Virus record (IMG/VR): IMGVR_UViG_3300034103_000446 | Span: 1 to 64,000 of that record | Origin: a virus | DNA: 64,000 bases | Reading direction: 5' to 3' (one strand) | Part shown: one piece after another, positions 1 to 64,000 of the stretch | How positions within the stretch are numbered: position 1 is the stretch's first letter | Layout of the letters: each line of letters opens with the position of its first letter | Position numbers and translations under genes: made by a program | The notes under the pieces: generated by a model | Databases searched by the model: none | What the model was told of the DNA's origin: nothing | The model's input: only the letters and a program-made list of their open reading frames with translations

Positions 1-649
1 AGAACTTTTCACGAACCTTCTTAGGTTCTCCGCCTGCAGGGTCAGCGATTCCAAGGTCGAATTCTAAACTGTTTAGTACATTGACATCAAATCCGGTTCT
101 GTTTAGTAGGGCTAGTAACTGTTGTTCGCCTAGAATACTATAGTGATTCAAGTTCCATTCATGTTTACGTTCACAATCGGGTGCAGGGACTTCAATGTAA
201 ATCTTGCTACCTTGTTTCAGTACTCGGTTGTATTCCATCAAGCTAAAGATAGGATATGGACTATGCTCTAATGCGTGACGCAAGAAGATGAAATCTACTG
301 ACTCGTCATGGTACCCATCTTTTTGAGGCAAAAAGCTTAGGTCGTATTTTGAAATCTTATGCCCTTTGCCTTCACATAAGCTAATGTCACCGGGGCTAAG
401 TGTTACACCAGTAACATTTGTGTATTCTCTAGCCTTCATTTCATCTAAGAAATAGCCCGGGCCACAACCCAAATCTAAGATTTTAGCATCCTTAGCTAAA
501 TTCAATGGGTCAATGTAGGTTTTTACAACCTGAGTTGTTAGTTCTTTGTGAAATTGGCTGTCACCTTCATCGTATATGTGTGCTGTATACAACCATTCGT
601 TGTAAAACTTTAACTTGATGAGGTCTATTGTTGTGTTAATATCAATCAT
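1..649 (-). CDS. Class I SAM-dependent methyltransferase (3' end outside window)
   Basis: The reading frame opens with ATG at 649 and stays open to base 1, so at least 216 residues are present and the C-terminus is missing. The SAM-binding glycine-rich motif I (DLGCGPGYF) lies at about residues 59-67, preceded by KIL. An acidic turn follows further on, and a YIEVPAPDCE strand matches the late core strands of Methyltransf_11/23-type enzymes. AGGATCATCA upstream of the ATG is a plausible ribosome site. The substrate cannot be read from the sequence. Enzymes of this kind near phage glycan genes often methylate sugars, but that is inference. Confidence 0.85.
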   Translation of the reverse strand, partial: MIDINTTIDLIKLKFYNEWLYTAHIYDEGDSQFHKELTTQVVKTYIDPLNLAKDAKILDLGCGPGYFLDEMKAREYTNVTGVTLSPGDISLCEGKGHKISKYDLSFLPQKDGYHDESVDFIFLRHALEHSPYPIFSLMEYNRVLKQGSKIYIEVPAPDCERKHEWNLNHYSILGEQQLLALLNRTGFDVNVLNSLEFDLGIADPAGGEPKKVREKF

Positions 650-702
650 TGATGATCCTGTAAATCTGATAGAATTACTTATTCATCAAATGACTGTGTA
701 TA

Positions 703-1077
703 TTATTTTCTTTTGTAACCTTTAAAGGGTTTAACTAAACTCTTAGTGTTCCCCCCGGGTAATTCTTGACTGCGCAAGTCACCTTTGTTTAAGTCTTGGT
801 GATGAGAACCCACCACTTGATATGCCAATTTAAGCATGTTTGCTTCTTCTTGTGTATAAGGTGCCGCAACGTCATGTCTTCCTGCCCAACTCTCGCTGTC
901 TATTTCAGGCATGAAAGTTCCGTCAGTTGAGGCTGCAGCCATCATAATTCTGTTCAGTTCATATATTCGGTCTGCATAATTCTCATCACGAAATTTATGC
1001 AATCCTACAGAAGATTGGCTTTTTCTTTTACTTAGTTTGCCAATCTTATTTTCGTTTATAAATTCATTAGCTCTCAT
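703..1077 (-). CDS. Conserved phage hypothetical protein with MRAxEFI and FKGYKRK ends
   Basis: This 124-residue protein has no recognised catalytic motif. It begins MRANEFI and ends KPFKGYKRK. The gene directly upstream (1074-1481) has nearly the same two ends around a different middle. The two genes overlap by ATGA, which suggests coupled translation. The middle contains a TDGTFMPEID stretch. The lysine-rich tail and the position next to a virion protein suggest a particle-associated or packaged protein, but no function is shown. Confidence 0.8.
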   Translation of the reverse strand: MRANEFINENKIGKLSKRKSQSSVGLHKFRDENYADRIYELNRIMMAAASTDGTFMPEIDSESWAGRHDVAAPYTQEEANMLKLAYQVVGSHHQDLNKGDLRSQELPGGNTKSLVKPFKGYKRK

Positions 1078-1481
1078 TTTCTCTTGTATCCTTTGAAAGC
1101 TTTGACAGGAGACGAATGCATTGTGTCATCCATTTCATCACTGCTAGGTGTACTGACTAATTTTTTGCCGGATTTGCCGACCTTCTTTAATGCTTGGGCA
1201 ATAGTTTTACCAATCTCTTTGTCAAACTCAGATGATATAACTTGATTTTCTCCCCAGCTACTTTCTGCCCTAAAATCAGGCTTATAACCATTTTGTACAT
1301 CGTCAGTACCGCTTTCGCCTCTTACTGCGGCAATTGCTACACCGAAACGATATAAATCATAGAAGTCATTGTTCTGTAACTCTGGAATAACATACGTGTT
1401 GGGAAGAGACTTAGATGCTACGTCTAAACCGTCATGAACATCACTAAGTTTTTGTTCTGCTATGAACTCTCTGGCTCTCAT
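1074..1481 (-). CDS. Conserved phage hypothetical protein, paralogous ends to neighbour
   Basis: This 135-residue protein starts MRAREFIAEQ and ends KAFKGYKRK, matching the termini of the 703-1077 product, while the central 100 residues are hard to align by eye. It overlaps both neighbours by 4 bp (ATGA at each junction), so three genes form one translational unit below the virion gene at 1478. No enzymatic motif, signal peptide or membrane segment is visible. The basic C-terminal tail could bind nucleic acid or act as a sorting tag; this is inference. Confidence 0.8.
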   Translation of the reverse strand: MRAREFIAEQKLSDVHDGLDVASKSLPNTYVIPELQNNDFYDLYRFGVAIAAVRGESGTDDVQNGYKPDFRAESSWGENQVISSEFDKEIGKTIAQALKKVGKSGKKLVSTPSSDEMDDTMHSSPVKAFKGYKRK

Positions 1482-2017
1482 TCGGGTGTTTCCGTAGTAA
1501 GTATGATATCATCTTCTGTACCCATTACAGACCCGGTAGGATAACCATCCAACTCTATAGGTGTACCTGCCACCATACTAGCAGATGTTATCTGATAGCA
1601 CATATAATGATATATAACTGTATCCTGTATTGGATTTACCAACAATCGCACAGTATTGTCTACTACATCCATGTTATAGCTACACAACGCATTACCTTCA
1701 CGAGAAGTACCGTAGCCTGAAAAACGAACTCCACCTAAGTTATTTGTAATAGCGGCAGCTAATACTATATTTTGCATGTCAGGTGTGCCTGGATCATAAC
1801 TGCGAATCTGTATTGTCCCCTGTGTAAATTCATCTGCGGGATATTCAAATACGACTTGGTTAGGAACTAAACCAGATGTAGTTCCCTGTGTAATGCTAAA
1901 ATTAGTTAAAAATACATTAGCAAAGTTATTGTTAACCTTTTGAAAGGCAACTCGTAACGGATCACCCTCTCCGTCGTTGGGCAATACACCTATATTAATT
2001 ATTTCTTGGGTAGACAT
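1478..2017 (-). CDS. Virion structural protein (tail fibre/baseplate type N-terminus)
   Basis: The 179-residue product opens with an INIGVLPNDGEGDPLR segment followed by AFQKVNNNF. This signature is common at the N-terminus of tail-fibre and baseplate-associated proteins of T4-like phages. The remainder is rich in beta-prone T, V, N and G residues and ends in an acidic tail. A late-type box (GATAAATA) sits 27 bp upstream of the ATG, which fits a late structural gene. The exact place in the virion is unknown. Confidence 0.75.
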   Translation of the reverse strand: MSTQEIINIGVLPNDGEGDPLRVAFQKVNNNFANVFLTNFSITQGTTSGLVPNQVVFEYPADEFTQGTIQIRSYDPGTPDMQNIVLAAAITNNLGGVRFSGYGTSREGNALCSYNMDVVDNTVRLLVNPIQDTVIYHYMCYQITSASMVAGTPIELDGYPTGSVMGTEDDIILTTETPE

Positions 2018-2043
2018 GTTTTTTCCTGTATCCTACTATAAAG

Positions 2044-2051
2044 TATTTATC
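2044..2051 (-). promoter_or_regulatory. Late-type promoter box GATAAATA
   Basis: The minus strand reads GATAAATA 27 bp before the start of the 1478-2017 virion gene, close to the T4 late consensus TATAAATA. It overlaps the stop codon of the preceding lipoprotein gene. Confidence 0.55.
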
Positions 2052-2325
2052 AGTTACCTAACCAAGACTTGGGTTGCTGAATGATGATTTGGCGTTTCCC
2101 TCGTTGAATTTCTTGTAATGCTCTTATGGCTTGTAGCTTGACTTCGTTATCAGAACTCTTAACCATTTCAATCAAGGCTGCAATTCTAGCAGCCTCTGCT
2201 ACAGTAGCATCACGGCTTAATGATTTTTGTGCTTCTACATAGGTTTCATAGTGATTAACTGTTGAACATCCGGACAAAGCTAAACAAATTGCCAATAATA
2301 TGCTATTATTTTGCGCTATCTTCAT
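2050..2325 (-). CDS. Small putative lipoprotein
   Basis: The start chosen is the internal ATG at 2325, because it gives a signal peptide with lipobox LALSGC directly after a hydrophobic run; the longer in-frame start at 2364 would put 13 charged residues before it. The mature part is helical, with RIAALIEMVKSSDNEVKLQA resembling a HEAT-like or coiled segment, and about 70 residues long. The gene overlaps the o-spanin gene by 20 bp and lies downstream of it, so it may belong to the lysis group. Its specific role is unknown. Confidence 0.7.
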   Translation of the reverse strand: MKIAQNNSILLAICLALSGCSTVNHYETYVEAQKSLSRDATVAEAARIAALIEMVKSSDNEVKLQAIRALQEIQRGKRQIIIQQPKSWLGN

Positions 2326-2572
2326 GAATTTTCTTCTGTTCACTATACCATTCTTGCCATCCATCTACTTTCGTTGAGCATTCATAATATAAAGAGTAGT
2401 TATGTACGATGACTTTTAGCATGTCAGTTATTGCTACTTTGTCTCCCTCAATTTTCTTTAGGCTTTCGCACTTTTTCATGAGTTCAGTAGTAGCGTTGGG
2501 GAATTTCTTTTGAACGGGCACTGTAGTAGAGCATCCAACTAGAAATAACAAGGCAATGAATATGTATTTCAT
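2306..2572 (-). CDS. o-spanin-like outer-membrane lipoprotein
   Basis: This 88-residue protein has a signal peptide ending in lipobox LFLVGC, so it is predicted to be lipidated and held in the outer membrane facing the periplasm. The mature chain contains two further cysteines and a WQEWYSEQKK tail. It directly follows, and overlaps by ATGA, a membrane protein with a long coiled coil, the layout of o-spanin/i-spanin pairs that fuse inner and outer membranes at lysis. The assignment depends on layout and architecture rather than a catalytic motif. Confidence 0.7.
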   Translation of the reverse strand: MKYIFIALLFLVGCSTTVPVQKKFPNATTELMKKCESLKKIEGDKVAITDMLKVIVHNYSLYYECSTKVDGWQEWYSEQKKIHEDSAK

Positions 2573-3066
2573 TTCTTATCACCCTTATTCAATTCAGTTG
2601 CTAGATTGTGTATGTCTATCATTTCTTTAGGTACGGGGCAATTTTCAATGTACTTAATGACTTCTTCTCGTCTGATTCTCTCAGGACCTTCTACTTCTTT
2701 AATAATTTCCTTAGTGTTCCATCTATCGACATACTTGATAATATCTTTACCTTTTTCTCGAATAACTTTAGTTTTTTCTACTACTTTTTCTTGGACTTCA
2801 ATGTTCTTTTCGCTAGCCTTGGTTTCAGCTTGTGCAAGTTTTGCTTCCATCTCTTTGACTTTTAACTGCCATTCTTTATTGTCTGCTAATCCTCCTTCTA
2901 GGTACACCCCTAGAACAAGTAACAATATACTTATGATTTGAATTGCTAGTTTATAGGCTTTGACAAAAGGAACGAATCCTAGCACAAAACCAGTGACTGT
3001 GCCCAAAATACCTAATCCAAAGATTATGTGTATTGCGGCTTCGGGTAGTATTGATATTATCCACAT
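2569..3066 (-). CDS. i-spanin-like inner-membrane protein
   Basis: The 165-residue product carries two hydrophobic segments near the N-terminus (about residues 8-32 and 37-58). A heptad-rich coiled coil then runs from about residue 65 to 125, with repeated K and E, as expected for the periplasmic part of an i-spanin. The C-terminus contains ENCPVPKEM, a pattern seen at the ends of Rz-like proteins. Two membrane segments are more than the usual one for Rz. Its gene overlaps the o-spanin gene by 4 bp. A late-type box ends only 5 bp before the ATG, so the late transcript could be leaderless. Confidence 0.7.
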   Translation of the reverse strand: MWIISILPEAAIHIIFGLGILGTVTGFVLGFVPFVKAYKLAIQIISILLLVLGVYLEGGLADNKEWQLKVKEMEAKLAQAETKASEKNIEVQEKVVEKTKVIREKGKDIIKYVDRWNTKEIIKEVEGPERIRREEVIKYIENCPVPKEMIDIHNLATELNKGDKK

Positions 3067-3071
3067 ACAAC

Positions 3072-3079
3072 TATTTATC
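3072..3079 (-). promoter_or_regulatory. Late-type promoter box GATAAATA before i-spanin
   Basis: The minus strand reads GATAAATA with 5 bp to the ATG at 3066. With T4 spacing, transcription would begin at or next to the A of the start codon. Confidence 0.45.
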
Positions 3080-4337
3080 TCATGCTATCTAAAGTAGGAT
3101 TAACTTCTGCTAGTTTTTGATTTCGATTAGAGTCTAAAATATCGTTAAATTTAAAAAATCTAGACAAGTTTTCTTTATGTTCTACTTCTTCCAAGCATCT
3201 ATTTTTAACTGTAGTCATTATTCCGTAGAAATTACTGTCTCGGGGTTTAATGTCGTTTTTCATCCAAGTTTCTATTTTCTCCCAGCATCGTTGTTTATAG
3301 TCTATTGGCAAGTAGTAAAAATCTAAGTAATCTGGCTCCATTAAAATGATGGGGGTTATGTTTATGTCAACCTTGTATTTGTCACTGATTGAATCAAAGT
3401 AGTCAAACAAGTCGGTAATGTATTCCAAATTAGGCTTATAGATTACAGGAGTAGGCCGTACCAACAAATTAGTAAGTCCCATAGATACTAGTTTAGTCAA
3501 AGTATTGTCAATTTGACTCCATTTGCTAGGGTATCTTAGATACTCTTGCATAGATCCATATCCGTCTATACTACACATAAATCGTATTTGTTTGAAGTGT
3601 GGTAGCAAATCATAGAACTCTTTCCTAGTATTGGTCATGTTGGAATTAAACACTATGCTGATGTTCTTACTAACTCCGGCACCAATCATCTTCTGTAAGA
3701 TAACAAGATTGTTTTGAATGATAGTAGGTTCACCGCCATTCATATAATATGACTGGATGTTTCCTAACTGTGAGTCTATGTTTTTCTCAAATACATCAGT
3801 TGTGTACCAATCGTTTAGATTTTTAGTAGAGATGTTGTGGTAATTTCCTATATCAGATATAGGAAACAGTTTGATAACTTCTTTGTTGAATTGGCTACTA
3901 GCTTCTGGATAACAACTTCTACATGCCAAGTTGCACATATTTCCAAATCGGATGTCAAAATATTCTACAGTGTTGTCGATGGCCCCGTCATTGGTAGTAG
4001 AAGATATTATTTTCTTTAGTATAGGAATTTGTTTTGTGTATCCTTCGTTATTCCAATTTCTATAACTCTTGCCACCGTACTTTTCAGTATCATAGCATTT
4101 CTGACATCCTTTGATTGGTTTACCTTCAATCATATCTTTTCTGATTCTTTTTAAATCAGTTGAATTTACGATATTAGGCAGTTCATCATATCCCAAGTTT
4201 AACTTAGTACCATCTTCCTTATGCATGAACTCATCAGACACACAGCATAATCTAACAGTACCATCAGTGTGCGTGGATATATTCATCCATGGCAGCACAC
4301 AAAAACTATTGTTGTTTAAAATATCTAATAACTTCAT
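3075..4337 (-). CDS. Twitch-domain radical SAM protein
   Basis: About 420 residues. The start at 4337 is preferred because paralogues begin 12-16 residues before the same FCxLPW element; an in-frame ATG at 4361 is possible. FCVLPWMNI with a following RLCC forms an N-terminal cysteine patch, and a GCQKCY pair follows. The radical SAM cluster motif CNLACRSC (CxxxCxxC) sits at about residues 135-142, and a YYMNGGEPT glycine motif binds SAM. These proteins use a [4Fe-4S] cluster to make a 5'-deoxyadenosyl radical; the substrate is unknown. It overlaps an aminotransferase gene, so sugar or peptide modification is plausible. Confidence 0.85.
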   Translation of the reverse strand: MKLLDILNNNSFCVLPWMNISTHTDGTVRLCCVSDEFMHKEDGTKLNLGYDELPNIVNSTDLKRIRKDMIEGKPIKGCQKCYDTEKYGGKSYRNWNNEGYTKQIPILKKIISSTTNDGAIDNTVEYFDIRFGNMCNLACRSCYPEASSQFNKEVIKLFPISDIGNYHNISTKNLNDWYTTDVFEKNIDSQLGNIQSYYMNGGEPTIIQNNLVILQKMIGAGVSKNISIVFNSNMTNTRKEFYDLLPHFKQIRFMCSIDGYGSMQEYLRYPSKWSQIDNTLTKLVSMGLTNLLVRPTPVIYKPNLEYITDLFDYFDSISDKYKVDINITPIILMEPDYLDFYYLPIDYKQRCWEKIETWMKNDIKPRDSNFYGIMTTVKNRCLEEVEHKENLSRFFKFNDILDSNRNQKLAEVNPTLDSMR

Positions 4338-5370
4338 CACCAATAAACTCAACTTCCTCATCAGTCAATTCGGGATATATAGGTAAACTAATGACACCTC
4401 TACTGAGCAGTACACTTGTACTTATCATATCTGGTTTTGCTAAATCTTTTGCAGAAGGTAAATCTCCTAGAACATATTCATAGTGTCTCTTGCAGTCAAT
4501 TCCATTCAGCATTAAATGCGTAAAAAGTGAATTGCGATCCGGCAAATACATTACAAATTTTTGATGTGCGTGGGGATCCTTTGTATCACTAAGACAGGTT
4601 AGCGGTAGATCCTTAAAAGACTGGCACCAAAATTTAGCAATCTCTTTTCTTCTGGTTTGCCATTCGTCTATATATTTTACTCTAACTAGAAGATGAGCAC
4701 AATCTAGCTCACTCATTCGTGAATTAGTTCCAACATCATGAAAGTATGGCTTGCAATTGTCTCTGTAGCTTGATGCATATAGATATAACTTTTCATCATT
4801 GGTTACGATAGCACCACCGTTACCACTGCTGTTCAAATTTTTAGTAGGATCAAAACTGATTGCCATGCCACTACCTACATTGCCGCCGGCTTCTAACCAG
4901 TGTTGTGCTCCGTCAACTATAACGCCATAACTATCTTCATATCTTACATCTGACCATGGCCTTCGGCCCGCAAAGCCCATGACACAATCATATATTCCAC
5001 CTACTCTAGACTCATGAGAAATGATACCGTTTTTGTCAGTGTCTGCTAATTCAACATCCCAACCTGCAGTTAAAAATGCATTAAGTGTTGCAGGATAGGT
5101 TAGGTTGGGGATGCGAACTTTGGGATTTCCATCCATAGTTTCATTATGCTTAATCTTTTTCCATCGTGCAATTATTTCAAGTGCTTGAGTACCACTATGT
5201 ACCGTTATAGCATATTTAGTCTTAGTCTTATGTTTCAACCATTCTTCAAACGAACGAGTGTAGTGACCACCGACTAATTGACCGTCTTTTAAAGCACGGT
5301 GAGTTGCATCTAGCAACTCTTCCCCGATGTTCTTATACTGTCTTGCTAGACCGAAGTGAGTGATTTTCAT
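4306..5370 (-). CDS. DegT/DnrJ/EryC1-family PLP aminotransferase
   Basis: This 354-residue enzyme has full family length. An N-terminal GQLVGGHYTRSFEEWL element corresponds to the family GxxxxGxxxxxFE region, and VHSGTQALEI is the PLP-phosphate loop. The aspartate in VDGAQHW stacks on the cofactor. FDPTKNLNSSGNGGAIVTND contains the lysine expected to form the Schiff base. Members aminate keto-sugars bound to nucleotides, which fits the epimerase gene just upstream. The 5' end overlaps a small gene by 38 bp. The sugar product is not predictable. Confidence 0.92.
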   Translation of the reverse strand: MKITHFGLARQYKNIGEELLDATHRALKDGQLVGGHYTRSFEEWLKHKTKTKYAITVHSGTQALEIIARWKKIKHNETMDGNPKVRIPNLTYPATLNAFLTAGWDVELADTDKNGIISHESRVGGIYDCVMGFAGRRPWSDVRYEDSYGVIVDGAQHWLEAGGNVGSGMAISFDPTKNLNSSGNGGAIVTNDEKLYLYASSYRDNCKPYFHDVGTNSRMSELDCAHLLVRVKYIDEWQTRRKEIAKFWCQSFKDLPLTCLSDTKDPHAHQKFVMYLPDRNSLFTHLMLNGIDCKRHYEYVLGDLPSAKDLAKPDMISTSVLLSRGVISLPIYPELTDEEVEFIGDEVIRYFKQQ

Positions 5371-5542
5371 TTTTTGCCCATTCTATATAGCCGCCGTTAG
5401 TAACAGACCACGGGCAATATTGTTCCCATAACACTGTTGATTGTTCAGGATTTTCCTTCATCAACTTATCCACTATGACTCTAGATTTATATCCATTTAA
5501 AGTCCAGTCATGTGTTTTTAATGCAGTTTCTAATTCATTCAT
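5333..5542 (-). CDS. Small conserved phage-type protein (69 aa)
   Basis: The product begins MNELETALKTHDW, a short helical opening that recurs in small phage proteins, and ends with a basic segment. There is no membrane segment or signal peptide. It starts one base after the epimerase stop codon and overlaps the aminotransferase start by 38 bp, so it is part of the same operon. Function is unknown. Confidence 0.6.
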   Translation of the reverse strand: MNELETALKTHDWTLNGYKSRVIVDKLMKENPEQSTVLWEQYCPWSVTNGGYIEWAKNENHSLRSSKTV

Positions 5543-5543
5543 T

Positions 5544-6509
5544 TTATATTCTATTCTGCCAGTAACTTGATGTACTCAGCCATTCATAGTACTTTTGAAA
5601 TCCTTCTTCAACATCTACTTTCGGATCATAACCGAAGTCTCTACGGGCAGCATCAATGTTTAGTGCACCTCGACTTGGGAAGTCAGCGTCTTTGTCTCTA
5701 ACTTCAATAGATCCTTTACCGACAATCTTCACAGCTAGTTGTGCCGCATCAAGCAGACTCCTACTGTGGCTCTTGGTAATGTTGTATGTCTTATTGTCGG
5801 TATTGGAACTTAAACTCGCGGCAACGATTCCATCGGCGGCGTCTTCAACGTAGGTGAAATCGAGTGTTTCTCCTGCTCCATTAACCTTAAGAGTAGCACC
5901 GCGCATTGCTGTGAGCATGAATTTTGCAATAACTCTATCTTCCACATCAAGCGGGCCGTATACAGCACTTGGCCGAATAATAGTATGATTAAAACAGCCT
6001 CTGCGAGTGTAATCTTTAACCAGGTGTTCCCCAGTGAGCTTGAGTATTCCATATTGTCCTTGTGGCTTACAATTATAATCTTCTGTCACATCGTTGGTAA
6101 AGTCACCATAGACCATACTTGAACTGATGTATACAAATTTCTTTACGTTATTCTTTTTACTCATTTCACATAGGTTGAGTAGACCTTCACTCATTACACG
6201 ACTGCCCCATGGTGGGTTAGCATTGACCACTTTCTGTCTAGGGAAGCTAGCCATGTGAATGACGATATCAAATTTATTTGCCGCAAACAACCATTCAATG
6301 TTTCCAGCACTACAAATATCAAACTTAAAATTTTGATATGTCTTTATTTTCTTTTTTCGTTCAGACACCAGATAGTTGACTTCTTCTTGTGGAATAATTC
6401 CGTAGTTTGTTTGGGTGTCAACTATAACAACATCATGTTGTAGTTGCTCTAATTTAGATACGACATGATGTCCTATCAATCCCATGCCGCCGGTTACTAA
6501 TATTTTCAT
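5544..6509 (-). CDS. NAD-dependent epimerase/dehydratase (extended SDR)
   Basis: This 321-residue enzyme shows the Rossmann motif TGGMGLIG at residues 7-14, an acidic residue after the second strand (VDTQ), the SSS catalytic stretch in YISSSMVYG, and the YxxxK pair in QYGILK. The NGAGETLDFTYVEDAADG segment is typical of the nucleotide-sugar-binding half. It resembles UDP-glucose/dTDP-glucose 4-epimerases and 4,6-dehydratases, so it probably acts on a nucleotide sugar ahead of the DegT aminotransferase encoded just downstream. The exact reaction is uncertain. Its start overlaps the next upstream gene by ATGA. Confidence 0.9.
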   Translation of the reverse strand: MKILVTGGMGLIGHHVVSKLEQLQHDVVIVDTQTNYGIIPQEEVNYLVSERKKKIKTYQNFKFDICSAGNIEWLFAANKFDIVIHMASFPRQKVVNANPPWGSRVMSEGLLNLCEMSKKNNVKKFVYISSSMVYGDFTNDVTEDYNCKPQGQYGILKLTGEHLVKDYTRRGCFNHTIIRPSAVYGPLDVEDRVIAKFMLTAMRGATLKVNGAGETLDFTYVEDAADGIVAASLSSNTDNKTYNITKSHSRSLLDAAQLAVKIVGKGSIEVRDKDADFPSRGALNIDAARRDFGYDPKVDVEEGFQKYYEWLSTSSYWQNRI

Positions 6510-6796
6510 TTAAATTTCAATTCAAAAAATGTTATTTGTTCGGGTGTTAGGTCTGCTCTTATTTGAAACTTATACCCATATGTCATCGCATCAAGCTGCT
6601 TATACCAGGTTGGTTTAGTAATTGCATTTTTCATTACCCATTGACCTGGTTCACTACGTTCCCAGTCAAAGATAGGACCGCCTGCATAGATATCAGGATC
6701 ATCTACGTCACTTAACGAAAATGTATGAACAACATAACTACTTGTTATGATGTCCTTACCGTCATCAAACTGCCATATTCGCTTTAATTTGTCCAT
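6506..6796 (-). CDS. Conserved phage hypothetical protein
   Basis: This roughly 96-residue protein (start at 6796; an ATG at 6805 is also in frame) contains FSLSDVDDPDIYAGGPIFDW and a YGYKF strand near the end. This pattern recurs in T4-like phage proteins of unknown function. It overlaps thyA by 32 bp in another frame and the epimerase by ATGA. No catalytic motif was recognised. The WERSEPGQWV stretch hints at a small beta-rich fold. Confidence 0.75.
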   Translation of the reverse strand: MDKLKRIWQFDDGKDIITSSYVVHTFSLSDVDDPDIYAGGPIFDWERSEPGQWVMKNAITKPTWYKQLDAMTYGYKFQIRADLTPEQITFFELKFK

Positions 6797-7670
6797 GGCT
6801 CTCATAGTTATCTAAGTGAATGTCTTCCATTCTCATTTCAAATATATTTGTTTTCTGAGCACTCAGATATAAAGTAGGAGCAGAAAATTCGGTTCGTGAT
6901 AGTTGTGTTTTAACTTGTTCAATGTGATCTTTGTAGATATGAGTATCACCTGTGCTGATAATCAACTCGCCTACTTTCAATCCACAATGATGCGCAATCA
7001 AATGTGTCAGTAACGCATAACTAGCAATGTTAAAAGGAAGACCTAAGAACACATCAACACTACGTTGGTACATATGACAACTAAGTTCTTTATCTTTGTT
7101 GACATAGAATTGACTCATAACGTGACAAGGTGGCAATGCCATTTGGTCTAGTTCGCTCACGTTCCAGGCACTTAAAATGTGTCTGCGCCCATTAGGATCT
7201 TGTTTCAGTCCTTCGATGAGATTTGTCAATTGGTCAACTTCTGTTCTGTCTACCGCGAGGCGTGTGCCACCTTTGTGCGCTGGACCCATGTCTTTTTCAA
7301 CCGTGTCTTTGTTCCAGTGGCGCCATTGTACGCCGTATACCCTACCCAAGTCACCTTCGAATTTCGCTTTTGGTTTCCAATACGGCGCAAGCGCATTCGG
7401 TGTCCAGATAGTAACCTTTCCCTCTGCGTTACCTTCACCATGGGTGAGTTCTGCCAATCTACGTTCATCACTAGATCCTTCAATGAACCAAAGAAGTTCA
7501 CCGACACAAGCTTTCCATGCAAGCTTTTTAGTAGTGATAGCGGGAAAGCCTCTACGCAAATCAAAGCGAAGATTACGGCCAAAAACACTATAGGTGCCAA
7601 CACCAGTTCTATCATCTTTAAGTTCTCCATTATCTAGTATGTCTTGTAGTAAATCGTGATATTGTTTCAT
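6765..7670 (-). CDS. thyA: Thymidylate synthase (dUMP methylation)
   Basis: The 301-residue product is a canonical ThyA: it methylates dUMP to dTMP using 5,10-methylene-tetrahydrofolate. DDRTGVGTYSVFG lies near the N-terminus, WFIEGSSDE follows, and the nucleophile cysteine is in LPPCHVMSQFYV. LPFNIASYALLTHL and DTHIYKDH match the dUMP-binding block. The start at 7670 forms an ATGA overlap with folA and has GGA at a good distance; a TTG at 7682 is also in frame but less likely. Phage ThyA supplies dTMP for viral DNA replication, and its partner DHFR regenerates the folate. Confidence 0.98.
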   Translation of the reverse strand: MKQYHDLLQDILDNGELKDDRTGVGTYSVFGRNLRFDLRRGFPAITTKKLAWKACVGELLWFIEGSSDERRLAELTHGEGNAEGKVTIWTPNALAPYWKPKAKFEGDLGRVYGVQWRHWNKDTVEKDMGPAHKGGTRLAVDRTEVDQLTNLIEGLKQDPNGRRHILSAWNVSELDQMALPPCHVMSQFYVNKDKELSCHMYQRSVDVFLGLPFNIASYALLTHLIAHHCGLKVGELIISTGDTHIYKDHIEQVKTQLSRTEFSAPTLYLSAQKTNIFEMRMEDIHLDNYESHGQIKANMAV

Positions 7671-8119
7671 TTTCTTTTCCAAATTTCATATGAGTGGTCT
7701 GTGTGTTGTTCTTTAAACCAACACACAAACTCTTTCTCTAATTTTACTAAATCGATGAAGGTATCGCAAGTGTGTTCGGCTACTGTTCTACTCAAATGAA
7801 CTTCATCAATTAAGTGCCAACTTGAATTAATGATTTTTGCACCACCTATTAACCAAACATCTACTAAATCCATTGTGTCTCTGGCAGGTAGGCTAGTCAG
7901 TGTAGTTATTTCTGGGATAGCCTTACTAGACACTACAACATTAATACGATTGGGTAGAGGTTTTTTAGGTAAACTGTCCCAAGTATTACGACCCATAAGT
8001 ATAACTTTACCTGTAGTCAATTCTTTGAATCTTGGCAAATCGCCCTCGATTTTACTCCAGGGCAATTTGTTGTTGTAGCCTATTCCACCTTTTGGATCAC
8101 ATGCTACTATCAGTTTCAT
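7667..8119 (-). CDS. folA: Dihydrofolate reductase
   Basis: This 150-residue enzyme shows the DHFR core: an IVACDPKGGIG N-terminal loop, LPWSKIEGDLPRFKELT, MGRNTWDSLP for NADPH binding, and VWLIGGAKI in the second half. It reduces dihydrofolate made by thymidylate synthase. It overlaps thyA and the upstream gene by 4 bp each, so the three are co-translated. The length is slightly below bacterial FolA (about 160). Confidence 0.97.
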   Translation of the reverse strand: MKLIVACDPKGGIGYNNKLPWSKIEGDLPRFKELTTGKVILMGRNTWDSLPKKPLPNRINVVVSSKAIPEITTLTSLPARDTMDLVDVWLIGGAKIINSSWHLIDEVHLSRTVAEHTCDTFIDLVKLEKEFVCWFKEQHTDHSYEIWKRK

Positions 8120-8412
8120 AGTTTATTCAATAACCTATCAGTTTCTGGTTGTACCGTCTCGGCAATGTTTTGAACATTGAGAACAAATTCCACACTTGAA
8201 ATTTGATCGTCAAGCTCGTGCAGTTTTCTACCAACTGCATCCTCAATTTGTTCAGGGTCCAAACCTTGACTGAGAAACTTTTCAATGTTAATTGTCTGTT
8301 GTCGTTTACCTTCAAGCTTGACGATTATCTTTTTAATAAACTGTACAGGTATTTTTTGTTTCTCAACATCTTCTAAGATGTGTTCCCACTTTGCGATGAA
8401 TTCAGGTGACAT
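8116..8412 (-). CDS. Conserved T4-like phage hypothetical protein
   Basis: This 98-residue, largely helical protein opens MSPEFIAKWEHILEDVEKQK and ends VQPETDRLLNKL. Proteins of this pattern are familiar from T4-like cyanophages, where they have no assigned role. It contains no signal peptide or metal motif. It is placed between an AT-hook protein gene and folA, so it may act in DNA or nucleotide metabolism, but this is only context. Confidence 0.7.
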   Translation of the reverse strand: MSPEFIAKWEHILEDVEKQKIPVQFIKKIIVKLEGKRQQTINIEKFLSQGLDPEQIEDAVGRKLHELDDQISSVEFVLNVQNIAETVQPETDRLLNKL

Positions 8413-8418
8413 GTGTTG

Positions 8419-9105
8419 TTACGCTACTGCTTTTGCCTTTGCAGGACGACCTCTACGCTTTGGTTGAACAGAGATAGAAGCAGTTGACACTGTTTCAAGT
8501 ACCCCGCCGTCCATCTGTGCGGCTTCTTTCAGCAAACGTTGTGATTCTGCTAGTAGTCCTTTAGCCTCTGCATCCATCTTTTGTGCTTGCTGACGCAAGT
8601 TATTTGCTAACTCATTATCGGCTAATACGCCCTGGGCACTTTGTACGTTTTGCGGTGGTTCTTGATTGCCACGCATTCTACGAGCAACATCGGCCGGGTC
8701 CTGCAATCCGCGGCTACTATCTATCTCGGCAAGACGCTTGACTGCGGCTTCACCCTGTTTCATTTCATTCAAAATTTTGTTGAGTTCATTCAACCTAATC
8801 TTAGTGTTGGGTGCAGGAGTCATCAGTACCATCTCAGTATTGACTTTCTTCAATTGACCTTCTCTGTGTAAAACTTGTAGAATTGGATTACCGTCTTTGG
8901 TATAAGACCGATTCAATGCGTCCGCCAAGTTTTCACTGTTTTGACCAATATCAGACTCAATACATTTAATCATTGGATCATGAATGTGTTGATTTAACAA
9001 CTCTGTATAGGCTACCAAGCACATATGCGGCTCGCCCGGTACCTCTCTAAAAATGACTGCAACTTTTCGGTCGCCATGTTTACCTACGTGTCTTAAAAAA
9101 CTCAT
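8419..9105 (-). CDS. Conserved T4-like phage protein with C-terminal AT-hook-like tail
   Basis: The 228-residue product begins with a conserved block containing GKHGDRKVAVIF and VPGEPHMCLV. A long helical region (about residues 110-200) is rich in A, E, Q and L. The tail PKRRGRPAK fits the AT-hook core RGRP, which binds the minor groove of AT-rich DNA. The N-terminal block is shared with proteins of marine T4-like phages of unknown function. AAAGGAG lies close upstream of the ATG. A DNA-associated role is inferred from the tail only. Confidence 0.75.
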   Translation of the reverse strand: MSFLRHVGKHGDRKVAVIFREVPGEPHMCLVAYTELLNQHIHDPMIKCIESDIGQNSENLADALNRSYTKDGNPILQVLHREGQLKKVNTEMVLMTPAPNTKIRLNELNKILNEMKQGEAAVKRLAEIDSSRGLQDPADVARRMRGNQEPPQNVQSAQGVLADNELANNLRQQAQKMDAEAKGLLAESQRLLKEAAQMDGGVLETVSTASISVQPKRRGRPAKAKAVA

Positions 9106-9165
9106 AATAGTTTTCTCCTTTTGATATTATTATTTAATAGTAGTTTTCGACACTTAAAATAAATG

Positions 9166-9447
9166 TCAAGACCATTTTAGTTCGTACAGTAATGCCTCAG
9201 TAGGATCTTCAAATGAGGGCAATGTAATTGGCACAAAGAAATCATCTATGGATTCTGATCCAATAAAGGTATAACGTCCTGATAGGGTATGAACGATCCA
9301 TTTAGCTGATTCTCTTGTTATTGCTGTGTTTGCTGTGACAAAATGTGGGGGCTTGAAGTCTAACTTTCTATTAACATGCCACACCTCAGGCTTTATTTCG
9401 ATGATAGAATGGACACTCAATTGATTAGGATCCTTTTTTGATAGCAT
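9166..9447 (-). CDS. Hypothetical protein (93 aa)
   Basis: No family was recognised. The protein is soluble with mixed beta/alpha character (WIVHTLSGRYTFIG, DDFFVPITLP) and ends in ELKWS. Its 5' end overlaps the small gene upstream by 23 bp. No catalytic motif is visible. Confidence 0.6.
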   Translation of the reverse strand: MLSKKDPNQLSVHSIIEIKPEVWHVNRKLDFKPPHFVTANTAITRESAKWIVHTLSGRYTFIGSESIDDFFVPITLPSFEDPTEALLYELKWS

Positions 9448-9667
9448 ACAACATTTCTACCTTACTTATTGCATCATTGAGTGTAGGATCACTGTCTGCC
9501 ATGAACACGGCTTCTTTTAATTTAAACCACCTAGCAGATAGTTCTCCTTCTTTTTTGTGCACCGGGTCAACCCAATGAAGGTGTCGATCAGTCTCGCCCA
9601 TTTTACGAGCATACACTGTTTTACCTCCATCGGGTGATTCGAAAATTAACTTTTCACTTGTCATCAT
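9425..9667 (-). CDS. Small conserved phage protein (80 aa)
   Basis: The reading frame extends to 9784, but the real start is likely ATG at 9667 or 9664. The upstream part is the antisense-free overlap with the VWA gene and reads as an unrelated hydrophobic peptide. The protein contains LIFESPDGGKTVYARK, a motif seen in short phage proteins that follow VWA/MoxR genes. It overlaps the stop codon of the VWA gene, so it is translated from the same message. Function is unknown. Confidence 0.65.
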   Translation of the reverse strand: MMTSEKLIFESPDGGKTVYARKMGETDRHLHWVDPVHKKEGELSARWFKLKEAVFMADSDPTLNDAISKVEMLYAIKKGS

Positions 9668-10937
9668 ACAGTGCGTAAGTACCGAATGGGGGATTCGGAT
9701 TAGGGTCACCATGAATGATCCAAGTTGTATCGCAGTAATCAGCATCACCCCAAGAACCGCAGGGATAACCGTCAGTGAAAACAATCAATCGCTTGGGAAC
9801 ATTGCCGACTTCTTTCAAGTATTCAAAGATAGCATCAAAGTCAGTGCCACCGCCACCTTGTGGTTCGTAGCCATCAATTGAATCAAGGTTCTCGCTAGTG
9901 AAGTCAGCAGGGTTGTAGATTTCAGTATCGAAACAGAAAACATGAACCTTGTAGCCATCGAATGCATCCATCATGCCACCAATCTCACCCAAAAATGCTT
10001 GCGCTTGCTTGTTAGAGATAGAGCCTGACATGTCGATAGCAACGACCACATCGATTTCTTCACCGGGCGTCATGCCGGGCATGATAGCATCCATGTGCCA
10101 ACCACGGCGTGAAGGACGCATCCAAGAGAAGTCAGTACGAATTGCACTGGTCAAGTTAGTCTGAATCAGTTCACGCCAGGGCATGACTGGGTCAGTAACG
10201 CTACGAATCAAACGCTCAACACCTTTAGGCAATGTGCCTGCTTCGGCAGACTGTGCGGCATTTAAAATAGCTTGCTTGATTTCTTGACGGGCACGTTCAC
10301 GTTCTTCAGGAGACATCTTAGGACGACCTTTGCCTTTGCCTTCTTTTTCGTCACCGTCACCATCAGATTCACCATCACCATCACCATCGAGGTGATCGTC
10401 AATCATCTGGTCAATCAGACTATTGATATCAATCTTTTGGACATTCTTCATGAGGTCATCATAGATTTCCTCAGAAGACTTACCGTCATACTTTTGCTCA
10501 TACAAGCAAGGCACAGTGGTAATGAATTGACCAACCTTGTGTCGCTTCAAGTCGGCATTGACTGCATAGTCGTTTGCAATGTTAAAGAGTTGCGGGTCAC
10601 GAGTACCGCGGCGACCCATGTGATCGTACACTACATGCAACACCTCATGTGCCACAAGAAACTCAACCTCTTTAGGCTTGAGCATCATAATGAAACGGGA
10701 GTTGTAATAGAATTTGAGACCGTCAGTTGCCGCAGTACTACACCATTCATCGGCATTGGTCAATGACATGCGTGTTGCGAGGTTACCGAAAAACGAATGG
10801 CGCAACAGCAAACCGATTCGAGCAGTTACCAGTCGCTCACGGGCTTGCAGGTCAATCTTGGGATCAGTTGGGCCGACAAGTTTATCAAACTTGTCATTGT
10901 TCTTTTTAGTTTTGCGCTTGTCGATAACTTCGCTCAT
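9654..10937 (-). CDS. VWA-domain putative metallopeptidase (DUF2201-like)
   Basis: This 427-residue protein has an N-terminal zinc-protease-like region with HEVLHVVYDH (HExxH) at about residues 97-106, followed by NDYAVNADL. A highly acidic linker rich in DGDG lies at about 182-205. The C-terminal von Willebrand factor A domain carries the MIDAS sequence DMSGSIS near residue 307, with a later GGGGTDF and FTDG. Such proteins are usually paired with MoxR-type AAA+ ATPases, as here with 11493-12593. The pair probably remodels or matures a protein complex. A consensus sigma70 promoter lies just upstream. Confidence 0.88.
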   Translation of the reverse strand: MSEVIDKRKTKKNNDKFDKLVGPTDPKIDLQARERLVTARIGLLLRHSFFGNLATRMSLTNADEWCSTAATDGLKFYYNSRFIMMLKPKEVEFLVAHEVLHVVYDHMGRRGTRDPQLFNIANDYAVNADLKRHKVGQFITTVPCLYEQKYDGKSSEEIYDDLMKNVQKIDINSLIDQMIDDHLDGDGDGESDGDGDEKEGKGKGRPKMSPEERERARQEIKQAILNAAQSAEAGTLPKGVERLIRSVTDPVMPWRELIQTNLTSAIRTDFSWMRPSRRGWHMDAIMPGMTPGEEIDVVVAIDMSGSISNKQAQAFLGEIGGMMDAFDGYKVHVFCFDTEIYNPADFTSENLDSIDGYEPQGGGGTDFDAIFEYLKEVGNVPKRLIVFTDGYPCGSWGDADYCDTTWIIHGDPNPNPPFGTYALYDDK

Positions 10938-10963
10938 GTTAGTCCTTTAGTGTTTATGCGTCT

Positions 10964-10992
10964 ATTATAGCAAATAATAGATTTTCTGTCAA
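10964..10992 (-). promoter_or_regulatory. Sigma70-type promoter of the VWA gene
   Basis: On the minus strand TTGACA (10992-10987) and TATAAT (10969-10964) are separated by 17 bp, both perfect consensus. A palindrome CTATTAT/ATAATAG (10962-10980) covers the -10. The gene starts 27 bp downstream. Confidence 0.85.
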
Positions 10993-10993
10993 A

Positions 10994-11278
10994 TTATTGA
11001 AGGGTCCGTTTTGTAGCACGATTTACTACATCCTCGTCAAGGTCAACTTCGTTAAGGTCATCGAGGTCAATACCCATCTTTCCGGCAAGTTCTTCTAATT
11101 CCTCGTCCGAGAGTTCATCCAAATCAACAGGAAGTGATCGTTCAAACAGTTCACCTGTTTCGGCTAGGCGATTAATCTCAGCAATCATTTCGTCCAGTTC
11201 TTTCTGTGTACCATCAAAGTCATCAAAGCAACCTGGGGCAAACACAACCTCTAATGGCTTTTTTTCTTCGTTACTCAT
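10994..11278 (-). CDS. Acidic hypothetical protein (94 aa)
   Basis: The product is strongly acidic, with a VVFAPGCFDDFDGTQKELDE opening and a run of D/E/L in the second half (LDELSDEELEELAGKMGIDL). The single cysteine lies in the opening motif. It sits between the VWA gene and a tiny downstream partner of the MoxR gene, overlapping the latter by ATGA. It might be an adaptor for the AAA+/VWA pair, but nothing in the sequence proves this. Confidence 0.7.
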   Translation of the reverse strand: MSNEEKKPLEVVFAPGCFDDFDGTQKELDEMIAEINRLAETGELFERSLPVDLDELSDEELEELAGKMGIDLDDLNEVDLDEDVVNRATKRTLQ

Positions 11279-11427
11279 AGTGACAACCCTCGGTAACCTG
11301 CATCAAATGCGATTCGTGCATAGGCTGCACCTGCTTCAATTTTGAAGTGCTCCATACCATCATCCTTGGTCCAACCCCAAGAGCGGGCACGTTGCCCTAA
11401 TGCATAAAAATACTTTTTACCTGACAT
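11275..11427 (-). CDS. Small hypothetical protein (50 aa)
   Basis: The start at 11427 (MSGKKYFYALGQ) is preferred over 11457, which would add a hydrophobic stretch encoded inside the upstream terminator. GGATTATT precedes the ATG. The chain is compact and aromatic (ARSWGW, FKIEAGAAYARIAF). It overlaps the 10994-11278 gene by 4 bp. Function is unknown. Confidence 0.6.
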   Translation of the reverse strand: MSGKKYFYALGQRARSWGWTKDDGMEHFKIEAGAAYARIAFDAGYRGLSL

Positions 11428-11440
11428 AATAATCCTTAAT

Positions 11441-11473
11441 AAAAAAAGGGTGAGCATATTGCTACACTCACCC
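11441..11473 (-). terminator. Rho-independent terminator after the MoxR gene
   Basis: On the minus strand a GGGTGAG/CTCACCC stem with a 12-nt loop is followed by seven T residues. It begins 20 bp after the stop codon of the MoxR gene. Confidence 0.85.
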
Positions 11474-11492
11474 TGTAAAACTAGTAACTGAA

Positions 11493-12593
11493 TCAGTTAC
11501 CAGCCTCCACGATGTACTTGCCGTACTTCTTGTGGAAATCATCAAATGTAGCACCAAGCAAGCTAGGCTCGATTGGGAGTTTGTAAGTCTTGAGTGCAAT
11601 CTTAGCACCCATAACAACCAACTCAGTTTCAAAGTTAGCCATGATGTATGTGAAGAAGTTCTTCGCCATGTCATGGAATTCTTTGTTGGTCACTTTCTTG
11701 TTTTCAAGTGCATCACGCAATTCGTAGCACATAGAAACTGTCAGTGAGTACATAGCCGAGATTTCTTTGACAGACAAGTCTTTGACTTTACCTGACAAGA
11801 TATCAGCTGGGTCGGGCATACGACCTGCGACTTTGCGGTGTGCCATAAACTTAACAGCAAGACCTTCACCAACTGCACCTGCAACCAAGTTGAACAGTGT
11901 GTCAGTGTCAACGTCCTCGTCTTTCAACAAGTCAGACACGAATACCCAAGAACGGGGAGTAGCGAATGCTCGGCTTGAAGACTTAGAATCGAATTCGTAC
12001 AAGTCTTGTTTTGCAAAAGACAAGTAACCAACCACGTCTTTGTGAATGCCTTTGTCAACAGCCCAGTTCTGCCATGCAGTAAAGTCGGCTCGCATTTCCA
12101 AGTGCAAGAAACGATTAGCGAGGGGCATCGGCATGCGATATGTCACACCTTTGTCAGAGTCACGGTTACCTGCGGCAACGATAACGACATTATTGGGCAA
12201 CTTGTACTTACCGACTCGACGGTTCAAAATCAGTTGATAGCCTGCAGCCTGAACAGCTGGGGGTGCAGAGTTCATTTCATCGAGGAAGAGAACAACCACT
12301 GGGTATTGTTTTGCGAATTCTTCATCGGGCAGATCGACGGGTGCGGCCCAGTCCATCTTGTTGATATCTTTGTTGAAGTAAGGGATGCCTCGAATATCAG
12401 TAGGCTCCATTTGCGCCATACGCAAGTCAATGACGAAACCACCAAGTTCATCAGAAATTTCTTGAACAACCTCAGACTTGCCGATGCCGGGAGGGCCCCA
12501 CAAGAAAATAGGACGCTTTGCTTGGAAAGCTTTGAGAACAGCCTTGCGGGCTTGAACGGAAGTGATTGTGAGATTGTCAGAAACTTTAGACAT
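11493..12593 (-). CDS. MoxR-family AAA+ ATPase
   Basis: This 366-residue protein has Walker A GPPGIGKSE at about residues 34-42, Walker B VVLFLDEMN near residue 104, a sensor-1 asparagine in VIVAAGNRDSD, and an arginine-finger region around PMPLANRF. The C-terminal third is helical. MoxR ATPases work with VWA proteins to assemble or activate target complexes, and the VWA partner is encoded 560 bp downstream. The gene has its own sigma70-type promoter and terminator, pointing to early expression as a single-gene unit with partial readthrough. Confidence 0.92.
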   Translation of the reverse strand: MSKVSDNLTITSVQARKAVLKAFQAKRPIFLWGPPGIGKSEVVQEISDELGGFVIDLRMAQMEPTDIRGIPYFNKDINKMDWAAPVDLPDEEFAKQYPVVVLFLDEMNSAPPAVQAAGYQLILNRRVGKYKLPNNVVIVAAGNRDSDKGVTYRMPMPLANRFLHLEMRADFTAWQNWAVDKGIHKDVVGYLSFAKQDLYEFDSKSSSRAFATPRSWVFVSDLLKDEDVDTDTLFNLVAGAVGEGLAVKFMAHRKVAGRMPDPADILSGKVKDLSVKEISAMYSLTVSMCYELRDALENKKVTNKEFHDMAKNFFTYIMANFETELVVMGAKIALKTYKLPIEPSLLGATFDDFHKKYGKYIVEAGN

Positions 12594-12635
12594 GTGTTAT
12601 CCTATAAAGAAAGTGTGTTAAAAGAGAGAAACTGT

Positions 12636-12664
12636 AGTTTAGCAGAGATTTGATTTGTCGTCAA
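12636..12664 (-). promoter_or_regulatory. Sigma70-type promoter of the MoxR gene
   Basis: TTGACG (12664-12659) and TAAACT (12641-12636) are spaced by 17 bp. The palindrome AAACT-N2-AGTTT (12629-12640) overlaps the -10. Confidence 0.75.
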
Positions 12665-12671
12665 ATTTATT

Positions 12672-12971
12672 TTACATGATTTGGGCAACGATGCGATTGT
12701 ACACATCCTTCTTTGCCATCATGTAATCGTAGTCACGCTCGCCTGGGCGAAAGTTGTTCCATTGATTCTGACCTGCATATGAAATGAGGTCACGCTTCAA
12801 TGATTGACCTGTGTAGCTTGCAATGAAACCGTACAGGTCATAGTGTGCGATGAAACCGGAACACTGATAGACAAAGTTGTAACCTGTCTTGTTCAGATTA
12901 TCAATGTTTTTGACTGCTTTAACAACGTTAGAGACAATCAGAGTTTTTTGGCGTTCTGTCAGGGGAGTCAT
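12672..12971 (-). CDS. Hypothetical early protein (99 aa)
   Basis: No family was recognised. The protein is basic and aromatic, with NFVYQCSGFIAHYDLYGFIA in the middle and FRPGERDYDYMMAKKDVYNR near the end. It is flanked by consensus promoters on both sides, so it forms its own early transcription unit. No signal peptide or catalytic motif is visible. Early phage genes of this size often encode host-takeover factors; here that is inference. Confidence 0.7.
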   Translation of the reverse strand: MTPLTERQKTLIVSNVVKAVKNIDNLNKTGYNFVYQCSGFIAHYDLYGFIASYTGQSLKRDLISYAGQNQWNNFRPGERDYDYMMAKKDVYNRIVAQIM

Positions 12972-13004
12972 TTTCAGTTCCTATGTTTCAGTGTCAATAC
13001 AAGT

Positions 13005-13033
13005 ATTGTAGCACAAGGTCCATTTATTGTCAA
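13005..13033 (-). promoter_or_regulatory. Sigma70-type promoter upstream of 12672-12971
   Basis: TTGACA (13033-13028) and TACAAT (13010-13005) are spaced by 17 bp. The palindrome CAATAC-N2-GTATTG (12995-13008) overlaps the -10. Confidence 0.85.
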
Positions 13034-13034
13034 A

Positions 13035-13322
13035 TTACATTGACCAGTAGCTTTCGCTAGCAGGGTTGCAAGCCCAAGGAGTGTTACGGTCGATCTGAAC
13101 ATCTTTGCCAGTCATGAGGTTCTTGACTGTAATCATAGAAGGGTGAAACTCGATACGGAAACCCTTGCTTGTTGGATACAGTTCGTATTGAAGTTCGCGG
13201 ACTTCACGCTTCATTTCAGCTTCATCACGGTTGCGCCATACTGTAGTTGAAACAATACGCTCGCCGGACTTAGTGCGCTTGTCGGCTTTGTAGATGTACA
13301 TTGTGTGATCTTGCTTAGTCAT
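13035..13322 (-). CDS. Hypothetical early protein (95 aa)
   Basis: The product is basic in its first half (YIYKADKRTKSGERIV, WRNRDEAEMKREVREL) and beta-prone in its second (FRIEFHPSMITVKNL). It ends NPASESYWSM. No known domain was recognised. A perfect-consensus promoter lies directly upstream, and the -35 box of the next promoter begins right behind its stop codon, so it is a mono-cistronic early unit. Confidence 0.7.
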   Translation of the reverse strand: MTKQDHTMYIYKADKRTKSGERIVSTTVWRNRDEAEMKREVRELQYELYPTSKGFRIEFHPSMITVKNLMTGKDVQIDRNTPWACNPASESYWSM

Positions 13323-13352
13323 TTCAGTTCCTTTGTTTCAATCTATGTATAG

Positions 13353-13381
13353 ATTATATGCCCAAACCGATTTATTGTCAA
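13353..13381 (-). promoter_or_regulatory. Sigma70-type promoter upstream of 13035-13322
   Basis: TTGACA (13381-13376) and TATAAT (13358-13353) are perfect consensus with 17 bp between. The palindrome ATCTAT-N2-ATAGAT (13341-13354) overlaps the -10 and recurs at 13811-13824. Confidence 0.9.
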
Positions 13382-13386
13382 CCTTT

Positions 13387-13797
13387 TTATTCCTCAAACG
13401 CACGACGGAGAATCAGTTCTTGCCGACTGAATGCTTCGATTTCCCAAGGCATACTCAAGTATTCAGTTTTCTTGCTATACTTTTTGCCTGCCCAAATAGT
13501 GGTTCCGTTTTTTGTAGACTTTAGTGTACCCTTAGCCATTTGCTTGACATGGACCATTTCATGTGCAAGTGTCAGTCCAATCTCTTTGAGTCGGCGATTG
13601 GGCTTGATGACTACCATGTAGCATCCTGTTGCCTGTGAAAGGTCTAGCGTAATGCCGCTGTTGTCCCCACATTCATCGGCAATACGAATAACCACTGCTT
13701 TGGTACTATTTTCAAGTTTCAGTTGTTTGAACATAGAGGGTAGTAATGCTTCTACGAATTTTTTGTTTCGGCGACTGCCTTCAACTTTGAATTCCAT
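13387..13797 (-). CDS. SprT-like/HExxH putative zinc metallopeptidase
   Basis: This 136-residue protein carries LAHEMVHVKQMAKG (HExxH) at about residues 78-91, and a downstream MPWEIEAF element that could supply the third zinc ligand (E). The overall plan, a small domain with HExxH and a conserved WExEA helix, resembles SprT-like and phage 'putative peptidase' families. The target is unknown; early expression suggests action on a host or regulatory protein. It is preceded by a consensus promoter. Confidence 0.75.
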   Translation of the reverse strand: MEFKVEGSRRNKKFVEALLPSMFKQLKLENSTKAVVIRIADECGDNSGITLDLSQATGCYMVVIKPNRRLKEIGLTLAHEMVHVKQMAKGTLKSTKNGTTIWAGKKYSKKTEYLSMPWEIEAFSRQELILRRAFEE

Positions 13798-13822
13798 TAC
13801 TAATCCTTTGATCTATGTATAG

Positions 13823-13851
13823 ATTATATTACCAAACCGATTTATCGTCAA
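13823..13851 (-). promoter_or_regulatory. Sigma70-type promoter upstream of 13387-13797
   Basis: TTGACG (13851-13846) and TATAAT (13828-13823) are spaced by 17 bp. About 45 bp around it are nearly identical to the promoter at 13353-13381, including the downstream palindrome. The -35 overlaps the stop codon of the upstream gene. Confidence 0.9.
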
Positions 13852-14048
13852 CCTTTTTTCACGCAAAGGTATTCTTTGGAGACTTTGACTTGTAGGTCGA
13901 TGGTTTGTTCAAGTTCTTTCAATCGTTGCCCTGGAGGATTGAGCCGTTGTGCATAGATTTCCCGAACTGCATTTTGACAGGCAGACTGTGAATCAAATTC
14001 GACAGCCCAGCCATTTGAAAGGATCAATGATATTAAAATGAATTTCAT
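13848..14048 (-). CDS. Small exported hypothetical protein (66 aa)
   Basis: The first 16 residues (MKFILISLILSNGWAV) look like a signal peptide or short membrane anchor. The mature part is charged and helical, with cysteines at ACQNAV and EYLCVKKG that could form a disulfide. It begins 1 bp after the stop of the upstream gene, in the same early unit. Function is unknown; a small periplasmic protein. Confidence 0.65.
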   Translation of the reverse strand: MKFILISLILSNGWAVEFDSQSACQNAVREIYAQRLNPPGQRLKELEQTIDLQVKVSKEYLCVKKG

Positions 14049-14049
14049 G

Positions 14050-14304
14050 TTAGTCTACTAGTTTAGCAATTAGTATTAGTTTTTCTAAATGTGTTATGGA
14101 CTCGTTTAGGTTTTTCAGAGGTGTCTCTAAAATATGTTTACTAGGAGTACGGCGACAAGTCACTTCTAGTTTGGAAAGTTCAGTAACCATAGATATGATG
14201 TTCTTCAACATTTTGTTGAGATCCGGGTTGTAGCGTAGTTTAGACAAGTCTTTGCGTAACTTGTCACATGCTTCGCTACCTTCTAATGCAGTTTTTATTT
14301 CCAT
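14050..14304 (-). CDS. Small helical hypothetical protein (84 aa)
   Basis: The chain is almost entirely helical with leucines spaced in heptads (LSKLRYNPDLNKMLKNII, LKNLNESITHLEKLI). There is no signal peptide. It is the first gene behind the promoter at 14310-14338 and is followed after 1 bp by a small exported protein. No family recognised. Confidence 0.65.
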   Translation of the reverse strand: MEIKTALEGSEACDKLRKDLSKLRYNPDLNKMLKNIISMVTELSKLEVTCRRTPSKHILETPLKNLNESITHLEKLILIAKLVD

Positions 14305-14309
14305 ATTGT

Positions 14310-14338
14310 ATTCTATACTATATCCTATTTATTGTCAA
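14310..14338 (-). promoter_or_regulatory. Sigma70-type promoter upstream of 14050-14304
   Basis: TTGACA (14338-14333) and TAGAAT (14315-14310) are spaced by 17 bp. The -35 is followed by ATAAATAGG, matching the other promoters of this block. Confidence 0.85.
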
Positions 14339-14345
14339 GCCATGG

Positions 14346-14368
14346 AAAAAGGCTCCGAAGAGCCTTTT
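14346..14368 (-). terminator. Rho-independent terminator of the porin gene
   Basis: A 9-bp stem AAAAGGCTC/GAGCCTTTT closes a TTCG tetraloop on the minus strand and is followed by a T run. It lies 17 bp after the porin stop codon. Confidence 0.9.
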
Positions 14369-14384
14369 GTTGAGGTCGATCTTA

Positions 14385-15266
14385 TCAGAAACGATGTGTC
14401 AAACCTACACCCACTTGCTCAACATCATGTGCTGAACCTGTCTTGTTGACATTGCGATATGCAACAGTCAACGCAGTACGCTTGCTGAAATTATAATCAG
14501 CACCTAGTGCGTATGCTTTAACATCAGTGTTTGTGGTACCATAACTTGCCTTAGCAGTGATAGAACCGATGTCACGTGAGACACCAATCAAGTCACCTTT
14601 GCTATTAGTAGCACCTTGGTCATCACTATGAGTATAAGTAATTTTGTTACCAAATAACTTAGTGCTTAGACCGACAACAGTACTCTTTTCAGTACCTTGC
14701 TCAAAACGAGCGACTGTTGCACCTACGCCCAATAATGTCGTAGAGCCAGCAACTACAGTAGCTTCTTGTCCTACAATAGTTTGTGAACGCTCATAAGCAA
14801 CTGCTAAGTTTTTAACAGGAGTTACGTTAACGAACACTGAATCACCTAAACGTAGATTACGTAGATTGTGAACATCACCTGCAACACTACCAAACAATGT
14901 ACCGAAAGTATCGTTGTTTGTGATTGCTAAGAAATGGCTATGAACATTGCGGCCGATATCAACTGAAACAGATTTAGATGCTACACCAATTGTGCTTTGA
15001 CGATCACCTAATTGTGTGCCATTGCCATTGATAGTGTTTGCACCGATACTTGTTTCAACAACAACACGTGCCTTCAATCCACCGCCTAAATTTTCTGTAG
15101 CAGAAATTGCGATGTTGTTTGTTGGCTCACCGGCAATGCTAGTTGTGCGAACCACACCAGTTTTGGTGCTATCTACAAACTCAGCAACTTTACCAGAGAT
15201 TGATACTTGTGCTGATGCAACCATTGTTGTTGCGGCCAATAATGTCGCTAATGCGATTTTTTTCAT
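14385..15266 (-). CDS. Gram-negative outer-membrane porin (Burkholderiales type)
   Basis: The 293-residue product has a clean signal peptide (MKKIALATLLAATTMVASAQ) and a mature start VSISGKVAEFVD like betaproteobacterial general porins. Alternating beta strands follow, and the last strand VGVGLTHRF ends in phenylalanine, the signal for Bam-mediated insertion. It is a little shorter than typical 330-390-residue host porins, so some strands or loops may be trimmed. It is a stand-alone unit with a late-type box 48 bp upstream and a strong terminator. A porin in a phage genome may alter permeability or block superinfection; that is inference. Confidence 0.9.
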   Translation of the reverse strand: MKKIALATLLAATTMVASAQVSISGKVAEFVDSTKTGVVRTTSIAGEPTNNIAISATENLGGGLKARVVVETSIGANTINGNGTQLGDRQSTIGVASKSVSVDIGRNVHSHFLAITNNDTFGTLFGSVAGDVHNLRNLRLGDSVFVNVTPVKNLAVAYERSQTIVGQEATVVAGSTTLLGVGATVARFEQGTEKSTVVGLSTKLFGNKITYTHSDDQGATNSKGDLIGVSRDIGSITAKASYGTTNTDVKAYALGADYNFSKRTALTVAYRNVNKTGSAHDVEQVGVGLTHRF

Positions 15267-15313
15267 AAGATTTTCCTTTTAAAATAAAACTGTTTTTCAA
15301 CAAGTTAGAATAG

Positions 15314-15321
15314 TATTTATT
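15314..15321 (-). promoter_or_regulatory. Late-type promoter box AATAAATA of the porin gene
   Basis: The minus strand reads AATAAATA in the 137-bp gap upstream of the porin, 47 bp before its ATG. AAAAGGAAAA near the ATG serves as ribosome site. Confidence 0.5.
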
Positions 15322-15403
15322 GAGCTAACTACAACCCAATAAAATAGTTCATGTAGCAAAGTATACTATTTGTTTACACAAAAAGTAAGTCTATTTGGAT
15401 AGT

Positions 15404-16033
15404 TTATTCTAAATCCGGATATTGCACAGTAATATGTAACATTGTAGAAGAATCTTTTTTTCCTATAATTCCAGAAAAGAATGAATTAAATGCTATAGAA
15501 TATCTATCATCCCTAGTAATATTAGTTTCAACATCATGTCGAATATTAGAAGGGAAAATAATCAACTTGCCTGCAACTGGTTGCACTTCAGTTATTATAA
15601 ATTTTTCGGAAGTTATAAAATGTTCACCCGAATATATTATATTGCTAAAATCCATATGATAGAATGGGTTAGGAAAATAAAATTTAGTTTTAGCTTTTTT
15701 AGTATGGGTTGTTAAATAAAATATTCCGCTAAGTACAGAATTTGGATGTGCATGTATATGATGTTTTTCAGTATATGACGATTTGTTATACCATGCATCA
15801 CTTACCTTTATATCAAACAAAGAGTCTTTATACAAATCATTTTTAGTTTCTAGTATACACGAATTAAACCAAGTAACTAATTCTTTACTTTTTATTAATT
15901 CTTGAAAATTCGATTTATTTGTCATATTTGCAGTATATTGTTGACGTTGTGCTAACTCTAGTGTTTTAGTTGTTAGTTGCTCGTCAGCCGTAAATTCATA
16001 AAATGGTATATTAAATGCTGGAATTTTTTTCAT
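15404..16033 (-). CDS. 2OG-Fe(II) oxygenase (2OG-FeII_Oxy_5-like)
   Basis: This 209-residue protein has the iron-binding set of the family: HIHAHPNSVLSGIFYL holds the first histidine (and partner), GKLIIFPSNIRHDV gives the distal histidine, and RYSIAFNSF the 2-oxoglutarate-binding arginine. Relatives hydroxylate proteins or small molecules, and are common in T4-like phages with unknown targets. The gene has a TATAAATA box 7 bp before its ATG. It lies at the downstream end of an island with two more oxygenases. Confidence 0.85.
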   Translation of the reverse strand: MKKIPAFNIPFYEFTADEQLTTKTLELAQRQQYTANMTNKSNFQELIKSKELVTWFNSCILETKNDLYKDSLFDIKVSDAWYNKSSYTEKHHIHAHPNSVLSGIFYLTTHTKKAKTKFYFPNPFYHMDFSNIIYSGEHFITSEKFIITEVQPVAGKLIIFPSNIRHDVETNITRDDRYSIAFNSFFSGIIGKKDSSTMLHITVQYPDLE

Positions 16034-16040
16034 AGTAGTG

Positions 16041-16048
16041 TATTTATA
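16041..16048 (-). promoter_or_regulatory. Late promoter box TATAAATA of the oxygenase gene
   Basis: A perfect TATAAATA is read on the minus strand, 7 bp from the ATG at 16033, predicting a transcript with almost no leader. Confidence 0.6.
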
Positions 16049-16060
16049 CTTCTATTATTA

Positions 16061-16957
16061 CTAATATATTATTTTTATTTGTTCTGAATTAACCTTACCA
16101 ATCCAAGGGTATCTAAATTTTATTTCAAACGCTCTTTTGCTAAATTGAGTCGTATACATTAAACGTTCTTTGGGTGTGATTGGAAAATGTATGTCGCAAT
16201 AATCTTTTATTTTTTCAAAACCACTGAGTTTAATTTCTTGAGGTATTACTGGGAACCCACCTTCTTGATACGTCAAATATTTTATTTTATAATCATATAA
16301 AGGTCGGTTATATATGTTGATTGACTTATCTATATTTGGATCGTTTACTATTTGTTTGTGAACACGCTGGTATATGTCTATAAAGGCAAAAAGTAATTCT
16401 GGATCTTCTATTCCAAAGAAGTTACCTATAATATTTCTTTTACTTAACTTAGTATAATTTAGCCATGCTATTTCTATCAGATTGAGTTCAGTTATATAGG
16501 AACCAGCAAGTACCCCACTAAAAATTACAGTACCATCTTTGACCATTTCTGACATAGCAAAGTGAGTACATAACATAGGTGATATACAATTATAATTAAT
16601 TGCGTATTTCTCTAGTTGTGTGGTTAAAAAGGGTATTACGTTAAAATTTAAAATTTCCAAATCAAAATTATATTTTTCTTTGAAAAGCTGTAATTCTACA
16701 AAATCATGCTCATTAAAATCATTTTCATATTTAACAAACACAACCTTAAAATCTACCCCTGATTTAAGCCAAGCATATATGCATGACTGACTATCCACAC
16801 CACCAGATGCAAATAATGTATAAGGTGGGGGATATCGTTCTGTTATTCTTTTTACTGCATCTACTGCAATATCGATCGGTGCTCTTTTAGAAAAGATAGC
16901 GTTCTTAAATGACAGAGCCTTAATTTTACTATCATTGATCTCCGGTATCCAATACAT
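16061..16957 (-). CDS. PP-loop ATP pyrophosphatase-like protein
   Basis: The 298-residue protein carries the PP-loop FASGGVDSQSC (SGGxDS) at about residues 48-58. This motif adenylates a substrate with ATP in asparagine synthetase, QueC, ThiI and related enzymes. VKYENDFNEHDFVE after the second strand is typical. The rest does not match QueC or AsnB clearly, so the acceptor is open. It is followed directly (no gap) by nothing of its own operon but preceded by a zinc-ribbon gene whose stop touches its start, suggesting partners. Confidence 0.8.
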   Translation of the reverse strand: MYWIPEINDSKIKALSFKNAIFSKRAPIDIAVDAVKRITERYPPPYTLFASGGVDSQSCIYAWLKSGVDFKVVFVKYENDFNEHDFVELQLFKEKYNFDLEILNFNVIPFLTTQLEKYAINYNCISPMLCTHFAMSEMVKDGTVIFSGVLAGSYITELNLIEIAWLNYTKLSKRNIIGNFFGIEDPELLFAFIDIYQRVHKQIVNDPNIDKSINIYNRPLYDYKIKYLTYQEGGFPVIPQEIKLSGFEKIKDYCDIHFPITPKERLMYTTQFSKRAFEIKFRYPWIGKVNSEQIKIIY

Positions 16958-17161
16958 TTACCATTTACCTATTGGACAGCTAGCACCTTTTAATTTTGTT
17001 TTAGCGTCAACAAAACAACCGCATTTTTTACAATTACGCAGTCCGGATAAATATTCACATGAACTACATATAGCAATACGTTCTTGTGCTAATTCAGTAT
17101 CAACAAAAACAATATCACGGCCACGCTTAAGTTGTTCTTTAATTTTGTCTGTAAAATTCAT
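16958..17161 (-). CDS. Small zinc-ribbon protein
   Basis: The 67-residue chain has four paired cysteines in ICSSCEYLSGLRNCKKCGC and a last CPIGKW, the layout of a phage/bacterial zinc-ribbon family that ends in CPxxKW. An N-terminal helix is rich in charge. It directly precedes the PP-loop gene without spacing, so it may act as an adaptor or carrier for that enzyme; small zinc ribbons of this sort often accompany ATP-pyrophosphatases. This pairing is inference. Confidence 0.8.
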   Translation of the reverse strand: MNFTDKIKEQLKRGRDIVFVDTELAQERIAICSSCEYLSGLRNCKKCGCFVDAKTKLKGASCPIGKW

Positions 17162-17188
17162 AATTATTAACTTCCTATTAGGGGGCGG

Positions 17189-18769
17189 TCAAAAGCAGGC
17201 GCATACGTTAGGAAAACCTGGCCACCGGCACTGCACACCTTTCTGTGGAGCGGTGCAGTCGGTGAAACATGCAAAGCCGTTAGGACAGTTCGGGCCTGCT
17301 TGTAAATGTACAACAACTTCAGGATCGTCTAACAATGTAACATCAAACTCACTATCTTTTTTAATTAATAAGCGTATTTCACTAAATCCAGTTTCTCCTA
17401 AAATAGTTGTAAAATTACATCTTGTAGAGAATAATTTGTAGTCTTGACCTTCTAAATAATTGGAATCAACTACTCCATCAATAAATCCATCAATAAATTG
17501 TAAACCTGTAGGAAGTGGCTGTTCTAGGTTATATGACTCAATGAACATATTCAAAAATACAACTTCACCAATTGGCTGTCCCACTGTTTTTGTTTCGTAT
17601 AGATCAAATGCTATAATCTGAAGTACTTCAGGTTTAGACATTATTGATGTTATCCTATTAGTTGAATTTACATAGTTACCTTCTAGTGTTAATATATGTT
17701 CTCTCCAGCCGGCGTGTAATTTATCAAGATTAGGAATGTTTATTACTTCATTATAACGTACTGAACTTAAATATTGATTAGGGTCACTTACACTAAATTC
17801 TAACCCAATTTGAAATGCTACAGCAGAGCTATGGATAGCAGACGAAATACTAGTTCCGGATACAATATGATAAGAACCATCTTTGTTGGCTGCCATAATA
17901 CCAACACCCGGAGCCCACACATCGATTGCACCATAGTTAACAGTTCCACCTGTTACTGCAATTCCACTACTTGTATAGTTAGAAAAATCACATGGTTCAA
18001 AGTCATGGTTATATGCGCCAACTGTTACCACATCGGGCATCGATGATGGAGTAACATTGGGAATTGGTATTCCTGCATTACCTGCAGAACATACAACTAT
18101 AATCTTATTATCAAGCAATTTTTGAATTTTAGATTCAATAAACTCATTTTTATCAATAGCCCAACTTAAATTAACTACTGATCGGAAAGGATTTGCAGAT
18201 TTATGAGAAATAATAGCATCAAAAGCCGCAAGTAAATGACTTTGACGAGTAGGTGTTTCTCCAAATATTTTTACAACTTTTATGTCTGTATTAGCTAATG
18301 AACAAGTATTACCACCTATTATACTAGATATAGCAGTACCGTGACCGTTAATGTCATTAAATGTACCATCATAGCTATAAACATTTTCTACATTAACTCC
18401 AACAAATTCAGGATGATCCGCAGTAATTCCGCTATCTACAACATATACACTAATATAATGTTCATTTAATTTATGTGTTATAGTTGGCTTATCATAAACG
18501 TGTAAATCTAATACTGCAAGTTTCCACCAATTTGAATCAACTTCAGGATCAAAATCGACCGTTTCACGACTTAAAAGTTTTATAGGTGCTTCCTCATCAT
18601 TGATAACATATTCAATGATATCAGTAGTAGGTGGGATAGAATCAGTAGACACCTCATAAACTAATCCCAATTTATCAAACTGTCTAATGACAGTAATAGT
18701 ATTATCAGTAAAATATTGCTGAATTGTTGCTTCAGCCGTGTCGTTTTTAAAATCTATTAAATATTTCAT
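17189..18769 (-). CDS. Subtilisin-like serine protease (S8) with Cys-rich tail
   Basis: This 526-residue protein contains the S8 catalytic triad: Asp in YVVDSGITADHPEF, His in NGHGTAISSIIGG, and Ser in SGTSISSAIHSSAV. The oxyanion-hole asparagine is in VVCSAGNAG. About 110 residues precede the domain and may be a propeptide; there is no obvious signal peptide. After the protease domain come about 170 residues, ending in a cysteine-rich segment with six Cys in 33 residues (17189-17290). That tail is encoded by clearly more GC-rich DNA than the rest. It may mature a virion or host protein. A late-type box lies 27 bp upstream. Confidence 0.9.
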   Translation of the reverse strand: MKYLIDFKNDTAEATIQQYFTDNTITVIRQFDKLGLVYEVSTDSIPPTTDIIEYVINDEEAPIKLLSRETVDFDPEVDSNWWKLAVLDLHVYDKPTITHKLNEHYISVYVVDSGITADHPEFVGVNVENVYSYDGTFNDINGHGTAISSIIGGNTCSLANTDIKVVKIFGETPTRQSHLLAAFDAIISHKSANPFRSVVNLSWAIDKNEFIESKIQKLLDNKIIVVCSAGNAGIPIPNVTPSSMPDVVTVGAYNHDFEPCDFSNYTSSGIAVTGGTVNYGAIDVWAPGVGIMAANKDGSYHIVSGTSISSAIHSSAVAFQIGLEFSVSDPNQYLSSVRYNEVINIPNLDKLHAGWREHILTLEGNYVNSTNRITSIMSKPEVLQIIAFDLYETKTVGQPIGEVVFLNMFIESYNLEQPLPTGLQFIDGFIDGVVDSNYLEGQDYKLFSTRCNFTTILGETGFSEIRLLIKKDSEFDVTLLDDPEVVVHLQAGPNCPNGFACFTDCTAPQKGVQCRWPGFPNVCACF

Positions 18770-18796
18770 ATGGTAATTCCTGTTAGTTGTATCTAG

Positions 18797-18804
18797 TATT
18801 TATC
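18797..18804 (-). promoter_or_regulatory. Late-type promoter box GATAAATA of the subtilase gene
   Basis: GATAAATA on the minus strand, 27 bp upstream of the ATG at 18769, in the 36-bp gap between the subtilase and the oxygenase genes. Confidence 0.55.
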
Positions 18805-18805
18805 A

Positions 18806-19387
18806 TTAGTAAATCCAAGACACAAAAGAATATCTTATACCCCGGGTGACCTTGTTTACCTGGTGGTTGTATAGAAAATTACTAGGAAACACTAATATGT
18901 CTCCTATTTCTAAATTCATATCATATTTATCCCAAAATTTAAACTCGCCACCTTGAAACTCATCATTTAACAACCCAACCACACTCAGTGTGGGTATTCC
19001 CTTAGTTTCCCCGTCAAAAATACTAGTGATATGGTCTACGTGTTCTGCCATTCCCTTACCTTCTCTGTATCTGTTGATTTCAGGTATAGTTATACCATTA
19101 ATGTTAAAATTGGTTCCTAATGTTTTGATAACATATTTTTTATATTCATCAATTGCATTCTTAACAAATCCAGATATTAATAATCTTGTCATTCCGAAAA
19201 GTTCAGTCCTATCACAATTTTCCTCTGATTTTGGTGCTTCCGATAGCTTATTGTAGCCGGACCATTGATGTGGCAACCAATGAAATTCATCTGTTTTTTT
19301 AATTACGAATGAACATTGTTCTTTGGTAATTACTTTTTTATAAACTTGTACAAAGTCTAGTATAGTATGTTCTTCTGGTTTTAACAT
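18806..19387 (-). CDS. 2OG-Fe(II) oxygenase (prolyl 4-hydroxylase-like)
   Basis: The start at 19387 follows the previous stop by 2 bp and has GGAG eight bases upstream, better than the ATG at 19405. The 193-residue chain shows INRYREGKGMAEHVDHI (HxD iron ligands), LSVVGLLNDEFQGGEFKF, GDILVFPSNFLYNHQV (distal His) and a final RYSFVSW (2OG-binding Arg). It is a compact P4H-type dioxygenase. The substrate is unknown. It is co-transcribed with a second oxygenase. Confidence 0.85.
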   Translation of the reverse strand: MLKPEEHTILDFVQVYKKVITKEQCSFVIKKTDEFHWLPHQWSGYNKLSEAPKSEENCDRTELFGMTRLLISGFVKNAIDEYKKYVIKTLGTNFNINGITIPEINRYREGKGMAEHVDHITSIFDGETKGIPTLSVVGLLNDEFQGGEFKFWDKYDMNLEIGDILVFPSNFLYNHQVNKVTRGIRYSFVSWIY

Positions 19388-19389
19388 GT

Positions 19390-19998
19390 TTATACTCCGC
19401 CACAATATTTTTCAGGATCAGGCATGCCTAAACATTTCCTACGGTCATATTTGTAATCTTTGTATTTACCGAATTTATCCACATAGAACAAGAACGCTTG
19501 TAATTGTCTCTCACCCAGGTATTCATTTCTCCAATGGGGTAAAACACTCCCTTTATAAACAATAAGATCACCGGGATTTAATAAAATAGGAAATCTATTT
19601 CCTTTTAAATCATCAAACCAAATTTCCCAAGGCTCAGGGTCTATTGAAATATTAATAGTCGTAGCAAATTCACAACCTGGTCTGTCTTTGTGTTCTGCCA
19701 TTGTAGCACCGTTGTAATATATTCTAGCATAGCTAAAACTACTATATAATTGTTTGCCAATTACTTTTTCCATTAATGGTAGTAATTTGATACTCAGTGC
19801 TTCAACACATGGAGGGGCATACCTGGAATAAGAATTAGTAACTTGTCCATCTGAAAATATAAATTTATTTTCTTCATCTTGTTTGTTTTTGGCGTAAGTT
19901 ACTTTTTTCAATAACTCCATTTCTATGTCTACAAGTTCTAACACTTCAGGATGTAATGCACCCCTAATAATTTCATAATGATTGTCTTGAAATGACAT
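19390..19998 (-). CDS. 2OG-Fe(II) oxygenase
   Basis: The 202-residue protein has YYNGATMAEHKDRPGCEF (HxD ligands), ATTINISIDPEPWEIWF, GDLIVYKGSVLPHWRNEY (distal His) and RQLQAFLFYVD. These match phage-encoded dioxygenases of the P4Hc/cupin-like group. A tail rich in Y, D, K and C (YDRRKCLGMPDPEKYCGG) follows. It starts right after the tmRNA gene end, with TTTAGGAAAAAAA before the ATG, and reads into the next oxygenase gene. The substrate is unknown. Confidence 0.85.
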   Translation of the reverse strand: MSFQDNHYEIIRGALHPEVLELVDIEMELLKKVTYAKNKQDEENKFIFSDGQVTNSYSRYAPPCVEALSIKLLPLMEKVIGKQLYSSFSYARIYYNGATMAEHKDRPGCEFATTINISIDPEPWEIWFDDLKGNRFPILLNPGDLIVYKGSVLPHWRNEYLGERQLQAFLFYVDKFGKYKDYKYDRRKCLGMPDPEKYCGGV

Positions 19999-20015
19999 TT
20001 TTTTTCCTAAATTAG

Positions 20016-20341
20016 GGTAGGTTATTCTGTTACGAGGAAACCTACCGAAACCCTAAGCGGCCGCTTAGGCTGCTAAAGCGAACTGTTCGTCGTTTGCATT
20101 TACGTTTTTTGCTTCTTCGACCAGGTTACCCCAATCCTAACGGCTTCTACATTGCCGGACTGTCCATTTCAATACTCTTGACCCAATCGATCCTGTGTCA
20201 GGCCCATCAAAAACATACTAACCGCTCTGTTGCTACTGTATGCCTACAGTTTGTATCCATTCGTCTAATATGCTTATGGTGGACCTGGCGGGCACTGCCC
20301 CCGCGTCTTGAATCCTTTTCTGTCTACTTCATACAGTCTTA
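20016..20341 (-). ncRNA. ssrA: Circularly permuted (two-piece) tmRNA gene
   Basis: On the minus strand the acceptor piece comes first (about 20341-20277) and ends in an encoded CCA: T-arm stem GCGGG/CCCGC, then CCAGGTCCACCA. A 71-nt intervening segment follows (20276-20206). The coding piece starts GGGCCTGACACAGGAT at 20205. Its first seven bases pair with CAGGTCC, including a G3-U wobble, the alanine identity mark. The tag frame (20097-20065) encodes ANDEQFALAA and a stop. P2 pairs ACAGTC (20163-20158) with GACTGT (20338-20333). A later stem GGTAGGTT/AACCTACC (20046-20016) looks like a pseudoknot arm. The T-loop (GGCAGTG) is atypical. This 347-bp gap has no protein gene. Confidence 0.9.
20065..20097 (-). 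other. tmRNA tag reading frame (ANDEQFALAA-stop)
   Basis: Ten codons from the resume codon GCA give ANDEQFALAA, then TAA. The ALAA end is the degron seen by ClpXP/ClpAP in proteobacteria. The stop codon lies inside an 18-bp perfect palindrome (20051-20069). Confidence 0.92.
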
Positions 20342-20345
20342 ACTT

Positions 20346-20570
20346 TTATCTACACACCTGTCTATGTTGATACACAGGACGATGATAGATATCATACCCA
20401 ATCACTCTTTTGGTAGAGTGACATTGCAACGGTCTTGGTGCAGGTTGTGAGTATACTGAACCCATAACTGCGGCGCCGATTATTGCACCGGTCAATGCCG
20501 CGTTTTGTTGAGGTGTAGCACACCCAACAAGACTACCCAAAATAACAACAGCACCAATAAAACGTTTCAT
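20346..20570 (-). CDS. Small lipoprotein with glycine-zipper segment
   Basis: The 74-residue product has a signal peptide ending in lipobox SLVGC. A glycine-zipper-like stretch (LTGAIIGAAVMGSV) follows, and a basic, histidine/tyrosine-rich C-terminus (YDIYHRPVYQHRQVCR). It resembles small glycine-zipper outer-membrane lipoproteins of proteobacteria. It lies 9 bp behind a 37-residue membrane peptide gene and immediately upstream of the tmRNA acceptor piece, which may share the transcript. Confidence 0.75.
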   Translation of the reverse strand: MKRFIGAVVILGSLVGCATPQQNAALTGAIIGAAVMGSVYSQPAPRPLQCHSTKRVIGYDIYHRPVYQHRQVCR

Positions 20571-20579
20571 ATACGCTCC

Positions 20580-20693
20580 TTACATTAACAAACCATATGC
20601 AATGCACCAAAGTTCAAGCCCTAACTTGTAGGCTACATATAAGCCCATTAGTGCTAGTAATCCCTTAAGTGCTAAAGCTCTATTCATATTCAT
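20580..20693 (-). CDS. Small membrane peptide (37 aa)
   Basis: ATG at 20693 is preceded by AGAAAGGTG, a good ribosome site. The chain begins MNMNRALALKG and is mostly hydrophobic (LLALMGLYVAYKLGLELW), so a single short membrane segment is likely. A CATAAATA box lies 18 bp upstream. The 9-bp spacing to the lipoprotein gene suggests one operon. Function is unknown. Confidence 0.6.
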   Translation of the reverse strand: MNMNRALALKGLLALMGLYVAYKLGLELWCIAYGLLM

Positions 20694-20711
20694 GATTGTA
20701 TCACCTTTCTG

Positions 20712-20719
20712 TATTTATG
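20712..20719 (-). promoter_or_regulatory. Late-type promoter box CATAAATA
   Basis: Minus-strand CATAAATA sits directly after the stop of the 20720 gene and 18 bp before the 37-residue peptide; it may also drive the lipoprotein and tmRNA. Confidence 0.5.
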
Positions 20720-21751
20720 TCAAATTTCATAGTCCCTACATGATTTGAGGTTTTCATAGTCATCTATCAAGTGTCGATCCAAAATATTCCCGGTATCTTC
20801 ATACCAATCGATGGCTTCTACTGCTATTTTTGGATACAATGATTTATCATAGGCCAATGCCCTTGCATGTTTCTTATTGAATGCAACTTTGTTGGCTATT
20901 TGCATTCGCAATATATACAAATCCTGCTTGTTTACTTTTATAAGTTTTTTGAAGTTTTCTAACAACATCTCATAACGTTTTTCTTCATCGGGTTCGTCAT
21001 CAAACGAATAGTCAAATAGTTCCTCGTACAGTTCAAACCCTAAATTTTTTAAGAATTTATGATAGTGCATCTGACTTGCTACCAGAAAGGGCTTACCTAG
21101 TAACAAAGGAATAGCAGTCTTTTCAGTTAGAATAATTGTATTCCCGGAACTCTCACTTATCAATTGTGCAAATGATTCATAGTACTGATCTACTATTCTA
21201 TATTGATTTTTATCCTCTGCAAACTCAGATTCTAGTATCAATGGTCTACCGTCAAAATATCTATAGGTGTACATTACAGGGGTACCATGCATTGACACTG
21301 CTCCATGTTCTAACAGATTGTTTTTAGCTAACAAATCTATCAATAAACACCTATGAGCATGTGGCCGGTTGTTCATCGATATGTAATGGTATTTGTAGTC
21401 TACATGTTCATATGGGTCTATTGATAATTTTTTCCCTTCATTGCTATTGAATAGAGCTCCTAATGTTTTACCTATCCAATATGTACTCCACCAGGAAACC
21501 TCAGTGTTTTCAACTCGTGTAGGGTAATGCAACTCAGCAGAACCTGATATGACATATAATGGTTGATTCCTACTTTTACAAAAAGAAAGTAGGTTGTTAA
21601 ATAATTCAGGTTGTGCATGCCATTCCCATTCATTCTGGCAAAATAAAATTACCTTGTCATAGTATCCAGAAACAACTTTGTTATAAAAATTAGCAAAGTT
21701 TAGGCCGTCCCATTGATTGTGTCCTATATAGTTAGATACATTACCACTCAT
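20720..21751 (-). CDS. Putative GT-B-like glycosyltransferase paralogue
   Basis: About 343 residues (ATG at 21751; 21775 is also in frame). It opens YIGHNQWDGLNFANFYNKV, has FCQNEWEWH and the HRCLLIDLLAKNNLL element, and the shared signature ILTEKTAIPLLLGKPFLVAS followed by LGFELYEELFDYSFDDEPDE. The TEK..KPF element resembles the nucleotide-sugar site of GT10/GT-B enzymes. At least eight domains of this type occur in the window. It overlaps its paralogue at 21741-22799. Activity is inferred from motif and gene context. Confidence 0.65.
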   Translation of the reverse strand: MSGNVSNYIGHNQWDGLNFANFYNKVVSGYYDKVILFCQNEWEWHAQPELFNNLLSFCKSRNQPLYVISGSAELHYPTRVENTEVSWWSTYWIGKTLGALFNSNEGKKLSIDPYEHVDYKYHYISMNNRPHAHRCLLIDLLAKNNLLEHGAVSMHGTPVMYTYRYFDGRPLILESEFAEDKNQYRIVDQYYESFAQLISESSGNTIILTEKTAIPLLLGKPFLVASQMHYHKFLKNLGFELYEELFDYSFDDEPDEEKRYEMLLENFKKLIKVNKQDLYILRMQIANKVAFNKKHARALAYDKSLYPKIAVEAIDWYEDTGNILDRHLIDDYENLKSCRDYEI

Positions 21752-22799
21752 AGAATTGCAACATTTCTTCTTCATTATGTAATGAGCAAAGAAGGTGATC
21801 TACTTCTTCGCCTGTCTTAGTATAGTGAGCTAATATTTCTTTTACAAGGTCAGGTTTAAGGTTTCGATCATAAACTATTTCTCTTACCCTATTTTTATTG
21901 TGTAGTAGTTTATCAGAAATCTTATGTGTTATAAATGGTAACTCAGACAACGGAATCTCACATAGTCGTTTGTAATTGTCAACTAGCATTTCATATCTGA
22001 TATCTTCATCCGTAACATCATCAAACGAATAGTTAAAGATTTCATCATATAATACAAAACCTAAATCAACTAACATCTTATGATATCCCTGTCTTGATGC
22101 AACTAAAAAAGGCTTTCCTGCACATAAAGGCATGATTGTTTTTTCACTTATAAAATAGGATCTATCTGTAGTTTCACTAACTAACTGACAAAATGCTTTT
22201 TTATGTACATCGGTGACTGCAAACATTTGCGAGTGTGAATTTACTGTGAACTTTTCATGGTCGACCTCTAGAGGTGTAAAGTTAAAGTGTTTCCAGTTAT
22301 ATGTTCTCCAAGCTTCTTGTGCATAGCCAGAATACACTTCACTATCATGTATAGAAACTTTGCCGTGCTTCAATATATTATGTTTTGCCAATTGATCTAT
22401 AACCCTACAACGATGAGACTTTGGTCTGTGATTAAAATTAAAATAATGATGTGTGTACTCAGCAGGACCAAGAGGATTGATAAAGATACCAGTGCTGTTG
22501 CTTCGTATGGCATTAGTGTATGTTCTGCTAAACCAAGCTGTAGCCCAATATGTCACTACTATATTGTCAATCTGAACTGGGAAATCTTTTTCAGCAGCAC
22601 CAACGATAACATGTATGGGCCTACCTATGCTCTTGCAATGTTCTTGCAACAACTTCCAATGTATTGGTTCGTGGTTGTACCATTCCCATTCATTTTGACA
22701 GAATATTATTATCTTATCCCATTCCTCATTGAGCACACGATGATAAAATTCTATGAATTTATTATCCCCGGACCATTGATTGTGCGTGATATATTTCAT
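21741..22799 (-). CDS. Putative GT-B-like glycosyltransferase paralogue
   Basis: This 352-residue protein is a tandem paralogue of the preceding downstream gene: it starts MKYITHNQWSGDNKFIEFYH, has FCQNEWEWYNHEP, PKSHRCRVIDQLAKHNIL and FISEKTIMPLCAGKPFLVAS, then LGFVLYDEIFNYSFDDVTDE. The ATG overlaps the end of the giant repeat gene by ATGA. The two paralogues plus the giant gene form one translational unit. The reaction is not established; a glycosyl transfer role is inferred. Confidence 0.7.
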   Translation of the reverse strand: MKYITHNQWSGDNKFIEFYHRVLNEEWDKIIIFCQNEWEWYNHEPIHWKLLQEHCKSIGRPIHVIVGAAEKDFPVQIDNIVVTYWATAWFSRTYTNAIRSNSTGIFINPLGPAEYTHHYFNFNHRPKSHRCRVIDQLAKHNILKHGKVSIHDSEVYSGYAQEAWRTYNWKHFNFTPLEVDHEKFTVNSHSQMFAVTDVHKKAFCQLVSETTDRSYFISEKTIMPLCAGKPFLVASRQGYHKMLVDLGFVLYDEIFNYSFDDVTDEDIRYEMLVDNYKRLCEIPLSELPFITHKISDKLLHNKNRVREIVYDRNLKPDLVKEILAHYTKTGEEVDHLLCSLHNEEEMLQFYEW

Positions 22800-25700
22800 T
22801 TGTTAAATCTTTCTCGGAGCCATGCCCACTCATAACTTAATTTTAGTTTGTCTGTCTTGCCATCTACTTCATTGTAATAGTCAATACCGTCTTTGGCTCC
22901 GTCAAGTGAACTCTGTGCAAACTCGCCGGTTGCCTTAGTCAGCCACACTTCTAAGCGGCTGTTGCTAATTTCAGAATCTTCTTTCTTCAATTTGATTACT
23001 TCACGGAATGCAGTACGCCATGTCGACCATTCATCAATATTGTATGTTGCTATACCAGACAATAATTCAATAGTCTCATGCGGACTATCAAGTGTAAAGT
23101 CTAGTCCATATCCTAAGTTATCTAATGTCATTTGCTTGTTGTACGCAATCATGCCCTGATGACCATATATCAAACCATTCACAGGATTCTTAGCTAAGAA
23201 CATATAGTGCTTTGGTATCTGCAATCTATCTGGTTGCCAGTTGAAGTCAAATTTAGTGTTGACTTTCAGTTTAGCAAACACAGTAAACATCCAAGGGGTG
23301 TTGCTTGCTTCTGCTGCCGCATGATATGCTTCAACACGACCATTAACTCCATCTACACGAACAATTCTGTTAGGTAGGCCCTTTGTAGCTTTCAATAGAT
23401 GTTCATAGTTCTCATCCGCACATGCCTCACCGTTACTCAAGAATACGATATCTAATGGGTTACTCTTGGCTAATCGTGATGCAGTCTTGATGTATGGATA
23501 GTCGTACAACTGTGTCTCAACATATTGCTTTGCTTCTTTAGGAACAACAATGCGTGTGCCACCGGTACTAGTAATCAATATGTTCTTTGACTCAATATCC
23601 CACAAGTTCATTGGTTCTTCTTCTACTACTACAATGTCTTTGTTGTCGCTTGTTACAAAAGTTGCATAGGGGAAATCAAAGTCCTGCATTACCGTAGCAA
23701 CATGGCTATCAAAATCAGAAACAATAACAGGAGCTGCCAATCGTTTGGTACGTTGATGCTGATTAAAATTAATCTTGTCATAATCTTTCAATGACTCCAT
23801 GTCCTTTATCAACTCACGTAACTTGTTCACATTGACCAAGAATGTGTCACCAAACTTTTGCTTGTCACTTGGGAATACATGCAACTGCTCTCTAGCAAAT
23901 GGATCACATATGTAAGTGAAGTCAAAACTCTCATAATCACATACTGTGCTTGCTATCCAAATGTAATGTTCTTTCTTCTCAGGAAGTTTAGATATTATAT
24001 TCTTAAAGGTAGTTAGGTAATCAGTATCATAAGGTACAACATTTGCTAAAGGTAAGTTAGGTGTGTTACCGTGATCAATATAGTACACATCGTACAATAC
24101 GTTAGTGGCTTTAGCAGTTCTATCCTTAATAAAGTTAAGGTTGCTCAAATGCTCAATAATCTTGATGTATTTTGTATCAGCAGAAAATGTGTCACGATTA
24201 ACTATAAAGGTTGTACCCCAATGACTCCACTGAGTACCAAACACATGAACCATCTTCATCTGCCAGGGGTTAGGATAGTAGTTGAAATCAAAGTCAGTGT
24301 AATCTAATTCGCTATTCAATATCCAGCACAATTCTGTGGTACTACGATTGATACAACGATTGATAGTATCAACCCAGCTGTTTAGATAACGAGTCTTTTG
24401 AATGTTACCAAATTTAATCTTCAATTCTTCATATCTGTGTGCTGATTCTGGGTTGCCTCTATCAACAAAGAACATGTCTGGTTTGATAAACAACCTAGAC
24501 AAGTAGCCTTCATTCAATGACGCATCTTCTACAAACTTTAAATCTTTCTTACCATCTAGATAAGACCTAGCGTTTACAAAATATGTATGAGTAGTTACTG
24601 AGTCCGGTGATCCAAACACGTGTACGTAGTCAGATTCCCATGCAACATTGATAACTTCTGGTCTCCAATCAAAGTCGAAACCAGTGTAGTCGATGTTCTT
24701 ATTCAATGCCCAGAATACTTCAGAAGAATGTTGATTAATCAAATCTTCTAAAGTAGTTTCGATGTAGTATTCAGGAACAACAACCTGATCAGGGATAGAG
24801 GTTGCTAATTCATTTTCATATGGTTTAGTTATACGTAACTTATATACAATCTCTCCAGTATGACCCGGTGTAACATACTTAGGACCATCCTTATCATCTA
24901 CCATAGTACCAAACTGATACACATACGGTGGTGCTAATTCATCAGGATGCCAGCTAAAGTCAAAATCATTTACAGCAACACCATTGGGGATGACCCAGTT
25001 AGTCTTGTCCTCTTTGCGTTTTGCTCGGATATCATCAACATACTTTATATCAGTTGCTCCGAAAACTTCGTATCTAGGTCCATTTGTCTTTTGATGCTGT
25101 GTGCCAAACTGATAGATGTATGGAGGATCGTTTGGATTAGGGATCCAACTAAAATCAAAACTTTCGGCTTGTATGTTCTTAGGTACTACCCAATTTTTTC
25201 TATTAGGGCTTAGTATTGCAACAATATCTGTCACATATTTTGTTTGCACTGCTCCGGGAACCTTGTATTCAATAGTAGGCATAATTTCAGCAGAATATTG
25301 TTTGTTGCCGAAACGATATATGTATGGTTTCTCAGTGTCATCTGGGTGCCAGCTGTAGTCAAAATCTTTGATATCGTGTTCTATCAATGTAGTGAAATTT
25401 TTCTTATCTTTCAAATGGATAGATTTGATATCACTGCAATACTTAACTGGGGTGTCGCTAGTAGCGCCTTCAGGCACATAGCGAGGGCCACCTGTCTTTT
25501 GCCATTGAGTACCAAACTGATAAATGAATAGTTCATCAGTGTCGTCTGGGTGCCATGAGAAATCAAACACCGATGAGTTTATACTAGGTGGAACAAACCA
25601 ATGCTTCTTAGAAGCTACTGACTTTGCAGTAGATTCTTCTACATATTTTACTTCAGTTGCACCTGATACAGTGTACTTTGGTCCACCTGTCTTTTGATGT

Positions 25701-28700
25701 TGTGTACCAAACTGATAGATATAGGGAGGGTCATTTGGATTTGGTTTCCAACTAAAGTCAAACTGACTTACATCTATTTTGCTCGGTACATCCCATCCAG
25801 TAAGGTCGGTAGCAAGTGTTGCCTTCACATCATTGACATACTTTATCTTTTCAGCATAAGGACTTGAACGATATTCAATCGTAGGCATCACTTCTGCAGG
25901 ATACTGTGTGTTACCAAACACATAGATGAATTCACCGTCAGTGTCATCAGGATGCCATGACCAATCAAACGATGCAACTGATAAGTTGTTTAATACATTA
26001 AATTTACTCTTAGTAGGTAATTTCTTTGATGTGATAACACGAGTATCAATGTACTTGACTGGTGCGCTTCTTTTTGCGCCCGGAGTAACATACCGAGGTC
26101 CGCCTGTCTTCTGCCACTGTGTACCGAACTGATAGATATACGGATCGTCTTCTGCATAAGGGTGCCATGAGAAATCGAAATCAGATTCATCAATGTCAAC
26201 CGGAACTTCCCAGTTAGTTTTGTTAGGCAACGCTTTTGCACTAGGTGAATCCATGTACTTAGTTGCAATTGCGCCATCCATCTTGTATACAGGTCCACCA
26301 CTCAATGCCCATTGAGTAGCAAAATGATAGTTGTACGGAGGGCTAGTACTGTCAGGATGCCAGCTAAAGTCAAAATCAGTTACATCAATGTTCTCAGGTA
26401 ATGTCCACTTGTCATGATCCGGCAATGCTTTTACTTTTTGTGTGGTGACATACTTGACTTCGGTGGCATCGGGAACGATATATCGAGGTCCACCTGTCTT
26501 CTGCCATTGTGTACTGAATTCGTATATGAACGCAGGATCTTTTGGATTGGGTTTCCAACTAAAGTCAAAGCCAGTTGTATCTACACTAGCAGGCACTTCC
26601 CAGTTAGTCATATCAACATCAAGTACAGCAATAACATCAGACACATATTTGATTTGTTTTGCACCCGGAACTTTGTATTCTACAGTAGGCATTATCTCAG
26701 CAGGATGCTGAGTGTTGCCGAACACATAGATATATGGCTCATCGGTTTCATCCGGATGCCACGACCAATCAAACTCTTTAATCTTATAGTTATTGAGTAT
26801 TGCAAAGTTTTTCTTATTCGGTAATCTTTTAGATTTTAAAATACGAGTATCTATATACTTTACAGGGCTAGAAGGAATAACGCCCGGTGTTACATACTTT
26901 GGTCCGCCTGTCTTCTGCCACTGTGTACCGAACTGATAGATGTAGGGCTGATCTTCTACATACGGATGCCATGAGAAATCAAAGTCACTAACATCAACAT
27001 GTTCAGGTACTTCCCAATTGTCTTTGTTCTCCAACGCAATAGCACTTGGTTCTTCCAAGTACTTAGTTTCAACAGCGCCGGGTACAGTGTATATCGGTCC
27101 ACCTGTCAATGCCCATTGAGTAGCAAAGTGATATATGTATGCAGGACTTGTATCATCTGGATGCCAACTAAAATCAAATCCAGTCACATCAATATGAGTA
27201 GGAATAGTCCAGTTGTTCTGATTAGGTAACGCTTTTACTTTTTGAGTTGACACATACTTAACTTCATCAGCACCGGGTACTACGTATCTAGGTCCACCTG
27301 TTTTCTGCCATTGTGTACCGAACTGATAAATGAACGCAGGATCTTTTGGATTAGGTTTCCAGCTAAAGTCAAAATCTGTAGTGTCAATATCATCAGGTAC
27401 TTCCCAGTTAGTCATATCAACATCAAGTACCGCCATGATATTGTTGACATACTTGATTTGCTTTGCGCCAGGAACCACGTATTCTATGGTAGGCATTATT
27501 TCAGCAGGATGTTGATTATTACCAAATACATATATGTAGGGCTCATCAGTTTCATCTGGATGCCAGGTGAAGTCAAACTCTTTAATCTTGTAGTTGTTTA
27601 ATATTGCAAAGTTTTTCTTACTTGGCTTTCTAATAGCCTTTAAAATACGAGTGTCGATATACTTGACAGGACTAGAAGGAATCACTCCAGGTGTTATATA
27701 CTTCGGTCCACCTGTCTTTTGATGTTGTGTGCCGAACTGGTACACATATGGTTGATCTTCTACATATGGATGCCAGCTAAAGTCAAAACTATCTGCATCA
27801 ATCTCATTCGGTACTTTCCAGTTGTCTTTGTTCTCTAACGCAATAGCACTTGGTTCTTCTAAGTACTTTGTCTCGGATGCGCCTGGTACTGTGTACACCG
27901 GTCCGCCAGTCAATGCCCACTGAGTGGCAAAGTGATAGATATAGGGAGGACTTGTATCGTCAGGGTGCCAACTAAAATCAAAGTCAGTAGTATCTACGTA
28001 GCTAGGTACTGTCCAATTATCCTTAGTAGGTAGTGCGGTTACTTGATGTGTTGACACATACTTAACTTCATCGGCGTCAGGTACTACATAACGAGGGCCG
28101 CCTGTCTTTTGATGCTGTGTGCCAAATTGATAAATGAATGCCGGGTCTTTGGGATTAGGTCTCCAACTGAAATCAAAGGTAGATGTATCTGTATTGTCAG
28201 GCACTTCCCAGTTAGTCATATCAACGTCAAGTACAGCAATAACATCAGACACATACTTTATCTGTGTTGCACCAGGTACTACGTACTCAATAGTAGGCAT
28301 AATCTCGGCTGGATGCTGGTTATTACCGAATACATATATGTACGGCTCATCTGTGTCATCTGGATGCCATGACCAATCAAAATCTTTGATTTTGTAATTG
28401 TTTAATATTGCAAAATTCTTCTTGCTAGGTTTTCTGATAGATCGTATGATACGAGTATCAATATACTTAACTGGACTAGAAGGCAGTGATCCAGGGGTTA
28501 AATATCTAGGACCACCTGTCTTTTGATGTTGAGTACCAAACTGATAGATGTAGGGCTGATCTTCTACATATGGATGCCATGAGAAATCAAATGCATCACT
28601 GTCTATATAAGATGGAATTTCCCAATTGTCTTTATTTGGTAATGCGATAGCACTAGGCTCATCTAAGTATTTTGTTTCAACAGCATCAGGACAAGTATAT

Positions 28701-30949
28701 ATCGGTCCACCTGTTAATGCCCACTGAGTAGCAAAGTGATAGATATACGGCGGGCTTGTTCTGTCTGGATGCCATGAGAAATCAAAACCAGTCACATCAC
28801 AATTAACGGGAATAGTCCAGTTACTGTCTGAAACTAATGCTTTTACTTTTTGTGAGTCAACATACTTAACTTCAAATGCGTCCTGCACAATATAACGAGG
28901 ACCGCCTGTTTTCTGCCATTGAGTACCAAACTCATATATAAATGCCGGCTCTTTTGGATTGGGTTTCCAACTAAAGTCAAAACCATCACAATCAATATCG
29001 TCAGGTACTTCCCAGTTAGTCATATCAACATCTAAGGTTGCTATAACATTGTTAACATACTTGATTTGTTTTGCGCCGGGCATTGAGTATTCAATGGTAG
29101 GCATAATTTCTGCTGGATATAGATTGTTTCCAAATACATAGATATATGGCTCATCAGTATCATCTGGATGCCATGACCAATCAAAGTCTTTGATTTTGTA
29201 GTTGTTTAATATTGCAAAGTTTTTCTTATTTGATAGGCGCTTTGCTTTTATAACACGAGTGTCAATATATTTAATAGCACTATTCTTATGAATCCCGGGC
29301 GTTTTATAAATCGGGCCGCCTGTCTTCTGATGCTGTGTACCGAACTGATAAATGTAGGGCTCGTCCTGCGCATATGGATGCCATGAGAAATCAAATGCAT
29401 CACTGTCAATATAATCAGGTACTTCCCAATTGTCTTTATTTGGTAGTGCAATAGCACTTGGATGTTCAACATACTTAATTTCTGTTGCACCTTCCATGTG
29501 GTATATAGGGCCACCAGTTAATGCCCATTGGGTAGCAAAATGATATGTGTATGATGGACTAGTGCTATCAGGATGCCAACTAAAATCAAAGCCAGTTACA
29601 TCACAATTAGTAGGAATAGTCCATCCGTCGGTATTGGCCAATGCTTTGACTTTTTGAAATTCTATGTACTTAACTTCCGTTGCACCTTCGACTACATAAC
29701 GAGGTCCACCTGTTTTCTGCCATTGAGTGCCAAACTCGTATATAAATGCAGGGTCTGCTGGGCTAGGTTCCCAACTAAAATCAAAGCCAGTCGTGTCTAC
29801 ATTAGCAGGCACTTCCCAATTGTCCATGCATGGTTTGCGCTTTGATCTAGCTTCCATGAACTTGTATTCTGTAGCACCTTCTACTACATACTGAATACTA
29901 ACTTTATCTTCAGGCTTGTTCCATTGATTACCCCATGCATAAATGTATGGAGGGGCAGTTGGATTAGGTACCCAACTATAATCAATGCTGTCAGCTTTCT
30001 CTAAATGCTCAAACTTTTCTGCATGGGCGCTTAACTTAGCTTTCATATCATGCAGGTATTTTCTTTCAGTAGCATTTGGCATGTGATACTCAATTGTCGG
30101 CATCACTCCGGCTTCGTATTGCTCATTACCAAATACATATATGAAGTCAGGTTCTCTAGGATCAGGTCTCCAGCAGAAATCAAAAGTTGTTTTATCTACA
30201 TCATGTATGATATCCCACTGATCCCATTCAGGCAACACCGGAACAAGTTCATTCATGTATTTCTTTTCAGTTGCTCCCGGTACATGATATTCTAGTGTTG
30301 CTTTCAGCTTACCATCTACATATTTGTTACCCCATACATATATGAATGGAGGATCCATTGGATCAGGTCTCCAACTCATATCCCATCGGATCCTGTCTAC
30401 TTTTTGAACCTCAACGATGCTATTCCAATTAGGCAATAACTCTACTATAGTGTTCATGTATTTTATATCAGTTGCTCCTGGCACGTGATATTCTAAACAG
30501 GTGCTTAATTCTGCAGGTGCATACTTAGAACCCCATCTATAAATGAATGGAGGGTCTGTTGGATCAGGATGCCAACTAAAGTCCCACTTTTCTACGTTGA
30601 TGTTTTCTAGTATCTTCCAATTGTCAGATACTATGTTCTTTCTTTTGAGAGGCTCAACATCACACCGATACACAATAACATCACTCTTGTTATTTGCGCA
30701 CAGCCACGTGCCGCTATCTTTTTGATGGAGACTAGGCCACACATTGTTGTGATCTTCTGCCCAAACATCACTGTCAGGTAAAAACTCAAAATCAAAATCC
30801 CAATCAAAGTTAGTATAGTCACAGAATTCGTTGATGATCCAAAAGTGTTCTGTTGTTGCTTTTTTTCTAGCGTCTACTAAATTTTTAGCAGGTTGTTCTT
30901 TTGGATGGACATTCGGCTTAGTGCCGAAATAAAAAACATCTCTTAGCAT
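22796..30949 (-). CDS. Giant 2717-aa modular repeat protein with C-terminal GT-A-like region
   Basis: An N-terminal unit (FYFGTKPNVHPKEQP, then FWIINEFCDYTNFDWDF) is followed by about 29 modules of 60-70 residues. Each module carries FDFSWxPD, a PPYIYxFG strand and a GATExKYxE end. Three degenerate modules follow (about residues 1950-2330). Residues about 2495-2717 resemble a phage GT-A glycosyltransferase domain (VRVDGVNGRVEAYHAAAE, FDFNWQPDR, NPVNGLIYGHQGMIAYNK). Modules 5-24 are organised as five copies of an A-B-C-D set. The modules look like copies of the strand pair that follows the DxD site of the GT domain. No signal peptide, no membrane segment. Carbohydrate binding is the best guess. 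Confidence 0.85.
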   Translation of the reverse strand: MLRDVFYFGTKPNVHPKEQPAKNLVDARKKATTEHFWIINEFCDYTNFDWDFDFEFLPDSDVWAEDHNNVWPSLHQKDSGTWLCANNKSDVIVYRCDVEPLKRKNIVSDNWKILENINVEKWDFSWHPDPTDPPFIYRWGSKYAPAELSTCLEYHVPGATDIKYMNTIVELLPNWNSIVEVQKVDRIRWDMSWRPDPMDPPFIYVWGNKYVDGKLKATLEYHVPGATEKKYMNELVPVLPEWDQWDIIHDVDKTTFDFCWRPDPREPDFIYVFGNEQYEAGVMPTIEYHMPNATERKYLHDMKAKLSAHAEKFEHLEKADSIDYSWVPNPTAPPYIYAWGNQWNKPEDKVSIQYVVEGATEYKFMEARSKRKPCMDNWEVPANVDTTGFDFSWEPSPADPAFIYEFGTQWQKTGGPRYVVEGATEVKYIEFQKVKALANTDGWTIPTNCDVTGFDFSWHPDSTSPSYTYHFATQWALTGGPIYHMEGATEIKYVEHPSAIALPNKDNWEVPDYIDSDAFDFSWHPYAQDEPYIYQFGTQHQKTGGPIYKTPGIHKNSAIKYIDTRVIKAKRLSNKKNFAILNNYKIKDFDWSWHPDDTDEPYIYVFGNNLYPAEIMPTIEYSMPGAKQIKYVNNVIATLDVDMTNWEVPDDIDCDGFDFSWKPNPKEPAFIYEFGTQWQKTGGPRYIVQDAFEVKYVDSQKVKALVSDSNWTIPVNCDVTGFDFSWHPDRTSPPYIYHFATQWALTGGPIYTCPDAVETKYLDEPSAIALPNKDNWEIPSYIDSDAFDFSWHPYVEDQPYIYQFGTQHQKTGGPRYLTPGSLPSSPVKYIDTRIIRSIRKPSKKNFAILNNYKIKDFDWSWHPDDTDEPYIYVFGNNQHPAEIMPTIEYVVPGATQIKYVSDVIAVLDVDMTNWEVPDNTDTSTFDFSWRPNPKDPAFIYQFGTQHQKTGGPRYVVPDADEVKYVSTHQVTALPTKDNWTVPSYVDTTDFDFSWHPDDTSPPYIYHFATQWALTGGPVYTVPGASETKYLEEPSAIALENKDNWKVPNEIDADSFDFSWHPYVEDQPYVYQFGTQHQKTGGPKYITPGVIPSSPVKYIDTRILKAIRKPSKKNFAILNNYKIKEFDFTWHPDETDEPYIYVFGNNQHPAEIMPTIEYVVPGAKQIKYVNNIMAVLDVDMTNWEVPDDIDTTDFDFSWKPNPKDPAFIYQFGTQWQKTGGPRYVVPGADEVKYVSTQKVKALPNQNNWTIPTHIDVTGFDFSWHPDDTSPAYIYHFATQWALTGGPIYTVPGAVETKYLEEPSAIALENKDNWEVPEHVDVSDFDFSWHPYVEDQPYIYQFGTQWQKTGGPKYVTPGVIPSSPVKYIDTRILKSKRLPNKKNFAILNNYKIKEFDWSWHPDETDEPYIYVFGNTQHPAEIMPTVEYKVPGAKQIKYVSDVIAVLDVDMTNWEVPASVDTTGFDFSWKPNPKDPAFIYEFSTQWQKTGGPRYIVPDATEVKYVTTQKVKALPDHDKWTLPENIDVTDFDFSWHPDSTSPPYNYHFATQWALSGGPVYKMDGAIATKYMDSPSAKALPNKTNWEVPVDIDESDFDFSWHPYAEDDPYIYQFGTQWQKTGGPRYVTPGAKRSAPVKYIDTRVITSKKLPTKSKFNVLNNLSVASFDWSWHPDDTDGEFIYVFGNTQYPAEVMPTIEYRSSPYAEKIKYVNDVKATLATDLTGWDVPSKIDVSQFDFSWKPNPNDPPYIYQFGTQHQKTGGPKYTVSGATEVKYVEESTAKSVASKKHWFVPPSINSSVFDFSWHPDDTDELFIYQFGTQWQKTGGPRYVPEGATSDTPVKYCSDIKSIHLKDKKNFTTLIEHDIKDFDYSWHPDDTEKPYIYRFGNKQYSAEIMPTIEYKVPGAVQTKYVTDIVAILSPNRKNWVVPKNIQAESFDFSWIPNPNDPPYIYQFGTQHQKTNGPRYEVFGATDIKYVDDIRAKRKEDKTNWVIPNGVAVNDFDFSWHPDELAPPYVYQFGTMVDDKDGPKYVTPGHTGEIVYKLRITKPYENELATSIPDQVVVPEYYIETTLEDLINQHSSEVFWALNKNIDYTGFDFDWRPEVINVAWESDYVHVFGSPDSVTTHTYFVNARSYLDGKKDLKFVEDASLNEGYLSRLFIKPDMFFVDRGNPESAHRYEELKIKFGNIQKTRYLNSWVDTINRCINRSTTELCWILNSELDYTDFDFNYYPNPWQMKMVHVFGTQWSHWGTTFIVNRDTFSADTKYIKIIEHLSNLNFIKDRTAKATNVLYDVYYIDHGNTPNLPLANVVPYDTDYLTTFKNIISKLPEKKEHYIWIASTVCDYESFDFTYICDPFAREQLHVFPSDKQKFGDTFLVNVNKLRELIKDMESLKDYDKINFNQHQRTKRLAAPVIVSDFDSHVATVMQDFDFPYATFVTSDNKDIVVVEEEPMNLWDIESKNILITSTGGTRIVVPKEAKQYVETQLYDYPYIKTASRLAKSNPLDIVFLSNGEACADENYEHLLKATKGLPNRIVRVDGVNGRVEAYHAAAEASNTPWMFTVFAKLKVNTKFDFNWQPDRLQIPKHYMFLAKNPVNGLIYGHQGMIAYNKQMTLDNLGYGLDFTLDSPHETIELLSGIATYNIDEWSTWRTAFREVIKLKKEDSEISNSRLEVWLTKATGEFAQSSLDGAKDGIDYYNEVDGKTDKLKLSYEWAWLRERFNK
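25763..29785 (-). repeat. Higher-order tandem repeat inside the giant gene (5 x about 804 bp)
   Basis: The A-type module starts at 29785, 28981, 28177, 27373 and 26569, four exact steps of 804 bp (268 residues = 4 modules of 67); the fifth copy is 807 bp. B-type modules (FATQWALTGGP) repeat at the same spacing (29524, 28720, 27916, 27112, 26308). DNA copies differ at many synonymous sites while protein is conserved. Confidence 0.9.
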
Positions 30950-32428
30950 TTATGATATCACTTTAACATTGTACAATTTTTCGAATCTATCGGCATCAAG
31001 TCTATCATTGACCATTGGCTCACCTCTGATATTAAGGGAGGTATTTAACAGTATAGGGCATCCAGTCAAGACATACCACTTTTCGAGTAGTTCTCTGACT
31101 CCGCTTCCATCTTTCGGCACAGTTTGAACACGACTAGTCCCGTCATGATGAACGATAGCAGGAAATAAGTCAGGATGCCTGCAACGAGCGATGACTTGCA
31201 TATACCTACTGTCACTCCAATTACGAGGCATGTCAAAATAATTATGAACATGCTCCTCCAAAATAATGGGCGCAAATGGTCTGAATTTTTGTCTGCGTTT
31301 AATTTCATTTACAGTATCCTTTATTGTATCACCTCTGGGGTCTGCAAGCAATGACCTATTACCCAATGCACGTGGACCGAACTCTGCACGACCTGAGGCT
31401 ACACCTACTATTTTAGTCTTAACTAGTTCGTCAATGATACGATTACTGGGATAATTGCCTGGAATGTCATGCCCTAAGAAAGCATCTACCCAGTTCAACT
31501 TCTTACCGTAGCCCAACGCAGCAGCACCTAAACTAGAACCACAGTCACCTGGATTAGGTACTATCCACATATCATTGAAGTAGTCACCTAAGTTTCTATT
31601 TGCTAGACAGTTAAGTGCGACTCCGCCTCCATATACTAAGTTGCGACTCTTGCCTAACATACGGGCTTTTGCCATGACGGTGTTAATTAGATATTCTACT
31701 AATGCCTGGGCACTGGCGGCAACGTCCATTTCATTAGCGCCTTCTAAAAAGTTTTCAGGGACACCAATGTGTAGGTTTTCTTTGAAATCTATTTTGGTGC
31801 TATTTTCTAACAACTTAGATTCAATGGTATTAAAATGTATAGGTTTACCGTACGCAGCCATACCCATTAGAATGTATTCTTCATCTAGTGGACGTAGACC
31901 AACGTGCTGAGTCATTGCACTATAATATAAACCAATACTGTGTGGATATTTTTTAGTCCAAAGTTTCTTGTATTGGGCATAGCCATTTTCATCGTACCAA
32001 GCATCCCATATAGAGATACAATCGATCTCACCGATAGCATCAATTACTACAACCGTAGCATCATTGTATGGACTTGTTTGAAAGCCGGCAGCGGCATGAC
32101 TTAAATGATGATTGTGTGTAACGACTTTTGGGTTGTTAAACACATCGAGAATAGATTTACCTATACGCATTTTAGCGGTACGTAAATCTAATTTTTGTCC
32201 TGCTCGTAATTGTCGTAATGCAGTCATCCAAGGACGTTCATAATAATGAATTTCACATTCATCAGTTAGAGTCTTGGCTGCGTCTATTGCCAATCCAGAG
32301 CATAATTCAGCGTCATGCTTTTGCTTGCTATAACGCTCACTATGACCTGCAAATAAAATGTTGCCATTCGAATCCACAACAGAGATACCGGCGTCATGGA
32401 AGCCGTTGCTTATTCCTACGTAGTTCAT
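30950..32428 (-). CDS. NodU/CmcH-family carbamoyltransferase
   Basis: This 492-residue enzyme has the N-terminal Kae1-like domain: GISNGFHDAGISVVD, metal site HNHHLSHAAAGF, and IDAIGE. The YrdC-like C-terminal domain includes YGGGVALNCLANRN, GDCGSSLGAAALGYG and SGRAEFGPRALGNRSLLADP. It transfers carbamoyl from carbamoyl phosphate to a hydroxyl, as in nodulation factor, cephamycin and tobramycin pathways. It lies 1 bp before the giant repeat gene. Likely it decorates a sugar made by neighbouring genes. Length is typical of, or slightly below, the family. Confidence 0.93.
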   Translation of the reverse strand: MNYVGISNGFHDAGISVVDSNGNILFAGHSERYSKQKHDAELCSGLAIDAAKTLTDECEIHYYERPWMTALRQLRAGQKLDLRTAKMRIGKSILDVFNNPKVVTHNHHLSHAAAGFQTSPYNDATVVVIDAIGEIDCISIWDAWYDENGYAQYKKLWTKKYPHSIGLYYSAMTQHVGLRPLDEEYILMGMAAYGKPIHFNTIESKLLENSTKIDFKENLHIGVPENFLEGANEMDVAASAQALVEYLINTVMAKARMLGKSRNLVYGGGVALNCLANRNLGDYFNDMWIVPNPGDCGSSLGAAALGYGKKLNWVDAFLGHDIPGNYPSNRIIDELVKTKIVGVASGRAEFGPRALGNRSLLADPRGDTIKDTVNEIKRRQKFRPFAPIILEEHVHNYFDMPRNWSDSRYMQVIARCRHPDLFPAIVHHDGTSRVQTVPKDGSGVRELLEKWYVLTGCPILLNTSLNIRGEPMVNDRLDADRFEKLYNVKVIS

Positions 32429-32433
32429 TCAAA

Positions 32434-32532
32434 TCACTTGTAGATAAATGGGTCACGTTTACGTAGTTCTTTGATGCGTTTGCGATATTTGTATTCTTTG
32501 ACTAGGTTTTTGAAAAATCTGATTATAAACAT
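32434..32532 (-). CDS. Small basic conserved phage protein (32 aa)
   Basis: ATG at 32532 has AAGGAG five bases upstream and a perfect TATAAATA box 22 bp upstream. The chain (MFIIRFFKNLVKEYKYRKR..) is basic and ends RKRDPFIYK, an ending familiar from tiny proteins in T4-like phages. It ends 5 bp before the carbamoyltransferase start. Function is unknown, perhaps membrane-associated. Confidence 0.75.
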   Translation of the reverse strand: MFIIRFFKNLVKEYKYRKRIKELRKRDPFIYK

Positions 32533-32554
32533 AGGAGCTCCTTAAATTCCTATG

Positions 32555-32562
32555 TATTTATA
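32555..32562 (-). promoter_or_regulatory. Late promoter box TATAAATA
   Basis: A perfect TATAAATA on the minus strand precedes the 32-residue gene and, behind it, the carbamoyltransferase and giant repeat genes. Confidence 0.75.
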
Positions 32563-32564
32563 AC

Positions 32565-34340
32565 TCAATACCTGTTAGGGCATTTTTCTAACAACGTTTT
32601 TCTGTTGTGTTCTAATATTGGCAACATTCTATTGTACATAATCTTGAGGTCGCTTATCGACATATTGTTGATTTGATCTATAATATCAAATATTGCAAAG
32701 AGCCTGGATTCATGATCTTCCAATGCATCATATGACTCATCCCAAAAATCACCAAACGTTTCAAAGCCTTGCTCTTTAAGATAATGCAATGTATGAGGAG
32801 GTGCTACTAACACAAACGGCTTCATATAGAACATAGGTCTATACACTTTTTCGCTATAGTTAGCAGTAGGCTGTGCGAACCTAGATTCATTTACAATGTC
32901 AACAAAAACATCTGCATATGCTGTTTTCAAACGGTCTTTATTGTCACCAAAACTCTGAGTTTTGTGATCAAATATCATTCCTGTAGGAAACATCTTTTTG
33001 AAATAACTATGAGAAATTAATGTGTGCTCTTTGACTTTTAAATCAATGTTCCACGGTGATTTAGAATTCAACTTGTTAAATCCAGTAATCATCTTTTGGA
33101 ATGTATTTGGATTCTTCTGTAACCAATGATGTATACTGTACCAGGGTTCTACACTGACTACACTCATGTCAGATTTAAAGTACCAGGTTAGATACGAATC
33201 TATTTCATAATTAGCCAAATACGCTGATACCAATTGACGATGTGGTGCATATCTCCAATTCATATTGATAAACTTTTTAGTAAAATCGCCGGTCTTAGTG
33301 TCGTCTAGTTGTTCAAATTCATTTATATCAAAAAACTTAACAAACAAATCATCTGCCTCAAGACGCATTTTTGATCTGTAATTTATGTAAAACTTTTGAA
33401 TATTATAGTCGCATGACTTGACAGTAACATTCTTTAATCCATTGTTATCAATGTATTTCTCGATGCTGTCTAGTTCAACTGCCCTTAAATCAAATTTACG
33501 CTGTACGTGGTCATAGTGAAACTCACTATAAAATAGCAATGAATGAACAGTACCATGAGGAGGATATTGCTGAGTATCGGTTGACCTGTAAGAACATAAC
33601 GGTTCATACAGATAAATCTCAACACCTGTTTCATTTAATTTTTGTACTGTCTCTGGATCGTGCTTGATGTTTTCTAATTCAGTAATTTCCCTATTATACA
33701 TGTAGATGTAGTAGGGTGTGGTTTTTTGCATAGCCTTATGCATATTAGCCATTATAGGTGCATCTAATGATTCTTTCTTAGTTTTTAGATCAGGAATGTT
33801 ATACCAATGCAAGCTAGAAATATCATCAAACGTAATCTTCGTACCTGTAATCTGTAATGTGTATCTGTCTTCTATGCCGATGTTACTAGCGGCATGTGAA
33901 ACATCACTGTCCCACATAAAATAGTCTCCGGCGACCCAATTAACCACTCCCACACCATCAATTTCTAAGTAATGTCCAGGTTGCCAATCTTCTAACATTA
34001 CCAATACTCTGACAACATTTTCATATTTTGCATCAAATAATTTCATGTATGTTTGAAAATGATCTACGTGTGTTGGCATAATTTCTAACTGTTGCATTTT
34101 GTAGAAATTATATGTCATGTTCTTTAGATCAAAAATGTTGTTAAATTGGTTGACCCACTCTGGCATAGGATTACGGTTATCATACATCGAGCCAGAAAAA
34201 CTTTTTACATAGTCATAACCTTTAGCTTTCCATTCTTCAAGTTCGCTATCCATTAATGGTTGTTTTACATATTCAAACTTCTTTACATCGTCAGTGTTCC
34301 AAAATCTACTTATGTGTCCTCTTGTCCATTTATTTGCCAT
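32565..34340 (-). CDS. Fusion of Asp/Asn hydroxylase-like dioxygenase and GT-B-like domain
   Basis: This 591-residue protein has an N-terminal (about 1-190) aspartyl/asparaginyl beta-hydroxylase-like fold: MPTHVDHFQTY (HxD), VRVLVMLEDWQPGHYLEIDG, GDYFMWDSDVSHAASN (distal His) and RYTLQITG. The middle (about 200-480) is a predicted glycosyltransferase-like region with YYIYMYNREI. The C-terminus bears the shared YSEKVYRPMFYMKPFVLVAP and GFETFGDFWDESYD elements of the GT-B-like paralogue family. Fusion suggests that hydroxylation and sugar attachment act on one target. It overlaps the amidinotransferase gene by 11 bp. Confidence 0.75.
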   Translation of the reverse strand: MANKWTRGHISRFWNTDDVKKFEYVKQPLMDSELEEWKAKGYDYVKSFSGSMYDNRNPMPEWVNQFNNIFDLKNMTYNFYKMQQLEIMPTHVDHFQTYMKLFDAKYENVVRVLVMLEDWQPGHYLEIDGVGVVNWVAGDYFMWDSDVSHAASNIGIEDRYTLQITGTKITFDDISSLHWYNIPDLKTKKESLDAPIMANMHKAMQKTTPYYIYMYNREITELENIKHDPETVQKLNETGVEIYLYEPLCSYRSTDTQQYPPHGTVHSLLFYSEFHYDHVQRKFDLRAVELDSIEKYIDNNGLKNVTVKSCDYNIQKFYINYRSKMRLEADDLFVKFFDINEFEQLDDTKTGDFTKKFINMNWRYAPHRQLVSAYLANYEIDSYLTWYFKSDMSVVSVEPWYSIHHWLQKNPNTFQKMITGFNKLNSKSPWNIDLKVKEHTLISHSYFKKMFPTGMIFDHKTQSFGDNKDRLKTAYADVFVDIVNESRFAQPTANYSEKVYRPMFYMKPFVLVAPPHTLHYLKEQGFETFGDFWDESYDALEDHESRLFAIFDIIDQINNMSISDLKIMYNRMLPILEHNRKTLLEKCPNRY

Positions 34341-35316
34341 TGTGATTTCTCTCTATGTCTAATGTCACGCAATGAAAGCAGCCTCCTAATGTACGTGCAT
34401 GGCGCATTGGCATCATTTTTACATCAACTTTATGCTTTTCTAATTCTATTCGTAACTGTTCTTGGTGTTCTTCTACTACTGCAAGGTTAGGATTGACGCT
34501 GAATAAGTTCACGCTAACCCATGTACTAGCATTACAGTAGCCAGGGTAATGACCTATGTCTACTGGTTCGGGTGCCCAAATAACATCCCATGATTGTAGT
34601 GGCTTGGGTAGTTGGTCTACTGACTTTATACGTGCCGGGTTCAATAACATCAGACCCTCACGCAATAACGCAATCGTGCTATCTAAGTGCATATAACTAT
34701 ACACACCTTCAATAGTATGTACTTTCTTGTCAGGATGTGCCATTTGCAATAGTTCAGCACCACTTTTGTTTCCGCTGTTACTTACAAGATAAAACAAATC
34801 ATCATTGCTTCTAAGTACATTGGCTGCATCGAACGCAGGTTCTGTCTCAGTCAGTGCTAATATGTCAGGATTACCCAAGCAACCACTGTTGTATAAACTA
34901 CTATCTCTAGGGAATCTAGGAACTAATACATCACCATACTGTGATAGTGTAGGCAACAATGCCTTGTATTCATCTTGTCTACTACGCAATGGCATAGGTG
35001 TAGCAATGATTGTGTCATCATGTATTAATACACTGTCACGTGGGCAATAGTTATAGTAACTAGGCACTACCGACTTATCCGGGCGATGTACTTTTACATG
35101 ACATGACTCTAAGAACTTACTGAACAAGTCTAAGTCTTCGTTAGCTTCGTCAATTACTTGTTTGGGGTATAACCCTGCTGATGGGATGTTATAGAACTTC
35201 TGTACATCAGCATAGTTAACCATACGCAAACTAGTATCTGCTATTGGAACCCGGGCATCATCTGCAATGCCCACTATAACTGATTTTAACGGATCCCATT
35301 CGTTCTTACTTAACAT
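34330..35316 (-). CDS. Amidinotransferase-family enzyme (glycine/inosamine amidinotransferase-like)
   Basis: The 328-residue protein opens NEWDPLKSVIVGIADDA, as in amidinotransferases. It has CPRDSVLIHDD for substrate guanidine binding, YMHLDSTIALLREGLML (the His-x-Asp signature), and the nucleophilic cysteine in GGCFHCVTLDI near the C-terminus. Relatives transfer the amidino group of arginine to glycine or to inosamine-phosphates (streptomycin StrB). Next to a DegT gene and a carbamoyltransferase, an aminocyclitol or amino-sugar acceptor is attractive, but this is inference. It overlaps both neighbours slightly. Confidence 0.85.
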   Translation of the reverse strand: MLSKNEWDPLKSVIVGIADDARVPIADTSLRMVNYADVQKFYNIPSAGLYPKQVIDEANEDLDLFSKFLESCHVKVHRPDKSVVPSYYNYCPRDSVLIHDDTIIATPMPLRSRQDEYKALLPTLSQYGDVLVPRFPRDSSLYNSGCLGNPDILALTETEPAFDAANVLRSNDDLFYLVSNSGNKSGAELLQMAHPDKKVHTIEGVYSYMHLDSTIALLREGLMLLNPARIKSVDQLPKPLQSWDVIWAPEPVDIGHYPGYCNASTWVSVNLFSVNPNLAVVEEHQEQLRIELEKHKVDVKMMPMRHARTLGGCFHCVTLDIERNHNGK

Positions 35317-35896
35317 TAAATACTTTCATCGTTGATATATCGGGGTAGTCTTTATACGACCATTGTTTAGGTTCTGATTCTTTTGCTTGTTTGAGTTTAT
35401 TTAAACCTAGCTGTGCTGTCTCTGGGGTCATATAGTAATGGTAACCCAATGTATCTACATCTTGTTCAGCCCAGAGTACATCAGGCACTCTGCCGTCATA
35501 ACTCATTTTCTTTAATTGGATTGCCGCTTCACTGTCATCGGTGAGTATCATACCACCACGACCCAAATTCAAATGCTTGCGATATTGAAACGACAAGCAC
35601 ATAAATGCGTCAGGTATATACGAATCACGCTTCCAATACACTGCGGCATCAATAATATTTGTACCACCTATACGATAATAGTCTTTCCAATATGTATCAG
35701 TAAACTTCCAATCTATAGCAAGCTTCTCAAATGTCATAGGAACACTGAGATATGTATGTTTAGGAGTAGTTGCAGTTTTTACATCTTGTAGTCGCAAACA
35801 TAGCTCAATAGCATGTGTACAGCAATCAGTAGCAATAGCATACTTAGCCCCATAGAAGTCTGCTATCTGTTTTTCTAGCTCACTGACTTCTTTCAT
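35306..35896 (-). CDS. Short DegT/DnrJ/EryC1-like aminotransferase (196 aa)
   Basis: The product retains the PLP core: GAKYAIATDCCTHAIELCLR (phosphate loop), an IIDAAVYWKRD aspartate position, and LSFQYRKHLNLGRGGMILTDD with the Schiff-base lysine. It lacks the C-terminal small domain and the usual N-terminal lid, being about half the normal 370 residues. It starts and ends in ATGA-type overlaps with the radical SAM and amidinotransferase genes. It may be a minimal active enzyme, a dimeric partner, or a relic; the intact reading frame and catalytic lysine argue against decay. Confidence 0.8.
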   Translation of the reverse strand: MKEVSELEKQIADFYGAKYAIATDCCTHAIELCLRLQDVKTATTPKHTYLSVPMTFEKLAIDWKFTDTYWKDYYRIGGTNIIDAAVYWKRDSYIPDAFMCLSFQYRKHLNLGRGGMILTDDSEAAIQLKKMSYDGRVPDVLWAEQDVDTLGYHYYMTPETAQLGLNKLKQAKESEPKQWSYKDYPDISTMKVFNVK

Positions 35897-38151
35897 TTCG
35901 GCTTTCGTTTAATACTGTCGATTGAAATAGTCTGTGCCTCTTTAGCAAAGTCAAGTGCAGACATTGCTTCTTTCTCGGGAATAACTTCTCGTGATGTGTT
36001 AGATACTTCAACTTCAAAGTCTTTGTAGTTGCCCCAGTTACCATACCCAATATAATGATAGTCAAATGTAAAGTCAACTGTCTTATTCAACTCAGTCTCT
36101 TCATCCAACAGATCACTAAAGTCTTGACCATCACGACCTTCAGCATCACTCCATGTAGGCTTTGCAAGCTTACGGGCACGTAGTGCAGTGTTACTCATCA
36201 TACGTGAATAGTCTTGTGCATAGAACGGACCTTTGCGACCTAGAGGAGGACGTTCACGATCATCAAAAGGGTTATCGATCTGTTCAAACTTCATATCAAA
36301 GTCTGCTTCCCACTTGCCACTGTCACTGATCTTAAACTTGTATACAGCATTAAACATGCCTGGACCAAACTGTTGACCAAACTCTTTCAAGTCAATCTCA
36401 GGGTTGTATAGTATTTCTGCTTCGTATCCGCCACGACATTTCCATAGCATACGCAAGAAGGGCCACATCTCATTTACCAATGCATCAGCAAACGGATTAA
36501 TGTTTGGCTTAATGATGTTGTAATCAAACTTTTCATACTCAATCTCTCTTGCCATGTCACTATGGTTGAGTTTGATCTTGTAGTGTTCTTTCTCTAATGC
36601 ATGACGCACAGGATAGCTGATAGGTACATCGGTTACTCCACGAAAGAAGTCAGCAAACATGTGCCATGTTTTGACACGAATCATCAAGTGTGTGCCGCCA
36701 AATGTAAAGTCATTGCGTATCCAGTGACCCTGATACTTGTGCCAGCTGATGTTAAACTTGTGGGGATGTTGCCCTACAATAGTCTCAGGACCCATACCGT
36801 AACCAACACCTAAACCTGCATTGTTAATGTTATTGTTACGCATACGCCAGAAGAATGTCATAGTGTCACTGTAATCTTGATAGTCTTCTGTAGGGAACCC
36901 AACGATCCAGTTAGTGGCCGCCCAGATGCCTACTTTCTTACAGTCAATGAAGTTCTGCTCCATCTCAGCGATAGTAACACCTTTAGCCATGTCATCAAGT
37001 ACTTTCTGACTTCCGGATTCAACCCCAAAGTTAAACATGATAGCGCCGCCGGCTGCTAAGTCTTGTAAGTACTCTAAGTCCATACGACCATCACAACGGG
37101 CATATCCTGTCCACTTGACTTTTAAGTCTTTCTCTTTAAGAGCCAGGGCAAAGGCTCGTAGTTCTTTAGGATTACCATTGATTAACGAATCAATGAACCA
37201 GATAATGTCTGTGCCTTTATTATAGTACAGCCACTCAACTTCTGTAATCAAGTCAACACTTTGACGCTGACGATACTTCCAAAAGTGTGTTTCTTCACAG
37301 AATGTACATTTAGCTGTACAGCCGCGTGATATCTCACTGTTCACACCGTTAGGTAATTCATACTGGGAGAAATCAATACTCTCATAGTCGGGCATGGGCA
37401 AGCCGTTGATGTTGATACGCTGATCTTCTGGCTGTGTTAAATAGCGTGGATACTCTACTTCTATCTTGTCTTCTATTTCGTCAAGCATTACCAGTAGATT
37501 CTGTTCACCTTCTCCTACAACAACATAGTCATAGTATGGATGTGTTGCGAACCAACTCTTGTGTACGTTAGGTCCACCTACAGCAATCTTAATGTGAGGT
37601 GCTCTACGCTTGATTTCACGACACATCCACTTAGTAGGTTCTTCGCTAATGTAGTAAACGCTAAAGCCTACTACATCAGGATTCATTTCAATGATCTTAT
37701 CTACGGCCGGGCTTAATATCTCAGGGCCTAACAATGGGTGAATATCATTCATGTAAGTATCACCCATCCAATGCCAAGAACTAGAAGGATCCCATAGTCT
37801 AAATGGAATTCTTTGTTTAGGCCACCAGTCTTTCTTAAATGCGTTATATGCTTTAACATTCAAGTCTATGATGTGTGTCTCATAGCCCGAACTTTTAGCA
37901 ACACCGCTTAATCGTGCAAGACTAAACGGAGGCATATAAGGACTCCATTCAGGGCATAATACAAGAACCAACTTAGTGTTTCTTGTCTTGTAGTCAACGT
38001 ATACAGGAGTTAAGTTCTTTTGTACAGTTGGTTTAGCATAAGGTGCAATTGCTTCCATCATACTACGATGGCGTGCATCAGCAATGTCCTCTGTGGGGCG
38101 TTCCTTAGGCTTTAATTCGTCAACAGCCAATGATCTTAATGTGAAATCCAA
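35893..38151 (-). CDS. B12-binding-domain radical SAM protein
   Basis: This 752-residue protein has an N-terminal cobalamin-binding-like Rossmann region (KLVLVLCPEWSPYMPPFSLA at about 60-79, GGPNVHKSW, VVVGEGEQ). The radical SAM cluster CTAKCTFC follows at 278-285 and GVESGSQKVL further on. The C-terminal 250 residues are unassigned. Such enzymes methylate or rearrange unactivated carbons, or act in thioether and sugar modification. It starts the downstream set mini-DegT, amidinotransferase, hydroxylase-GT, so it probably shares that pathway. The substrate is unknown. Confidence 0.88.
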   Translation of the reverse strand: MDFTLRSLAVDELKPKERPTEDIADARHRSMMEAIAPYAKPTVQKNLTPVYVDYKTRNTKLVLVLCPEWSPYMPPFSLARLSGVAKSSGYETHIIDLNVKAYNAFKKDWWPKQRIPFRLWDPSSSWHWMGDTYMNDIHPLLGPEILSPAVDKIIEMNPDVVGFSVYYISEEPTKWMCREIKRRAPHIKIAVGGPNVHKSWFATHPYYDYVVVGEGEQNLLVMLDEIEDKIEVEYPRYLTQPEDQRININGLPMPDYESIDFSQYELPNGVNSEISRGCTAKCTFCEETHFWKYRQRQSVDLITEVEWLYYNKGTDIIWFIDSLINGNPKELRAFALALKEKDLKVKWTGYARCDGRMDLEYLQDLAAGGAIMFNFGVESGSQKVLDDMAKGVTIAEMEQNFIDCKKVGIWAATNWIVGFPTEDYQDYSDTMTFFWRMRNNNINNAGLGVGYGMGPETIVGQHPHKFNISWHKYQGHWIRNDFTFGGTHLMIRVKTWHMFADFFRGVTDVPISYPVRHALEKEHYKIKLNHSDMAREIEYEKFDYNIIKPNINPFADALVNEMWPFLRMLWKCRGGYEAEILYNPEIDLKEFGQQFGPGMFNAVYKFKISDSGKWEADFDMKFEQIDNPFDDRERPPLGRKGPFYAQDYSRMMSNTALRARKLAKPTWSDAEGRDGQDFSDLLDEETELNKTVDFTFDYHYIGYGNWGNYKDFEVEVSNTSREVIPEKEAMSALDFAKEAQTISIDSIKRKPK

Positions 38152-38172
38152 AATGTGCTCCTATTTTCTACT

Positions 38173-38202
38173 ATTGTACTACCCTCTCATGAGTAGTACA
38201 AT
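38173..38202 (-). other. Intergenic 10-bp inverted repeat hairpin
   Basis: ATTGTACTAC and GTAGTACAAT form a perfect 10-bp stem with a 10-nt loop in the 62-bp gap between the fusion gene (38214) and the radical SAM gene (38151). No T run follows, so it is not a standard terminator; it may be a processing or binding site. Confidence 0.5.
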
Positions 38203-38213
38203 GTATTTGGACG

Positions 38214-41200
38214 TTAGACTTTAAAGTGATATATACCACAATTTGGATTTTCAACCATTGGGCAGAAGCCCATAAACTTTAATCCACCGCTGGCAGCCCA
38301 TGCAATATAATGTTCTTGATTACTACCAGTAGTAATAAAGATATCAGCACCCGTATTTAAGTATTTTTTGATATTAGCGTAAAAGTCTTGCAATGCTTCA
38401 TATCCTTCATCAACGATTAATCTGCAAGTGTTATCTACACAGTTTAAATGCTCAAGTGATTCAATAAATGCTTGTCTGTCACCACTGTGCGGTGGATTAG
38501 CTACTACCAAATCAAACTTCTCTGTAGTTGGTATTTGTGTAACTTCATTACACACATAGGCACTAATTTTATCTGCTACTTTGTTAGCTGTTGCATTAGC
38601 TAAACAAGATTTTATAGACGGGCTGTGCATGTCAACAAATGCCACTGAGTCTACTTTGTTTTTATCTAGCAAATCATATCCCAGTGGGCCAACTCCAGAG
38701 CACCATTCTAATGCACGACCATAATGTTCTTTTCCTATACGCTCTATTAACGAGTACAATTCCTCTTTAATTTCAAATCCACCACCGTCCATGTGTGTAG
38801 GGTATTCAAGTACAAATCCATTCTCGTATATGCGTGTTTGCTTAGACCAATCTAATTGATTAGGTGAAGATTCTAACGGAATTACTACGGGCTTAACAGT
38901 GTTTATATCTAAGTTAGGTTCTGGTATTGCAACACTAGGTATCACTACAGATAACGGTGCAGGTTGAATTACCGGCAGTTCAATTGGATATACAATTGGC
39001 TGAGGCTTTTCTTGCACAAATATTGGTTTAGCGGCGACTACGTTATTAAACAATTGCTGATAGTTCTTAGTAATTGTAAAATCTTTATTAGAGTGAAAAT
39101 GCTGTTGATTGAATTCAACTATTTCTTTTATTCCAGTTTGCCATACTTCCCAATCGCCGCCGGTGAAGTTATTCAATCGTTTGATTTCTTTAACAATAGC
39201 TTCAAAGCGTAAATCATCATTTTCAATAGTGTCATATGATTCGTCAATATATGGACTAAATGTTTTATACCCTTGCTCACGTAACACACGCAAGCAATAA
39301 GGTCTAGCCATTAATACAAACGGGTGATTTAGTGCAAAGCAACGATATGTTTTTTCAGTTAAGAACAGACTATCTTCTACAAAAGGACGATGCGCTTGAT
39401 CCGGACGATCCTTATCATAGAACAATGTTTCAGTGATTACACTGAAATAACTGTCTTTATAGTATTGCAAATCATCGGGTTGAATGTCCACTGGGTTATG
39501 TCTATCTTCAGTGATATTCAATCGCATAGGAAACATATCTGCATTCTGTCTAATTAATGGAAACTTTTGATCATGCAATAACGGAATCTTTTCTTTAAAA
39601 TCGGTATCGCCCTCAAAACTATACCAGGCCTTATCTACTAGACTCTCATGTAACATACGCTCCAACAATACCATACGATGTTCTCTATTAAGTTTGTTAA
39701 AGCAAGTAAAGTTTTTTCCACGGAATCTAACATCGTACCCACCGATATATTCATATCCCTGTGCATAAGTTGTAGTGATATAATTAAAGAAATGGCAGTT
39801 TAATAACGAAACACGCTTGTTCCAGCCGTTTTTGTCAATTAACTTTTCATACACTTTGTCAGCATCAATTACACCGGTCAATACAATTATGTCTTCTTCT
39901 GGAATAATGTCGTCAACAATGTTAGCAATACGCTGAATTTTGCTTTGTACATGCGGCATAAATGCTTCTGTGGCTGCAAAGAACAAGAACTTAGACTTGC
40001 CGTTCTTATGTGCAAGACGCATTTCTTTAACAATGTCTTGTGTAGGTCTACAAACAAACATTGTTTCAAAGTTAATTGTAGCATCAATTAAATGAATATT
40101 GTGCTCATATTCTTTAATGGCCGGAAACATCTCAAGTACTTGACGCATCATTGTTTCTGTAGTAGTAGACGGAACCTCATATTTATGTTTAGAACGAGTA
40201 TCACCGTAATGTATGATTTCACCACTGTGTTGTTGGCTAGTCATCTTGCGCCATGGATCAATAACTACAGCAGCAGGATCTTTGAACTGTAGACGTTCGA
40301 CCCAAGACTCCCAATATCCAATTAGAAACACATGAGTCCAGTCTTCACGCAGGTCATGATCCTCAGTATTTGGATCGTAGTAGTTTAAGTTGCCACCATG
40401 CTTTTCAATATTGTAACCTACTAACATACTTGCAGAACCGTTAATATAACTCACCCCCGGTTTGTATGCTTTACCAATGATGGTTACATTACGACCATTC
40501 TCTAGGCAACGTAGGGCCATGCGCTCGGCTTGTACTTCACGTGCGGCCATGATTGAATCAAACAAATCATAACCTAAGTCTAGTCTGTCTGCTAGATAGC
40601 GTAGTGCAATGTTATCTCTTGGGTGACATGCACCTGCATCTCCTAGTCCGGCTTTCATGTATGCCGGACCCATGATGCGATGTGTACTCTTAGCCAATGC
40701 TTGTGTAACTACATCTACGTTGATATTGCCATTGGTCTCTGCAACGTCTTGCACCATGTTGACAAGTGCTAGCTTAGTGCTGATAAATGTGTTGTAGAAG
40801 ATTTTGATAGACTCAGCTTCATCCCATGTGCCAACTTCATAGCGTGGCTCGTTCTGCATAAACACTTTATAAAAGTCAATTAATTCACTAGCATCACCAG
40901 TAAGGCTACCATCATCTGTGCCAATAATTACCATTTCTGGATTTACCATGTCCCATTTTACGGTGCCCATAGCAATAAGGTAAGGGTTGTAAATGAATCT
41001 TGCATTAGTGATACAAGGCTCTAGGATGCTACGAACTGTTCCGGGTAGCACTGTACTGATGAGGACAACTAATTGACTTTTAGTAACATGTTTATTGACC
41101 TCTTTTAAAATGTCAGTGACTATTGTATAGTCAAAATCTTTGTTTGGAAGATGGCTTGTTGGAGTTTCACCACCATAGATAGGATCATGTGGTGTGGGTG

Positions 41201-41375
41201 CCGCGATAAAGATAATGTCTCTGTCTGTTACGGCTAATTCTATTGTGTCACGCATGGGGAATGCAGGAGTCCTAGGAACAACATCGTATCCAACAACATC
41301 ATAACCGGCATCTGCCATGACCTCTGCACAATCTTGTCCCAATTTACCCACACCAATCATTGCTACTTTTTTCAT
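38214..41375 (-). CDS. Tri-domain fusion: UDP-sugar 6-dehydrogenase / GT-B-like / methyltransferase
   Basis: This 1053-residue protein begins with UDP-glucose/UDP-ManNAc dehydrogenase features: GVGKLGQDCAEVMADAGYDVVG, the catalytic-cysteine element GLGDAGACHPRDN near residue 250, and IIGKAYKPGVSY. Residues about 430-790 carry the paralogous GT-like signature (FLTEKTYRCFALNHPFVLMA, YKTFSPYIDESYD). A Pro/Val-rich linker (about 800-850) leads to a class I methyltransferase with LEWCSGVGPLGYDLL (motif I) and VVANPPHSG (motif IV). The protein could oxidise, transfer and methylate one sugar. The box AATAAATA lies 25 bp upstream. Confidence 0.85.
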   Translation of the reverse strand: MKKVAMIGVGKLGQDCAEVMADAGYDVVGYDVVPRTPAFPMRDTIELAVTDRDIIFIAAPTPHDPIYGGETPTSHLPNKDFDYTIVTDILKEVNKHVTKSQLVVLISTVLPGTVRSILEPCITNARFIYNPYLIAMGTVKWDMVNPEMVIIGTDDGSLTGDASELIDFYKVFMQNEPRYEVGTWDEAESIKIFYNTFISTKLALVNMVQDVAETNGNINVDVVTQALAKSTHRIMGPAYMKAGLGDAGACHPRDNIALRYLADRLDLGYDLFDSIMAAREVQAERMALRCLENGRNVTIIGKAYKPGVSYINGSASMLVGYNIEKHGGNLNYYDPNTEDHDLREDWTHVFLIGYWESWVERLQFKDPAAVVIDPWRKMTSQQHSGEIIHYGDTRSKHKYEVPSTTTETMMRQVLEMFPAIKEYEHNIHLIDATINFETMFVCRPTQDIVKEMRLAHKNGKSKFLFFAATEAFMPHVQSKIQRIANIVDDIIPEEDIIVLTGVIDADKVYEKLIDKNGWNKRVSLLNCHFFNYITTTYAQGYEYIGGYDVRFRGKNFTCFNKLNREHRMVLLERMLHESLVDKAWYSFEGDTDFKEKIPLLHDQKFPLIRQNADMFPMRLNITEDRHNPVDIQPDDLQYYKDSYFSVITETLFYDKDRPDQAHRPFVEDSLFLTEKTYRCFALNHPFVLMARPYCLRVLREQGYKTFSPYIDESYDTIENDDLRFEAIVKEIKRLNNFTGGDWEVWQTGIKEIVEFNQQHFHSNKDFTITKNYQQLFNNVVAAKPIFVQEKPQPIVYPIELPVIQPAPLSVVIPSVAIPEPNLDINTVKPVVIPLESSPNQLDWSKQTRIYENGFVLEYPTHMDGGGFEIKEELYSLIERIGKEHYGRALEWCSGVGPLGYDLLDKNKVDSVAFVDMHSPSIKSCLANATANKVADKISAYVCNEVTQIPTTEKFDLVVANPPHSGDRQAFIESLEHLNCVDNTCRLIVDEGYEALQDFYANIKKYLNTGADIFITTGSNQEHYIAWAASGGLKFMGFCPMVENPNCGIYHFKV

Positions 41376-41399
41376 TTAATACCTCGTGTATATACCTAA

Positions 41400-41407
41400 T
41401 ATTTATT
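41400..41407 (-). promoter_or_regulatory. Late-type promoter box AATAAATA of the tri-domain gene
   Basis: Minus-strand AATAAATA, 24 bp before the ATG at 41375, in the 59-bp intergenic gap. Confidence 0.5.
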
Positions 41408-41434
41408 TGCTAGGGACACTAGCCAAATTTAAAA

Positions 41435-42511
41435 TTACAGTTTACCAAGTAATTCTCTATGCTCTAACTCTATACCTGGAAGAGCCAGTTGCAGTTGATT
41501 TATTTCATTTTCTGTTTGATTCATGTAATGGTTATAGTTGTGTCTTACCATTTCTCTTATTTCATTTACATTCTTGTCTAAGTTATCTATAAAATGTTTA
41601 ACACTTTTTGAAGCCCAATCTAAAATCAATTCTGAGTCTTGGCTTATTCTATTAGTATACGGTAAAAAGAACTTATCAAATGTCTTGTAACCTAATCTAG
41701 TTAAGTGTTCATTAATGCCATCGTCCCCTATAATTATAAAAGGATGATGGTTAATCATCGCTCTGTAGAGTTTTTCAGTTAGATATGGCATTTTCAGACT
41801 GGTAATCGTGCCAGGATTAACATCAAAGCTGTTCTCACTGACAATACTAAGACAAGTGTTTTTGTAATATTTTAGATTGGTTGGGAAACCAGTATACTCA
41901 AATACATTGGTATCATAGCATTTTGATATATCAATGTCTAAGCTAGGTCTTTGTATATCTATTAATAATTTGCTTATATAACTATCGTCTTGGAGATATT
42001 CTATATCCAATGATTTTATTGCATGTATATTGGTTTGGCTAGCTGGGAAATACAAACTATAATCTAGATAATCTAATAAATTGTTAACATAGAAATGATG
42101 CATAAGACCTATTCTTTGTCTCTTTAATGGTTTACCTATTAAAAACAATGCTTTATTGCTATCTGGATACCATTTGCTTGTATGTCTTTTTAAACTGTGT
42201 TTATATGTAATATAAGCCCAGGTGTTTAAGTAATACACATTTGTTCTATGCCCGGTTGTTTCTCTAGCAGTATCATGAAATAGAAAATGATGTGGGATAT
42301 TTATTGACTGTGCATATTTTCCTACCTCATCTGATATTGAATTCAAGTAATCTGAATCAAAACTGCTTAGGCTCTCAACTAGGGCATTGAATATAATTTC
42401 ATCGCCGGGCGCATAATATGCTTTTAATTGAAATTGAATATCCTCAATGATATCGTCAAACTTCATTGTATTGCCTATATAGGCAGCAATTCGAACGTAA
42501 ATGTATTTCAT
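41435..42511 (-). CDS. Putative GT-B-like glycosyltransferase paralogue
   Basis: The 358-residue protein carries LTEKLYRAMINHHPFIIIGDDG followed by LTRLGYKTFDKFF, the family element of the paralogue set, here with a more diverged aspartate block. The N-terminal half has no recognised motif. Its start overlaps the SGNH-like gene by ATGA. It is placed in a run of sugar-active genes, so transfer of a sugar is inferred, not shown. Confidence 0.65.
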   Translation of the reverse strand: MKYIYVRIAAYIGNTMKFDDIIEDIQFQLKAYYAPGDEIIFNALVESLSSFDSDYLNSISDEVGKYAQSINIPHHFLFHDTARETTGHRTNVYYLNTWAYITYKHSLKRHTSKWYPDSNKALFLIGKPLKRQRIGLMHHFYVNNLLDYLDYSLYFPASQTNIHAIKSLDIEYLQDDSYISKLLIDIQRPSLDIDISKCYDTNVFEYTGFPTNLKYYKNTCLSIVSENSFDVNPGTITSLKMPYLTEKLYRAMINHHPFIIIGDDGINEHLTRLGYKTFDKFFLPYTNRISQDSELILDWASKSVKHFIDNLDKNVNEIREMVRHNYNHYMNQTENEINQLQLALPGIELEHRELLGKL

Positions 42512-43299
42512 AATAACGGGAGATAATCTCTGCTCATTAAGTTTCTGATTGATTGGTTAAAATTCTGTCTAATATTGTGTAAAGTTTTACACCGGGCCAA
42601 GGCAGTTGTAGTAACGGTTGCATAATCTTTAGTGATTGTATTAAACTCTAACCCACATGCTTCTAAGTAATCATAGTAAGTTATTGGTTTAGGGTGAGGA
42701 TCAGCATGCGGTTGACCATCGTGATTGATATATGTTACTGGGTCTCTACTCCAATCACGTCCCATAAAATCATATAATGACATAGGCATATTATCATATT
42801 CTTTTTGATATAGGGTTGATAATGTTCTTGATATTTCGATATCATCAACTTTTCCAAAATCAGTGTATTTAAATGGTACACTTCTTAGTAACAATGTACC
42901 ACAATTGCTTTGTTGTAGTAACTTATTGGTAATACTAATTATAGCATGGTCACGAATCATGTGCCCGGTTGGATCACAATATTCTTTTACCCAATCTTTA
43001 GGATACTGACTGTTCCAGGCATTGCCTTGAGCAAACCAACCACCATTAATCCAGCGGTCTTCTCTACTAAATGTAGACCACATAATCATAACTAAATCAG
43101 TATCATTAAATTTATATCTAGCATTGGCTTCAGTAACCCTAGCCATAATGCCCAAATTACCCATACCCGCCATGGCATGGTTATAGTAATCTGCTTTTGT
43201 TTCTACTGCAATTATATCGGCCCAGGTGGGCCATTTATATGCAGTGAAGCTGCAACCAAATGCGAATATACGCTTATATTTCTTTAAATTTATTTTCAT
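42508..43299 (-). CDS. SGNH/GDSL-hydrolase-like protein
   Basis: The start at 43299 (MKINLKKYKRIFAFG) is preferred to 43326. The FAFGCSFTAYKWPTWADII opening is block I with the candidate nucleophile Ser, MAGMGNLGIMAR supplies the Gly/Asn block, and HPKPITYYDYL near the end could hold the catalytic histidine. Phage proteins of this type may add or remove acetyl groups on sugars. It overlaps its upstream neighbour by 26 bp. Function is inferred from motif order. Confidence 0.7.
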   Translation of the reverse strand: MKINLKKYKRIFAFGCSFTAYKWPTWADIIAVETKADYYNHAMAGMGNLGIMARVTEANARYKFNDTDLVMIMWSTFSREDRWINGGWFAQGNAWNSQYPKDWVKEYCDPTGHMIRDHAIISITNKLLQQSNCGTLLLRSVPFKYTDFGKVDDIEISRTLSTLYQKEYDNMPMSLYDFMGRDWSRDPVTYINHDGQPHADPHPKPITYYDYLEACGLEFNTITKDYATVTTTALARCKTLHNIRQNFNQSIRNLMSRDYLPLL

Positions 43300-45322
43300 T
43301 TTCTCTGATAAAATTAAGTAAGTCAACAGAATAATCCTGTATCTTATTAAGAACCTGATGATTAACTAGTTCCTGCCATGGCTTAGGAACTAGATTGCTA
43401 TTAGTTGCTAATCTCAATATAACTCGTTTATTGTACATGCACTTTTCAAATACAGAATCATATAGTTCTTTTAGTTCAGAGGGTGATTTATCAGTGTATC
43501 TTTTTACATTCTGTGCTATTAAATCGTATCTAATTTTAGTGTCGGGTTCGCTGTCAAAACTGTAATCAAAGAGTTCATCGTATAACTTAAAACCCAACTC
43601 CTGTAACTTTTTATGAAAGTTTATAGACCCTGCCACCAAGAAAGGTTTATTAAAGAATAACGGCATTGCTGTTTTTTCTGTTATAGTAAATGCAATGTCA
43701 TCTGTTTCAGGAACTAATTGCATAAACGATAATGCATATTCTAATGGGAATGTTTCCTGAGATTTAAAACCATCAACCTGATCTCGTAACATTATCTGTT
43801 GATTCCAGTATTCAAACTGATAATTGTCTGTGAGTTCTCTCCAAATAACTATACCATTGTCAATTATATCATGTTTAGCTAGCATATCCATCATTTTAGC
43901 TCTATGTAATTTTGGAGCTTTGTTCATGCTAATATATGGATATTTAATGGGGGTTTTCTCAGATACACGAATATTTTCTACATCTAAGCATATACTATTG
44001 TTAGCCTGATAATTAGGACTTACTGATAGCCTAGCCAATGCCATAGAGAACCAGAATGTAGTCCAGTAATATGTATTAACATGTTTATCTACATTTATAT
44101 GAGTATTGTCTGACGCTGATGCTGTTATTAAATCAAACTCTATGTTATGTATTTTAGCAAACTCAACTAATTCATTGAATTTCTCTACGGATCCGTTAAT
44201 AGTATTGCTGTCAAACTCAGTTGCACCGTTATATATTATCTTAGACACCCGGCCGGCGTTTTCCATAAACCTATCGGCCCTGTCTAATGTGTTATTGTGC
44301 CATATATTGAAATCTATAATTTCATGATTATTAATCATTTTATTATACATATAAATGTATCTGCCGTCGGTTGCGTTATGCACAATAGAATTGTCATTTC
44401 TTAATTCTACTATACGGTCTCTAATCACTGGCGGTATATATTTTACCTCATTTATTATACGGATATAATTGTCATAATTACGCTGTGCTTTTTCTTTTAT
44501 TAACTGATATAACTCAGTAGTATTTTGTTCTGTTATGCGCTTAACATTCAAAGCGATAGCCTCAGCACGTTTAAGCATATCGGGTTCACTGTCAAAGCTA
44601 TAATCTATAATCTCGTCATACAACTCAAATCCTAAATCAACTAATCTCTTATGGAAATATTGATCGGCCATGATAATAAAAGGCTTTTTAAATAATATAG
44701 GTAAACAGGTCTTTTCAGTAATAAATGGCACTGTTGTGGTAGCCTCTCCTATTACATGCAAGAATGATTTATAGTATTTGTCCGGTATTAAGAATGAATC
44801 TAGTTTAGTTTCAAAGTCGTCTGATATTAATCTAACCTCATCATTATAGTGTTTGAATTGATATAAGCTAGGATTTCGTGCTGGAAATCGGTTCCATGTC
44901 ACAATACCTTTATCTAGTAATCCTTGACCAGTTAACTCATCTACTAACATACAGCGATGCATGTGATTCTTGTTATTCAAGCATATATAAGGATAATCGA
45001 AATCAGTATAAGTTTGATTAAAGTCTAAATGGTTGCTGCACATTACAGACCAGTTTAACCAGTATGTGTACCAATTAACTATCTCTATGTTGTTAAAGTG
45101 TTGAGTTTGTTGATGATAGTAACTAGTAGGATAGGAACCAACTGTTACAACTAGTTTAATATTGTTACTGTTTAATAGTTCTGCTAATTCAACTGTTAAT
45201 TCACGAGAATGCCATTCTGTTTCACATAAAAATACTATTGTATTTGGCTTCTCTGTGTTAACAATGTCTACAAACTTTTCATATGAGGGTTCGTCTAATT
45301 GACTGATGTAAACTGTTTTCAT
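43274..45322 (-). CDS. Tandem two-domain GT-B-like protein
   Basis: This 682-residue protein contains two copies of the paralogue domain. The first has HRCMLVDELTGQGLLDKGI, FITEKTCLPILFKKPFIIMA and LVDLGFELYDEIIDYSFDSE. The second has LHRAKMMDMLAKHDII, FTITEKTAMPLFFNKPFLVA and LQELGFKLYDELFDYSFDSE. The two halves are clearly internal duplicates, each with the YSFDSEPD motif. Two sites could bind donor and acceptor, or act in sequence. It overlaps the radical SAM gene at its start. Confidence 0.7.
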   Translation of the reverse strand: MKTVYISQLDEPSYEKFVDIVNTEKPNTIVFLCETEWHSRELTVELAELLNSNNIKLVVTVGSYPTSYYHQQTQHFNNIEIVNWYTYWLNWSVMCSNHLDFNQTYTDFDYPYICLNNKNHMHRCMLVDELTGQGLLDKGIVTWNRFPARNPSLYQFKHYNDEVRLISDDFETKLDSFLIPDKYYKSFLHVIGEATTTVPFITEKTCLPILFKKPFIIMADQYFHKRLVDLGFELYDEIIDYSFDSEPDMLKRAEAIALNVKRITEQNTTELYQLIKEKAQRNYDNYIRIINEVKYIPPVIRDRIVELRNDNSIVHNATDGRYIYMYNKMINNHEIIDFNIWHNNTLDRADRFMENAGRVSKIIYNGATEFDSNTINGSVEKFNELVEFAKIHNIEFDLITASASDNTHINVDKHVNTYYWTTFWFSMALARLSVSPNYQANNSICLDVENIRVSEKTPIKYPYISMNKAPKLHRAKMMDMLAKHDIIDNGIVIWRELTDNYQFEYWNQQIMLRDQVDGFKSQETFPLEYALSFMQLVPETDDIAFTITEKTAMPLFFNKPFLVAGSINFHKKLQELGFKLYDELFDYSFDSEPDTKIRYDLIAQNVKRYTDKSPSELKELYDSVFEKCMYNKRVILRLATNSNLVPKPWQELVNHQVLNKIQDYSVDLLNFIRENENKFKEI

Positions 45323-47247
45323 TTTCTAGTAACCCATGCCTTACCAAAGTTTCTACGTCTTGCAAAGAATATCTGTTCGCAAAACTTTTCTAATGTCATT
45401 GTCTTATCCTCAGGGAAATCAAACTCATAACTAGCAGGTGATTCTAATTCATTTTGATTCTGTAGATAGCCGAATATATCATACTTGAAATCAATAACCT
45501 TAGGATATGTCCCGCACTGTGTATAGTCAACCAAATAATTACGTTGGATAAGCATTAACTCATCGTGCAAGTCTTTGGGTAATGGATACTCTTTCAGTAA
45601 GAAGTTTTCAATTACATCAAATATATGCTTATGTTTATTCTCACTCTGTAGCATGATAATGGTACTGTGTATTAAGTTCCATCCGTGAATTTGCATACCC
45701 ATTAATAATGGGTGATCAATCATTCCTCGTTCACCCCATAATCCGTAATGTTTACCAATACGTTGAATCTCACTGTTAACCCATGGATCTTTTTCTATAT
45801 ATTGATAGAGTTTTTCATAGAAATCTCTATATTCAACACCGTGCAATTTAAACAATACACGACTAATATAGTTTGTCATGCCATTAATGTGAAATGTATT
45901 TTGATACCAGGCATGTAATTGCGCTTGAAGCATCTTGTCAAGTGGCAAGTCACGTGTGCTTACTACAATTTCAACACCCTCACGTAGGTTCTTTTCGTTG
46001 TTAGAGCCTACTAAGTAATCGTAAACAACTTGACCTTGTAATTTATACATCTTACGCTGAGTCAGATTCATTTCAGCATTTTCTAATAGTTGTGCTTGAT
46101 ATACAGTGATACCAGTGTGATTGCCTGCTTTGTACAATCTATAGAAGTTTTCTTTCCAACTTGCTAATGTTTCGCCCGGCAAGCCTAGAATCAACTCAGT
46201 GTACAATGGGATGTTAGCTTCCTCACACATAACAAACACTTCACCAATCTTGTTAGTATCTAAGTTAGTTCGTTTGATAATCTCTAGTGTGTTCTCATCC
46301 ATAGTCTGCACAGACAAGTTCAAGCCGATCTTGGCTCCACCTTCGTATATCAATTTCTTAACGATATCAACAACTTCTTTCTTTTGATTCTTTGCCCAGG
46401 CAATTGTATATGCACGTGGCATGCCGTATTCTTTTTGTACGGCAATTAATTTATCAGCAATTAAGCTATCACGCTCTGCAAAGATACCGAAATTGGCGTC
46501 AGTAAAGCTAATAAAATCAAATTGATTCTGACCCATCCATTCTAATTCAGCAAATACTCTTTCTAATTCGAATATCTTTACTTTATTGTATGTTAAGCTA
46601 CCCCAGTCACAGAATGTACATGCATAGGGGCATCCTCTGTTTGTTTCGATAGTTCCGTTCCAACGAATCTCAGGGTGCTTCTTCATTAGTTTATCGAATA
46701 TACCAGACAAGTACGGACTAGGAATCGTGTCTAAGTCATCAATGCGAACAGTATCACCCGTACTAACTGCTACACCGTTGTCGTTGACTAGCATACCGTT
46801 GATAGATTTATAGTCAGGGGTATCTTTTAAGTGTTCTTCAAGTACGGCTCTGAATGTTTTCTCACCTTCTAACTTAACGCATATGTCTAAGAAAGGGTAT
46901 TGTTCAAAGATATCTTCTTTCTCAATAGGGAACTCAGGGCCGCCACCAATAATGAATAGATTAGGATTAGCTAATTTTAATGCTTTCCCCAATTCTTTAG
47001 TGTAACTACGATTCCAGATATATGTACTGAAACCAATTACATCACTGTCTTTTAATATCTCTACTGCATCTTCTATGTCTTCGCGGCGCCAAATAAATTC
47101 CCCCAATTCATAGTTTTCATTAATTATAGGGAACTGATTTACGTAACTCCACAGGATTCCTGGACTATAAGGCAAGTAATATGCGTTTAATTCCTTAGGA
47201 CCCTGTTGAAAGTTTGGACTGACAAAGCTGATTATCTTTTTAGACAT
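45319..47247 (-). CDS. B12-binding-domain radical SAM protein
   Basis: This 642-residue protein has a cobalamin-binding-like N-terminal region (DVIGFSTYIWNR, IIGGGPEFPIEKED, VKLEGEKTFRAV), the cluster motif CPYACTFC at about 206-213, and TDANFGIFAERD after it. The C-terminal 250 residues are helical and unassigned. It overlaps its neighbours by ATGA (GT gene) and 8 bp (SGNH-like gene). Phage B12-type radical SAM proteins are usually of unknown substrate; an alkylated sugar or peptide is plausible. Confidence 0.88.
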   Translation of the reverse strand: MSKKIISFVSPNFQQGPKELNAYYLPYSPGILWSYVNQFPIINENYELGEFIWRREDIEDAVEILKDSDVIGFSTYIWNRSYTKELGKALKLANPNLFIIGGGPEFPIEKEDIFEQYPFLDICVKLEGEKTFRAVLEEHLKDTPDYKSINGMLVNDNGVAVSTGDTVRIDDLDTIPSPYLSGIFDKLMKKHPEIRWNGTIETNRGCPYACTFCDWGSLTYNKVKIFELERVFAELEWMGQNQFDFISFTDANFGIFAERDSLIADKLIAVQKEYGMPRAYTIAWAKNQKKEVVDIVKKLIYEGGAKIGLNLSVQTMDENTLEIIKRTNLDTNKIGEVFVMCEEANIPLYTELILGLPGETLASWKENFYRLYKAGNHTGITVYQAQLLENAEMNLTQRKMYKLQGQVVYDYLVGSNNEKNLREGVEIVVSTRDLPLDKMLQAQLHAWYQNTFHINGMTNYISRVLFKLHGVEYRDFYEKLYQYIEKDPWVNSEIQRIGKHYGLWGERGMIDHPLLMGMQIHGWNLIHSTIIMLQSENKHKHIFDVIENFLLKEYPLPKDLHDELMLIQRNYLVDYTQCGTYPKVIDFKYDIFGYLQNQNELESPASYEFDFPEDKTMTLEKFCEQIFFARRRNFGKAWVTRK

Positions 47248-48115
47248 TTTTATTCTGTATGAAGGTGGCCAATTCTTTGGCTATGAACTTGTATCCTTCC
47301 ACAGTTGGATGAATACAGTTAGTCAAATATTTAGCTGGCCATGCCCTCTTACTGTAAAACTCATAATGTCCGCCCCAATCCTTAGGGTTCATGAGTCCAT
47401 CTAGTTCTACAAATCGCTGCACAAATGCACCGTATTTTGTTTGATTGTGTAAGTATGTAGACCAATCAAACTTGGTAAACATTCGTCCGGTATTTTCTAG
47501 TAGATACTTTTGCACTGAGCCGCCCGGAGATTGATTAAATGCATTAGCAACAACTACTTTGAATCCGTGCGCTTTAGCAAATGATTGTAGATTTAAAAGT
47601 GCCATTAATGCAGTGTTTGCTGCGAATTGCTCACTCCATAACATTTTTCCATATGTAGCCCACAATGGTTCTTCGGCGCCTCCCTCTCCTGCTATAGGCC
47701 AGGCTGTTCTCCACTTATAGTGTGCAAAATCCCCGTTACTGTATCCATCATTTAGCTTCTCGTTGCGCTTTGGATGTGGCTGAAAGAAGTCTAATCGTTC
47801 GAATCCACTAAGCATAAGAATAATATATCCTTCGCTATTAGACCAATCGATTCTATCACAGAAATGCAATTGATTAACAGCGGCGGTGTTTCCTATACCA
47901 CGAACTCCTAAGTTCATAGGAGTATAGTCTGGAAAGTGATTGGTACATAATTGATTTACCCAACTGTTCTCATGTTCATACTTACGCAAGTGATAATCTG
48001 GAACACCCCTCAACTGTACTCTACCGTTGTATTGATTCCATATTTCTTCAGGATAGCCGCCCTCACCTTGAGTCCAGCTGCATCCTAAACCTACGATGTA
48101 TTTCTTTTTAGTCAT
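47240..48115 (-). CDS. SGNH/GDSL-hydrolase-like protein
   Basis: The ATG at 48115 (MTKKKYIVGLGCSW) overlaps the epimerase stop by 8 bp and is preferred to 48145. GLGCSWTQGEGGYPE forms block I, GVRGIGNTAAVNQL the Gly/Asn block and HPTVEGYKFIA a possible catalytic Asp/His block. It is a paralogue in architecture of 42508-43299 and likewise sits in the sugar region. A role in acyl transfer or removal on a sugar is inferred. Confidence 0.7.
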   Translation of the reverse strand: MTKKKYIVGLGCSWTQGEGGYPEEIWNQYNGRVQLRGVPDYHLRKYEHENSWVNQLCTNHFPDYTPMNLGVRGIGNTAAVNQLHFCDRIDWSNSEGYIILMLSGFERLDFFQPHPKRNEKLNDGYSNGDFAHYKWRTAWPIAGEGGAEEPLWATYGKMLWSEQFAANTALMALLNLQSFAKAHGFKVVVANAFNQSPGGSVQKYLLENTGRMFTKFDWSTYLHNQTKYGAFVQRFVELDGLMNPKDWGGHYEFYSKRAWPAKYLTNCIHPTVEGYKFIAKELATFIQNKNV

Positions 48116-49088
48116 CTGTCTTACCTGAATCAATTTGCTCAACAATCCAGTTGTATGTTTTATGTATACCTACTTCTAACGATTCTGTAGGAGCCCAATT
48201 TAATTTTTCACGTATCAATGTGTTATCACTAGTACGACCCATAACTCCCATTGGCCCGGGTATATTTTTAATATGAACTTTTTTACCAACAAGATCGGCT
48301 ATTAGATAGACTAGATTGTTAATTGATATCATTCGAGAGCTACCTAAGTTGACTGGCTCTGAAAAATCACTTTCCATCAAACGTTGAACACCGTCTAAGC
48401 ATTCATCAATGAATAAAAAGCTACGAGTTTGAGTGCCTGGACCCCATATTTCAATTGTTCCGCCGGGCTCGACAGTTGCAACTTTTCTACAAAGAGCCGC
48501 GGGTGCTTTTTCTTTGCCATTGTTCCATGATCCATAAGGACCAAATACATTATGAAACCGTGCAATGCGTACTTCTATGCCATAGTTCTTAGCATAAGTT
48601 AGATATAATCGTTCACTGAATAACTTTTCCCAACCGTATTCACTGTCAGGATTTGCAGGGTATGCACTTGATTCGGTGAGAACTGGGTTGTTAGGGTCTA
48701 GCTGATTGTGCTCCGGATACATACATGCACTTGAACTATAGAATATTTTAGCGTTTTTATTCTTTCTACGAACATTATCTAATATGTTTAGATTAATCAT
48801 CACAGAGTTATGCATGATATCAGCATCGTGTTCACCGGTAAAGATATAGCCGGCACCGCCCATGTCGGCAGCTAATTGATATATTTCATCGTACCTAATT
48901 GTATGAAATAAGCTCTCTACATTTTGTTGATCTCTTAAATCTACCACATAGAATTCATCAGCCAGCGACTTACTGTATAAGGGTTCTTTTAAGTCTGTAC
49001 CTACTACGTAGTGGCCAGCTTTTTTCAATCTTTCTACTAAGTGGGATCCAATGAACCCACCAGCACCACATACTAAAATCTTTTTCAT
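48108..49088 (-). CDS. GDP-mannose 3,5-epimerase-like SDR
   Basis: This 326-residue enzyme has GAGGFIGSHLVERLKKAGH (Rossmann glycines), LAADMGGAGYI, YSSSACMYPE and SEYGWEKLFSERLY (YxxxK). The MGGxGxI, SSACxYPE and EKAPAALCRK elements together are characteristic of plant-type GDP-mannose 3,5-epimerases, which make GDP-L-galactose/L-gulose. RFHNVFGPYGSWNNG also fits. It is unusual in a phage. It is followed immediately by an SGNH-like gene and preceded by a GT-like gene. Confidence 0.88.
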   Translation of the reverse strand: MKKILVCGAGGFIGSHLVERLKKAGHYVVGTDLKEPLYSKSLADEFYVVDLRDQQNVESLFHTIRYDEIYQLAADMGGAGYIFTGEHDADIMHNSVMINLNILDNVRRKNKNAKIFYSSSACMYPEHNQLDPNNPVLTESSAYPANPDSEYGWEKLFSERLYLTYAKNYGIEVRIARFHNVFGPYGSWNNGKEKAPAALCRKVATVEPGGTIEIWGPGTQTRSFLFIDECLDGVQRLMESDFSEPVNLGSSRMISINNLVYLIADLVGKKVHIKNIPGPMGVMGRTSDNTLIREKLNWAPTESLEVGIHKTYNWIVEQIDSGKTDD

Positions 49089-49089
49089 A

Positions 49090-50430
49090 TTAATCCTTAG
49101 GTTCTTCTCTTAATCGTTTAGAGACTTCTACACGTATCTTGTCTGCTACTGTCTTAGAAGTGTTAGTAGTCAATATCTTAAAGTTATGATCTACTATGGG
49201 TTTTACTCTACGCTTAAAGTCTAATATTTGTTCTGGTGTCCAGCTAGCAATTTCTTTACAAACTTTTACAATCTCAAACAGTCTGCGTTTAGGGTCTTCA
49301 ATTTCATCATATGATTCATCCCAGAAGTCATCAAACGTTTGGAATCCAAACTCACGCAATGTTCGCAACGCACCTGCAGTTCCCACCATGATGAACGGGT
49401 GCTTTTCTTTGGCAGGCTTCCATGTCTTTTCAGTTGCTGTTAGCTCAGTCAACTCAAAGTTAGTTTCAGTGATAATACTGACTAAGCTGTTCTGATAGAA
49501 GGGTCTGGCTGCAGCATCAAAGTCGCCACACATTCTTTGTATCTCTGTTTCGCCATCGATTTCTAACGGTAACTTTGACATGAATTTTGCTACATCAGTG
49601 TTGCCTATTTGTAACATTGGGTTAGAATACAAATCAACTGTAGTCTTAAAATGAACACTGTTCATCTCGGGATCAGTCAAGTTCATACTGTAATAACTAC
49701 GATCAACGATGCCGGCTTTATCTAATGCCAATGCGAGATGTGTGCGGTGCGGCCTAAATCTACGGTTCCAGCATAAGAATACTTTTTCAGGCACTGTGCC
49801 GATATCGTATTCAGGCTCAGGAGTGTTCTGTAACTGTAATGATAATGCATGTTGTGATATAGGGAAAGGTATCATTATCATACGATGCATTGGATCATCG
49901 GGGATTCCATTTCGATTACACCAGTTGTTGTATAATTCTTCTGCGTTCATGCAACCAGTAATGTATATGACCTTACCCATTGGAATTCTATTGTAATGTC
50001 CAAAGTAGGCATGCATTGCACGTAACTGTCCATCTTGTACCCATGCTTCAGGTGCGTAGTCAATTAAGAAGAAGCCATTACGATCTCTGACTTGATGTGT
50101 TATGTGGTTTGGAGTATGACTAAACTCTAATAGGCCGCCACCGTTCAAGAAATAGTTCTGAAATTGTATACGCCACGCTAATGTATAAGGATATATGAAT
50201 GATTCATGTTCTTCTAAACCAAATGTAGAACTCAACGGATGATTTCCGTTGTGCATAAACACTCGCCAATATATATCATCTGCCCAAAAGAAATTACTAC
50301 CATGTGCGTCGGTGCTTTCACCCACGCTAGCGTAACTCATGATGTTAGGCAACTCTGTGTTCACCATTGGACCTCTTGGTCCTATCCAACTATATACGAT
50401 CTTTAGTGGGTCTTTTTCATTTAACTGCAT
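49090..50430 (-). CDS. Putative GT-B-like glycosyltransferase paralogue
   Basis: This 446-residue protein includes SYSWIGPRG-like N-terminal strands (IVYSWIGPRGPMV), FLCWNRRFRPHRTHLALAL, and the family signature LTATEKTWKPAKEKHPFIMVG with FGFQTFDDFWDESYDEIEDP. It is closest to the C-terminal part of 32565-34340. It overlaps a radical SAM gene by 14 bp. It is predicted to be a sugar transferase; the acceptor is unknown. Confidence 0.65.
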   Translation of the reverse strand: MQLNEKDPLKIVYSWIGPRGPMVNTELPNIMSYASVGESTDAHGSNFFWADDIYWRVFMHNGNHPLSSTFGLEEHESFIYPYTLAWRIQFQNYFLNGGGLLEFSHTPNHITHQVRDRNGFFLIDYAPEAWVQDGQLRAMHAYFGHYNRIPMGKVIYITGCMNAEELYNNWCNRNGIPDDPMHRMIMIPFPISQHALSLQLQNTPEPEYDIGTVPEKVFLCWNRRFRPHRTHLALALDKAGIVDRSYYSMNLTDPEMNSVHFKTTVDLYSNPMLQIGNTDVAKFMSKLPLEIDGETEIQRMCGDFDAAARPFYQNSLVSIITETNFELTELTATEKTWKPAKEKHPFIMVGTAGALRTLREFGFQTFDDFWDESYDEIEDPKRRLFEIVKVCKEIASWTPEQILDFKRRVKPIVDHNFKILTTNTSKTVADKIRVEVSKRLREEPKD

Positions 50431-51409
50431 TTTTTTCTAACCAATCGCCATCAAATTTAGGAATAATAATGTCTGTTCCACAATGACAGTGTTCTTTCTC
50501 ACATATGATTTGTTTAGGGCCGACACGATTAATATCATCTAGTATATGACCTACATACCCACCCATGCCGCAACTTGCAAGACTCATCTCGCCGACTGGA
50601 TTGATAAAGATGCAATCACCCACGTTGCAACTCCATCCATTGAAGAAGTTGTTTCCTGCTACAATAACTTCGTTGCTGTTACACACTTCGGTAGAATTGT
50701 CTTCATACTTATTGTAACTTACTGTCAATGTAGTACGCTTCATAGGCTTACGCTTAGTCTGCTGAATCTCTGTAGTATGCTCACGTAACCATGCTTCTTT
50801 AGCAGGATCTTTGTAGTGCCATGGGCCGGTGTTGACTGACATTTCATCAAACAACGGAGTCCACTCTAAGAAGTAATTAGGCATCACTGTCTTCATATGA
50901 TTGCCGAAATCAACTACTTCCCAGAATCTTTCTTCATGCATCAACATCTTAGTAGAAAGATAGTTTACCTTATCACACAAGAAGATAGAGTTTTCCTCAT
51001 AACGCTCTTTGTCAGCAAACTCTATGTGAAAGCTTGCAACCACATCATCAAAAAGATGATAGTGTTTCTTCCACCATTCTAATGGACGACTCAAGTTAGT
51101 GTTAACTGCAAGAGTAGCACGAGGTAGTTTTTCGTAAATCCATTCACAGATAGGAATAAAGTTCTTCCAGGCTGTAGGTTCTCCGCCGCTGAAGAAGAAC
51201 TTAAAGTTCTTATACCCTGCACTCTTATAGCGATTGATAATCGTTTCTAAGTTATTTAGGTATATGTCTAAGTTACCTTCGTTGCGGTCAGTGCCTCCCC
51301 AGTTGCCAGGATTACAATAACTGCACTTGTAGTTGCAGAAATTGTTTACTTGCCATGTTATTGCGAGATAGGGCTGGGGAGCCTCAATCGCTATTAGCTT
51401 CTTGCCCAA
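50417..51409 (-). CDS. Radical SAM protein with C-terminal cysteine cluster (SPASM-like)
   Basis: The 330-residue protein has the cluster motif CNYKCSYC at residues 25-32, then FFFSGGEPTAWKNF (SAM-binding GGE). Near the C-terminus is a cysteine-rich part (WSCNVGDCIFINPVGEMS, CGMGG, CEKEHCHCG) that can hold auxiliary iron-sulfur clusters. SPASM proteins modify peptides, sugars or link carbons. It overlaps two neighbours. It is adjacent to three more twitch-type radical SAM genes. Confidence 0.88.
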   Translation of the reverse strand: MGKKLIAIEAPQPYLAITWQVNNFCNYKCSYCNPGNWGGTDRNEGNLDIYLNNLETIINRYKSAGYKNFKFFFSGGEPTAWKNFIPICEWIYEKLPRATLAVNTNLSRPLEWWKKHYHLFDDVVASFHIEFADKERYEENSIFLCDKVNYLSTKMLMHEERFWEVVDFGNHMKTVMPNYFLEWTPLFDEMSVNTGPWHYKDPAKEAWLREHTTEIQQTKRKPMKRTTLTVSYNKYEDNSTEVCNSNEVIVAGNNFFNGWSCNVGDCIFINPVGEMSLASCGMGGYVGHILDDINRVGPKQIICEKEHCHCGTDIIIPKFDGDWLEKNAVK

Positions 51410-52665
51410 TCAAACACCTCTTTTAGTTCTGGAATAACTTCTTCCAATTTCTCGCCCCTAAAGTCATCTAGTTCTTCATTGAACTTGATAAACTCTTGGA
51501 TGCCACCTTTGTTCTCATCACCAACTGTCAAGTTGTAGATAATCATCTTGAATCCGTTATAGATATCAATGTTATCTTTATAACGGTTCTGATAGACACG
51601 ATACAATTCAGCGAGTCTTCGCTTTACACTAGCGGGTAGGATCATAATGTTAGCATACCAGGGGTTGGTAGCTAAATTAAAGCGTGGGCTAGATTTAGTA
51701 TCAATAAACCCTTCATTGATCATGTAGTCAAAGAAGTCAGGAAAAGTAAACACATTCCAAATACTGATGGTTGGAGTAATCTGAAATTCAGCATGCGGCA
51801 CTTGCTCTTTTACTAACTTGATATTACTAACAATACGATCCCAATCTGTACCCTTTCTGATACATTCAGCAACATCACCGTGTGCGTCAAGTGATGCCCA
51901 AATTTTCAGTTTAGGAAATTTCTTCCAATACGCAATCAAGTCAACATCTTTCTTATACTTCAAGCTACTAAAGTTTGTTGTATAAGTCAGTTCCACTTGA
52001 TCCGTTAATCCGTTCTCAATCCAGTAGTCTAAGCATTCATAATGCTCAGGGGTAATAATGATTTCACCACCTGCAAAGTAAACTTCTGTAACGTCTTTGA
52101 GATATGGCTTGAGTTTGGCCATGAATCCCATTTCTTCTGCTGAATTGATAACAATCTTAGTGGTCTTAAAGTATTTCTCATAGTTGTCCATACCAACACG
52201 GTCAACAAACTCTTGTGCCCATTGACTAGAGCAACCAGGGCCGCAACTACGGCACTTCATGTTACAGATGCTACTAAAGCGCAAGTCCATGTACTTCATT
52301 TCAAAGTCAATTAACTTGCCGTCTTCCATGGTGTTCTCTGCGATGTAATTCACATATTCTAGGCCCTTGCGTTTGTTGTGAGACTGTCGCATTGTCCATG
52401 TGCCCATCAGTTCTAGATCATAACAACGCTTACATGCTTCAACTGGCTCATCGTTCATCATAGCAGTGCGTAATTTTTTGTAATCTACACTGTTCATCAT
52501 ATTAATGATTGATTCTCCGTCTTTTAAGTCTGCAACAGGCATGTTGCTATCTGCAATACAGCAAGGCATTACTCGACCGTCAGGCCAGCTATGAAAGTGA
52601 ACCCAGGGTAGTACACAGAAATGCTTTCCGTGCTTAACTAAGTTTTCTACTGTTACGTTATCCAT
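51394..52665 (-). CDS. Twitch-domain radical SAM protein
   Basis: This 423-residue protein has an N-terminal FCVLPWVHFHSWPDGRVMP element followed by a CC pair at about 35-36, ACKRCYDLE, and the cluster CNMKCRSC at 134-141 followed by CGPGCSSQW. A FAGGEIIITPE SAM-binding motif follows. It belongs to the same group as 3075-4337, 52671-53900 and 53897-55312. Tandem clusters of this group suggest related substrates in one pathway. The substrate is unknown. Confidence 0.88.
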   Translation of the reverse strand: MDNVTVENLVKHGKHFCVLPWVHFHSWPDGRVMPCCIADSNMPVADLKDGESIINMMNSVDYKKLRTAMMNDEPVEACKRCYDLELMGTWTMRQSHNKRKGLEYVNYIAENTMEDGKLIDFEMKYMDLRFSSICNMKCRSCGPGCSSQWAQEFVDRVGMDNYEKYFKTTKIVINSAEEMGFMAKLKPYLKDVTEVYFAGGEIIITPEHYECLDYWIENGLTDQVELTYTTNFSSLKYKKDVDLIAYWKKFPKLKIWASLDAHGDVAECIRKGTDWDRIVSNIKLVKEQVPHAEFQITPTISIWNVFTFPDFFDYMINEGFIDTKSSPRFNLATNPWYANIMILPASVKRRLAELYRVYQNRYKDNIDIYNGFKMIIYNLTVGDENKGGIQEFIKFNEELDDFRGEKLEEVIPELKEVFDWARS

Positions 52666-52670
52666 CTTGA

Positions 52671-53900
52671 TTACTCCAATAATTCAGATAATTTATTTAA
52701 CTCGGGGAATGTTTTCCAGAAACTTTCCTCACGTATTCTGTCGAGTGATTTGGTATGTCCTAAGAACTGAGTCTTAACTTCACTCCAACTGTCACTCTCG
52801 TTTGCAAAATTTACAGCATCACGCACCAATCGTGATAAGCTAGTGCCGTCGTTGTCGTTGGCATCTGCCCATTTTAATGCTTTTTCTTCTGCTAATGGCT
52901 TCAATGATTTTGGTAAGCTTTTTGCGCTGTAATACAACGGATGGACTGCTAGATACAAACTATGATACCAATCTTCTCGTCTAATGATATTTTTATCCTT
53001 AAGATACTGATAGAACTCGCCGATTGTCAAGTAGTTAAAGATTGAGAACACCGTATTCATTTGAAAACTAACATAATCTAAGTCTCTAAACGTCAACAAG
53101 TTGCTTTCAACTTTGCCCCAATCAGTGCCCGAACGTAATAATTCAGCACGTTCACCATAATGATCTATTGAACAACTCAATTCAACCTTTTTAAAGTGTT
53201 TCCAAAGATCAAGTACATCATGGTTCTTATACTTGATATTACTAGCATTTGTATTGTAGCGTAATGTTACATCAGTGCGACCCTTACGAATCATTTCTTC
53301 TAGTATAACATAGTGTTCTTCTGTAATCAAGGGCTCTCCACCCGCAAAGTACGCTAGGTCTATGTGTTCTACTTGATCCAATACTTCTTCTAGAACTTTA
53401 CCCTTACCATCATCCACGTGAATAACAATTGGGTGATCCTTGTCGTAATTCTTGTTCATCTCTAGTCCCCACTGACTAGAAAACTCTGAACCGCATGTAC
53501 GACATTTGAAGTTACAAATGTTACTGAATCTGATATCAAAGTAACGCATCTTAAACTCGTCAACCGTTCCATCTTTTTGGGTAGTGGGCACAACTTCGTC
53601 ATAATACTTGCCAAAGTGTTCTTTACTATAGTTACGGAAACTGTGCGGACCTGCTTCTTCATGTTGATAACAGAACTTGCATATTTCATTCTTACGCTCG
53701 TTTAGCATATCCAATCTAAGTTCTTTCATCTTAGGACTATTGAATGCTTGTTCGAGGGTAATCTCTTTTGTGTTACCAAAAGGTTTGGTGTAATCGTTTG
53801 AACAGCAAGGATAGATGTCACCTTTAGGAGTCACATTTAAGTGAAGCCACGGGAACATACAAAATGTCTTGCTGTCGTTTAATAATTGGTCTTTGTTCAT
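52671..53900 (-). CDS. Twitch-domain radical SAM protein
   Basis: The 409-residue product begins FCMFPWLHLNVTPKGDIYPCC, has an ICKFCYQHE pair, and the cluster CNFKCRTC at 129-136 with GSEFSSQWGL after it; FAGGEPLITEE is the GGEP motif. It overlaps 53897-55312 by ATGA and ends 5 bp before the next gene. The group resembles the N-terminal SPASM/twitch enzymes that in bacteria modify sugars and peptides; the substrate here is unknown. Confidence 0.88.
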   Translation of the reverse strand: MNKDQLLNDSKTFCMFPWLHLNVTPKGDIYPCCSNDYTKPFGNTKEITLEQAFNSPKMKELRLDMLNERKNEICKFCYQHEEAGPHSFRNYSKEHFGKYYDEVVPTTQKDGTVDEFKMRYFDIRFSNICNFKCRTCGSEFSSQWGLEMNKNYDKDHPIVIHVDDGKGKVLEEVLDQVEHIDLAYFAGGEPLITEEHYVILEEMIRKGRTDVTLRYNTNASNIKYKNHDVLDLWKHFKKVELSCSIDHYGERAELLRSGTDWGKVESNLLTFRDLDYVSFQMNTVFSIFNYLTIGEFYQYLKDKNIIRREDWYHSLYLAVHPLYYSAKSLPKSLKPLAEEKALKWADANDNDGTSLSRLVRDAVNFANESDSWSEVKTQFLGHTKSLDRIREESFWKTFPELNKLSELLE

Positions 53901-55312
53901 TTAAATGGGTTCAGTTGGTTTGTTTCTTGGCACAGTCTGTAGAAGCCCAGCATCTCAGGGAACACTGATAGCATGTCTGCTTCTCGGCGCTCATCTAATT
54001 CATTGAACCAATTATAGAAGTCTCTGCGACCTTCGATTAGTTTTTCTTCAGGGTAAACAGTCTCAGCCATGTAATCTACTACACGCTTGAACTTTTCATA
54101 TTCTATTGAGCTAAATGCATCACTGCGTTTGTCATCAGTGTTAGCCTTCATATACTCCAATGCCTCATACATATAGGGCATGAATTCTTCTTTGGGAAGG
54201 ATGTTCATATCATATTGAATAGGATCACGTAGATATGGGGTATCAAAACGCACACGATGTTGTGGGTTGACCGGGTCATCATACCATCCGTATATCTTGC
54301 GCCACTCAATAAACTTCTCCAAGAAGCTTTTGAATGTAGTCACTGAGAAGATGTTGAACGTAATCATAAACGTGATCGGACTATCAGTTCCTTTAAGATA
54401 TGTGTGGAAGTTCTGTTCCCATAGCTCTAAATCTAAGCCTGTACGAATGTATTCAGCACGAGGGCCCCATGTATCTAGGCTAGTAAATAGTTTGAAACTT
54501 TTGATCTTGCCCTCGTCAGTAAGCTTTTTAACTTTCTCTGCAAGACGCTCAATAAGAATAGGCTTAGTACCTAAGTTACTGTTAATGTTCAACTCTAACC
54601 AGGGCATTGGATCTTCATCAATTTTTTCTAGCAATGTCCATGTTGAACGATGTAGTGTAGGTTCTCCACCGGTAACACGTAAGATGTTCAGTGTCTTGCG
54701 CATCTCAGGCCACCATTCCCAGAATGCATCAACATATGGGTTATCATCTTCACGTTGATACAATCGCATCCAATCTATATCACAACGATGGTTCTTAACT
54801 GATGTTACAGGGCCGTTTTGTTCAATCTCTTTGTAGAAGCTTGTGCTATACTTAGGGTGGCAGTAGCCGCACTTGAAGTTACATTCGTTACCGAAGTTGA
54901 TTTCGATGTACTCGGGGTTGATGTTTTGATTCCACGGACCCTTTGCTGTTTGTTCATATCGTTCATCAGTAAAGATACTTGCGTTACGAATGTGACGGTC
55001 ACTGATGTAATCCGGACCCATTGCCTCGATGTTCCAGCAATACTGACAACCAGTAGGCTTACCACCGTCAAGCATTAGTTTACGTTCTTCTTTCTTCTGC
55101 TGTGTGTTATGAAGTGCAGAAGGGTTATCATATAATTCTTCTAAAGGAATTTTATGAGGTTGAGGATGGTAACAACTATGAGTCTCTCCTGATTGCAAAT
55201 ACATTGTTACATGATGCCATTTAGCAAGGCAAAATGTAGGACCAGTCTCGTTTTCGATCTTAATCCTAATGTCTTTGATTCTTTTTTGTTCGTGACTCTC
55301 GCTCATTACCAT
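53897..55312 (-). CDS. Twitch-domain radical SAM protein
   Basis: The 471-residue protein carries FCLAKWHHVTMYLQSGETHSC, GCQYCWNIEAMGPDY and the cluster CNFKCGYC at about 144-151. The SAM motif is VTGGEPTLHRS. The first 25 residues add a charged helix absent in the others. It overlaps both neighbours. It is the first of four radical SAM genes in a row in transcription order. Confidence 0.88.
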   Translation of the reverse strand: MVMSESHEQKRIKDIRIKIENETGPTFCLAKWHHVTMYLQSGETHSCYHPQPHKIPLEELYDNPSALHNTQQKKEERKLMLDGGKPTGCQYCWNIEAMGPDYISDRHIRNASIFTDERYEQTAKGPWNQNINPEYIEINFGNECNFKCGYCHPKYSTSFYKEIEQNGPVTSVKNHRCDIDWMRLYQREDDNPYVDAFWEWWPEMRKTLNILRVTGGEPTLHRSTWTLLEKIDEDPMPWLELNINSNLGTKPILIERLAEKVKKLTDEGKIKSFKLFTSLDTWGPRAEYIRTGLDLELWEQNFHTYLKGTDSPITFMITFNIFSVTTFKSFLEKFIEWRKIYGWYDDPVNPQHRVRFDTPYLRDPIQYDMNILPKEEFMPYMYEALEYMKANTDDKRSDAFSSIEYEKFKRVVDYMAETVYPEEKLIEGRRDFYNWFNELDERREADMLSVFPEMLGFYRLCQETNQLNPFK

Positions 55313-56259
55313 CCTTCAATTTTTCGAATTACTTCCATCTCGGTGACTAGAGGGCCTTGATTGTGATAATCAGATTGATAGTGACGTTTGAAGAACTTAC
55401 TTTGTTCAGGGCTTAATGTACACATAGGCAATCCTAATTTAGCATACAATGCTTCGCCAATCAACTCTGATTGTTTCATCGGATCTTTTAATTCATGTTC
55501 TTCCCATAACACTGGATAGTTATCAAACCATTGCACATTATGACAATCCCATTCAGTTAGCATCGTCATGTATGTTCCAAGACGAGCGCCATAGATAGCC
55601 CAGATACCGTTCTCAACATCTGCACCGACGTTCTGCCAAATAGTTAAGTTATTTAGATTGCGACTTGCAACCCGTTCTTTGAACTCAGTAGCATCCGGCT
55701 TCTCACCCTTGTCAAGAACCATCTTGACCCCTTCACGAAACCCTGCACGCCATGCTTGAAATGGTGTATGATTGGGATAGGTTGTGCTGTAGCAGTCATA
55801 CATCGCCCAGTACAAGTTGTCTTTACTATCTAAGCAGAAGTCAGCAATGCGTGAACTATCACCGTCTTTCTGTGCTTCATGCGTTTTCATGTTAGCAACA
55901 TAAGTCTTTGTCCAAGAACTCATACCACCATTACCATAACGCAACCCATTAATAGCATTGACTGCTTTCCAGCGAAATTGTGCTTTATAGTATGATGGAT
56001 CTCGGCCCGTGAAGTCAAGTTGCATATTGAAGAACGATTCGTCGGGCATGTTGTCCCCGTCAATCAATATGAATCGCTCAGTGTCGCTAGCGGCGCCGGC
56101 AGCTTTGTGGGCAGCATCAGAGCCTTTGACCCCGTCTACACGCTTGGCCCAAGGGACCATGTTCTTAATCTTTAGCCAGAATTCTTCTTTTTGTGGCTCG
56201 TCATAGCTTAGGTAGATGCAGTCCAAATCTGCTACATCAACAATATCATTTAAGCTCAT
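55306..56259 (-). CDS. Phage GT-A-like glycosyltransferase domain protein
   Basis: This 317-residue protein begins with YLSYDEPQKEEFWLKIKNMV, then AKRVDGVKGSDAAHKAA and FILIDGDNMPDESFF, whose DGD is the putative metal-binding DxD of a GT-A fold. NAINGLRYGNGGMSSWTK and FQAWRAGFREGVKM match the C-terminal region of the giant repeat protein. It is therefore the stand-alone form of the catalytic module of that protein. It overlaps its downstream radical SAM gene. Donor and acceptor are unknown. Confidence 0.7.
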   Translation of the reverse strand: MSLNDIVDVADLDCIYLSYDEPQKEEFWLKIKNMVPWAKRVDGVKGSDAAHKAAGAASDTERFILIDGDNMPDESFFNMQLDFTGRDPSYYKAQFRWKAVNAINGLRYGNGGMSSWTKTYVANMKTHEAQKDGDSSRIADFCLDSKDNLYWAMYDCYSTTYPNHTPFQAWRAGFREGVKMVLDKGEKPDATEFKERVASRNLNNLTIWQNVGADVENGIWAIYGARLGTYMTMLTEWDCHNVQWFDNYPVLWEEHELKDPMKQSELIGEALYAKLGLPMCTLSPEQSKFFKRHYQSDYHNQGPLVTEMEVIRKIEGW

Positions 56260-56596
56260 AAGTGTTTAGTTTCCATCTAATAATGTTATCACCTTCTGAC
56301 GAAACTAAACTAATATCTTCTGCTTCACATATCTGACCTTGAGTGATATGAGGCATGAGTTTAGAAACAATTGCATGGTTACTGGCAGTAGAAATTTTAC
56401 CGTTAATGATTCGAATATCAGGGCGTGCCTGTGCAAAAGTAATAGCGTCAACTATCAGATAAGTACCTTCGGGTTTCTCGCAAGTATAGCAAGTGACTCG
56501 ACCAGTATCTTCATCATAATATAGACGAAACTCCGGAACTTCAATCTTGGGTGCTTCCCAAAGAATTAGTACTTCATCTTGTGTAGTTTCAGTCAT
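56246..56596 (-). CDS. Hypothetical protein (116 aa)
   Basis: No family was recognised. The chain is mixed beta/alpha with a CYTCEKPEG turn (CxxC) near the middle and ends YELK. It overlaps both neighbours by about 8-14 bp and lies between two GT genes, so a small accessory role in glycan assembly is possible. Similar short proteins occur between phage structural or GT genes. Confidence 0.65.
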   Translation of the reverse strand: MTETTQDEVLILWEAPKIEVPEFRLYYDEDTGRVTCYTCEKPEGTYLIVDAITFAQARPDIRIINGKISTASNHAIVSKLMPHITQGQICEAEDISLVSSEGDNIIRWKLNTYELK

Positions 56597-57392
56597 AGGC
56601 TTTTAGTATTTTATTAGAAAATGTCTTCACATGATAGTGAAAAGGGTAAAGCTGGGGGCAAGAATTAATTCTCAATGTGTGAGGTAATATTTCATACACT
56701 AATGCATCAGTCCAATCTTCAGTGGGAAGATTGTTAATCAACCGTTTCATATGAACCATGCTCATTTCATCAAAGTTAGGCAATGTGCAATTTTCTACTC
56801 CCATAACATGTGTAGCATATGCGTATACCCAATCAGTAGTTGCCTCTTCATATGGGCTGCATTTGAGTGTGGACCTAAACTCAGACCAATTCTCAAACAC
56901 ATACCGAACTGTTTCAAAGAACTTCTTAGCAGTCTCTGACTTCTTAAAATATGTAATTGCGTTGTACGTATCGGGTAACTTGTTATCATCAATGAATCTA
57001 CGATAGACCCGTGATGGACTTATCTCTTGTTTGAAATCTCTAATCTTAGTTGAGATTACCAAATCACGATGCTTCAACGCATCCCACCAATAGTCGATTG
57101 ATCTAGGAAGATATATGTCTGCTTCTAGTTTTATAGTGTACTCATATGGGCTAGCGTCATATACTTGCCAATCATTGTTCAACTTCCAAAAGCTTTTAGG
57201 TGATTGATCTCCGTAAGGCAAGGGTATGATTTTATCATAGAGTGCAGTGTTTTTAATCTTATTGTTCGTGATGATTGACACTTTAGCATCAGGCATTGTG
57301 CGTTTTATGCTCTTTGCTAATGCTTCTGCGCATTTCTGATAAGTGTCTAATGTGCCACCATCTTGTGCAACGATAACGAAACCTTTATCCAT
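56589..57392 (-). CDS. GT-A-type glycosyltransferase-like protein
   Basis: This 267-residue protein contains VIVAQDGGTLDTYQK, a VSIITNNKIK strand and IKLEADIYLPRSIDYWW, where EAD is a DxD-like metal site. The fold resembles phage and bacterial nucleotide-diphospho-sugar transferases. It pairs with the next gene upstream, a similar enzyme. It overlaps its neighbours by 8 bp on each side. The sugar is unknown. Confidence 0.75.
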   Translation of the reverse strand: MDKGFVIVAQDGGTLDTYQKCAEALAKSIKRTMPDAKVSIITNNKIKNTALYDKIIPLPYGDQSPKSFWKLNNDWQVYDASPYEYTIKLEADIYLPRSIDYWWDALKHRDLVISTKIRDFKQEISPSRVYRRFIDDNKLPDTYNAITYFKKSETAKKFFETVRYVFENWSEFRSTLKCSPYEEATTDWVYAYATHVMGVENCTLPNFDEMSMVHMKRLINNLPTEDWTDALVYEILPHTLRINSCPQLYPFHYHVKTFSNKILKAYD

Positions 57393-58194
57393 TTTTTATT
57401 AACTCCAAAAAGTTTTCTTTGTTCATCACATGGAAGTCAGTGTCTTTGATATTGATATACTCTTTGCGAATTTTACCACGCTGCCAGTTGTCAAACATAA
57501 CAGTGTATTCAGTATTGAATTCTGTTTCTTTATCGGCATACACTGATGTGTTCTTACCAACATGAAGTAGGTTCCATGGGATAATATCTGACTCATGGTT
57601 CACATGTCCGTTGGCTATACGTAATGCTAATGTCAATGCGTAGTCATTTCTATATACACCTGCGATAAAGCTATGAATGTTTGCATAGTGTTCATAGTTC
57701 TTTTGAACCATTTCTAAACATTCAAATATCTGCTTTGCTCGGTTTGTTTTTCTAAATGTGATTACAGTGGCCCACAATGTATTGAAGCTATAAGCACTTA
57801 ATACTTCTTGCGGGGCTTTTGGATGCATCAAGAATGATGTAGTATCGTGACAGCAGAAGTCTTCACAAATATCAAAGGTACTTAATAACCTATTGCTATT
57901 AACCACATAGTCAGTGTCTAATAGCAATGTTTCATCATACGGACTTAAGTCATATGCTTGATATCTACCTTTGTTAATCCACACTACATAGTCTCGAATG
58001 TTGTTCTTGTCTGGTTCTACAACAATCGTATTGTCAAACATGTAGGTGGAATTCTTTGGTATGCTGGATTCATCAGTAACTATTGTTACTGGAAGTCCCA
58101 AAAAATGATTTATTCTCTTTGCAGTGTACTCCGCCATAGCGTAGTAATTGTATTTGGGTGAGTTAAACGCAAAGAGTAGTGCGCCTCTATTCAT
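57385..58194 (-). CDS. GT-A-type glycosyltransferase-like protein
   Basis: The start at 58194 forms an ATGA overlap with the upstream gene and gives MNRGALLFAFNSPKYNY; the longer frame to 58218 is less likely. LPVTIVTDESSIP and ETLLLDTDYVVNSN (DTD = DxD) match the nucleotide-sugar transferase core. Length is 269 residues. It is a paralogue in plan of 56589-57392; both lie at the edge of the glycan region beside the virion block. Confidence 0.78.
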   Translation of the reverse strand: MNRGALLFAFNSPKYNYYAMAEYTAKRINHFLGLPVTIVTDESSIPKNSTYMFDNTIVVEPDKNNIRDYVVWINKGRYQAYDLSPYDETLLLDTDYVVNSNRLLSTFDICEDFCCHDTTSFLMHPKAPQEVLSAYSFNTLWATVITFRKTNRAKQIFECLEMVQKNYEHYANIHSFIAGVYRNDYALTLALRIANGHVNHESDIIPWNLLHVGKNTSVYADKETEFNTEYTVMFDNWQRGKIRKEYINIKDTDFHVMNKENFLELIKNG

Positions 58195-58496
58195 CGTTTT
58201 TTCTCTAACTCTGCCCATTCATTTAGCCACTCACGCATTACAGATTCGTAAGTTTCATTAAGTTTAGCTAAAAGTTCTGTACGATTTACCTCAACTGGAT
58301 TTTCAAAACTGTCAACTAAGATGACAGTTTCTGATTGAGAATTGTTTAAAAAATTGATTGTTTGGAGATTTGCTCTCCAAAGCCCGCCTTGCTCTGCAAC
58401 AATTAAGCGTGTTTCATACTTTTCTTTTAGATATGATTTGGCAGCGTTGTGGCTAAAGCGGGCTTTAGCATCGCTAATTAAAGTTTTTGTGTCCAT
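58191..58496 (-). CDS. Conserved T4-like phage hypothetical protein
   Basis: The 101-residue protein begins SDAKARFSHNAAKSYLKEKY, continues LIVAEQGGLWRANL and ends in a long charged helix WLNEWAELEKKR. This sequence pattern is common in T4-like phages at the boundary of virion and other genes, with no known function. TAGGAG lies close upstream and a TCTAAATA element further up. It overlaps the GT gene by ATGA. Confidence 0.75.
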   Translation of the reverse strand: MDTKTLISDAKARFSHNAAKSYLKEKYETRLIVAEQGGLWRANLQTINFLNNSQSETVILVDSFENPVEVNRTELLAKLNETYESVMREWLNEWAELEKKR

Positions 58497-58512
58497 AGAT
58501 CACTCCTAAGAG

Positions 58513-58520
58513 TATTTAGA
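58513..58520 (-). promoter_or_regulatory. Weak late-type promoter box TCTAAATA
   Basis: TCTAAATA on the minus strand, 16 bp before the ATG at 58496, in the gap behind the virion genes. One or two bases off consensus. Confidence 0.35.
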
Positions 58521-58544
58521 TAAACACAAGCACTCGCTTAAAAA

Positions 58545-59495
58545 TTATGATCCAGATACAGTTCCGGATAAAGTAATTGCACCCCAAGTATTAGATATGT
58601 GTGTTGTTGCGGGAGGTCTAACGGTCAAGGTAGTTGCTGAGTTAGCTGCTGCTGTCAATCCATCCGGTACTTCATCCCAAATAGTATAGACAGTGATGAC
58701 AGATCCTGCATCACCGTTTGAGCCTTGTGTGCCGTTACTTTTTACAATCACACGAATGAATGTACTTAAATAACCACTAGGTCCGGTTGATGCAGTTTGT
58801 GTAAATGCCGTAACGTTTGATGCAGTCAATGCATAATATCCGCTATTCGTACTAATTGTGGGTGCATTTCCGCCACCGCCTACTTTAGTGATTCCGTTGT
58901 ATGATGTGCCTGCTACAGTTATTGCACCTGATGTTGGGCTGCTTAATACTACAGTGCCAACGTTGCTTGCTAGGTTATTTAACAACAAGTTAATACCAGT
59001 ACCACTAGGATGTGCGCAGGTAATTGCTAGTTGGCCGCCTGAATTAAAGAAATAACGTGCAGCGTCACCGTTTGCAAAAGTAGCAGTGTGAGTAAATGTT
59101 ATTGCCGAACTCCATGTACTGGCATATGTTGCGGTGTTAGCAGTGGTTGAACCCTGTGCTGCCGCATTTAACCTACTAGTGTATATAGTAGTTAGGTTAG
59201 TTGGAATAGCAGACAAGAACGTAACTGTTCCGCCGGCTGATGGTGCTGTAACGCTTGTAATGCTAGTACCCTGATGTGATGCTGAATTTGAAGTTCTATT
59301 AACCAAATTTGCCCAATCAGTAGCGGCTACTGTTCCGCCCACTGACACATTGGCAACTGCTGTTTGACCATATCCTGCGTTTGTACCACCAGTTGCCCAA
59401 ACAGTATTAAGTTTACCGCTTGAAGTTACAGGGTTACCACCAACAAGATTGTTGAAGTCTGTGGCTTCAATTAAACCATATTGTGCGTAACTCAT
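58545..59495 (-). CDS. Virion structural protein (tail-fibre type)
   Basis: This 316-residue protein is rich in Thr, Ser, Ala and Gly and opens YGLIEATDFNNLVGG and later TNAGYGQTAVANVSVGG, segments found in fibre-associated proteins of T4-like phages. It has no catalytic motif, signal or membrane segment. It lies immediately downstream of the other fibre gene, so it is likely a late virion component, possibly a fibre or baseplate appendage. The exact position is unknown. Confidence 0.75.
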   Translation of the reverse strand: MSYAQYGLIEATDFNNLVGGNPVTSSGKLNTVWATGGTNAGYGQTAVANVSVGGTVAATDWANLVNRTSNSASHQGTSITSVTAPSAGGTVTFLSAIPTNLTTIYTSRLNAAAQGSTTANTATYASTWSSAITFTHTATFANGDAARYFFNSGGQLAITCAHPSGTGINLLLNNLASNVGTVVLSSPTSGAITVAGTSYNGITKVGGGGNAPTISTNSGYYALTASNVTAFTQTASTGPSGYLSTFIRVIVKSNGTQGSNGDAGSVITVYTIWDEVPDGLTAAANSATTLTVRPPATTHISNTWGAITLSGTVSGS

Positions 59496-59504
59496 CTTTT
59501 ATCC

Positions 59505-60722
59505 TTATTTTATAATTACAATGGCTTCAACTGTGCCAACGCCAGTTGTAGTCTTGTGTTCTAGTGCTCTTCCGATTGTGTTAAATGCATTTGCTTCGCC
59601 TTCTTCGGCAGCTCTTGCAATACCATTACCTGCACTTACCAATCGTTGATGTTTATTAACTACACCAGTGACCTTTACCTTAACACGCCCGCTCATAGCG
59701 ACCGGTGGGTGAGTTTGATCGTTACCTGCACCAGCGTTCATTAAATAACCAGCTGTATCAGAAATGACTCCAAATACATCTTCACTTAATTCATACTGAA
59801 CCGCAGTAATTTCTTGTTCGCCGCCTAATTCAACTACTGTACCAGCATCATATATGTCATCCGCAGCAAATCTTTCGGCCAAGTCAGCGTATGTAGCGTT
59901 TAGTCTTGAACCAGCACTTAACGTCCAGTTACCTGTCATTGTTCCTGCAGTAGTGTTTGCACCAGTAGTTAACACTGTAGCTTGCGTTTGAACGGTTAAA
60001 ACGTTACCGTTGTACGTAGGTAGATAACTAGCTACGTTACTGTTACTATATGTACCAGCAAAAGAGATAGGATCACCGTTTGCATACATGTATTTGTCAG
60101 TTCTGACACCGTATAAGTTTGCACCTGCTGAATTTCCTATAAACAAATTACCATTTGTCAATATAATTGCGTTGCCGGACAATCCACCATTTGTTGTCCA
60201 TGTACCAGTCAAGCTACCTGCAGTAGTATTTGCTCCGGTCGTAATAGTTGTTGTAGTGAGTGTTCCAATCGTAGCACTAGTTATGTTAGCATCTGCAATA
60301 TTGGCATTTGCTGACACTGTAATATAATTAAATGACGCTGCATTACCAGTAACGTTATTGGTTGCAGACAAGTTATTTGCTTGCACGTTTCCAGTAACTG
60401 TCACTGCACCAAAAGTAGTGGTACCGCCCGAGCTAGTAGATGTTAGTGCTAACCAAGCTAATGCGTTTGCTTCACCGTCTGTAGGACAGACATAAAGTGT
60501 GCTGTTGTTCGTGTTGTACCAAAGCTGACCACGTATAGGGTTAGCCGGAGGGGTTGTATCGGCAAAATTCTCTAGTTGATGGACGAAGTTGGTATCTAGG
60601 GTTTGACCGTAACCAGCGTAGTTTCTGCCGGGAAGCCCGATACTTGTGCTGGTAGTATTAATCGTACCGTCTGGTACGGTAGTTAAAACTGTTCCATCAC
60701 TTTTAACAATTGTATATGCCAT
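59505..60722 (-). CDS. Virion/tail-fibre structural protein
   Basis: The 405-residue protein opens YTIVKSDGTVLTTVPDGTIN and GLPGRNYAGYGQTLDTNFVH, a conserved phage structural N-terminus. Repeated beta-helical segments (TTTTITTGANTTAGSLTGTW, TTGANTTAGTMTGNW) follow. The C-terminal domain ADLAERFAADDIYDAGTVVE resembles the end domain of many fibre proteins. A late-type box (GATAAATA) lies 24 bp upstream. It may contribute to host recognition. Confidence 0.8.
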   Translation of the reverse strand: MAYTIVKSDGTVLTTVPDGTINTTSTSIGLPGRNYAGYGQTLDTNFVHQLENFADTTPPANPIRGQLWYNTNNSTLYVCPTDGEANALAWLALTSTSSGGTTTFGAVTVTGNVQANNLSATNNVTGNAASFNYITVSANANIADANITSATIGTLTTTTITTGANTTAGSLTGTWTTNGGLSGNAIILTNGNLFIGNSAGANLYGVRTDKYMYANGDPISFAGTYSNSNVASYLPTYNGNVLTVQTQATVLTTGANTTAGTMTGNWTLSAGSRLNATYADLAERFAADDIYDAGTVVELGGEQEITAVQYELSEDVFGVISDTAGYLMNAGAGNDQTHPPVAMSGRVKVKVTGVVNKHQRLVSAGNGIARAAEEGEANAFNTIGRALEHKTTTGVGTVEAIVIIK

Positions 60723-60746
60723 TTCAAATCACTCCGATATTCTTCT

Positions 60747-60754
60747 TATTTATC
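60747..60754 (-). promoter_or_regulatory. Late-type promoter box GATAAATA of the fibre gene
   Basis: GATAAATA on the minus strand, 24 bp before the ATG at 60722, within the 32-bp gap after the upstream gene. Confidence 0.6.
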
Positions 60755-61375
60755 TTAAATAGTTACTAAGTTAGTCAGGGCCTGAATCCTAACAGTGTAA
60801 TCTATCTGAATTTGTCTATTCAAAGACTTTTGTACGGGGTGAAAAATAACATGAGTTAAAAGTCTAGTTATAACATTCCCGTCGTTATCTGTTCCATAAT
60901 TGGCTAATAAGCCAAGTTCATCAAAAACGTACTCACCGTCGGTTTGAGTACTGTTATCAAATGCGTTTTGTCCTGCAGGTTCACCGTAATCTAACAAACA
61001 TTGTACTAAAATGTCAGTATAGACCTTACCGGTAGTATGAGAAACTGTCATTTTGTTACGTGTAGGATCTAAGTTAAAAACGCTAGTATCATCAACAATC
61101 TTAGTATAAGTTTGGTTATACAATGCTGCATTTTGACCAGTAGTATTAGGAGGCAAATAAGTGATAACTCCTGTTTCGTCTACGCTTGCACCACCGTTAC
61201 CAAATGCCATTTCGTAGATTTCTCCGTAACCTCGACTGCTTAATGTGTCAGCAATAGCTTCTGACATATTTTCATAGTTGATAGCGTTCTTTTTATCCAC
61301 TAAAACTTCCCCAGTATTAGGGTCATGGATTTTAAGAAAACCTTCAATCTGATATGTTATTTGTATTCCTGACAT
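60755..61375 (-). CDS. Virion structural protein (IxIHDPNTGEVLV family)
   Basis: This 206-residue protein begins QIEGFLKIHDPNTGEVLVDK and NAINYENMSEAIADTL, a recognised phage virion-protein opening. The rest is beta-rich with RGYGEIYEMAFGNGG and a final YTVRIQALTNL. A 50-residue protein encoded directly upstream repeats the KIFDPNTKEVLVQK strand. The two genes are joined by TAATG. Function in the particle is unknown. Confidence 0.75.
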   Translation of the reverse strand: MSGIQITYQIEGFLKIHDPNTGEVLVDKKNAINYENMSEAIADTLSSRGYGEIYEMAFGNGGASVDETGVITYLPPNTTGQNAALYNQTYTKIVDDTSVFNLDPTRNKMTVSHTTGKVYTDILVQCLLDYGEPAGQNAFDNSTQTDGEYVFDELGLLANYGTDNDGNVITRLLTHVIFHPVQKSLNRQIQIDYTVRIQALTNLVTI

Positions 61376-61527
61376 TAGTTATCGCCTCTTTTTTGTACTA
61401 AAACTTCTTTTGTGTTTGGGTCGAAAATTTTCACACTTGAGGAAAAGTAAAAGCCCCCATGCTCGTTAGGCTTGGTTTCGGGCTTTTTTTGTACTTTTTC
61501 CTGGATTGGCGTATGTTTTTCGCTCAT
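61375..61527 (-). CDS. Small virion-associated protein (50 aa), truncated paralogue
   Basis: ATG at 61527; stop overlaps the next start (TAATG). The chain opens MSEKHTPIQEKVQKKPETKP and ends VKIFDPNTKEVLVQKRGDN, the same strand found near the N-terminus of the next gene. A GATAAATA box is 4 bp upstream. It may be a small decoration protein or a coupling leader. Confidence 0.65.
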   Translation of the reverse strand: MSEKHTPIQEKVQKKPETKPNEHGGFYFSSSVKIFDPNTKEVLVQKRGDN

Positions 61528-61531
61528 AATT

Positions 61532-61539
61532 TATTTATC
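61532..61539 (-). promoter_or_regulatory. Late-type promoter box GATAAATA
   Basis: GATAAATA on the minus strand directly behind the stop of the large structural gene and 4 bp before the ATG of the 50-residue protein. Confidence 0.5.
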
Positions 61540-61541
61540 AT

Positions 61542-64000
61542 TCAGTTTACATCACCTCGCAAGAATGTTGCTGATTCCGTCACTGATATTTGCAACGGAT
61601 CTCCGTCAACTGTATTATATACATCAGAGTTCCATGTTTCTTGATAGTCTGCTATTGACATTCGGTTGTTAGACAATAATCCATATACTTCACTGTATTG
61701 AGGTATAAAGAACTGGCCGCCCGTACCATTAGTGCCCCGTTGTAGACCAGAAATAGTATTGTTTGCTAAATCAACAGAACTGAACTTAATTTGTTCTCCG
61801 TTGATATACAATAGATTTCCTTCTAATACTGTTATTGTCAACTGATTTCCAACAGTAATATACGCACCAGATGTTATTTTTAAGACAGGAGACAAGTTAA
61901 CAATTACGACTTCATAGTTACTACCTGCAATAGTCTGACCTGTAGTAGCATTATAGACAGTTACGTTGGATATAAGTCTCTTATCCGCATCTAAACCTAT
62001 ATAGAAATATCCGTCGACTGCTGCAGGAACAGTTTCTGATTGGGTAACCACGTCAGTTAATCTAGTAACATCGTCTACATACATGACAGTATCAGTGTTG
62101 CTTAACGGTTCAGTTAACCAAGTTCTAGTTTGAGTATTTGCACGATATGCAACACCTGCTCCAGATTGGTTAACATTAATTAAAAACACTTCTTCATTTG
62201 GAGTTGCGCTTGGCATCATACTTGTAATAGTAACTTCATCCAATGTGCTGATAACTGTTAAAATGCTAATTTCATTGTTAGCATTTAATTTTAGTTCTGA
62301 GGATGGGACACGATAGCCATTTACTGTTACCCATAGTCTATCAACATTATCCTGTTCCCATTGAGTTACAAACATAGATCCAGTGTCAGTAGATAACACT
62401 AGATCACTACCATTTCTAGTTGCACTGATGGAGAACTCAGTCGCACTTATTAGTTCTTTAACGTAATAAGTAGTATCGGCTGCTACTCCACCATACACGG
62501 TTCCAGTAAAGACTATCGGGGTACCTATAATTAACGGAACAGTACTTGATACTGTTAGGTAATTACCTAGAATTGGATCATTCGTAGTAGCAGTAACTTC
62601 TAGAGTCTCAATCACATAAGAATTATTTTCCCAAATATATCCACCGCTTACATAGGATGATATTGCGGTTACTGGAGAGTTAACCGCAGTTAGTCCTGAA
62701 CTATATGGTTGATCTAAGTACAAGTCAACTTGTATAGAGTTAATTACATGAACATAATAAGTATTGTTGTTTAATTGAACAGAACCCAATGTTCCGTCAA
62801 TTCTTACTAGATCGCCAGATGTTAGGTTGTGCGCGGTACCAGTAGTAACTCGAACTGCTTGTTGCCCACCAACATATGCTACAATTAATCCAGTGCCAGT
62901 AGACAAGTCAATTATCGTTCCGTTTTCATCTTGAATAGTGAACGTAGTAGGAGAAAGAACAGCACGAACGTAATATACTGTGCCATCAATTTCTATGTCA
63001 CCAAAACTAGTTGCTCCCTTAAACTGAATAGTTTGTCCTGGAACAAATCCGGTAGTTGAAACGCAAGTTATTACCTCTGTTGTACCATTTGAAGCTGTAC
63101 AATTAGTTATAGCTGAAAACGGAACTATCGAGTTGTTTATATCAATTATGTTAGCAACAGTTACTCCGGTTATGCCGTATTGAGTATTTAGGTACTGTCG
63201 TTCAGTATTGTTAAAGGTTGTCACTGCTATTGTATCACCTGACGTAGGTGCAGATGTGAATGTAATTTCATTGGTGTTGTCATCAATAGTATAATCAGTG
63301 GTATTAATCAAACGTAGACCGTTAACTTCTACGATAGCATTATTAGAATTGTCATCACCTACATAATTGTCTAATTCATACGTTGAACTACCGTCAGCTT
63401 CTATAACTTGAACTTCAGGTATAGTGTATCCATATTGCTGAGGAGTAGTTTCACCAAATAATGTATAGCTGATGTAATCAGTTGCATTGTCATAACTATT
63501 AGATGCAAATATGATAGATGCACTTATACCGTTATCTGCAATTCCAAATGCATAGTCATTAGTAATGAATTCTGCGCCACCTGTAGCATTAGTCAATGTT
63601 ATTACAGGGCCGCCGGATGTAGCTGCTACAGTAAACTCATTAGTATCAATGATTGATTGAACGTAGTATGTTGTTTGAGGTAACAATATGCCACCAAACA
63701 TGGTGTCACTGAACACAATACGTTCACCCACGACCATACCCCCAGTCGTGTTAGTTGTTACTGCATTGTTGCTAGCTTTTGTTCTAGTAACAGTGCTTGT
63801 TGTGCCGATCAATAGTTTATCACCATTGTGATAAATGATTGGTGCAGTCCATACTTCACCGTAACCAACTTTAATGATAACATTCATAGAACCAGTATCA
63901 TCAGTTAATGCTAGTGTAGGGCCTGCAGTGCCTGTTCCTACATTTATAGTAGTAGAAACAGTGATTCGATTAGTAACATAACTAATAGTCTTAACATAGT
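61542..64000 (-). CDS. Large virion structural protein (5' end outside window)
   Basis: The frame is open from 61542 to the window edge with no stop upstream of the internal ATG at 63887, so the N-terminus is missing and at least 819 residues are present. It holds repeated beta modules with TTYYVxxIIDxxEFTV-like strands (three clear copies), an Ig-like or fibre-like organisation. The segment NTQYGITGVTVANIIDINN divides two such regions. It is likely a baseplate or tail-fibre protein. No enzymatic motif is visible. Confidence 0.8.
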   Translation of the reverse strand, partial: YVKTISYVTNRITVSTTINVGTGTAGPTLALTDDTGSMNVIIKVGYGEVWTAPIIYHNGDKLLIGTTSTVTRTKASNNAVTTNTTGGMVVGERIVFSDTMFGGILLPQTTYYVQSIIDTNEFTVAATSGGPVITLTNATGGAEFITNDYAFGIADNGISASIIFASNSYDNATDYISYTLFGETTPQQYGYTIPEVQVIEADGSSTYELDNYVGDDNSNNAIVEVNGLRLINTTDYTIDDNTNEITFTSAPTSGDTIAVTTFNNTERQYLNTQYGITGVTVANIIDINNSIVPFSAITNCTASNGTTEVITCVSTTGFVPGQTIQFKGATSFGDIEIDGTVYYVRAVLSPTTFTIQDENGTIIDLSTGTGLIVAYVGGQQAVRVTTGTAHNLTSGDLVRIDGTLGSVQLNNNTYYVHVINSIQVDLYLDQPYSSGLTAVNSPVTAISSYVSGGYIWENNSYVIETLEVTATTNDPILGNYLTVSSTVPLIIGTPIVFTGTVYGGVAADTTYYVKELISATEFSISATRNGSDLVLSTDTGSMFVTQWEQDNVDRLWVTVNGYRVPSSELKLNANNEISILTVISTLDEVTITSMMPSATPNEEVFLINVNQSGAGVAYRANTQTRTWLTEPLSNTDTVMYVDDVTRLTDVVTQSETVPAAVDGYFYIGLDADKRLISNVTVYNATTGQTIAGSNYEVVIVNLSPVLKITSGAYITVGNQLTITVLEGNLLYINGEQIKFSSVDLANNTISGLQRGTNGTGGQFFIPQYSEVYGLLSNNRMSIADYQETWNSDVYNTVDGDPLQISVTESATFLRGDVN

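Follow-up and report, generated by a model that had tools for sequence, protein, structure and literature searches.

Phage-borne two-piece (circularly permuted) tmRNAs are already known: in 2022 one was published from phage Melnitz, together with 53 two-piece cases, mainly aquatic, in a set of 18,146 phage genomes (PMC9004378), and the permuted models of alpha, beta and cyanobacterial type are merged in a tmRNA database paper of 2025 (PMC11915505). In the segments between the two pieces the latter notes a tRNA gene and a repeat, and a text search of that paper turned up no reference to an open reading frame there (PMC11915505).

A further example is the locus studied here, which lies in a stretch of 64,000 nucleotides of viral DNA (the window) taken from a linear IMG/VR record of 103,062 bases (G000). 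The gene is best explained as an intact, very probably working two-piece tmRNA that would use the SmpB of its host (probability about 0.92). An earlier note, made from the letters of the window, had described it almost to the base. The rarity which that note attached to phage tmRNAs did not hold, given the published cases, Melnitz and the 53 among 18,146 genomes (PMC9004378), and an exact T-arm 21-mer that is common in IMG/VR.

The checks suggested in the earlier note, Infernal with the Rfam models and ARAGORN, both find a permuted tmRNA. ARAGORN run on the window reports one (tmRNA*) on the minus strand at 19974-20369 with the tag ANDEQFALAA. Among the Rfam models, tmRNA_permuted (RF04321) matches 20338-20065 with 114.1 bits (E 1.7e-21; cut-off 47 bits) and alpha_tmRNA (RF01849) matches 20391-20016 with 79.9 bits (cut-off 50 bits), whereas beta_tmRNA (RF01850) stays at 75.2 bits, under its cut-off of 84, so that the locus falls outside the beta lineage model. 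Assignment to the permuted family RF04321 is borne out by the order of the pieces, seven of seven acceptor-stem pairs including G3-U70, an open tag frame and covariation in P2. The parts of the gene are the following:

20338-20016, minus strand: whole tmRNA gene, circularly permuted (ARAGORN and Rfam).
20277-20338, minus strand: acceptor piece, 5' end at about 20338, encoded CCA at 20279-20277 (RF04321 alignment).
20288-20304, minus strand: T-arm GCGGG-GGCAGUG-CCCGC with a T-loop of alphaproteobacterial type, aligned to the alpha_tmRNA consensus CCGGGGGCgGUACCCGG.
20281-20287, minus strand: 3' strand of the acceptor stem, CAGGUCC, holding U70 of G3-U70; its partner is 20205-20199.
20206-20276, minus strand: intervening spacer of 71 nt, between CCA and G1.
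20199-20205, minus strand: 5' strand of the acceptor stem, GGGCCUG; G1 is 20205, where RNase P is expected to cut to give the coding piece its 5' end.
20180-20186, minus strand: P2 strand UUGGGUC, partner of GAUUCAA at 20314-20308 in the acceptor piece.
20158-20163, minus strand: distal P2 strand ACAGUC, partner of GACUGU at 20338-20333, the 5' end of the acceptor piece.
20065-20097, minus strand: tag frame ANDEQFALAA-UAA with a GCA resume codon; tag at 20097-20068, stop at 20067-20065.
20016-20064, minus strand: 3' domain of the coding piece, with a terminal hairpin GGUAGG...CGUAACAGAAUAA...CCUACC aligned to the 3' end of alpha_tmRNA (RF01849).

The acceptor piece with its encoded CCA therefore precedes the coding piece across a 71-nt spacer, both in the sequence and in the RF04321 alignment, and the acceptor stem closes across the pieces with G3-U, as had been proposed. 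The fold of the window gene has a z-score of -2.64.

Relatives were gathered by scanning IMG/VR with the T-arm 21-mer and a tag 22-mer, and two further scans added loci; the sample is thus non-random, since exact DNA patterns, four in all, defined it and one of these calls for a ribosome-binding site. A near-identical acceptor piece occurs in at least about 100 IMG/VR contigs. The locus scan, built on T-arm, acceptor stem and coding piece, recovered at least 113 loci, a count in which the virus of the window appears repeatedly (as the window itself, as L001 and as L018), and G3-U70 is present in 113 of 113. L018 was set aside as independent evidence, being the same virus as the window (100% identity over 6,135 nt). 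Since at least six of the seven acceptor-stem pairs were required by the scan, the level of pairing is partly imposed, but the kind of change is not: the stem takes four main forms in which both sides change (GGGCCUG/CAGGUCC, GGGGAUG/CAUCUCC, GGGGGCG/CGCCUCC and GGGGGUG/CACCUCC).

Among 27 distinct relatives or combinations, P1 is paired in 189 of 189 cells, with compensatory changes at pairs 4-6, and the T-stem in 135/135 cells (27 distinct relatives). P2a is paired in 173 of 189 cells (shuffle mean 133, maximum 152) and distal P2 (P2d) in 108 of 120 (mean 96.8, maximum 105); for each of the three inter-piece helices none of 1000 shuffles reaches the observed value, a figure which, as the shuffles ignore relatedness, serves as a guide rather than as a strict probability. 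Because P1 and P2 join the two pieces, their covariation supports a two-piece RNA and not merely conserved DNA, and it confirms the P2 pairing between pieces that had been read from the window. The two outcomes named beforehand as fatal to that reading, no permuted model above threshold and no covariation of the stems, were both looked for and neither was found. Of the 112 loci put through both scans ARAGORN detects 22, so published counts of phage two-piece tmRNAs that rest on ARAGORN are probably low. The records of two relatives, L004 and L022 (G001 and G013), carry two RF04321 matches each, at least one of them weak, possibly a second or partial tmRNA.

The carrier is supported as a large T4-like myophage, and the gene as phage-borne, by the proteins predicted on the 103-kb record, as the earlier note had supposed for a phage: they include a baseplate wedge protein (with about 31% identity to its counterparts in very large myophages that infect Agrobacterium, Sinorhizobium and enterobacteria), a late sigma factor and an SbcC/SbcD-like nuclease. 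No tRNA genes were found in the window or in the rest of the record. Very long open reading frames also occur on the phage record, of 2717 aa at 22796-30949 in the window and of at least 5672 aa at 2-17017 in L002. Elsewhere in the window (51394-55312, 3075-6509, 30950-32428 and 38214-41375) radical-SAM/SPASM proteins, sugar-modifying enzymes, a carbamoyltransferase and a dehydrogenase-methyltransferase fusion are encoded, which were read as a large phage-borne gene set for glycans or small molecules.

The T4-like genes and the covariation bear on the idea that the locus is a passive remnant of a host ssrA taken up by imprecise prophage excision, an origin weighed by the authors of the Melnitz study (PMC9004378); in its favour, ssrA is a common integration site. 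A full-length, covarying tmRNA whose lineage extends over more than 100 contigs largely refutes it; the recognised genes are those of a T4-like myophage, and a T-arm 29-mer had no match among the contigs searched from 84,980 species genomes, all of which makes a remnant extremely unlikely. A cellular source of the gene was likewise rejected, on the missing cellular match of the T-arm 29-mer and on a tag 31-mer that matches one contig only, from a metagenome-assembled genome (MAG); this contig has seven tRNA genes in a cluster and appears to derive from a phage. In a class-wide survey around the tag-bearing MAG, 5 of 369 genomes scored over the cut-off, too few for placing the host. Among 50,697 phage isolate records no close relative of the window tmRNA was found at blastn sensitivity, the similarity consisting of partial matches around the T-arm only.

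No result points to the betaproteobacterial phage proposed in the earlier note: the alpha model is over its cut-off (79.9 vs 50 bits) and the beta model under (75.2 vs 84), and both the T-loop and the 3' end align to the alpha model. The T-loop had also been called atypical, which is correct against the canonical TTCRANY and wrong against the alpha_tmRNA consensus, which it matches. The ancestry may be mosaic, with an alphaproteobacterial lineage signal in the RNA (T-loop, 3' end) and a 10-residue tag shared with phage tmRNAs that give beta-type hits.

The immediate neighbours of the gene are as follows:

20346-20570, minus strand: lipoprotein-like open reading frame of 74 aa, upstream; 7 nt separate its stop codon from the acceptor piece.
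20580-20693, minus strand: open reading frame for a 37-aa membrane-peptide-like product, homologous to the open reading frame in the tmRNA spacer of L012 (58% identity, E 2e-12).
19390-19998, minus strand: downstream gene of PHROG 2954, annotated 'ferrochelatase', with no Pfam match.

No sigma-70-like promoter for the tmRNA was found on the minus strand, and the gene is probably co-transcribed with the 74-aa open reading frame. Boxes resembling TTGACA and TATAAT stand just upstream in about half of the distinct relatives, as judged by eye; in L019, L042, L072, L084, L091, L138 and others they are near consensus and placed for a start at the acceptor piece, while the window copy is without them.

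A working tmRNA is indicated by a tag frame that is open, an alanine determinant that never varies and inter-piece helices that are maintained. Ribosome rescue is its likely function, and redirection of degradation, which the earlier note also raised, a possible one. In the proposed mechanism the transcript would probably be read through from the upstream lipoprotein-like gene, the acceptor stem would close between the pieces, prolonged by a helix of the two spacer ends, and cleavage by host enzymes behind CCA and ahead of G1 (20205) would remove the spacer and leave a tmRNA of two pieces held together through P1 and P2. Charging through G3-U70 would then fall to host alanyl-tRNA synthetase, and host SmpB, its compatibility being assumed, would carry the molecule to stalled ribosomes, where ANDEQFALAA would be added and mark the product for host proteases, their compatibility also being assumed. 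The most likely benefit to the phage would be that ribosomes held on cleaved or non-stop messages are set free in the course of infection.

An smpB gene was not found in the 103-kb record of the window, a linear fragment whose missing sequence could hold one, nor in about 30 related phage records (20 and 16 further, a few of them overlapping), four of them named isolates; Melnitz, CcrPW, XM05 and Cp1R7A-A1 are among the 16. If the tmRNA works, host SmpB must therefore be used. The same absence would suit a decoy, in which the phage tmRNA competes with that of the host for SmpB or alanyl-tRNA synthetase and blocks rescue and tagging, as is reported for the tag-less tmRNA of phage DS6A; the DS6A form inhibits the endogenous tmRNA when expressed in E. 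coli (PMC11915505). DS6A, however, has no tag frame, whereas the frame is open here and the tag ends are kept in nearly all relatives, whose tags begin with AND or ANE and mostly end in LAA or MAA. The altered ends LMVA, ALVA and LAANA do occur in a few relatives. On balance a decoy appears very unlikely for the window gene. Altered ends were seen as ANDEQFLMVA in L024, L032, L053 and L066 and as ANDSQFALVA in L138, L175 and L243, and altered tags also in L073 (ANDSQFLLAANA), L078 (ANDSQYLVAANA) and L087 (ANDSQFLQAVNA); tags without AA after a hydrophobic residue should be recognised differently by proteases.

In the window the ends of the spacer form a helix (AAGCAUAUUAG/UUAGUAUGUUU, 20275-20265 with 20221-20211) that prolongs the acceptor stem, and the spacer interior holds a hairpin, ACUGUA-GGCA-UACAGU. 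A 17-codon open reading frame in it was rejected as a gene, having no ribosome-binding site and no independent relative; the window spacer does not belong to the gene-carrying variant described below and looks non-coding. Spacers were compared at 122 loci; 73 of them are distinct, with lengths of 23-382 nt. In almost all of the 73 the ends pair, typically over 8-14 bp, from 0-2 nt after CCA to 4-6 nt before G1, the exceptions being L006, L012, L014 and L100, which pair no better than shuffled spacers. The last four bases are TGAT in 48 of 73, TAAT in 17 and AGGT in 4; the group of L023, L024 and L085 encodes CCT instead of CCA in the acceptor piece, and there the spacer ends in AGGT, a change that matches.

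A ribosome-binding site followed by an open reading frame of at least 20 codons occurs in 26 of the 73 distinct spacers, a fraction that is indicative only as the sample was chosen by patterns, and 19 of the 26 frames stop exactly one base before G1. When spacer interiors were shuffled with the ends kept, 2.3 coding spacers were obtained on average and 6 at most. The frames belong to many unrelated families of 20-122 codons (loci include L116, L172, L087, L105, L124, L014, L019, L118, L133, L170, L238, L086 and L176); one is DUF2061 (Pfam E 3.5e-20) and another, outside the 26 and with no clear ribosome-binding site, DUF6356 (E 7e-10). Five homologous pairs, with dN/dS of 0.149, 0.116, 0.104, 0.221 and 0.127 and an excess of silent changes (P 4e-4, 1.5e-5, 4e-8, 0.016 and 4e-5, respectively), show the signature of purifying selection. 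The pair L118/L133 was dropped from this comparison as too similar (dN/dS 1.4 on 7 changes).

In cultured Melnitz (L245, MZ577097 44800-46900), whose tmRNA is annotated as a single SsrA feature, the spacer contains GGAGAAGTAT-ATG and a 54-codon open reading frame whose last 42 nt lie in the coding piece (peptide MFKWLSKTRLVVITRDYF...). Homologues inside a permuted tmRNA were found at 18 IMG/VR loci (L253-L270, marine), one of them protein-identical; against the Melnitz frame dN/dS is 0.12-0.33 over the first 37 codons, where computable, and three homologues have an in-frame insertion of 24 nt. On these sequence comparisons, the presence of protein genes in the spacers of relatives and of Melnitz is well supported.

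It could be argued that the tmRNA halves serve chiefly as RNA-processing bookends for a small spacer message, ribosome rescue being secondary. The 26 spacers with a ribosome-binding site and the dN/dS of 0.10-0.22 in the five pairs agree with this, but the window spacer has no convincing open reading frame, tag and tmRNA structure are kept whether the spacer is coding or not, many relatives without a spacer frame keep the tmRNA, and none was noted with a spacer gene kept and the tag frame decayed. This explanation, too, appears very unlikely. The halves that flank spacer frames stay intact; orphan acceptor pieces upstream of a protein gene, suggested by ARAGORN negatives, were rejected, as the coding piece was found past the open reading frame in nearly all.

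Alongside a working tmRNA, there may be a composite gene, for which we see about even odds: the spacer would be a slot for varied small protein genes, with the ribosome-binding site hidden in the helix by which the acceptor stem is prolonged, and tmRNA processing would free or destroy the message. In predicted precursor folds L116 and L118 have the ribosome-binding site AAGGA paired, as is most of it in L014, and we infer that expression of spacer genes may be coupled to tmRNA processing. The slot genes appear to move, since homologues of spacer frames also stand just upstream of tmRNAs in the window and in L201, where the upstream frame is homologous to the spacer frame of L176 (76%). Among 40 viral loci with a DUF2061 homologue, just two, both already known, have it inside a detected tmRNA spacer. 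The window copy has an empty slot with the same helix and a slot-gene homologue just upstream.

Phage two-piece tmRNAs thus form a large, structurally supported group mostly overlooked by ARAGORN, and why phages without smpB keep a tmRNA becomes a testable question. If the spacer genes are translated, a segment of the tmRNA precursor regarded as waste would serve as a message, and a single transcript would link processing of the tmRNA with expression of an mRNA; as Melnitz is in culture, the idea can be tested directly. A gene-carrying spacer in this lineage is a thing for which we could not find a description in the open-access literature searched, which is weak evidence of absence. As the window copy has the precursor helix but no gene, while its lineage has gene-carrying spacers, the novelty lies in the lineage and not in the window copy.

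Compared with known systems, the window gene shares with that of the Methylophilales phage Melnitz (MZ577097; PMC9004378; RF04321 113.4 bits, RF01849 106.7 bits) a phage-borne permuted tmRNA of alpha type, spacer ends able to form an acceptor-prolonging helix and no smpB found; Melnitz differs in its tag (ANDNYVPVDYALAA), its acceptor stem (GGGGGCG/CGCCUCC), a 142-nt spacer with an unannotated open reading frame and a glutamine riboswitch at the 3' end, features that are all absent from the window. The Erythrobacter phages XM05 and vB_EliS-L02, Caulobacter phage CcrPW and Mesorhizobium phage Cp1R7A-A1 (L246-L249) also carry permuted tmRNAs of alpha type, unannotated in their GenBank records, but with other, mostly longer tags and with similarity at the nucleotide level confined to the surroundings of the T-arm and CCA. 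The betaproteobacterial two-piece tmRNA (RF01850) has the same order of pieces, and ANDEQFALAA recurs in L017, L030 and L048, phage tmRNAs that give hits of beta type, whereas the T-loop of the window gene differs and its score is below that model's cut-off. With the alphaproteobacterial two-piece tmRNA (RF01849) it shares the order of pieces, the T-loop GGC.GU and a 3'-terminal hairpin with AACAGAA, and it departs from this model in its 10-residue tag and in pseudoknot and 3' parts that are shortened, as seen from the gaps in the alignment.
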